Positions 1 to 27,623 of a stretch of 27,623 nucleotides of DNA are shown one piece after another. The notes beneath the pieces were generated by a model that made no database searches, was not told the origin of the DNA, and worked only from the letters and a program-made list of their open reading frames with translations. Numbering within the stretch: the stretch's first letter is position 1; each line of letters opens with the position of its first letter. The DNA is from a virus, in IMG/VR virus record IMGVR_UViG_3300042291_002304, positions 1-27,623 of that record; one strand, written 5' to 3'. Position numbers and translations under genes: made by a program.

Positions 1-2
1 TG

Positions 3-188
3 AATGAATTACGCCAAATATTGCAAGAAAAAAACTGGACACAACAACAAGCCGCCACCGCGCTTGGGGTAAGCCAAGCGCGTATTTCTGATTTGGTGCG
101 TGGCAAATGGGAAAAATTCAGCTTAGATATGTTGGTGACCCTAGCAAGCCTTGCTGGCCGTAAAATCAGTTTAATGACTCACGCTTAA
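3..188 (+). CDS. XRE/HTH_37-type antitoxin-like regulator, 3' part only
   Basis: The frame is open from the window edge to a TAA at 186-188, giving about 61 residues without a start. It reads as a helix-turn-helix: a TQQQAATALGVSQARISDLV core followed by RGKWEKFSLDMLVTLASLAG. This matches the pattern of antitoxins that pair with RelE/HigB-like toxins (HTH_37 type). Family members are usually about 90-100 residues, so roughly 30-40 N-terminal residues lie outside the window. A toxin gene would be expected just upstream, which cannot be checked here. The gene opposes the phage late operon, and its last 23 bases overlap the 3' end of the Rz1 gene. It may be a host gene flanking the prophage or a phage accessory gene. 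The fold is clear; the toxin partner is inferred. Confidence 0.75.
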   Translation, partial: NELRQILQEKNWTQQQAATALGVSQARISDLVRGKWEKFSLDMLVTLASLAGRKISLMTHA

Positions 189-435
189 CATCGAGTAAAA
201 CCACCTCCACCAGCCCATCATGCCGAATGCGGCAGTCATGATAAATCGCCGCCCATTCGGTCATGGTTTGCAGCACATCCCCGGCGGCGCCGTCAGTCAG
301 TGGCGGCAACTCTGGCGGGCAGCGCGCCAGCAGGCTGGCTTGCGGCATAACCCTTGGCGGCGGCATTGATGAGCAGGCGCCCAGCAGCAGGCAGGCACTC
401 ACGGCTATAGACCATACTATTGGTTTTAATTTCAC
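166..435 (-). CDS. Rz1: Rz1-like outer-membrane spanin lipoprotein
   Basis: This encodes 89 residues starting with GTG at 435, preceded by a strong GAGGAG site about 6 bases upstream. The N-terminus has a lysine-rich start, a hydrophobic stretch and an LGAC lipobox at residues 18-21, so Cys21 should be lipidated. The mature part is proline-rich (MPPPR, PPELPPL), typical of Rz1. The gene begins inside Rz (293-652) in another frame and runs about 127 bases past its end, the usual nested/overlapping spanin layout. With Rz it should bridge the periplasm and fuse the inner and outer membranes after peptidoglycan is cut. Its 3' end overlaps the convergent plus-strand regulator by 23 bases. Confidence 0.85.
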   Translation of the reverse strand: MKLKPIVWSIAVSACLLLGACSSMPPPRVMPQASLLARCPPELPPLTDGAAGDVLQTMTEWAAIYHDCRIRHDGLVEVVLLDVKRESLN

Positions 436-652
436 GGATCACTCCTCGGTCGATAATGCGTTCTGTGATTTTCAGGGCCGCTAGACGCTCTTCTACGGCT
501 GAAGCAATGGCCTCGCTTTTTGCCTGTGTTTTAACTGCCGTGCTGATGGCGGCTTTTTGAGCGACTAATTCCAGCGCATCGTGGCGCCAGCCATTCACCA
601 GCCACCCCGCGCCAAAGCCCAGCGCGGCAGCAATGATCGTGACCCGCATCAT
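293..652 (-). CDS. Rz: Rz-like inner-membrane spanin
   Basis: The protein has 119 residues. A hydrophobic N-terminal segment (about residues 3-21, TIIAAALGFGAGWLVNGW) is a single membrane anchor. An Ala/Lys/Glu-rich periplasmic region that should form a coiled coil follows. The start ATG at 652 overlaps the endolysin stop as ATGA, showing translational coupling, and a second ATG follows immediately. The gene contains the start of Rz1 in a different frame. It is the inner-membrane half of the spanin pair that disrupts the outer membrane as the last step of lysis. Spanin sequences diverge strongly, so the call rests on topology, position after the endolysin and the nested lipoprotein. Confidence 0.82.
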   Translation of the reverse strand: MMRVTIIAAALGFGAGWLVNGWRHDALELVAQKAAISTAVKTQAKSEAIASAVEERLAALKITERIIDRGVIREIKTNSMVYSRECLPAAGRLLINAAAKGYAASQPAGALPARVAATD

Positions 653-1116
653 GAGGTTTGCTCACATAAGGCACGCTCTGCTGCGCGGCGGCGAACCAGC
701 CCAGGGAGTTTTTCTCCGCCGGCGTAGACCCATCGACTCAGCTCTGCACAAGCGCCCGCTGTATCGCCAGCATTAAGTTTTTTAAGCAGGCTGGAGCGGC
801 AGAACTTCCCTCCCCCGACGTTAAAGGTAAAAGAGGCAAAAGCGCCGCGTTGATTGGCGGTCAGCGGCACGGTGACGCAAGCATCGATCGCTCGGTTGGC
901 CGTGATCAGATCAGCGGTCAACAAGTCTTTACAGGCATCCGAACTTTTCTTTTGCCCCAGCTTGACCTCTGCCCCAGTATGGCCCCAGCAGATGGTTGGA
1001 ATGCCAACCGGATCCGAATACGCCGCGGTGCGCAGCCCTTCAAAGTGCATCACCACCGGCGTGGCCAGCCCGATGGCCGCTGCCACCGCGGCACTGATGA
1101 TTTTCTTATTCATCAT
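649..1116 (-). CDS. SAR-type endolysin (glycoside hydrolase 24 lysozyme)
   Basis: This is a muramidase cutting peptidoglycan. Starting at the ATG at 1116, it has 155 residues; AGGAGG lies about 6 bases upstream, and the longer upstream reading lacks such a site. Residues 6-22 are a weakly hydrophobic, Ala/Gly-rich signal-anchor-release segment, so the enzyme is probably exported by Sec, tethered inactive, and released when the membrane is depolarised. The catalytic triad follows the lysozyme spacing E-x8-D-x5-T: Glu26, Asp35 and Thr41. Family residues ICWGHTG and GAFASFTFNVG are present. The start ATGATGA overlaps the holin stop, and the stop overlaps Rz as ATGA, giving a compact holin-endolysin-Rz-Rz1 cassette. 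Confidence 0.93.
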   Translation of the reverse strand: MMNKKIISAAVAAAIGLATPVVMHFEGLRTAAYSDPVGIPTICWGHTGAEVKLGQKKSSDACKDLLTADLITANRAIDACVTVPLTANQRGAFASFTFNVGGGKFCRSSLLKKLNAGDTAGACAELSRWVYAGGEKLPGLVRRRAAERALCEQTS

Positions 1117-1321
1117 TCGCTTCCTCCTCTTTATTCCCGCGTTTACGCAGCACGCGCCAGTACTTGAGCGCAAGTAAGCCAATCTGCAATACGAGATAAA
1201 GCAAGGTCACCAGCTGGATCAGTTCATCCATGCTCCATGAGCCCACCGCCGAAATACTGAGGGTGAATCCTGTTTTAATGCCGACGCTGCCGATATCGTC
1301 TTTCAACATGTTTTGATCCAT
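1106..1321 (-). CDS. Putative holin, small single-span lysis protein
   Basis: From the ATG at 1321 this is 71 residues. One strongly hydrophobic segment (LIQLVTLLYLVLQIGLLAL, about residues 33-51) is followed by a basic patch (KYWRVLRKRG) and an acidic tail, as in small phage holins such as the HP1 type. Its stop overlaps the endolysin start, and position is the main evidence for function. The start is uncertain. The ATG at 1321 directly follows the U-tract of an intrinsic terminator and has no clear ribosome site. A TTG at 1357 would add 12 residues encoded by the hairpin itself. Translation may therefore depend on that RNA structure. Confidence 0.65.
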   Translation of the reverse strand: MDQNMLKDDIGSVGIKTGFTLSISAVGSWSMDELIQLVTLLYLVLQIGLLALKYWRVLRKRGNKEEEANDE

Positions 1322-1344
1322 AAAAAAACCCGCTCGAGGCGGGT
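1322..1344 (-). terminator. Intrinsic terminator just before holin
   Basis: On the minus strand a 6-bp stem (ACCCGC / GCGGGT, 5-base loop) is followed by seven T. It lies between tail gene D and the holin, and its T-run touches the holin ATG. Confidence 0.8.
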
Positions 1345-1389
1345 GTGGTTTCTTCAATAAAAGGGGCTTTATGCGTGCAAACGGCTTTT

Positions 1390-2454
1390 TTATGCGGTGA
1401 TGGAGACCAGTTTTTTAGCGGGCTTTTTCTGCTTCGCGGGTTTTCTGGATTTCTTTAGCTGGGCTTTGCTGATCACCAGCTCAAGGCTGCTGGACCAGCC
1501 ATGGGCACTAAAATCATGGGTAATCGTATCCACCACCCACTGGCCATCTACCCCCTGCTTCACGCCTGACAGGCTGATTTTACGTTCGGCCACGATATCT
1601 GCCCGGCCTGCCAGATCCAGCGTTAAGGTGCCGGTGGAGCGGTTATTGCGCTCTAACGTCCCTTTTGCACTTGCCCCCGCCCGAGCTGCACTCGGCACAG
1701 AATGGCGAGCGGCCCGCACAGGCGCAGAAGGATTGTCTTTATCCGGCACAATGATTTCCAGCGTTTTACCGGTCTTTTTGTTATGGCTTTTAACAGCCAC
1801 GCCGCCCGACTCATTCCGATCTGAAAGGGTATAGCGCCAGCTTTTAATATCGGCCCTGTGTAGCACCAGCAGCGGAATCGCTTTGCCACTCACGCTTTTA
1901 GCCTGCCCGCCACGCGGAACGACAAGGAGTTTTCCGGCCTTGACGGAGGCGGTGGCATCGTACTGGCGGGCAATGCGCGTTATAAAGTGAATGTCCGATT
2001 CATTCACTTGATCCAGCCGCTCGACCTTGGCCTTCATTGTGCAGACCGGCGTCAGCTTATTACGCTGCGCAATCTCTTTGACCACCTGAGCGAGGCTGAC
2101 GTTTTCCCATGCATGGCGGCGCACCGCTTTTACCGTGCCAGATAAATCAGCAGGCCGGCCACGCAGGGTGATTTGTTGTGGCGGCCCACTGGATTCCACT
2201 TCATCAATCCGATAGCTGCCCAGCGTTGTTAGCCCTGTTTCCTGATAGCCCAGCGAAATCTGCAGCCGTGCACCTCGCGCCGGCAATGCCACTGCGCCAT
2301 CCCGGTCATCCAGCGAGATCTCCGCTTCATCACTATCCATCCCTGCTTTATCGGTAATGCGGATACTGAGCAGCCGATCCGACAAAAGCGCCGTAATATC
2401 ACGCCCAATGGCTTGGCCCGCAGCCGTGGCCACAATTTTAAAGATGGGTTGCAT
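1390..2454 (-). CDS. D: Phage late control gene D protein (P2 gpD-like baseplate/tail hub)
   Basis: The protein has 354 residues (P2 gpD has 387). It has the pattern of the Phage_GPD family: an N-terminal beta-rich domain (ITALLSDRLLSIRITDKAG, DSDEAEISLDDRDGAVALPARG), then a SYRIDEVESSGPPQQITLRG block, and a middle AQRNKLTPVCTMKAKVERLDQVNESD region. These match the gp27-like hub ring connecting tube and spike. The C-terminus is lysine-rich (KKSRKPAKQKKPAKK). The neighbours U-X-D are in P2 order. In P2 the name 'late control' came from a historical phenotype; the protein is structural. Recognition is confident. Confidence 0.92.
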   Translation of the reverse strand: MQPIFKIVATAAGQAIGRDITALLSDRLLSIRITDKAGMDSDEAEISLDDRDGAVALPARGARLQISLGYQETGLTTLGSYRIDEVESSGPPQQITLRGRPADLSGTVKAVRRHAWENVSLAQVVKEIAQRNKLTPVCTMKAKVERLDQVNESDIHFITRIARQYDATASVKAGKLLVVPRGGQAKSVSGKAIPLLVLHRADIKSWRYTLSDRNESGGVAVKSHNKKTGKTLEIIVPDKDNPSAPVRAARHSVPSAARAGASAKGTLERNNRSTGTLTLDLAGRADIVAERKISLSGVKQGVDGQWVVDTITHDFSAHGWSSSLELVISKAQLKKSRKPAKQKKPAKKLVSITA

Positions 2455-2457
2455 GCT

Positions 2458-2664
2458 CTACTCCCAAAGCGTAATGGTTTCGCGCATCGGCGCAGCTAAA
2501 TCAGGGAAATAAATCATGACGCCTGAGGGATAGGGTTGTTTAATCGCCGCCAGCCCGTGATTGCGGGCCAGCACCGCTTCGACCGTGCCTTTCACATGGC
2601 CGTAAACGGCATAGCACAGGCGATCGAGCAGATCGCCATCACAGGTTCTGATAGTCTTCGCCAT
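2458..2664 (-). CDS. X: Tail protein X (P2 gpX-like)
   Basis: The start at 2664 gives 68 residues, almost the same as P2 gpX (67). The sequence MAKTIRTCDGDLLDRLCYAV and the later GLAAIKQPYPSGVMIYFP-type core fit the Phage_tail_X family, which has a LysM-like fold. A GGAG motif about 11 bases upstream supports this start. The longer frame beginning at 2775 would run deep into gene U and lacks family-like sequence. The gene overlaps the end of U by 26 bases and is followed 3 bases later by D. It is a small tail component, probably binding the tail-tube/baseplate region. Confidence 0.88.
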   Translation of the reverse strand: MAKTIRTCDGDLLDRLCYAVYGHVKGTVEAVLARNHGLAAIKQPYPSGVMIYFPDLAAPMRETITLWE

Positions 2665-3475
2665 AGCGTTTGAACTCCATATTAAAAGTCTGTTTGCGCG
2701 GTGCACCATCGGTAAAGAGAAACGCCTGATCCTCTTCAATATGGGTGATGTACCAGCGCCCGAAGGATTGCCCATAGCCCGTTGTTAGCGTGACGGGTTT
2801 CAATGTGCTGGCGATCTCACGCAAGGTGTCGAGATGCCCCGTTCCCTGCGTCGCCAAATAAATCACGCCATTAATTTTGATGGTCTCACCGCCTTTAGAG
2901 ACCGCCTGCTCAGCCGGTGTGCGGGTCAGCCGCTCTTGAGACTGAATGCCGTACTGGCTGGACCGGCTTAGGCGATCAAATGCCGCCTGCCCCAGCGCAA
3001 AGCGAAAGATCCGGCCTTTTTCAGCGGCGATTTCTAATAAAAAGCCTTTGGCGATCGGCGTTTCATCCCGGCGAATTCCTTCATCAAATAAAACATCACG
3101 CGCACGAATAGCGCCATTAACGCCAGCAGAACGCATATCCAGCACGCCCCCCATCGATTTCTTTAAGGCGCCATGGCTTAAATCCAGCCATGCACCGGCT
3201 TCACGCAATGCCTGACTGCTACTGCGGCTAATATCCCGCACAGCGAGCTGAAGCACGCCAGCGGAACGGCTCACCGCACGGGCATTGGGGCCATCCAGCA
3301 TTTCTCCCGCACTGGCAATCAGCCCCGCCGCTTTTTGAGTCAGCTCGGCTGCACTTCTGGCGTCTTTGATCGCCACAGAAATATCCCGTGGCAATATCCG
3401 CATATTGGCGACAGCAGCGGACCGGCTGGCCACTTGGGTGGCCGCCTGAAGTAAGGGCATAAAATCCATCATCAT
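2639..3475 (-). CDS. U: Tail protein U (P2 gpU-like) with long N-terminal extension
   Basis: The protein has 278 residues, against 159 in P2 gpU. The C-terminal half matches gpU: FRFALGQAAFDRLSRSSQYG, then GGETIKINGVIYLATQGTGH, a GRWYITHIEEDQ block and a terminal FNMEFKRYGED. The first ~145 residues are Ala/Ser/Arg-rich and predicted helical, with no counterpart in P2 gpU that I recognise. The start ATGATGATG overlaps the tape-measure stop, so translation is coupled; which of the three ATGs is used is unclear. The role is tail tip or tube termination. The extension might be a fused tail-tip helper domain; this is inference. Confidence 0.82.
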   Translation of the reverse strand: MMMDFMPLLQAATQVASRSAAVANMRILPRDISVAIKDARSAAELTQKAAGLIASAGEMLDGPNARAVSRSAGVLQLAVRDISRSSSQALREAGAWLDLSHGALKKSMGGVLDMRSAGVNGAIRARDVLFDEGIRRDETPIAKGFLLEIAAEKGRIFRFALGQAAFDRLSRSSQYGIQSQERLTRTPAEQAVSKGGETIKINGVIYLATQGTGHLDTLREIASTLKPVTLTTGYGQSFGRWYITHIEEDQAFLFTDGAPRKQTFNMEFKRYGEDYQNL

Positions 3476-6400
3476 CCTATTGAGTCATACATGGCAGAGC
3501 GGCTGGCCTGTTGCTGCCAGCCATCAAAAATGCGCTTCAAATGCGGGGCGATTTCAGCGGCAATCTGCTGCGGGTTTTTAACATCACCCTTTACCGTCAC
3601 CTGAATCGTTGGCTGAAAGGTGAAGACCTGGCTGGGAATGACTTTAGGCTCAGGCTTTGCAAGCGGAGGAACAATGACTGGCGGTGCAGCAGGTGGCGCA
3701 GAGGCTTTAGGAGCAGGCGGTTTTGCTGCCTCTTTACCCGCAATCGCCTTACCAATCAGCGCGCCGATTTTTTCACCGCCCAAAGCGCCAATGGCGCCGC
3801 CCAGCAAGCCCCCAATCGCAGTCCCTATACCTGGCGCAATCAGGGTGCCAATCACGGCCCCCATTTTGGCCCCCGCCAAGCCGCCAGCTAATGTGCCCGC
3901 AGCGCCGCCATAACCTTCGCCTTTCTCCGAGGCGGTTTTGGCATTTTTGTAAGTGTCATAAGCGGTAAAACCAGCACTGGCCACCGACAAAGCCGCCCCG
4001 CCCACCTTGCCCAAGACTTTGCCGCCGACTTTAAATGCTTGGCCTATCTTGGCTAATTTGCCAACCCGCTCCACGGCAGGCAGAGGCCCCAGCACAGGTT
4101 TTACCCGACCTGCACCGCGCCCACGTCTTTGGCTTGATCGCTCACGGCCCCCTCCAGATCGATCGGCGCCTTCCCCTGAAAGATCAAGACCGCCCCCTGC
4201 CAGCAGATTAGTGACAAAAACTTCTTGTACACCCCCCACATCCGTACCTTGCCCGCCTTGGCCATCCCGTAAGACACCCACAGCGTCATCTAAAAAACCT
4301 CCGACCGCCGCACCAATACCTGGCGCAATCATTTCGCCAAGGGTGGCGCCAATTTTGAGGCCATCGGGTGGCTTACCTGCCTGCGCTTTTTTCTCATCTG
4401 ATGGCAGTACAGATTCAGGGGCGTGTTCTCCATGTTTGTCATTACCATAAGCGGATGCACCTAACATCCCCAGCGCCAACGCCGATCTGCCAAAGCGGCT
4501 CACCAAACGCCCGCCCACCTTGAATGCACGGCCGATTCTGGCCCGTTTACCCGTCCGAACCGGCCCTTCTGCTGGCTGTGTATCCGATCTAGCTGGCGAT
4601 GCAGTGCCTCGTGCTAATGGCCTGCGGCTGGATCCGCCCAAGGGCCCCGCTGGCCAATTGGTGACAAAGACCTGCTGTACACCGGCCGCAGCACGGCCAG
4701 CCCCGCCTGCTGCAGAGCGGCCCTCACTGCTTGCACCGGGCAAACGCAGGCCTACTTTTTCTAGCGACTTACCGACCAGCCAAGTGCCCGCACCTGCGGC
4801 GACCCGTTTCAGCGCAACCAGCCCCACACCGATGCCAGCCGCTAAGGCAGTCAGCGCAATGGCCGGATTATTTGCGGTGATCGTTGTGCCAAATTTCAGC
4901 ACTTTTGCCGCTGTATCCGCTACAAAGTCAGTTACTGGGCGAATCGCATCACCAATCGTCACCATGGCCGCCGTGAATTCACTGGCGACCACATTCCATT
5001 TACGGTTTGAGGTTTCATCCCGTTTGGATTTATCGGTATCGAGTTTTTTAATCCCGTCGGTGTTTTGGATTTTGATCAGATCATCTTTAATTTGCTGACC
5101 ATATTTAATCTGTGCCAGCGCGGCAGAGCGGGCCTGCATATCACTGAGCACTTCCCCCAGCCCTGCTGCCTGCATATAGGCGGAGAGCGCTTCTTCTTCG
5201 GCTTTTTTATCCCCACTGGCGTTTTTGATCCGGGCTTTAATATCCGCCAGCTTTTTAGATCGGGTCGCATCGCCGCTGGTGGCTAGGTTTTCGGTCAGGC
5301 GCATAAAGGCCGCAACCGGCCCATCGCCATGGGCGCGCATGGTGGCTTCCATCGAGCCCTGCAGATCGATTCCCGCATCGGCAAACTTCTTATTGGAATC
5401 CGGCGAAGTGATTTTAGAGAGTAAGTTTTTAAAGTTAGTGGCCGCGCTGTCGGCATTGCCTGTCAGCTTAATCTGCGCTTGCAAGCTGGCGGCGATATAG
5501 CGCACGGCCTCTGGCCCTTGCATGCCCATGCTGCCTACTGTCGCCAGCAGCTCGGGCATAAATTTAGCCATCTTGTCGGATTCAAAAGCCCCGATATCAC
5601 CGGCCACCGCAATCTGGCCCATGACTTTTTCCATTTCAGCCTGATTCACGCCGTTTTGCTGTAATGAATAAATCAGTTGCGCAGCGTCGCCGGATTCCAT
5701 CTTTTGACCGATGGTAAGCTTGCCCAGCAAATCGCTATAGCCCACCGCTTCACGCCAGTCCATGCCTTGAGTAACGAGTCCATTCACGGAAGCGGCCAGA
5801 TCACTCTGGGCCATTTTTTGCCGTTTGGCGGCAGCGCGGATCGCCCCGTCCAGCTCCTTTTCTCCACCTTGCCCAGCGATGCCAGCTTTAATGGCGATAT
5901 CACGGATTTCAGCCTGATAATCGCCAGATATTTTGGTTGGAATCGCCGTTGTAGCCAGCCCCAGCCCTGCGGTGCGGCCCAGCTTCATGCCCGAATCCAT
6001 TTGCGTTTTGCCTGCTTCCTGCAGAGCTAAACCACGGCTGGTCCGGCCCAGGCGAATGTATTCTCGGTCCAGCTTATTTACCGCAATGCCCGCTTCTCTG
6101 AGCTGGCCAATATGCGTATCCAGACGACGACGCAGGCCGCCGTCAGCAACGGCCCGTTGAGAAGTCGCCACGTCTCGCATGCTAGAACCCAGCGCGGTAC
6201 TGGCTTGCCTTGCACCACCTAAAGCTTGGGTCTGCTGCTTTAATTCATTTTTATTGGCATGCAAAGCCGCACGCTTCGCTTCAAACGCTTGCTTGGCCCG
6301 TTTAGCTTCTTGCTGGGTTTTTTCCAGCTCGCGGGATAGCTTACTTTCTGCAGCGGTAGCCTCTTTACTCGCCGCAATCTGCGCCCGTTTTTCAGCAAGC

Positions 6401-6927
6401 AGTGCCTTTTGTCCTTTGGCCGCCAGCAGTGCGGCTTGATACTCGGCTTTCAGCGCCAGCACTTCTCCACTCTGGCCGGTTTTATCTTTGCGGGCGTGCA
6501 GCCAGGCGTTTTTCTTTGCTTCTGCAGCCGACTGAGTCAACTTCAGCGAGCGGCTCAGCGCGGTGTGTTCTGCCTCAAGTGCCGATACATCCGCCTTGCC
6601 CGCCGTACTCTTACGCATCGTCGCCAGCTGCTTTGCCATGCCTCCGACCCGATCCGTCGCGCCTTTCCAGTCTTTTTCAAGGCCGGTGACTTCTGAGCGT
6701 AAGGTGCGCACACCATCTAGGCCAATCCGGCGTGAGGCACGATCGGCCTGCTCCATACTGCGCTGCAGGCGCTGGGTCTCACCCACCAGCGATTGCAAAC
6801 CCTTAGTATTGGCGAGCTTGCCCTGTAAACCCTCGACCGAGCGCTGGGTTTTATGGATCGCAGAACCAAAGGTCGATGAGACAGCGCCACCGATCACAAT
6901 GCCGATGGCCAGATCTTTAGACATCAC
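3472..6927 (-). CDS. T: Tail tape measure protein (P2 gpT-like)
   Basis: The protein has 1151 residues (P2 T has 815). Its length should set tail length. The N-terminus to about residue 260 is rich in Lys/Ala/Glu heptads and should be coiled coil. About 325-560 is the TP901-type tape-measure core, starting near GDYQAEIRDIAIKAG. Hydrophobic Gly/Ala segments follow at about 684-710, and again near 960-1060 (GAVIGTLIAPGIGTAIGGLL), which could insert in the membrane during DNA ejection. Residues about 749-1050 contain an imperfect internal duplication (GVQxVFVTN at 749 and 899). The end overlaps U as ATGA. AGGAGG stands before the start, just after a terminator hairpin. Confidence 0.95.
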   Translation of the reverse strand: MMSKDLAIGIVIGGAVSSTFGSAIHKTQRSVEGLQGKLANTKGLQSLVGETQRLQRSMEQADRASRRIGLDGVRTLRSEVTGLEKDWKGATDRVGGMAKQLATMRKSTAGKADVSALEAEHTALSRSLKLTQSAAEAKKNAWLHARKDKTGQSGEVLALKAEYQAALLAAKGQKALLAEKRAQIAASKEATAAESKLSRELEKTQQEAKRAKQAFEAKRAALHANKNELKQQTQALGGARQASTALGSSMRDVATSQRAVADGGLRRRLDTHIGQLREAGIAVNKLDREYIRLGRTSRGLALQEAGKTQMDSGMKLGRTAGLGLATTAIPTKISGDYQAEIRDIAIKAGIAGQGGEKELDGAIRAAAKRQKMAQSDLAASVNGLVTQGMDWREAVGYSDLLGKLTIGQKMESGDAAQLIYSLQQNGVNQAEMEKVMGQIAVAGDIGAFESDKMAKFMPELLATVGSMGMQGPEAVRYIAASLQAQIKLTGNADSAATNFKNLLSKITSPDSNKKFADAGIDLQGSMEATMRAHGDGPVAAFMRLTENLATSGDATRSKKLADIKARIKNASGDKKAEEEALSAYMQAAGLGEVLSDMQARSAALAQIKYGQQIKDDLIKIQNTDGIKKLDTDKSKRDETSNRKWNVVASEFTAAMVTIGDAIRPVTDFVADTAAKVLKFGTTITANNPAIALTALAAGIGVGLVALKRVAAGAGTWLVGKSLEKVGLRLPGASSEGRSAAGGAGRAAAGVQQVFVTNWPAGPLGGSSRRPLARGTASPARSDTQPAEGPVRTGKRARIGRAFKVGGRLVSRFGRSALALGMLGASAYGNDKHGEHAPESVLPSDEKKAQAGKPPDGLKIGATLGEMIAPGIGAAVGGFLDDAVGVLRDGQGGQGTDVGGVQEVFVTNLLAGGGLDLSGEGADRSGGGRERSSQRRGRGAGRVKPVLGPLPAVERVGKLAKIGQAFKVGGKVLGKVGGAALSVASAGFTAYDTYKNAKTASEKGEGYGGAAGTLAGGLAGAKMGAVIGTLIAPGIGTAIGGLLGGAIGALGGEKIGALIGKAIAGKEAAKPPAPKASAPPAAPPVIVPPLAKPEPKVIPSQVFTFQPTIQVTVKGDVKNPQQIAAEIAPHLKRIFDGWQQQASRSAMYDSIG
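4008..4683 (-). repeat. Imperfect internal duplication in the tape measure gene
   Basis: Two related coding blocks each begin GVQ(Q/E)VFVTN (first codons at 4683 and 4233, exactly 450 bases apart). Each continues with an (A)(R/K)IG(R/Q)AFKVGG element and ends with an IAPGIG(A/T)A(V/I)GG element, the last of these near 4310 and 3830. The linkers differ in length, so the copies have diverged and are not a recent perfect repeat. The second block's glycine-rich end runs on to about 3770, beyond the listed span. Confidence 0.75.
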
Positions 6928-6937
6928 AGCCTCCTAT

Positions 6938-6963
6938 AAAAAAACAGCGGGCCTCAGCCCGCT
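6938..6963 (-). terminator. Intrinsic terminator between E' and tape measure gene
   Basis: On the minus strand a perfect 7-bp stem (AGCGGGC / GCCCGCT, loop TGAG) is followed after one G by seven T. It overlaps the last codons of the E' frame and lies directly upstream of the AGGAGG of gene T. Confidence 0.85.
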
Positions 6964-7085
6964 TCATCACGATTCAACCAGTGCCCAATCTCGCTGACCG
7001 GCACACTGCGTACCGTCTCACGCGACCAGCCCAGCTCCCGCGCCAGCCGTCTGGCTAACGGCCACCACTCATGGCTCCCTATCAT
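6954..7085 (-). CDS. E'-like frame of the tail assembly chaperone
   Basis: A 43-residue frame, from the ATG at 7085 to the TGA at 6954-6956, overlaps the end of gene E in the +1 (= -2) frame. It reads MIGSHEWWPLARRLARELGW, then SRETVRSVPVSEIGHWLNRD. This Trp/helical pattern resembles the short distal domains of tail assembly chaperone extensions (E' in P2). In P2 such a domain is made only as an extension of E by frameshifting. Here the frame is open upstream as far as the A6 run at 7117-7122. A -2 slip there would give a fusion of about 124 residues. Independent translation from the ATG is possible but has no good ribosome site. The existence of the domain is fairly clear; the mode of expression is inference. 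Confidence 0.6.
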   Translation of the reverse strand: MIGSHEWWPLARRLARELGWSRETVRSVPVSEIGHWLNRDEAG

Positions 7086-7326
7086 CGCTAAGTAAACGAA
7101 AATAAGCGTCCTGCAGTTTTTTGTAATCGCGCAAAGTCAGCTGCCGCAGGTCATTGGGCGCACAATCGCACAGCCGCGCAAACATCAGTTGTTCTCGCTC
7201 CGCATCGCTTTTGCCCAACACTTGCACATCGAGTTGATCACCCACCGTCGGCTCACGTAGCTGCAGCTGATTCACCAGCACATCGTTTAATTTAATCGCG
7301 GTGCTTAACTTAATCATTTCTTGCAT
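7069..7326 (-). CDS. E: Tail assembly chaperone E (P2 gpE-like)
   Basis: The protein has 85 residues, close to P2 gpE. It shows the Phage_TAC_7 pattern: AIKLNDVLVNQLQLREPTVG, DQLDVQVLGKSDAEREQLMF, then ARLCDCAPNDLRQLTLRDYK. It lies between tail tube FII and tape measure T, as in P2. It should bind the tape measure protein and guide tube polymerisation. The codons for residues 69-70 form an A6 run (TAC AAA AAA CTG) a few codons before the end, the probable site of frameshifting into the overlapping E'-like frame. AGGGA before the ATG at 7326 supports the start. Confidence 0.88.
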   Translation of the reverse strand: MQEMIKLSTAIKLNDVLVNQLQLREPTVGDQLDVQVLGKSDAEREQLMFARLCDCAPNDLRQLTLRDYKKLQDAYFRLLSDDREP

Positions 7327-7341
7327 GATGGTTCCCTGATC

Positions 7342-7360
7342 GGCCCGCCGTGTGCGGGCC
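7342..7360. other. Hairpin without U-tract between FII and E
   Basis: An inverted repeat GGCCCGC / GCGGGCC with a 5-base loop lies between the tail tube gene and E. Neither strand has a run of T after it, so it is more likely an mRNA-stability or processing hairpin than a terminator. Confidence 0.6.
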
Positions 7361-7367
7361 TCTGTGT

Positions 7368-7871
7368 TTAAAGGCCGATTGCGGCGCGCTCTGCGGCCAG
7401 CTCGTCATTGCCATTGATAATGCGGATTGCGTTCACCGGGTCAATTTCAAAGATCACCCGGTTATCCACTTCCAGCTTGTAATAGCTCAGGCTGGCGCTG
7501 TACTTGGTTTCGCTTTTGTCCCCCGGCTTCCAGCTGCCAGAATCCACTTCGGTCAGCAGCCCTCGCCAAGTCACCACCACCGCAATCACCGCGCCTTTCT
7601 GATCCGTGAATGCCCCACGAAAATTGCCAGCAAACAAGGTGCTGTCGGCAATCCCAAAGAAAGCCAGCGCTTCAGGGCTAACCCCTGCCAGCGTAAAACC
7701 ACATTCCAATTTTTCCAGACCCATGGGCATGTCCACTTCGGCATCCATACCGCCAGCCCGATAGGCATCTGTTTTGCGCTTTAGCTTGGGCAGCGTAATT
7801 TCCATCACCCTGGCGGCAAAGCCACGGCCATCGAGAAACATATTTAAATTAGTTAGAACTTGAGGAATCAT
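7368..7871 (-). CDS. FII: Major tail tube protein (P2 gpFII-like)
   Basis: The protein has 167 residues (P2 FII has 172). It matches the contractile tail tube family: MIPQVLTNLNMFLDGRGFAA, then ARVMEITLPKLKRKTDAYRA with GGMDAEVDMPMGLEKLE, and a C-terminal YKLEVDNRVIFEIDPVNAIR segment. It polymerises into the inner tube through which DNA passes. It follows the sheath gene by 12 bases and precedes E after a hairpin spacer, as in P2. A GGAG motif (GGAGCGCACACG) precedes the ATG at 7871. Confidence 0.95.
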   Translation of the reverse strand: MIPQVLTNLNMFLDGRGFAARVMEITLPKLKRKTDAYRAGGMDAEVDMPMGLEKLECGFTLAGVSPEALAFFGIADSTLFAGNFRGAFTDQKGAVIAVVVTWRGLLTEVDSGSWKPGDKSETKYSASLSYYKLEVDNRVIFEIDPVNAIRIINGNDELAAERAAIGL

Positions 7872-7883
7872 CGTGTGCGCTCC

Positions 7884-9059
7884 TTAGCGGCCGAAGTCGA
7901 GGACTTCGGTGATCCATTGATTGGTCACTTCCACTTGGAAGACAGGGTTTTCAGCGGGCGGTACATCGGTAAAGCGGATGGTCCAATAAATACGTCCCTG
8001 CTCGATCGCGCTGGCGGTGTTTTTATCGGGGTCTGGAAACACTTCAAAATTAATCACCGCCCCCAGCGCTTTAAGGTCGCGCATAAAAGCATCCAGCCCA
8101 TCGGTGACATCTTTGACATAGGTTTTAGTAATCCCGCGATCCACTGCCCATTGATGGCCTTTGAGAATCGCATCCATCACCATATCCACGGTGCGCACTC
8201 GGGTGACAAAGCTCCACTTCGGATCCGCCGACAAGGTACGGTTACCCCAGAGGCGAAAGCCGCCTTCGCGAATAATGGTGGTGATATGCGCTTCATTCAG
8301 CAGATTGGCGCGGCATGTGGCATCGCCATACAGATATTCAATCGGCCGCTTGGTCCCTAACACTTCGCTAAATTCGGTATTAGACGGGCTGGCCCAGAAA
8401 CCGACACGGGCATCCTGGCGAGCAAACAAACCTGCCGTGGCTGCAGATGCGGGCGCATCGGCTTCGGCGCTCAGTTTGCTATCCCAAACCCGCAGGCCCG
8501 GATCCACCACATAGGCACGCTTGCTGCCTAGATTCTTAACAAACGCCAGCGCGGCTTCATCGTCGGTATTGGGGCCGTCAATAATGGCGATCGCCCGCAG
8601 CTTATCGGCCAGTGACACCATGGCAGAGGCCACGGCCGCACTGCTGCTGTGGCCCGGTGCAACAATCAGCCGCGGGGATTGATTGGTTTTAGATTTTGCA
8701 TCCAGCAACGCCTGTAAGCCGGTGCGCTTACCCTTGGCATCAACGCCGCCAATGATGGCACTGGTCAGCTGTGCGGGCGTTTCAACGGTTTGGCTAACGC
8801 CAACGGCCACCACCACGGCAGCAGCCTGAGCATAGATTTCTTTCAGGCGCTTGGCCATGGCGCTCTCTTCGCCAAACTGCGCCACGCCCTCCCGTAAATT
8901 GGTAATCAAAATGGGGGTATCTGCCGCAGCCAAACCCGCACCCGGTGTAAATGTATCGACAATGCCAATAATCGATGAAGACGGCAGCGCAATCACACGC
9001 GGGCCTGTATCCACCAGCGTCACCGTCACGCCATGGAAAAAACTACCTGTTCCGGCCAT
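7884..9059 (-). CDS. FI: Tail sheath protein (P2 gpFI-like)
   Basis: The protein has 391 residues (P2 FI about 395). Family features: FFHGVTVTLVDTGPRVIALP with SSIIGIVDTFTPG near the N-terminus, an ADKLRAIAIIDGPN block, FWASPSNTEFSEVLGTKRPI in the middle, and GGFRLWGNRTLSADPKWSFV with RVRTVDMVMDAILKGHQWAV toward the C-terminus. It forms the contractile sheath around the tube. CAGGAGG lies 4 bases before the ATG at 9059. An intrinsic terminator immediately upstream separates it from the fibre genes, probably to set an independent expression level for this abundant protein. Confidence 0.96.
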   Translation of the reverse strand: MAGTGSFFHGVTVTLVDTGPRVIALPSSSIIGIVDTFTPGAGLAAADTPILITNLREGVAQFGEESAMAKRLKEIYAQAAAVVVAVGVSQTVETPAQLTSAIIGGVDAKGKRTGLQALLDAKSKTNQSPRLIVAPGHSSSAAVASAMVSLADKLRAIAIIDGPNTDDEAALAFVKNLGSKRAYVVDPGLRVWDSKLSAEADAPASAATAGLFARQDARVGFWASPSNTEFSEVLGTKRPIEYLYGDATCRANLLNEAHITTIIREGGFRLWGNRTLSADPKWSFVTRVRTVDMVMDAILKGHQWAVDRGITKTYVKDVTDGLDAFMRDLKALGAVINFEVFPDPDKNTASAIEQGRIYWTIRFTDVPPAENPVFQVEVTNQWITEVLDFGR

Positions 9060-9080
9060 AGGGCCTCCTGAAAATAGGCG

Positions 9081-9102
9081 AAAAAAAACCGCCTGAGGGC
9101 GG
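9081..9102 (-). terminator. Intrinsic terminator before tail sheath gene
   Basis: On the minus strand a 5-bp stem CCGCC / GGCGG with loop CTCA is followed by eight T. It lies in the gap between the fibre chaperone gene and the sheath gene. Confidence 0.8.
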
Positions 9103-9140
9103 ATATGCTTTAAACCAATGATTTTTAAACGAGAGACTTT

Positions 9141-9602
9141 TTAAATCACTTCTATCCCTTCAACACGCTTTTGAATGAGGTCGATCGTCGCATCGGCGGC
9201 CAGCAGCACGGCATGGTGATCAAGCAATTTTTTAACGTTTTCCTTCCCTTTAAGCCGCGTATCACGGATGGCATGCAGCGCGGCATCCCAAGCATTGGCC
9301 TTGAGGATAATACTTTCAGCGGCCGCTTGAGGAGTGATGCCGCAGGCATCGGCCCAGCTCTGTACGGTGAGCGGGACTTCACCTTTAAATGCAAGGACCG
9401 CAAACGCTTTTGCCTCATGCGCCGTGCTTTTATACTCCATGGCACGTAAGGGATCGCCCACAACATCTAAACGAGCCCGATCTGCTGCCATATCAATTTG
9501 CTCGCAGGCAGCACAATATGCCGCCTCTAATGGTAAGTCTTCAAAATTGTAACCCGCGTACTGTTTGTCGTCGGTTAGGATCGTCAGGTTTGTGATTTTC
9601 AT
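9141..9602 (-). CDS. Probable tail fibre assembly chaperone
   Basis: From the ATG at 9602 (GGAAG 8 bases upstream) this is 153 residues. The longer start at 9632 would overlap the preceding gene and begins with non-family sequence. The C-terminal two-thirds (DRARLDVVGDPLRAMEYKS, VPLTVQSWADACGITPQAAA, WDAALHAIRDTRLKGKENVK) resembles the helical region of proteins encoded after tail fibre genes and thought to help them fold. Recognition is from memory of the sequence pattern. Its position right after two fibre genes fits. It carries no enzymatic motif. Confidence 0.55.
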   Translation of the reverse strand: MKITNLTILTDDKQYAGYNFEDLPLEAAYCAACEQIDMAADRARLDVVGDPLRAMEYKSTAHEAKAFAVLAFKGEVPLTVQSWADACGITPQAAAESIILKANAWDAALHAIRDTRLKGKENVKKLLDHHAVLLAADATIDLIQKRVEGIEVI

Positions 9603-9618
9603 AGTTTTACTTCCGGCT

Positions 9619-10356
9619 CTAAAGGCTGACAAGATTGGTCAAAACGTTCGTTAACGTTTCAGGCTTTGTACCCGCAGGTATTCCTGAAATAATTTTTCCA
9701 TATAAGCTTTTAGGAATCACTGTGGATCCAAAATTTAAGATGACTGAACACGCATCATGGCGAATGAGTCGGCCTACAAAATGATCAGGCACATCTAATA
9801 CGCAACGTATTAATCGCGCTTGAATGATTGAAGGACCAGTACTACTAATGAACATCATTGCGTAATAGGCGCTGATAAGTTCATTCGCTTGAAAACTGGC
9901 CCCATCAGGAAAGCCAATAATCAAGTCATAAATTTCAAGGCTCGAGCGTTCAGAAAACCAAAACCCTCCCATCCGATATGAACGGTCTTCTGGGTTAATA
10001 AACTGCTTTAAATTCATTCGCCGATTAACGCCTTCTCCTGACAAAATCAAAGCGCGGCCTTGTAACTTAATATGAAAATTCACATCGTAATCAGACAAAA
10101 GAACCGCCCTTAATGTCCCTCCATAAGGTGTTGCATCGAGTGCCTTATCTAAGGTTTTGTAAGGCTTTGTTTTTGTTCCCAAGCCTAATACATCGTCACC
10201 GATGATTGCATCCACAAAGTAAAACCTGGATAGATTAGGTACCTCAGCGACTGCATCGGCCAACGCCAGCTCGATTTCTTTCTTTTTGCCATTAAAAGTC
10301 GTGACCAGCGCAGTCGTTGCGGACACTAACTCGGCAATTTGTGATTCAAGACTCAT
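9619..10356 (-). CDS. Putative receptor-binding fibre segment, beta-helix type
   Basis: The protein has 245 residues and starts at the ATG at 10356 with GAGGAG 7 bases upstream. After a helical N-terminus (about 1-40, coiled-coil-like), a FYFVDAIIGDDVLGLGTKTK block followed by PYKTLDKAL resembles the opening of right-handed beta-helix proteins. Short alternating hydrophobic strands follow (LQGRALILSGEG, SSLEIYDLIIGFPDG). Its base composition is visibly more AT-rich than its neighbours, as is common for exchanged receptor-binding genes. The place after the H-type fibre gene is where P2 has its fibre chaperone G, so this may be the distal part of a two-piece fibre. Host receptor unknown. Confidence 0.5.
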   Translation of the reverse strand: MSLESQIAELVSATTALVTTFNGKKKEIELALADAVAEVPNLSRFYFVDAIIGDDVLGLGTKTKPYKTLDKALDATPYGGTLRAVLLSDYDVNFHIKLQGRALILSGEGVNRRMNLKQFINPEDRSYRMGGFWFSERSSLEIYDLIIGFPDGASFQANELISAYYAMMFISSTGPSIIQARLIRCVLDVPDHFVGRLIRHDACSVILNFGSTVIPKSLYGKIISGIPAGTKPETLTNVLTNLVSL

Positions 10357-10368
10357 GGTTTAAACTCC

Positions 10369-11049
10369 TCAGTGATATTTAGAAAACAACTGCTGCAAAT
10401 GAATAATGGCCGTAGCATTGCTGACGACGGTTTCTAACAAGCCATCTCGATGGCGTATCGCCAGACTTTCTGCCTCCCGCATTCGCCCTGTGAGATTCTG
10501 AATTTTGCTATTGGCCATGTCTTGCATACTCTGTTGCGTGGCCAACTGATCATCCCGCTGCACGCCCCGCAGCTGCTCGCTGATCTGTGCTGCCGCCAAT
10601 GCCGCCAGCGGCCCAGCGAGGGTCAGATTCAAACCTGCGCCGCTGGATTCCACGGTGACGCTGTTTGCGGGCAGTGCTTCTAAGAGCAGATCGTAAGCCA
10701 GTAGCAGATCCACCCCTGCCGACTTGTACGCCAGCGGGGACTTGGGATCTGACCAGACCGCGAGTAATTGGCCGCTGTCTAGATAAAAGCCCACTTCGCG
10801 CACCCAAAACTCGGTCTTGCCATCGGCAATCGCGGTTAAGTGCAGATGATTGGTGCCTAGCTTTTCGCCATCGCTGATGGCATGGCGGGCTTTTTCGGTG
10901 CGTAGCTTGGTTTGGGTTTGCGCTGGGCTGTAGCCACTATCGCCCAGTGCGATATGGGTGATTTTTCCTTGAAAACCATCCTGAGTTGCATTAAAAATCG
11001 CCGCCAAACCGGCTTCGGTAATGACTGGTTGTAAAAGTGCGGTCGTCAT
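10369..11049 (-). CDS. H: Tail fibre protein, P2 gpH-like N-terminal part
   Basis: The start at 11049 overlaps the gpI stop as ATGA and has GGAGG 4 bases upstream; the longer frame to 11157 reads back into gene I. It has 226 residues. The N-terminal ~130 match the phage tail-fibre attachment domain (PVITEAGLAAIFNATQDGF, KITHIALGDSGYSP, EFWVREVGFYLDSGQLLAVW). The rest is an Ala/Gln-rich helical region. P2 gpH has 669 residues, so this fibre is very short and lacks the receptor-binding tip repeats. The adjacent gene (9619-10356) may supply the tip. Confidence 0.8.
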   Translation of the reverse strand: MTTALLQPVITEAGLAAIFNATQDGFQGKITHIALGDSGYSPAQTQTKLRTEKARHAISDGEKLGTNHLHLTAIADGKTEFWVREVGFYLDSGQLLAVWSDPKSPLAYKSAGVDLLLAYDLLLEALPANSVTVESSGAGLNLTLAGPLAALAAAQISEQLRGVQRDDQLATQQSMQDMANSKIQNLTGRMREAESLAIRHRDGLLETVVSNATAIIHLQQLFSKYH

Positions 11050-11768
11050 CGGGCCTCCATAGTGACGTGAAGTACCGCTCTGGCACGGCTGGCGCTGGCT
11101 AGGGCCAGCCCACTTTGCGTCGATAGCGTCATCGAAACCGTTGCGGCGTGATGGCAAACCGCACGCAATTGCGCAGCGGATGCCAGCGCCACAGGCTGCC
11201 TGAGCGTTTTAGGTTGTACGGCCAGCGCCGTCGCCGAGCCACGGACTACGGCGCGAGCTTGATGGGCATTGGCCAATAAAAATGGCGATTGATCAAAACG
11301 AGCGCCGACTTTAAAACGGTAATGGCTGCGCTCATTTTTAACCGCATCCACCATGCGTTTCAGTCGCTCGTAAAGCGCTGGGGTCAACAGTGCACCGTCA
11401 TGGCCATCGTGGTTTTCATTCACCCACGCCGTTAGGCCAAAGGTAAATGGCGCTGCGCCTGGTATGTCCTGCCATTCTTTAAACTCAACCGAAACGCCCA
11501 GCGCCCCCAAGGCCCGGCGCACGGCTCCCGCTGTGCCTTTGTGTTTATGGATCTCAATTGAACGGTTAATCAACGTGCGGCGCGGGCCTTCGGTAAGGGC
11601 TTCATCCCAGCCATCCACCGAACGCTCCCAAGCGAGCCAGGGTAAGAAAGCAGCTGGGCAGCGATGAGCATCGGCCAACCAGCTCAGTGAGGTCGGATTA
11701 ACATCCGGCTCGCTGGCTTTGACCAGCGCACGCTCCAGCGATGTAGCATTAGGCGGTAGTAAACTCAT
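11046..11768 (-). CDS. I: Baseplate/tail protein I (P2 gpI-like) with C-terminal extension
   Basis: The protein has 240 residues, against 176 in P2 gpI. Residues 1-165 fit the Tail_P2_I family (LLPPNATSLERALVKASEPD, PAFLPWLAWERSVDGWDEAL, RTLINRSIEIHKHKGTAGAV, then RRALGALG). It is a baseplate wedge component linking J to the fibre. The last ~70 residues are an extension with three RAV-containing units (HQARAVVRGSA, AQLRAVCHHAA, SRARAVLHVTM). The start overlaps J as ATGA (11765-11768) and its end overlaps H. Confidence 0.92.
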   Translation of the reverse strand: MSLLPPNATSLERALVKASEPDVNPTSLSWLADAHRCPAAFLPWLAWERSVDGWDEALTEGPRRTLINRSIEIHKHKGTAGAVRRALGALGVSVEFKEWQDIPGAAPFTFGLTAWVNENHDGHDGALLTPALYERLKRMVDAVKNERSHYRFKVGARFDQSPFLLANAHQARAVVRGSATALAVQPKTLRQPVALASAAQLRAVCHHAATVSMTLSTQSGLALASASRARAVLHVTMEAR

Positions 11769-12730
11769 GCCGCCACCAAACTGATCGCATCACATTGCGG
11801 AAAATGCCGCACATCACAGCGGATATCCTCAGCCGGCTCAGTCAAAATCACCCGACTGACCCCAGCCACATGCAGCGCCGCAAAAATGGCCGAACGAGAC
11901 AAAGTACGGCCCAGCTTGCGTGTACTGGCCAGTGTGCTATTCAGCCCCGCCCGCGCCTCTGCCAGCACGGTTTGTGAATCTGGGCCGTTTTCAATTTCGA
12001 TCACGGCTTGCACTCGAAATCCCGTAGCTTGGCCTGCGCTGACCCGCGGCCGGTCGGTCAGTGGCCGCACATCATCGGCAGACAAAGCCACTTGTACGAC
12101 AGCCGCCAGCTCATCGCCATGGATACTCGAATCCATCGGCAGCACCGCAATCGACACATCGCCCGGCAAAGGGGCGATCAGGCCAGCAGCATCGCTACAC
12201 ACTAAAACCAGCGCCCCTGCTGGCAGCTGACTGCGTAGCGCATCACTGATCGGCACCGCTGCAAATGTCGGTGAATCCACCGAGGCATCCGTCACCCAAG
12301 CCGACGCGCTCAAACTATGAAATAAATACGCCCCACGTGAACCGGCCACCGATAAGCCTTCCAGCGCCATCTGGCAGCGATAACGCAGACGCTCATCTTC
12401 TTCATAAACCGCCTCAATAGGCGGCTCTGCATCTGGGTTAGCAGGCGTCATCAACAGCCGGCTAACGCCATAATCGGCGGCCTTATTGTCCAAATCAGTG
12501 CCCCGCGCATAGGCCAGCATGGTGGATACGGCCGCATCATTGACCCAGGCCCGCAGCATCAGCTCCTGATAAGCCGATAATTCCAGCAGCTTCACTACTG
12601 GGTCGCTTTCCAGCACGGCGCTCCAATCGGGGTAAATCGCCTTAAACTGCGCCAACTTATGGGCATAGATCGCCTCAAAATCTAGCGTTTCCAGCAATTG
12701 AGGCGGCGGGAGTTGGCTTAAATCGATCAT
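11765..12730 (-). CDS. J: Baseplate assembly protein J (P2 gpJ-like)
   Basis: The protein has 321 residues (P2 J has 302). Baseplate_J family signs: IDLSQLPPPQLLETLDFEAI, SAYQELMLRAWVNDAAVSTM, LAYARGTDLDNKAADYGVSR, RYRCQMALEGLSVAGSRGAY and a C-terminal GVSRVILTEPAEDIRC. It forms the wedge ring of the baseplate with W and I. It is coupled to both neighbours by 4-base ATGA overlaps. Confidence 0.95.
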   Translation of the reverse strand: MIDLSQLPPPQLLETLDFEAIYAHKLAQFKAIYPDWSAVLESDPVVKLLELSAYQELMLRAWVNDAAVSTMLAYARGTDLDNKAADYGVSRLLMTPANPDAEPPIEAVYEEDERLRYRCQMALEGLSVAGSRGAYLFHSLSASAWVTDASVDSPTFAAVPISDALRSQLPAGALVLVCSDAAGLIAPLPGDVSIAVLPMDSSIHGDELAAVVQVALSADDVRPLTDRPRVSAGQATGFRVQAVIEIENGPDSQTVLAEARAGLNSTLASTRKLGRTLSRSAIFAALHVAGVSRVILTEPAEDIRCDVRHFPQCDAISLVAA

Positions 12731-13053
12731 GCCGTCACCTCCAGCAACATGCTGTCGCCCAGATAGATCCCTGAAATTTTAATATTCACCCTGCCATCGA
12801 TCACAGAAATAATCGTGACCTTGCTGACTTTAATCCGCGGCTCCCAGCGCACCAGATTGCGGGCGATTTCCGCTTGCGCCGCAGCAATCCAGCCCGCATT
12901 CACCGGCAAATCCACCATGCGTGGCAAATGGCTGCCATATTCTGGCCGCTCACGACGGCTACCCAAGGGCGTCGTCAAAATATCGGCAATGGATTGAGCC
13001 AGATGAGCGGAGCCAGTCATAAGCAGCCCTGTTGTGCGATCCATGCCCATCAT
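12727..13053 (-). CDS. W: Baseplate protein W (P2 gpW / T4 gp25-like)
   Basis: The protein has 108 residues (P2 W has 115). It has the gp25-like lysozyme-fold wedge pattern: HLAQSIADILTTPLGSRRER, EYGSHLPRMVDLPVNAGW, NLVRWEPRIKVSKVTI. The EPR motif is conserved in this family. It initiates sheath assembly at the baseplate. A GAGG 9 bases before the ATG at 13053 supports this start. The end overlaps J as ATGA. Confidence 0.95.
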   Translation of the reverse strand: MMGMDRTTGLLMTGSAHLAQSIADILTTPLGSRRERPEYGSHLPRMVDLPVNAGWIAAAQAEIARNLVRWEPRIKVSKVTIISVIDGRVNIKISGIYLGDSMLLEVTA

Positions 13054-13057
13054 CGAA

Positions 13058-13261
13058 TTAAGCCTCGCTGGCAGGCGGCAAGATCAAACGCTCAAAGTCT
13101 GGGCGCTGATCCAGATGAGCAATCAGTGCGTCATCATCGCTACTGATGGCACGATTGATCACCGCAAATGAGCGGCCATCATCCAAAATGAGCGTTCGTG
13201 ATCGAAAAGCCTTATCCATAAAGGAAACGGGCTGAATCGGTGTATTACTAGGCTTAGCCAT
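13058..13261 (-). CDS. Small conserved-looking tail-region protein of unknown function
   Basis: From the ATG at 13261, with AGGAGG 7 bases upstream, it has 67 residues. The longer frame to 13342 passes through a terminator hairpin and is not credible as coding. The sequence contains DKAFRSRTLILDDGRSFAVI and an acidic helical tail (SDDDALIAHLDQRPDFERLI). It has no membrane segment or Cys motif. It lies between baseplate genes V and W, and a terminator sits just before it. P2 has no gene here. I do not recognise its family; a small baseplate or regulatory accessory is possible. Confidence 0.7.
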   Translation of the reverse strand: MAKPSNTPIQPVSFMDKAFRSRTLILDDGRSFAVINRAISSDDDALIAHLDQRPDFERLILPPASEA

Positions 13262-13279
13262 ATTGGCCTCCTGCAGATG

Positions 13280-13314
13280 TAAAAACGCCCCAGAGCAATG
13301 AAGCGCCGGGGCGT
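13280..13314 (-). terminator. Intrinsic terminator before the small gene upstream of W
   Basis: On the minus strand a 7-bp stem (ACGCCCC / GGGGCGT) with a 16-base loop, itself containing a short pairing, is followed by four more T. It would end transcripts arriving from gpV after the higBA insertion point. Confidence 0.7.
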
Positions 13315-13399
13315 ATGTAAAGATCAAAGGATGAGGACGCATTAAAAATACAAACTTTTACCCCTCGCATTTCGTGTTGTGTGCGTATACACTACACAG

Positions 13400-13681
13400 A
13401 TGATTAAAACGTTCAACCACAAAGGGCTCGAAGCGTTTTTCCTAACTGGTAGCAAAGCAGGGATTCGCCCAGATCACGCAAGTAAGCTGCGATTATTACT
13501 AGCACGACTTGATACGGCTAGCGGTGCACCAGATATGAACGTTCCCAGCTGGCGCTTACACCCCTTAAAAGGGGATCTGACGACACATTGGGCCGTCACG
13601 GTAAATGGCAATTGGCGCTTAACCTTCCGCTTCCTACCGGATGGCAACGTGGAATTAGTCAATTATCAAGACTATCACTAG
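13400..13681 (+). CDS. higB: HigB-type toxin (RelE-fold mRNA interferase)
   Basis: From the ATG at 13400 it has 93 residues, the usual HigB size; an upstream alternative start at 13379 adds 7 atypical residues. The C-terminal half shows the family signature: WRLHPLKGDLTTHWAVTVNG, NWRLTFRF, then VNYQDYH. HigB toxins cleave mRNA on the ribosome. It is followed 12 bases later by its antitoxin. There is no Shine-Dalgarno before the ATG. A TATACA at 13386-13391 could be a -10 element, which would leave almost no leader. Transcription opposes the phage tail operon, indicating a separately controlled accessory module. Family recognition is confident. Confidence 0.92.
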   Translation: MIKTFNHKGLEAFFLTGSKAGIRPDHASKLRLLLARLDTASGAPDMNVPSWRLHPLKGDLTTHWAVTVNGNWRLTFRFLPDGNVELVNYQDYH

Positions 13682-13693
13682 GAGTACCAAATA

Positions 13694-13966
13694 ATGCGTA
13701 TGCATAACCCGCCTCACCCAGGCGAAGTTCTAAAAGAGTGGTTTGCCGAGGTCAGCATAACCACGGCCGCTTCCAAGCTTGGAATTACCCGTGCCCACCT
13801 GTCGCGGATTCTAAATGGCCATGCGGGCATCAGTGCCGAAATGGCATTGCGCCTTGCCGCCTGCTTGAATACCTCGCCAGAAAGTTGGCTGCAAATGCAA
13901 ATGAATTACGACTTATGGCAGGCAGAACAGCGGCCTTTACCGCCCATCGAACGCTTAGCAGCCTAA
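13694..13966 (+). CDS. higA: HigA-type antitoxin (XRE family)
   Basis: The protein has 90 residues with the standard HigA opening ([15 protein letters not shown]) and a helix-turn-helix ([20 protein letters not shown], then [20 protein letters not shown]). It should bind HigB and repress the higBA promoter. The ribosome site AGGAG overlaps the toxin stop region. This toxin-first order is characteristic of higBA. Located between tail genes V and W on the opposite strand, the pair may stabilise the prophage or limit superinfecting phages. Confidence 0.93.
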
Positions 13967-14038
13967 GCTCTAAGCCAAATGGCGCAGCAGGGACGTGAAA
14001 GATCAAGACCCCATGATTAAAACACGGCCCTGCCCACA

Positions 14039-14656
14039 TCAAACCGCATCACTCGTCATCTGCCCATCACCCTGCTCCTTGTGCGCGTGTTTCATCAAAC
14101 TAATCTCTCCCGCGCTCACGTCGCCTTTGGCTTCAATGGCACCACCGAAGCTGGCTTTCGCACCACCTTTGGCCAGATGATTAATGGCGGCACCTACCGT
14201 CAGATTCTGGGTCACGATCACATCATCGGCATCCAGGGTAATGGTGGTGGCTTTAACCGTGACGCTTTCTGCCGCATTCACGATCACGGTTTTACAACCA
14301 TCGATCAGGGCTGCACCAGCGGTAAAGTCATACTCGATTTTGCAACCATCGGGCATCTGCCACGCCACCACATTGGCTCGCCCGTCATGGCCCAGCGCAT
14401 CGGTGTAAAAACCTACCAGCGCAAAACCATTGTCTGGCTCCCCTGACGGATTCAGCATTAATGCTTGCTCACCCACCGAAGGCAGGCGCCAATGCTGTGC
14501 TTTACCCGCAGCTAAACCCAGCCAAGGGATCCAACTTGATACCCAACCATCCGAGGCGATTCTCACTCTGGCATTATCCGCATCCACAGCAGACACCACA
14601 CCGGGAATCAGCAAGCCAGACAACATGCGGTCTAATTCTGATAATTCGTAACGCAT
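14039..14656 (-). CDS. V: Baseplate spike protein V (P2 gpV-like)
   Basis: The protein has 205 residues (P2 V has 211). An OB-fold N-terminal domain (LLIPGVVSAVDADNARVRIA, PWLGLAAGKAQHWRLPSVGE, QALMLNPSGEP) leads to a beta-helix stem (AALIDGCKTVIVNAAESVTV). The C-terminal apex has H190-x-H192 in MKHAHKEQGDGQ, matching the HxH motif that binds iron at the spike tip in P2-like phages. It forms the trimeric membrane-piercing needle. It is the first P2-type tail gene after the lambda-type head block. Confidence 0.93.
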   Translation of the reverse strand: MRYELSELDRMLSGLLIPGVVSAVDADNARVRIASDGWVSSWIPWLGLAAGKAQHWRLPSVGEQALMLNPSGEPDNGFALVGFYTDALGHDGRANVVAWQMPDGCKIEYDFTAGAALIDGCKTVIVNAAESVTVKATTITLDADDVIVTQNLTVGAAINHLAKGGAKASFGGAIEAKGDVSAGEISLMKHAHKEQGDGQMTSDAV

Positions 14657-14667
14657 CGTGCCTGGGC

Positions 14668-15168
14668 CTATAAATCTTCCGGTTTAAAATACGCATCCAC
14701 AGGGCCACTGCCTGTTGTGATGCCCAGCACTAGCTCGCCCAGCTCAGGAATAGGCCATTCTTCTACGTCTCCCACATGCAGCTCGTGCTCAAAGGTCACG
14801 CACCAGACCAGATATCCTTCCAGCTCGCCTTTAAAGCCATCTGGGGCAACGCTTTGAATCCGCGCCAAACCCACTGGCTGGCCCCAAGTTTTAAAATGAA
14901 TGGCGGCGGCCAAGCGGCAAACTAACTGCCGGATATGTAATTCAGCATCGGCACGGGTTGGATCCATCACCAGCCGCGCTTCAAAGCGGGCAATTAAAGA
15001 CAGCTCGCCATTCCCTGGCTGCGTACCATCACTAAATTCAGCCAGCTCGATCAGCAGTAAAGGTAAACTGACCCGCCCTTCTAAATCCGGATAGGTCAGC
15101 ACTTCCATCTTCGGAAAAACACCCTGTAGCTGCTGCTCTATAGCCCGGTGTAAATCAGCAATATCCAT
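14668..15168 (-). CDS. Probable tail completion/terminator protein
   Basis: The protein has 166 residues. Its sequence (AIEQQLQGVFPKMEVLTYPD, VSLPLLLIELAEFSDGTQP, an ARFEARLVMDP strand, YLVWCVTFEHELHVGD) has the alternating strand/helix layout of small proteins that cap the tail, like lambda U or Mu gp37. It follows Z in the position lambda gives to U. The start overlaps the Z stop as TGATG. The assignment rests on position and layout more than on a firm match. Confidence 0.6.
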   Translation of the reverse strand: MDIADLHRAIEQQLQGVFPKMEVLTYPDLEGRVSLPLLLIELAEFSDGTQPGNGELSLIARFEARLVMDPTRADAELHIRQLVCRLAAAIHFKTWGQPVGLARIQSVAPDGFKGELEGYLVWCVTFEHELHVGDVEEWPIPELGELVLGITTGSGPVDAYFKPEDL

Positions 15169-15719
15169 CAGCGCGCCCTCCCAGCCAGCTTATGCAATTC
15201 ATAATTTAATTCCTGCTGCATCAAGGTCTGCAGGCGACCAGGTATCAAACCCGAAATTCTGGAAAAAGCCGTATTGGCCATCAGATCCACCTCGACCTTG
15301 GCCCGCCTGATCGGTAGGCGAGCCTTTGAGCTGCGCTGATAAAGCTTACCGTTAAAACGTGAGTTTTTAGAGGGCATAAACGCGGCTTCAAAATGCCACG
15401 ACTTCACCCGATAGCCTCTGGCGGTTTTGATGGGTTTACCCAGCTCATCCGCATTCAGGGCCGAAATCCCAAACCAGATTTTGACGGCTGGCCCGCCATT
15501 GCTGCCTTCCCGCCATTGTTTGTCGTAGATCCGGACGCGATACACAATCATCTTGCGGCGGATACCGCGATCTTTTAACTCCCGCAGCAAATGCGTACGC
15601 GTCCACAAGGCTGTTTTGCGGACTGCCCGTTTTGTCGCACGCTCCAGCGCATGAAGACTCAGCCCAGAGGCCAAGGCTTTAATCGATTCATCATCAAAAT
15701 CAATCTTGACATCAATCAT
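15168..15719 (-). CDS. Z: Minor tail protein Z (lambda gpZ-like)
   Basis: The protein has 183 residues (lambda Z has 192). It is basic and begins with an acidic short strand (VKIDFDDESIKALASGL), then HALERATKRAVRKTALWTRT. Later come KIWFGISALNADELGKPIKT, the YRVKSWHFEAAFMP segment and LPIRRAKVEVDL, the Minor_tail_Z pattern. It helps join or complete the tail. The start overlaps FII by 8 bases. Retention of this lambda tail-family gene places the lambda/P2 module boundary after it. Confidence 0.85.
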   Translation of the reverse strand: MIDVKIDFDDESIKALASGLSLHALERATKRAVRKTALWTRTHLLRELKDRGIRRKMIVYRVRIYDKQWREGSNGGPAVKIWFGISALNADELGKPIKTARGYRVKSWHFEAAFMPSKNSRFNGKLYQRSSKARLPIRRAKVEVDLMANTAFSRISGLIPGRLQTLMQQELNYELHKLAGRAR

Positions 15720-16011
15720 AAATCCCCCTTAGCACCAGTACCGTCAGCCCGCTGCCATCAGGCTCCAGATTCACGACGCTGTATTCACCCTGACCCGCCA
15801 CACTGACACGGCTATTTTTAATCACGCCATGGGCTTGTTCGTCTCGCACCACAAAATGCGGCTCACGCAGGCCGGTATTTAATTTGCCAATCATGGGCTG
15901 CAGCCAGGGTGCAGCAAACATGCCCTGCGCCGGCAGCCCATCAATCAGCGCCTGATCCCCCAGCGAATCAAAAACAGCCGTATCCATTTCTGCAATCAGA
16001 TCGCGAAACAT
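15712..16011 (-). CDS. Head-tail connector FII-like protein
   Basis: The protein has 99 residues (lambda FII has 117). Features: MFRDLIAEMDTAVFDSLGDQ, then REPHFVVRDEQAHGV and GEYSVVNLEPDGSGLTVLVL. The pattern fits the Phage_attach (FII) family, often annotated as an 'ATP-binding sugar transporter-like' phage protein. It completes the head so a tail can attach. It starts 3 bases after the capsid gene; in lambda, FI lies between these two genes and no FI is present here. Confidence 0.75.
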   Translation of the reverse strand: MFRDLIAEMDTAVFDSLGDQALIDGLPAQGMFAAPWLQPMIGKLNTGLREPHFVVRDEQAHGVIKNSRVSVAGQGEYSVVNLEPDGSGLTVLVLRGIYD

Positions 16012-16014
16012 GGC

Positions 16015-17010
16015 TTACACCTTAAGTTTGATCACCGCACCGGGCCGAGTGCAGAGATTGAGTGGATTAGATTGCGATTCCATATCAATGCCCCTGCCGT
16101 GCTGCATGGTTTCTTGCGAGGTGTAATACGGCAGGCCATTGGTGTTCACGGTTTCGATATGATCTGCTGGCGCAAAGCTCGTCACAAACAACTCGGGTAC
16201 GCCTTCCGGTACTGCATAGGCTTCGTCATCACCGACAAAGGCCTTACCACCTACTTTGCCGCGATAACGCTCAAAAACGCAGCCGCCAAATTCAATCACT
16301 TCCCGCGGCTCATTGCGTAATGCAGCGGCCAGCTCACTATTGAGATAAGTGGCTTCAAAGGAGTCATTGGAGAGCAAGGCTGACCAGAAATTTTTACCGC
16401 AAAACACCCGCACGCCAGAATGCGTGAGCGCGCCAAGGGCATCTTCGATCGCCTCATGAATTTCTAGGCACTTACTGCGTAAATGCATCTCTGGCTTAGC
16501 CAGCTCCATCGCAATCTCGACCTGTTTAATACCAAATCGCTCATATAAATTAAGCAACGGTGTTTGGCCATCTGCATCCAGAATTACGCCCTTGATAGCA
16601 CCGATGCGGTGAAACTCAATCGTGGCATCCAGCTGGCGGCGATGTTTTGCCAAGCGTTTAAAAACAAGCGTTTGAACGGACTCCATTTCGGTCTCACTGC
16701 CAAACGCGCGCAAGCCTTGCACTTCATCTGCGCGAATGCTGGAGCGCTGTGGCAGGTGAATCGTATTAAATGGAATCATCTGACGCTTGGTTCCGCCAAC
16801 CGCCTGCCCAGGTGCTCCGCGCTCACCGGCTGACACCAGCGCCAGCGTATCGCCATCTTTTTCAATCTGCACCGTGATGGTGGTGATGCCTTCTTCTTGA
16901 AACAGACCCAGCTTCCCGATGCGCCCAGGCACATGCGGCATGCTATTAATCGCCGCGGTCAGTGTGGACATAGAAAATGCGCCGTCATTAAAAACATCGA
17001 TGCTAGCCAT
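16015..17010 (-). CDS. E: Major capsid protein E (lambda gpE-like)
   Basis: The protein has 331 residues (lambda E has 341). Phage_cap_E signs: FSMSTLTAAINSMPHVPGRI, GLFQEEGITTITVQIEKDGD, an APGQAVGGTKRQMIPFNTIH block, VQGLRAFGSETEMESVQTLV and a C-terminal EVIEFGGCVFERYRGKVGG. It forms the procapsid shell. GGAAG precedes the ATG at 17010, and an intrinsic terminator separates it from D, as expected for the most abundant product. Confidence 0.96.
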   Translation of the reverse strand: MASIDVFNDGAFSMSTLTAAINSMPHVPGRIGKLGLFQEEGITTITVQIEKDGDTLALVSAGERGAPGQAVGGTKRQMIPFNTIHLPQRSSIRADEVQGLRAFGSETEMESVQTLVFKRLAKHRRQLDATIEFHRIGAIKGVILDADGQTPLLNLYERFGIKQVEIAMELAKPEMHLRSKCLEIHEAIEDALGALTHSGVRVFCGKNFWSALLSNDSFEATYLNSELAAALRNEPREVIEFGGCVFERYRGKVGGKAFVGDDEAYAVPEGVPELFVTSFAPADHIETVNTNGLPYYTSQETMQHGRGIDMESQSNPLNLCTRPGAVIKLKV

Positions 17011-17028
17011 TAGCGGCTTCCTTAAATG

Positions 17029-17050
17029 AAAAAACCCAGCAGCGCTGGGT
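17029..17050 (-). terminator. Intrinsic terminator between D and capsid E
   Basis: On the minus strand a perfect 7-bp stem (ACCCAGC / GCTGGGT, 3-base loop) is followed by four further T. It could end or protect the D transcript and reset expression before the capsid gene. Confidence 0.8.
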
Positions 17051-17074
17051 TATAGGTAGAGGGGGAGATCAGCC

Positions 17075-17422
17075 TTAGCGGACGATAATGTGCAGCTCGG
17101 CCAGTTGCGCCGTGACCAGCGCATCTAAGCCGGTCAATTCGGCCGCACTGACCTCGGCCAGCCGAGACGTAATCGTCACTTGCAAGGGCGCTTCGCGCTC
17201 TCCTGCTGGCGCATACAAGATGGCGGCGGCTTTGACCACCGCCTTACTGCCTTCAGCCGGTGCGGCATAGGCCGAATAGAGCTGCGTTTTGTCATCAAAA
17301 GAGAGAATCTGCCCAGAAGGCAAAGCAGGGCCAGCGGCCAGTTGCGCCAGATCGGCGCTCAGCGTGCCCACGGTCGATAACAGATACTGACCGGCGCGGG
17401 CCTTTTGAGTCATGATAGTCAT
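17075..17422 (-). CDS. D: Head decoration protein D (lambda gpD-like)
   Basis: The protein has 115 residues (lambda D has 110), or 112 from the second Met. HDPD-type signs: an AGQYLLSTVGTLSADLAQL region, LPSGQILSFD, then KAVVKAAAILYAPAGEREAP and LDALVTAQLAELHIIVR at the end. It binds as trimers on the expanded capsid to stabilise it. The start overlaps the protease/scaffold gene as ATGA. Confidence 0.9.
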   Translation of the reverse strand: MTIMTQKARAGQYLLSTVGTLSADLAQLAAGPALPSGQILSFDDKTQLYSAYAAPAEGSKAVVKAAAILYAPAGEREAPLQVTITSRLAEVSAAELTGLDALVTAQLAELHIIVR

Positions 17423-18567
17423 GATAAACCTCGGATCGTGATGGGATTAGCCGCCGGAGTGCGGCGCTGTGCATAAATACTGTGGGCGTTCGGTCCACTG
17501 TTGACCGGTTTAATCGGCGTATCTTCAGGCGGCGTGGCGTCCAGTTCAGCCCCCGCCGCCGTAACTAATTTATTAAACAGACGCTCCCGCGCCGCTTCGA
17601 TGCTGACACCAGCAGCAATCAGGCTAGCCGCCATTTCTGGCAGCTTAGCCGTCAGCGTCATATCGCGAATGGCGATCGCTTCATTGACGCTATTGCGCAC
17701 CGCCTGCTCGCTGGCCAGCGCCGAAACCGCCACCACCCGCATCACCGCGACACTGGGTAATTGAGCGCTATTACATAATTCAGCCGCCAGCGCCGCCATG
17801 GCCACGGTATCTACCGCTTGAATCACCGGCGCGGGCTCAGGGGGTAAATCAGGCGGTACGATCTCTGCCGAATTCTTTAGCGCAGCCATCAATGCCGCAG
17901 GCGCATTACCGATCCGGCCTACCGCTGCGGTCATTGCCGCACTGGCCTGCATCTTAACGGTGGGTAAAATCTCATCGGCAAAGCCCAGCGCAAGCGCCTC
18001 CTGTGCGGTCAGCCATGTGGTTTCATCCATCATTTTGGACAGCGTTTCTACATCGACGCCGCTGGCTTTTACGCGGTAACACGCAATCAGGCAATGCTTG
18101 GCTTTATCCATAAAGTCCGCCACATCACGCAAATCACCCGACTCCCCTACCGCCACTGTGGCTGGGTTATGAATCATCAGCATCGCGTTATCCGGCATCA
18201 CTACTTTGTGAGCGCCCATCGCAATCACACTGGCGATACTGGCGGCAAGGCCATCAATACGCGCCGTCACGCGTTCACCCATGCGGCACAACACGTTATT
18301 GATGGCGATGCCATCCCAGACATCGCCACCGATACTGTTAATGGCCACCACCACTGGGCGCTTGCCATCATCCACCGCATTCAGATCACGGATAAAATCA
18401 GCGGCGCGAATCCCCCAGTCACCGATCTGATCGTATAAAAACACTTCGATCGGTGCATCGGGCTTGCCTTCCGCTGCATTGCGAATGCTGTACCAGCTGC
18501 TGCCGCTGCCATCGCCAACCGATGCGGCACTATTCATCAGCCGTGGATTGTTATTTTTCATCTTCAT
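17419..18567 (-). CDS. C: Head maturation protease, ClpP-type, with C-terminal scaffold-like region
   Basis: The protein has 382 residues (lambda C has 439). The ClpP/crotonase-type domain spans about 35-215: VVVAINSIGGDVWDGIAIN, then catalytic Ser110 in GLAASIASV, His133 in MLMIHNPA and Asp181 in MDETTWLTAQEALALGFADE. After Pro-rich residues (about 235-245) an Ala-rich helical tail follows. In lambda the equivalent tail is also made separately as scaffold Nu3 from an internal start; internal Mets exist here, but no start can be singled out. It overlaps the portal gene end by 17 bases. Confidence 0.93.
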   Translation of the reverse strand: MKMKNNNPRLMNSAASVGDGSGSSWYSIRNAAEGKPDAPIEVFLYDQIGDWGIRAADFIRDLNAVDDGKRPVVVAINSIGGDVWDGIAINNVLCRMGERVTARIDGLAASIASVIAMGAHKVVMPDNAMLMIHNPATVAVGESGDLRDVADFMDKAKHCLIACYRVKASGVDVETLSKMMDETTWLTAQEALALGFADEILPTVKMQASAAMTAAVGRIGNAPAALMAALKNSAEIVPPDLPPEPAPVIQAVDTVAMAALAAELCNSAQLPSVAVMRVVAVSALASEQAVRNSVNEAIAIRDMTLTAKLPEMAASLIAAGVSIEAARERLFNKLVTAAGAELDATPPEDTPIKPVNSGPNAHSIYAQRRTPAANPITIRGLS

Positions 18568-20020
18568 CGTTTTCCTTTAGAGATCCATCCGGCGCCTCAA
18601 CAAGGCGGGCATCAGAATCAAAATGCAGATTCATCCGGTCTGCCCGGGCGTTGTCTTCTTCAATCTCACGATCGATCGTTTCAGGGTCTTCACCGCGTTT
18701 AAGAATGACGGCAGAACGGCTGGTAAACCCAGCCCGCACCAGCTTTTGATCGGCCTGCACGTCTTGTACCGGGTGCAAATACGGCCAGCCTTGCGGCACC
18801 CAATTAGTGCGGCGATAAACGCGTGGATTTTTGGCATAGCCCGGCAATACAATCGCTCCCGACAGCACTGCCAAATCCATCCAGGCCTTGCGAATAGGCC
18901 GACAAAGCTGGTGTACAAAAATACCGTGCTGCCGTTGCTCCACCCTGCGGCGAAATTCATTCAGAATCACCCGCATCACCCGATCACTGATATTGCGTAA
19001 GTCGCCAGAGAGAAGCTCATAAGGCAAGCCAATCCCAGCGGCAACCGCAGCCAGTTGCTGGCGCATAAATTCGTCATAGTTATTGCCAGCATCCGGTGGT
19101 TTAGAAAACGCTACCTCTTCGCCCGGCTCCAGCTCCTGCATGGTGCCAGGCTCTAAACCCACCATTGAAAAGCCCTGCGTTTCAGTGGGCTGCATCCCTG
19201 GGAACATCGAGTTCTCGGGATTGGGCTTACTGATAAAACCGGCAAACAGATTGGCCACCTCTTGCCTGAACAACACCGCATCATCGAATTCATCCAGCGT
19301 TTTCATGCGCAGCAAGACAGGCGCCAGATGCGGCACACCCCGCAGCTGCCCAGGTCGGGTGGGTTCAAAGATATGTAGAATCTGGCTGGCATCGATTTGG
19401 ACTAGGTCGTTATAAGCGCCCTGACCCCGCTCGCCTGGATGGTTGCGATACATCCAATAAGCAACACGCTGGCCGGTTTGATTAAATTCAATCCCCTGCC
19501 GAATATTGTTGCCATTGGGCGCCTTGCCATTTTTGTCATGCGGGATAAACTCCGGCTCGAGGATTTGAATCTGCAAAGGCACGGCCAAGTCTTCTTTTAA
19601 GCTACGCGGCCGCAGGCGTACAAAGCACTCGCCGGACTCAAACATCGAACGAGCCACTAGCAGCTGCTGGCCATAAAAATCCAGCTGGCCGTCCGCATCC
19701 GATTCCTCGCACCAATCGCCCCATAAATCCTGTAATTCACGGCGAATATTCGCGTCCGAATGCTTAGGCATCGGCACAATGCCGGTGCCGATATGATTAC
19801 TGCCCAGCTTATCCAACGCCGTGGCGGCGTAAGGATCATTACGAACTGCCGCTCGGCTGCGATTACGCAGCGTTTGTAAACCAGCACTGCCGGTGCTGAC
19901 CGGGCCGTTACCGCCGGGCTGCCAGTTGGCCGCCCGACGCCCTTGCCCTGCGCCGTCATAACTATTTTTTAAACGCGCAGGCAGGATAAAACCTTTAGAA
20001 GCCAATGCCGAATAAGCCAT
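18551..20020 (-). CDS. B: Portal protein (lambda gpB-like)
   Basis: The protein has 489 residues (lambda B has 533). Phage_portal_2 signs: RNRSRAAVRNDPYAATALDK, GSNHIGTGIVP, ESGECFVRLRPR, QIQILEPEFIPHDKNGKAP and a C-terminal EDPETIDREIEEDNARAD. It forms the dodecameric vertex through which DNA is packaged. The start shares one base with the gpW stop (TGATG). Confidence 0.96.
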   Translation of the reverse strand: MAYSALASKGFILPARLKNSYDGAGQGRRAANWQPGGNGPVSTGSAGLQTLRNRSRAAVRNDPYAATALDKLGSNHIGTGIVPMPKHSDANIRRELQDLWGDWCEESDADGQLDFYGQQLLVARSMFESGECFVRLRPRSLKEDLAVPLQIQILEPEFIPHDKNGKAPNGNNIRQGIEFNQTGQRVAYWMYRNHPGERGQGAYNDLVQIDASQILHIFEPTRPGQLRGVPHLAPVLLRMKTLDEFDDAVLFRQEVANLFAGFISKPNPENSMFPGMQPTETQGFSMVGLEPGTMQELEPGEEVAFSKPPDAGNNYDEFMRQQLAAVAAGIGLPYELLSGDLRNISDRVMRVILNEFRRRVEQRQHGIFVHQLCRPIRKAWMDLAVLSGAIVLPGYAKNPRVYRRTNWVPQGWPYLHPVQDVQADQKLVRAGFTSRSAVILKRGEDPETIDREIEEDNARADRMNLHFDSDARLVEAPDGSLKENDEDEK

Positions 20021-20229
20021 CAGATCCCCTTTCCGGCGTGAAACATCCGGTGCTGACGCGTTTTAGCATGGCCCGCTTGTGCCGACAGATCACTGATCGC
20101 GAGATTTCTGGCCGCAATCAGCTCAGAAATATTGCGGTATTCCACCCGGCGGTCTGCGTACTGAATCACCCGCTCGCCTCGAGCAATGGCTTTATTGATT
20201 GCATCCAGATCTTGCTGAGTAAATGCCAT
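20020..20229 (-). CDS. W: Head-tail joining protein W (lambda gpW-like)
   Basis: The protein has 69 residues (lambda W has 68). Pattern: MAFTQQDLDAINKAIARGER, VIQYADRRVEYRNISELIAA, with helices enclosing a beta-hairpin (RVEYRN), the gpW fold. It plugs the portal after packaging so the tail can attach. It sits between TerL and portal, as in lambda. Confidence 0.94.
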   Translation of the reverse strand: MAFTQQDLDAINKAIARGERVIQYADRRVEYRNISELIAARNLAISDLSAQAGHAKTRQHRMFHAGKGI

Positions 20230-20230
20230 A

Positions 20231-22180
20231 TTAACGTCGCTTCAAATAGCCAGAGCGCGCCACTCGGCGAGCTGCAATGGGAGGGTCAGAAACAAAAGAC
20301 CCCGCAGTTGCGGGGTCTCGTCGGGGTGATGCGTGGGCTTGCGCCGGTTTGGGCTCATCAAATAAGCCGGTTTGCGCATAGCGCATCTTCAGCGCATTCC
20401 AATCGGCCTGCTGAAAACGGTGCAAGCCCATGTAATGCGCCATCGCTAAGCTATATACGGTTAAATCCAGCACCTCATTACGGTCTGATTTGGCCTTGGT
20501 CCAGTCGGTGATTTCACGGCCTTTAATAAAGCGTCGAATCTTGCGCTCTACCGTCAGCTGATCGTAGTACTCGCTAGGCAGATCTTTACTAAAGTGCTGA
20601 GCGCCCGGCCCGTCGAGTAGCTTAAAGCGGTTATAAAGCCAGTCTTTGGCAGTGTCGGTACCGATCATCCACAGCTCACAGCCACCTTTATCGGTGGTCC
20701 CGCGCCAAGTGACATCGACCTTGCTGGCCCGCGCCGCCAGAATCGGCCGGCCCCGTTTGCTCTCGCCCTTAATCGCCAGCACATGGCGATAACGGCGCAG
20801 CCTGCAGAACTGATAAACCTCCTGCGTGTGATGGCCCCCGGTATCGATGGCCGTCGCAGAAATCCCCATACTCTGGCCATGCGGGTGAATAAATTCCTTC
20901 TTTAATTCTTCATCCAGCATTTCCCATGAGCGCTCTTCGGCCGGATCACACATCATCACCCGATGATCGATGGTCCAGCTTTCCAGCCCTTCGCCCCAGC
21001 CTTTAATCAACAGCTCCAGCCGATTGGCCTGCACGTCAACCGATGCGGTCAGAATCAGCACACCCAGCGGAAGACTGCGCAAAGCATAGTCCTCGGCCCG
21101 CGCCATCAACTCGCTGCCTCGGGTGCGCTCTTGCGCGTTATCCCAGACCTGAGCCAGCCGCGTATTGTAAAAAACCTGCATTGGCTCTGGGTCTCCCCGC
21201 TGCAAGGCAATGGCGGCTTTTTCATATTGCTTGAGTAATGAGCCCCAAGAGACCCAACCGAGCGGCATATTTAAAGCATTAATCTGGAAGGATTCGGTTT
21301 CCCCGTCCCCCACCGCACCGGCCCGCCACTCACCAGCGGGCAGCATTGCTGTTTTATGGTGCTCATCAATCAGGCAGCCACTTGCAGTACATACATAGTG
21401 AGCCTCGCTGTGCTCGCTATTCCAGCGCAACTGCTCAAATACCAGCGTCTGAAACTCGCCGCAATGCGGGCAGCCCACAAAAAACCGCTGCTGCGTGCCT
21501 TCCAGATACAGATCATTAATCCGGCTGGAGCCTTCAAGCGTGGGCGAGCTGGAATAATAAATTTTAGCGTTACGGCCAAAGGTACTGGTGCGCGCCTCGG
21601 CCAGATCAACCGGGTCGCCCTCTTCGTTGACATTGCGTTCCCAGCGATCAATCTCATCGCCATATAAATAGCGCGCACTGACTTCGGCTAAATTGGCGGC
21701 CGAGCCCGCCGTGGTAATCATTAACGTGCCGCCGGCAAATTCTTTGGTATCGATGGTATTACGGCTATCGCGGCTACGTGGGGAGGCGACTTTTTCGCGC
21801 AGCACGGGGATGGCATCGATGTTTTTACCGATCCGGCCAGACAAACGCTTGGCCAGATTTAAGGACGGCTCCAGCGCCAGAATATTGCTGGGCGCCATAT
21901 GGATCACTGCGCACATCCAGTTTAAAAACACCTGCGTCTTCAGCATCTGCGAAGCCCCCATCACCACCACCCGGCGGCAAGGATGCGTCGGAGACAGTAC
22001 CCGCATCACCTGCTGCGCATAAGGCGTGCGACGGGTTAAATACTTGCCTGGCTCAGCGGCGCCCGAATCAGTGGGAATCCGTTGATACTGGTCGGCCCAT
22101 TCATCAATCCATAAGGCCGGATCAGGCATCAGGCCAGCGGCAAAGCCATCCAGATAAGTGGCAAATCCGTCTGCATACAT
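20231..22180 (-). CDS. A: Terminase large subunit (lambda gpA family)
   Basis: The protein has 649 residues (lambda A has 641). The packaging ATPase has a Walker A-like GASQMLKT at residues 75-82 and Walker B YLYGDE at 171-176. Further family blocks are SSPTLEGSSRINDLYLEG, FFVGCPHCGEFQTLVFEQLR (zinc-type CPHC) and LGVLILTASVDVQANRLELL, with the nuclease region starting near TAIDTGGHHTQEVYQFC. With TerS it cuts concatemers at cos and drives DNA into procapsids. A terminator-like hairpin lies inside its last codons. Confidence 0.97.
   Translation of the reverse strand: MYADGFATYLDGFAAGLMPDPALWIDEWADQYQRIPTDSGAAEPGKYLTRRTPYAQQVMRVLSPTHPCRRVVVMGASQMLKTQVFLNWMCAVIHMAPSNILALEPSLNLAKRLSGRIGKNIDAIPVLREKVASPRSRDSRNTIDTKEFAGGTLMITTAGSAANLAEVSARYLYGDEIDRWERNVNEEGDPVDLAEARTSTFGRNAKIYYSSSPTLEGSSRINDLYLEGTQQRFFVGCPHCGEFQTLVFEQLRWNSEHSEAHYVCTASGCLIDEHHKTAMLPAGEWRAGAVGDGETESFQINALNMPLGWVSWGSLLKQYEKAAIALQRGDPEPMQVFYNTRLAQVWDNAQERTRGSELMARAEDYALRSLPLGVLILTASVDVQANRLELLIKGWGEGLESWTIDHRVMMCDPAEERSWEMLDEELKKEFIHPHGQSMGISATAIDTGGHHTQEVYQFCRLRRYRHVLAIKGESKRGRPILAARASKVDVTWRGTTDKGGCELWMIGTDTAKDWLYNRFKLLDGPGAQHFSKDLPSEYYDQLTVERKIRRFIKGREITDWTKAKSDRNEVLDLTVYSLAMAHYMGLHRFQQADWNALKMRYAQTGLFDEPKPAQAHASPRRDPATAGSFVSDPPIAARRVARSGYLKRR
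20290..20318 (-). terminator. Terminator-like hairpin inside the 3' end of the terminase gene
   Basis: On the minus strand a perfect 9-bp stem (AGACCCCGC / GCGGGGTCT, counting the flanking pair) with loop AACT is followed by TTTTGTTT. It is translated as part of the terminase C-terminus (DPATAGSFVS), so it would act as an attenuator unless ribosomes or antitermination prevent folding. Confidence 0.6.
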
Positions 22181-22190
22181 CGTTGGGTCC

Positions 22191-22781
22191 TTAGTTCATG
22201 GCGCGATCCATATCGTCTTTGCCCAGTTTAGAAACGTCTTCCAGCGTCTGACGTAAACGCTCAGTTAACAGCTGCTCCAGCGCCCACGGATCCGTAATCG
22301 CGGCCAGATCAGACGAAATTTGTTTGGGTACACCCAGCAAGGTATCGCGCAAAAGACGGCCATAGCGGTGGGCCGCATCGTGTACAGCCTGCCGATCTAC
22401 CGTCTGCTGGCAGACACGCTCGTATTCCACCTTGGCCAGTTTGGCCAGATAGCCTTCACGGCTGGTGCGGGCTTCCTGAAAGTCAGCAAACATCAGCTCG
22501 CTAGGCAAAGGCGCTACAGCAGTTTTAACCGGCAGCACCGGCCTATCGGCGTGGACTTCGTCATACACATCGCGCTGAATCCTCGCCTGCTCATGCCGCT
22601 GCCGCACGCCCTCTTTTGCGGGGTCGATGGTTTTACCGATGCGCTCAAGGGTAGCGGCGTAATCGACTTTTTTACCATCGGGGGAAAGAACTAAACGGCC
22701 TGTTTTTAACAGCTTGGTCACATAGCTGGGCGACCAGCCTTGCGAATCCGCAAAGGCCTTCTTGCTCAGATATGGATCCAT
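22191..22781 (-). CDS. Terminase small subunit (Nu1-like)
   Basis: The protein has 196 residues (lambda Nu1 has 181). The N-terminal winged helix-turn-helix (KKAFADSQGWSPSYVTKLLK, TGRLVLSPDGKKVDYAATLE) is the DNA-binding domain that recognises cosB. A central Arg/Glu helix region and a C-terminal helical part that should bind TerL follow. It ends 10 bases before TerL. A cluster of GTGAAA repeats lies directly before its start, consistent with binding sites for this protein. Confidence 0.88.
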   Translation of the reverse strand: MDPYLSKKAFADSQGWSPSYVTKLLKTGRLVLSPDGKKVDYAATLERIGKTIDPAKEGVRQRHEQARIQRDVYDEVHADRPVLPVKTAVAPLPSELMFADFQEARTSREGYLAKLAKVEYERVCQQTVDRQAVHDAAHRYGRLLRDTLLGVPKQISSDLAAITDPWALEQLLTERLRQTLEDVSKLGKDDMDRAMN

Positions 22782-22783
22782 GC

Positions 22784-22846
22784 TTTCACCACTTATTTTA
22801 GGATTTCACTCGATTTCACCTGAGGTGAAATTTCACTAACTTCACC
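22784..22846 (-). repeat. GTGAAA repeat cluster before TerS (candidate cosB or operator)
   Basis: On the plus strand TTTCAC units begin at 22784, 22804, 22814 and 22831, with a weaker TTCACC at 22841. The inverted form GTGAAA lies at 22825-22830. A perfect 9-base inverted repeat with a 1-base spacer (ATTTCACCT / AGGTGAAAT) covers 22813-22831. Several spacings are near 10 or 20 bases, so sites lie on similar faces of the helix. This resembles an array of protein-binding sites next to the terminase gene; the protein is not shown by the sequence. Confidence 0.65.
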
Positions 22847-22868
22847 CGGCAGCCACTAAGAAGAAGCT

Positions 22869-22887
22869 GCGAGTCTTAGGCCCCGTA
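22869..22887 (-). other. Candidate lambda-like cosN packaging site
   Basis: On the minus strand TACGGGGC-N6-CTCGC matches, with identical spacing, the two flanks of the lambda cosN sequence as I remember it (TACGGGGC GGCGAC CTCGC). A lambda-style cut would leave a 12-base 5' overhang GGGCCTAAGACT. It lies about 90 bases before TerS, with the GTGAAA repeats between them, as cosB is in lambda. Confidence 0.55.
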
Positions 22888-23017
22888 CTGCCTCGGAAAG
22901 TGCCAGGGTCCCCAGCGGGGATTCTCAGCAACGGATGAAAGGTCTAAGGGGCTTGGCTCTTTCAGACTTTCTCCTTCGGGGGTTTAATAGAACAGACAAA
23001 CAGCACGCCCACCAAAT

Positions 23018-23045
23018 AAAAAAGCCCAGCCAATTGGCTGAGCTT
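23018..23045 (-). terminator. Intrinsic terminator downstream of the PLD-like gene
   Basis: On the minus strand AGCTCAGCC / GGCTGGGCT (9 pairs with one T-G wobble, loop AATT) is followed by four further T. It separates the PLD gene from the packaging region and late genes. Confidence 0.8.
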
Positions 23046-23115
23046 TAAGATCACAATAAGAAAGCGCCTGTGTCCCCGCAGAATAAACCAAGGGCCATGA
23101 CTAACACTTATCTGA

Positions 23116-24081
23116 TCACGATAAATCATTCATAAACAGCTTTTCAAGCTTATTACGATCCAGCATAAATGCATTCTTCTCCCCGTCTCGCCACTCATCG
23201 ATACTAGATTTTATTTTCTTCTTTACATCGCCCAAAGAAAATGGCCTTAAATATTTTTTCCTTTTATAGGAATACATATAATTAGTACCATTAACATTAA
23301 TTATTCGATCAAACGAATAAAAATCAATCCCTTCACCCTTATTGTTCATACAAAGAACAACATCGCCTTGTTCATAAATCAGCTGGCTTCGTTCACATTT
23401 AAGAGTAAAAAAGTCCCTAATATCATCTTTTGGTAAATCAGGATTGTCCCGATTAATAAGACCATAACCAACTTTCAGTGTTTCTTTTGAATGTAAATGT
23501 TCCCAAACAAAAACAGGCAGCAACTGATTAGACTCATCACTCAACCAATCTTTAACACTAGCAAACTGGACCACTCTGGCCAAACTAGCCTGCATTTTTC
23601 GATGACTAATTCGATATTGTTCCAACATCCCGTTAAATTTTTCATCTTTAAAATTAAAAACATTTTTTGATGATTTAAGCTTTTCCACTTCTTTTTTATA
23701 ACTAGAAAACAAATTTATATCTTTTATTAAAACACAAGTATCCCGAGCCAAACTAAGACCTGTATTAGTAAAATTTGCACTACCAACAATGACAACATCA
23801 GGTTCAATCAGATATAACTTCCAATGTATAGCATTTTGATATCCGAAATCAACCCACAAATTAATATCATTACTTTCCAACAAAGAACAATAATCAAAAA
23901 AAGACGGGGAAGAGAATGAATTTATAGTTCCAACAATCAACTCTACTTTATTTACACCTTTCAACATAAATTCTAGTTTTTTTTCTGTCCCGCTAGCAAA
24001 AGCCGAAACGATACAGACGTTCTTATTTTTTAATTCTTTAAAATATTTATTTAAATTATTTTCTTCCATCAATATATTCAT
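23116..24081 (-). CDS. Single-HKD phospholipase D-like nuclease, candidate defence gene
   Basis: The protein has 321 residues from the ATG at 24081; an alternative ATG lies 4 codons on, and neither has a strong ribosome site. Residues 86-103 carry one PLD motif, H86-x-K88-x4-E93-x6-GSAN(100-103), with Glu in place of the usual Asp. Upstream strands (KNVCIVSAFASG, VELIVGTINSF) fit the PLD fold. With only one motif it would need to dimerise, like BfiI/Nuc-type nucleases; NgoFVII-type restriction enzymes have a similar motif. The C-terminal half is not recognised. Base composition is much more AT-rich than the phage genes, indicating transfer. It sits alone between regulator and packaging genes, a place typical for accessory genes. 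A defence role is inference. Confidence 0.7.
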   Translation of the reverse strand: MNILMEENNLNKYFKELKNKNVCIVSAFASGTEKKLEFMLKGVNKVELIVGTINSFSSPSFFDYCSLLESNDINLWVDFGYQNAIHWKLYLIEPDVVIVGSANFTNTGLSLARDTCVLIKDINLFSSYKKEVEKLKSSKNVFNFKDEKFNGMLEQYRISHRKMQASLARVVQFASVKDWLSDESNQLLPVFVWEHLHSKETLKVGYGLINRDNPDLPKDDIRDFFTLKCERSQLIYEQGDVVLCMNNKGEGIDFYSFDRIINVNGTNYMYSYKRKKYLRPFSLGDVKKKIKSSIDEWRDGEKNAFMLDRNKLEKLFMNDLS

Positions 24082-24401
24082 ATCATCTACTTCTACAGGA
24101 ATAAGACATTAAAAACAAAACCGGAGGTCCATCATCAAAGTTCTCCACTCGGAAGCAAACAAAGAGTAGACATATACTTGCTCAACAATATCACTATTCA
24201 TATTAAAAATAGATTCATACATCATATTTATTTCAAACCGACAGCAAATAAAACCCATCCGACTGACGACCAGCACGAAAACGCATTCAGGCTGAATGCG
24301 TTCGATTGGGGATCTGGGGGCTGGCCATCAGGCCGATGGGTTCAAACGTCGGGCAACAAAAAACCCCACGCTTTCGCTATGGGGTTATTGATTCAATCCA
24401 T
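24082..24401. other. 320-base intergenic region with clustered inverted repeats
   Basis: No convincing gene is seen. The part near 24082-24240 is AT-rich and is the likely promoter region of the PLD gene, though no clear -35/-10 pair stands out. Positions 24252-24341 have outer arms AACCCATC / GATGGGTT enclosing a perfect 9-bp hairpin ACGCATTCA / TGAATGCGT (24281-24301), followed on the minus strand by TTT. A terminator follows at 24356-24386. Confidence 0.55.
24356..24386 (-). terminator. Intrinsic terminator after the candidate late regulator
   Basis: On the minus strand AACCCCA / TGGGGTT plus an inner GC pair-set closed by a GAAA loop is followed by further T residues. It lies 15 bases after the end of the 24402-24872 gene. 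Confidence 0.8.
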
Positions 24402-24872
24402 TTAGGCGTAGTTAATCACCCTAGGAGGGTGGACAACTGCGTTTTTTAGATTGTTGAGTGACATCATACGAATCGATTTAGTTGGCGTCAACTCCCATTT
24501 TTCAGAAAGCTGTGTGAAAACTTCAATCGACCTGTTTAGATGATACCCATAATCCTTTCTGACTAAGCGCTCACGCCTGCAAAAAACCACAGGATCTTCA
24601 CGCTTTAAATAATGGGCCAGAATCAACCGTTTAAAAAACATCGTGCCCATATCCAACCCCATAACAGCAACAATGGCATCAATCCTTGCTAACTCCTGAT
24701 CAGACCACATGCGCTCTCTAACAGACCGACAAGCTAAAATCTTTTCTTCAGGACTTAGATACTGGTTATAGCCATCAACGCTACCAATCACCTTACCCCA
24801 ACCGCCAAAATAATCAGCCCATGCTTCAAGCTTATCAATCGACTTTTTCGTACTGTCATTTTTAAATTGCAT
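24402..24872 (-). CDS. Candidate phage late transcription regulator / Q-like antiterminator
   Basis: From the ATG at 24872, with GGGGA 5 bases upstream, it has 156 residues; a TTG start would add 4. It contains KLEAWADYFGGWGKVIGSVD early, then SDQELARIDAIVAVMGLDMG, FFKRLILAHYLKRED, and a helical end. The spacing of W...GGWG, ARIDAIVAVM and LILAHYL resembles the ArpU/antiterminator-Q group of small phage regulators, which have a sigma-region-4-like fold. Its position, last of the replication region and before the terminase genes, is where Q genes lie. The recurring terminators in the late operon would need such a factor. The match is by pattern only. Confidence 0.45.
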   Translation of the reverse strand: MQFKNDSTKKSIDKLEAWADYFGGWGKVIGSVDGYNQYLSPEEKILACRSVRERMWSDQELARIDAIVAVMGLDMGTMFFKRLILAHYLKREDPVVFCRRERLVRKDYGYHLNRSIEVFTQLSEKWELTPTKSIRMMSLNNLKNAVVHPPRVINYA

Positions 24873-24944
24873 TATTGTCCCCAATCATTCCCCGAGGCTC
24901 TTAGCCTGATCATTGTCAGGCTTTATTTTTGGTACTGCGCGTAC

Positions 24945-25532
24945 TTAAGCGACGATCATTTGCGCTCTTAATGCGGCCATGGCTTCGTCCCTGGCAAAGC
25001 GGGTGGCCCGCTGAAAGATCTTTACCGGCTCAGCTGCCGGAATTCCCGGACAATGGGCTGCTTCCAACCGCCGGGCATAAACCTCAATCCAGCGCACCTT
25101 AGTTTTGCTTCGGTAAAAGGCAGAGCGCAGTGTGGTAAAGCCAAAATCAAATGCCGCCCAATATAATTCCGGGCTGCTCCAGCTGGCCATCAATGGATCA
25201 GGTGATTGCGCATTGCGCTTGGCTTCTTCAAAAGCGATCGCATAATCGGTTTCAGGCCTGCACATTGCCGCCAGCTCCCCCAAGCTGGGCGGTAATGATT
25301 CAGCCTTTAACTGGCCACGCAAACGATCCAAAGCCAGCCGCATCCATTGCCACTTGATGCCCTCGGCGTACAAATAGGCGGCGGCTTCGTCTTGCCAGGC
25401 AATCACGGCAGACTCATCCGCAAACAAAGCCTGCCATCTGGCGCCATACATGGCAGCCAAGCGCTGGCGTAAGACGATCACCGCCACAAAACCATCAGCC
25501 CCGGCTGGGCGATTCCATGCGTTTTTGCTCAT
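24945..25532 (-). CDS. Lambda P-like replication protein (second copy)
   Basis: The protein has 195 residues. Core: GARWQALFADESAVIAWQDE, AEGIKWQWMRLALDRLRGQL, then LPPSLGELAAMCRPE. The order W...A..W..............PPS.GE....C.P is that of lambda P, which brings host DnaB helicase to the origin. The rest (SPELYWAAFDFGFTTL, VRWIEVYARRLEAA) has counterparts in the preceding protein. The start ATG at 25532 is 1 base past the upstream stop, preceded by GGGGAATGAG. Product role is inferred from family. Confidence 0.65.
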   Translation of the reverse strand: MSKNAWNRPAGADGFVAVIVLRQRLAAMYGARWQALFADESAVIAWQDEAAAYLYAEGIKWQWMRLALDRLRGQLKAESLPPSLGELAAMCRPETDYAIAFEEAKRNAQSPDPLMASWSSPELYWAAFDFGFTTLRSAFYRSKTKVRWIEVYARRLEAAHCPGIPAAEPVKIFQRATRFARDEAMAALRAQMIVA

Positions 25533-25533
25533 C

Positions 25534-26349
25534 TCATTCCCCTAAACCCAATTGCCGGCCCAAGCCTAGTTCTCTGGCCCGCAGGATTAAGCTACTTGGC
25601 ACTTCTTTGTGCAGCCCGCGTAAAGCGAGGACTGCCGAAGTGACCTGCACCATGCCTGCCTGCGGAGCCATTTCGGCGATCTGGTGTGGCCATGATTTGG
25701 TACTGCGTAAGCCACTGATCGCCAATTTAAGCTGAGCCGCTTGCTCATTGCCCTGCGCCTTAGTCATTGTCCGTTTGGCAGGCGGAGGCAATAGCACTTG
25801 GGTGCTGGCATCGGGAATGGTGCGGTTACTGTCCCGCTCTGCATCCATCCAAGCCGCCACCCACCGTGCTTTTAAGCGCCAAGGCTCTTGAACCACTAAA
25901 TCATTGCCAATGCGTTGTGCAGCCCAAAAGGTGCGGTTATCCGGCCAGTTTTCGTCCATATATTGGCGGCGGCGGCTCATTTGGGTAATCGCCAGCTGCA
26001 TCCGCACTTCTAAGTCGATTTCAACATTTTGGCGACACGCCACCTGAAACTTATCCAAATCTGGTGCTCCGTATAAAAACTTGGCGGCCATGCCGCGAGC
26101 AATCTCTTCCCCTGAAAACCCCGCCAGCTCTTCGGCCCATACCGTTTTGGCGTTCTCAATACCGGTATCGCGCTCTTCGGTGTTGCCATCCATCAGCGTG
26201 ACTTCAAAGCTTTCGCCAGAGCGGAATTTATCCACAAACTGGTTACCAAAACGCCCGTGCATCTTTCTAAAAATCTTCTCAACCCAAGCCAGTGGCAAGG
26301 CGTGGCTTTCAGTTAATCGTTGTGTATTCAGCGTTGACTGTACGTTCAT
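25534..26349 (-). CDS. Lambda P-like replication protein (first copy)
   Basis: The start at 26349 has AGGAGG 6 bases upstream and gives 271 residues; the frame to 26373 lacks such a site. Features: HALPLAWVEKIFRKMHGRFG, a TVWAEELAGFSGEEIARGM block, and a later FWAAQRIGNDLVVQEPWRLK, RWVAAWMDAERDSNR. These recall helicase loaders of the lambda P type, and the layout parallels the following gene. It overlaps the O-like gene by 41 bases. It may load DnaB, with the next gene as partner or paralogue. The call is weaker than for the shorter copy. Confidence 0.5.
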   Translation of the reverse strand: MNVQSTLNTQRLTESHALPLAWVEKIFRKMHGRFGNQFVDKFRSGESFEVTLMDGNTEERDTGIENAKTVWAEELAGFSGEEIARGMAAKFLYGAPDLDKFQVACRQNVEIDLEVRMQLAITQMSRRRQYMDENWPDNRTFWAAQRIGNDLVVQEPWRLKARWVAAWMDAERDSNRTIPDASTQVLLPPPAKRTMTKAQGNEQAAQLKLAISGLRSTKSWPHQIAEMAPQAGMVQVTSAVLALRGLHKEVPSSLILRARELGLGRQLGLGE

Positions 26350-27253
26350 GTCGGCCCTCCTCAAATGATCCAAAGATGGAACGCACTGCTGAAGCGCGCC
26401 CTTTACGCCCGCCTTGGGCGAATGATTGTTTTGCTGACGGTTTTAAGCGTTGCTGCCGCATGATCGCCGCCAGATACAGCGGACTGGTCGGCATACCGAC
26501 AATCGCTTTAGCCTGAAATAAAGCCTGATTAAACTCGGCCTGACTGGCTTGCTCGGCCAACCAAGTCTGGTACTGCACCATCGCCTTGGGGCTTTTTGCA
26601 CTGCTTGATGAAAAACCGGCCTTCATGGTGATGACCCGCCATTGCCAGATCTCGCTGGGTACTTCCGGGATAGCCACAGCAATTTTGCTGGCACGCTCTG
26701 AATCATCTTTCACACTGGGCTCATCCAATACTGTTTGAGATTGCATAGATGATGAAAAGAACTTAGAGGTTTTGGTTTTATGAACTGGTGAACTACTGAT
26801 TATGTGCCGCTCCTCCTCACCCATGCTTTGCCCTTCCTCCGCCTCAAACCCTTGCGGTGTATGACTTTGATCAACCGGCGCTGCTCCTGCCATGCTCCTC
26901 CGCTCCTCTAAAGAACGAGCAAAGGTGTTGGCAGTAAAAACGAGGAAAATTTTAAGGCAGCGATACTGTTCGCTATATTGTGAGTCCCGTTTAATCAGCC
27001 CCACCCGCGTTAGCTTATCCAGCAGCTCGCGCACTTGGCGGGTGGTATAACTTAAAGCTTTGGCGTGGGATCCAGCAGGCGGCAGATAAGCCATGCGTGT
27101 AGCCAGCCCACCCAGCGACACCTTAGTCACCTCGCCGGTTTCAAAGCTGGCCAGTGGCTTTAAATACATCAAAAACAAACGCTGGCAATCTGGGCTTAGC
27201 CCTTCCAGCAGCTCCAGCTCAGTTTGCACATAGGTATAAAACGCTTCCCTCAT
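26309..27253 (-). CDS. Winged-helix replication protein, O-like
   Basis: The protein has 314 residues. The N-terminal ~115 residues form a winged helix pattern (LSPDCQRLFLMYLKPLASFE, LSYTTRQVRELLDKLTRVGL, then IKRDSQYSEQYRCLKIFL). A Ser/Glu-rich disordered linker spans about 120-195. A C-terminal helical domain follows (WQWRVITMKAGFS, then MVQYQTWLAEQASQ). Domain order DNA-binding / linker / partner-binding is like lambda O, and the next genes are P-like, so origin binding is the likely job. The linker-coding DNA (about 26700-26800) is more AT-rich. The start overlaps the preceding gene as ATGA. Confidence 0.55.
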   Translation of the reverse strand: MREAFYTYVQTELELLEGLSPDCQRLFLMYLKPLASFETGEVTKVSLGGLATRMAYLPPAGSHAKALSYTTRQVRELLDKLTRVGLIKRDSQYSEQYRCLKIFLVFTANTFARSLEERRSMAGAAPVDQSHTPQGFEAEEGQSMGEEERHIISSSPVHKTKTSKFFSSSMQSQTVLDEPSVKDDSERASKIAVAIPEVPSEIWQWRVITMKAGFSSSSAKSPKAMVQYQTWLAEQASQAEFNQALFQAKAIVGMPTSPLYLAAIMRQQRLKPSAKQSFAQGGRKGRASAVRSIFGSFEEGRHERTVNAEYTTIN

Positions 27254-27609
27254 ACCGCCTCTCTATGTGCAGTGCTGCGAATCACGTTAATCATGGTTTG
27301 TAATTGATCCAAGGCTGCATCAAGCTCTGGCAGCTCACGGTGCTCCACCTTCCAATCCTCAAACACACCGGCCAGCGTCATTCCCGTCCGTGAGGTTTCA
27401 GTCATAAACTGCGCCAGCACCCTATTTGCTAACTGCTGCGGCCCATCGGCATGCAGCTGACCACCCGCCGAAACGGGGACTGCCACATAACCGGCCAGCG
27501 CGGCAATCTGCTGCACCAGCTCCCCACACTTGGATTCTTCAACCAAAGAGAACAGGTGATTCGCCAGATACTGCTGTGAATGCAGATTAGGATTAGCGCA
27601 ATTAGCCAC
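27250..27609 (-). CDS. Unknown phage protein, possibly truncated by the window edge
   Basis: From a GTG at 27609 it has 119 residues. The frame stays open upstream to the window edge (preceding codons Ala-Thr-Ser-Ser), so the true start may lie outside. The protein is mostly helical (NLHSQQYLANHLFSLVEESK, LANRVLAQFMTETSR, LDAALDQLQTMINVIR) with no motif I recognise. Its stop overlaps the O-like start as ATGA, so it belongs to the replication operon. Confidence 0.65.
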   Translation of the reverse strand: MANCANPNLHSQQYLANHLFSLVEESKCGELVQQIAALAGYVAVPVSAGGQLHADGPQQLANRVLAQFMTETSRTGMTLAGVFEDWKVEHRELPELDAALDQLQTMINVIRSTAHREAV

Positions 27610-27623
27610 CGATGAAGTGGCGC

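Follow-up and report, generated by a model that had tools for sequence, protein, structure and literature searches.

A predicted lambda-type cos site with 12-base cohesive ends upstream of the terminase genes of a contractile-tailed phage

Terminase genes and the sequence upstream of them

The window, that is the whole stretch of viral DNA analysed here (IMG/VR record IMGVR_UViG_3300042291_002304, 27,623 nucleotides), is a 27.6-kb fragment that carries, on its minus strand, a small and a large terminase gene, a lambda-type head block and a P2-type contractile tail block (Table 1). Across 617 aligned positions the large terminase shares 28% identity with lambda gpA. For the small terminase, BLAST detects no similarity to lambda Nu1, and a comparison with the Nu1 profile (hhalign) gives only a weak match (E 0.004, probability 8%, 33 columns of the helix region); neither single-sequence nor profile searches returned a solved structure for either terminase. 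The small terminase had been called Nu1-like from the sequence alone, a description that stands for its position and for a probable winged-helix function and fails for similarity to Nu1 itself. Read in gene orientation, the DNA upstream of this gene consists of the cosQ-like element GGGGACCCTGG, 16 nt, ACG/GGGCCTAAGACT/CGC (slashes mark the predicted nicks), a TTAGTGG box and a series of GTGAAA repeats. As the packaging block is of lambda type, a lambda-type cos is to be expected at this place.

Table 1. Features of the predicted cos region and of the adjoining gene blocks, in gene orientation
Feature	Position	Strand	Remarks
cosQ-like element GGGGACCCTGG	22903..22913	-	(nearly) invariant in the family, 15-16 nt from ACGGGGC; sister homology ends just upstream
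CTTTCCG, in the variable cosQ-cosN spacer	22894..22900	-	retained by close sisters only
cosN, TACGGGGC-N6-CTCGC	22869..22887	-	exact lambda flanks and spacing; 10/16 bp dyad-symmetric
Predicted nick, minus strand	22884/22883	-	
Predicted nick, plus strand	22872/22871	+	
Predicted 12-base 5' cohesive end GGGCCTAAGACT	22872..22883	-	register from the LPPA36 12-nt repeat and the family alignment
Box CTTAGTGGCTG (family GTTAGCGG, +12 to +19 from the cut)	22850..22860	-	from the conservation profile, outside the search pattern
First cosB site GTGAAATTTCAC (predicted)	22825..22836	-	bp 48-59 from the first overhang base, the N15 R3 position
cosB repeat GTGAAA (predicted)	22814..22819	-	bp 65-70
cosB repeat GTGAAA (predicted)	22804..22809	-	bp 75-80
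cosB repeat GTGAAA (predicted)	22784..22789	-	bp 95-100
Small terminase gene, 196 aa, recognition-helix motif PSYVTK	22191..22781	-	PHROG 57 terminase small subunit, 5e-26
Large terminase gene, 649 aa, lambda gpA type	20231..22180	-	PF05876 and PF20454
Lambda-type head block: gpW-like adaptor, portal, protease, D decoration, capsid E	16015..20229	-	
P2-type contractile tail block: sheath, tube FII, tape measure, baseplate J, W/gp25, V, hub D	1390..15719	-	

The predicted cosN lies about 90 nt from the small-terminase gene and is the sole copy of TACGGGGC-N6-CTCGC in the window at fewer than three mismatches, the chance expectation for an exact match being ~0.0013 (whole window, both strands). 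When compared with the junction of the lambda genome (J02459), where the right end ...TTACG meets the left end GGGCGGCGACCTCGCGG, the flanks and their spacing are the same whereas the 6-base centre is unlike, just as the sequence-only reading had proposed. The predicted overhang is thus identical to that of lambda at 6 of its 12 bases (positions 1-4, 11 and 12), with the differing centre at positions 5-10; positions 5 and 6, at which the window departs from lambda, are nearly constant among the enteric lambda relatives examined. A two-fold symmetry of 10/16 bp is a criterion for cosN (PMC9026076), and the same value is found in the window and in lambda; such dyad symmetry is fitting for paired large-terminase subunits. 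CG stands on either side of the cut, at both nicks, with one exception among 45 family representatives. Taken by itself, the broad motif TACGGGGC-N6-CTCGCRG is weak evidence of such a site, as in viral contigs it matches chiefly enteric lambda relatives and, in several cases, unrelated sequence. Among these contigs, L026 4484 and L090 carry TACGGGGC followed by TACGTA or TATGCA and then CTCGCAG, share a common downstream stretch, are unrelated to enteric lambda, and possibly represent a further cos family.

The segment CTTTCCG had been thought to recall lambda cosQ, and this assignment is abandoned. It lies 6 nt from TACGGGGC in the window versus 14 nt in lambda, sits in the spacer between the two conserved elements and is variable across the wider family; the conserved candidate is GGGGACCCTGG instead. 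The 7-bp cosQ GGGTCCT of enteric lambda-like sites is absent, and GGGGACCCTGG occupies a comparable position with a different sequence; the distance from the nick to GGGACC in the window and to GGGTCC in lambda agrees within ~2 nt. We infer from its position and conservation in the alignments that GGGGACCCTGG acts as cosQ. On the other side of cosN, the GTTAGCGG box is an extra of the window family relative to lambda cos.

Between cosN and the small-terminase gene, where lambda has cosB, GTGAAA occurs five times in 70 nt against 0.03 copies expected, which bears out the repeats noticed from the sequence alone; the first site pairs a direct copy (22831-22836) with an inverted one (22825-22830), and three further direct copies follow. 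The essential terminase site R3 of N15 lies at bp 48-59 (PMC4669245) and R3 of lambda at bp 50-65 (PMC4669245, PMC9026076), so that the first repeat pair of the window, at bp 48-59, falls within the R3 range of bp 48-65 (PMC4669245) and is a predicted site by position. In both lambda and the window the first cosB site is ~50 bp from the cut; however, the complex R3-IHF-R2-R1 arrangement of lambda-like cosB, which N15 also lacks, is not seen, the window having instead an array of 6-bp repeats packed into ~100 bp. N15 shares with the window the place of the first terminase site and the lack of a required IHF site, but N15 requires a single R3 site whereas the array of the window has 4-5 repeats at roughly helical spacing. 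As the cos regions of 141 loci contain no match to the simple IHF consensus, the IHF-bent cosB of lambda is probably not used here.

Conservation of the site and classes of its repeats

In five sister loci, the small terminases of which are 92-95% identical to that of the window, the entire block from GGGGACCCT to the repeats is retained. Conservation in sister phages had been set beforehand as a test of the cos reading, and the motif is conserved. In four of these loci sister homology ends just upstream, at 22916-22921, and in L014 it ends at 23046; this edge places the start of the conserved block at the cosQ-like element and not at CTTTCCG. Homology returns at ~24250-24375, and from 24858 onward in 4/5 loci, which makes the break a slot for exchangeable cargo within the phage; an attachment site at the edge of the conserved block was ruled out for the same reason. 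The slot adjoining cosQ (22917-24250 in the window, with counterparts in L010-L014) holds a PLD-family protein with a weak DrmC match in the window, an FRG-domain protein that matches the candidate defence family PDC-S15 in L014, a Sel1-repeat protein in L010, and short ORFs in L011 and L013. One sister is located in a Lake Pavin Pseudomonadota MAG. Two copies of the family cos, with overhang centres CTAAGA and CTAGGA, are found in L456 and L457, from a MAG shared with L010 and L011, suggesting two related prophages together in one MAG.

Viral contigs were searched for a wider family with the pattern GGGACCCTGG, a gap of 10-20 nt, ACGGGGC and YCGC. Although gaps of 10-20 nt were allowed, the matches listed have a cosQ-cosN gap of 15 nt (117 matches) or 16 nt (8 matches), and a large-terminase homologue, mostly 53-70% identical to that of the window, lies downstream in 101 of the 103 listed matches with >900 nt of downstream sequence. 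In a non-circular set, for which loci were fetched by the large terminase only (at least 800 nt upstream, n = 68), cosQ and cosN are present in 67 loci, 653-728 nt before the large-terminase match, L340 being the exception. Positions outside the search pattern are conserved as well, namely A at overhang position 10, the GTTAGCGG box and an AGTTAGT/AGCTTAGT stretch. At the DNA level, no relatives of the cos region of the window, nor of two further family sequences, were found among 50,697 phage records, and one family locus searched among plasmids gave no relative. Tail type varies among carriers of such a cos: a contractile sheath is present in 24 of 30 records bearing the cos, whereas none is detectable in the Pseudomonas-clade records L330 (49 kb) and L332 (42 kb), which have a related cos, and this argues that the tail type is independent of the cos. 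A lambda-like cos in a P2-tailed prophage had been noted from the sequence alone; the cos itself stands, but its place beside a P2-type tail is unremarkable, because cos travels with the terminase and the head and packaging block is entirely of lambda type.

The repeats fall into five classes, GTGAAA (window), GTGAAC, GTTGAC, GTTAAC and TTGAAA, and for the first four, most loci have their first direct repeat beginning at bp 48 or 49. Loci of the TTGAAA class have a CTGAAA variant at this place. Among the matches listed, the recognition-helix hexapeptide of the small terminase predicts the class of the repeats without exception (141 of 141 unique loci), a figure obtained with a repeat list chosen after the sequences had been seen and one that could partly reflect mere linkage, as cosB adjoins the small-terminase gene. 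Stronger evidence for an association of helix and repeat is the joint switching seen on a tree of the small terminase from which the DNA-binding part had been removed: this tree requires the repeat class to have changed at least 10 times, and in close pairs helix and repeat switch jointly, as in L329 (KPYVSK, GTTAAC) and L330 (KSYVSK, GTGAAC). Overhang class and repeat class are also associated (permutation test), yet a given overhang is combined with several repeat classes and vice versa, which points to exchange across the two sides of cosN.

A different kind of arrangement is seen in seven loci (L230, L248, L306, L403, L404, L408 and L410), in which an intact family cosQ-cosN devoid of repeats lies upstream of the small terminase, and a second lambda-type cos, GGTTCCT ... 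CACG/GGTGCGCAGACT/CGCGG, follows ~65 nt downstream of it. This second cos goes with a terminase pair of the Nu1 type (37% to Nu1 for the small subunit). These double-cos loci look like the scar of a terminase swap, and L407 and L405 seem to be further decayed forms of such a scar.

Genome ends of sister Pseudomonas phages

The nearest deposited phages are the Pseudomonas aeruginosa phages Lodos, Turba, LPPA36 and Haddon, the large terminases of which are 57-60% identical to that of the window. Their cos regions have the same architecture and register, with GTTAAC repeats and a RAYVSK helix; unlike the window, their cosQ is GGGGCCCCTG(A/G) and their cosN is AAG/GGTGATTCGAAC/CCCG. The LPPA36 record OR188719.1 (L003 177-260), deposited as a 'complete genome', has, at its cos, sequence from BGISEQ adapters and a barcode, the adapter sequences being those confirmed in PMC10788357. 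In OR188719 a copy of GGTGATTCGAAC, exactly 12 nt long, stands on either side of the two adapters. This duplication is the product expected of end-repaired 12-base 5' cohesive ends and is in support of such ends, and its register is the overhang position assigned by the family alignment. One record end of Presto (PQ533662) begins at exactly that overhang base, and its other end gives no match to a cos end. The Haddon contig (PQ571161), assembled from virion DNA (PMC11841053), ends on one side 8 bases inside the overhang, and on the other side a fold-back breaks at the first base past the overhang. As all of these are deposited assemblies of a sister clade rather than reads, the end evidence is supporting and not final. 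A cut in the Pseudomonas phages at TTC/GAACCCCGTTCT/CGC, where CTCGC is matched, was also considered and is ruled out by the cosQ spacing, the wider alignment and the LPPA36 repeat, the correct register lying 8 nt upstream at AAG/GGTGATTCGAAC/CCCG.

Packaging mechanism, alternatives and the wider family

Taken together, positions 22781-22913 of the minus strand very probably constitute a complete lambda-type cos with predicted 12-base sticky ends. The core of the sequence-only reading, a lambda-type cos with cosN at this place, a predicted 12-base overhang and the GTGAAA repeats as cosB, is strongly supported by the lambda flanks, by the conservation in the family and by the association of helix and repeat. 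Lambda cos and the site in the window are alike in the order of their subsites, in the ACG/GGGC...CT/CGC flanks, in the 12-base spacing and in a large terminase of the gpA family. The site very probably works like lambda cos and has most of its defining features; it is kept apart from the enteric lambda-like group because its cosQ and cosB differ. In lambda, the small terminase bound to cosB anchors the large terminase at cosN, where both strands are nicked 12 bases apart, and cutting at the next cos requires cosQ (PMC4669245). By analogy, we infer that the DNA of this phage is bound and cut in this way and that cosQ has the corresponding role: the small terminase would bind the GTGAAA repeats, first at the N15 R3 distance, and would place the large terminase over cosN, which would then introduce nicks staggered by 12 bases at ACG/GGGCCTAAGACT/CGC to give 5' cohesive ends, whereas the upstream GGGGACCCTGG would serve in recognition of the next cos as packaging stops.

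Three other readings of the block were weighed against a functional cos. That it is an ancestral cos, now non-working, in a defective prophage is improbable; the record is admittedly a 27.6-kb fragment, but the terminase genes are open and intact, as are cosQ, cosN and the repeats, and the locus still obeys the constraints of the family. A headful (pac) start, at which the small terminase binds the repeats, no precise 12-base cut is made and packaging stops once the head has been filled, would account for the repeats, as these also occur near small-terminase genes at pac sites. A headful phage, however, has no need of a conserved cosQ and of two cosN halves at fixed spacing, the large terminase belongs to the lambda gpA family, and the 12-nt repeat of LPPA36 together with the record ends of Presto and Haddon indicates fixed ends in the sister clade; we therefore hold such a start to be very improbable.

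The position of the block just upstream of the late operon would also suit a promoter or an operator formed by the repeats, and the break in sister homology right upstream is of the kind seen at an attachment site, in which case the likeness to cos would be incidental. The return of homology further upstream speaks against an attachment site, and the lambda cosN halves with their spacing, the fixed bp-48 register and the association of helix and repeat fit a terminase, with no other DNA-binding gene seen to co-vary in the data examined, so that a regulatory or attachment element is extremely improbable.

Returning to the reading as a functional cos, the loci compared here likely form a large family of lambda-type cos sites in which the large terminase reads a fixed cosQ-cosN core and the small terminase reads swappable repeats by a short code, with cosN as the joint of exchange. 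Under this likely code, PSYV[ST]K would read GTGAAA, PS[YT]ITW would read TTGAAA, KSY[VI]SK would read GTGAAC, [KR][PA][YW]VSK would read GTTAAC and [KR]Q[HY][IV][SG]K would read GTTGAC, and the members of the family would mostly be prophages with lambda-type heads and contractile tails. No description of this cos family was found in the open literature, subscription journals lying outside the search, and the family is apparently large and undescribed. Packaging specificity through a terminase helix and its cosB site is known from a few enteric phages (lambda, 21 and N15). With at least five repeat classes, and at least 10 switches between them, beside a cosQ-cosN core that stays constant, this one family makes the recognition code directly testable, and provides a sequence rule by which genome ends and packaging compatibility may be predicted for many uncharacterised prophages.
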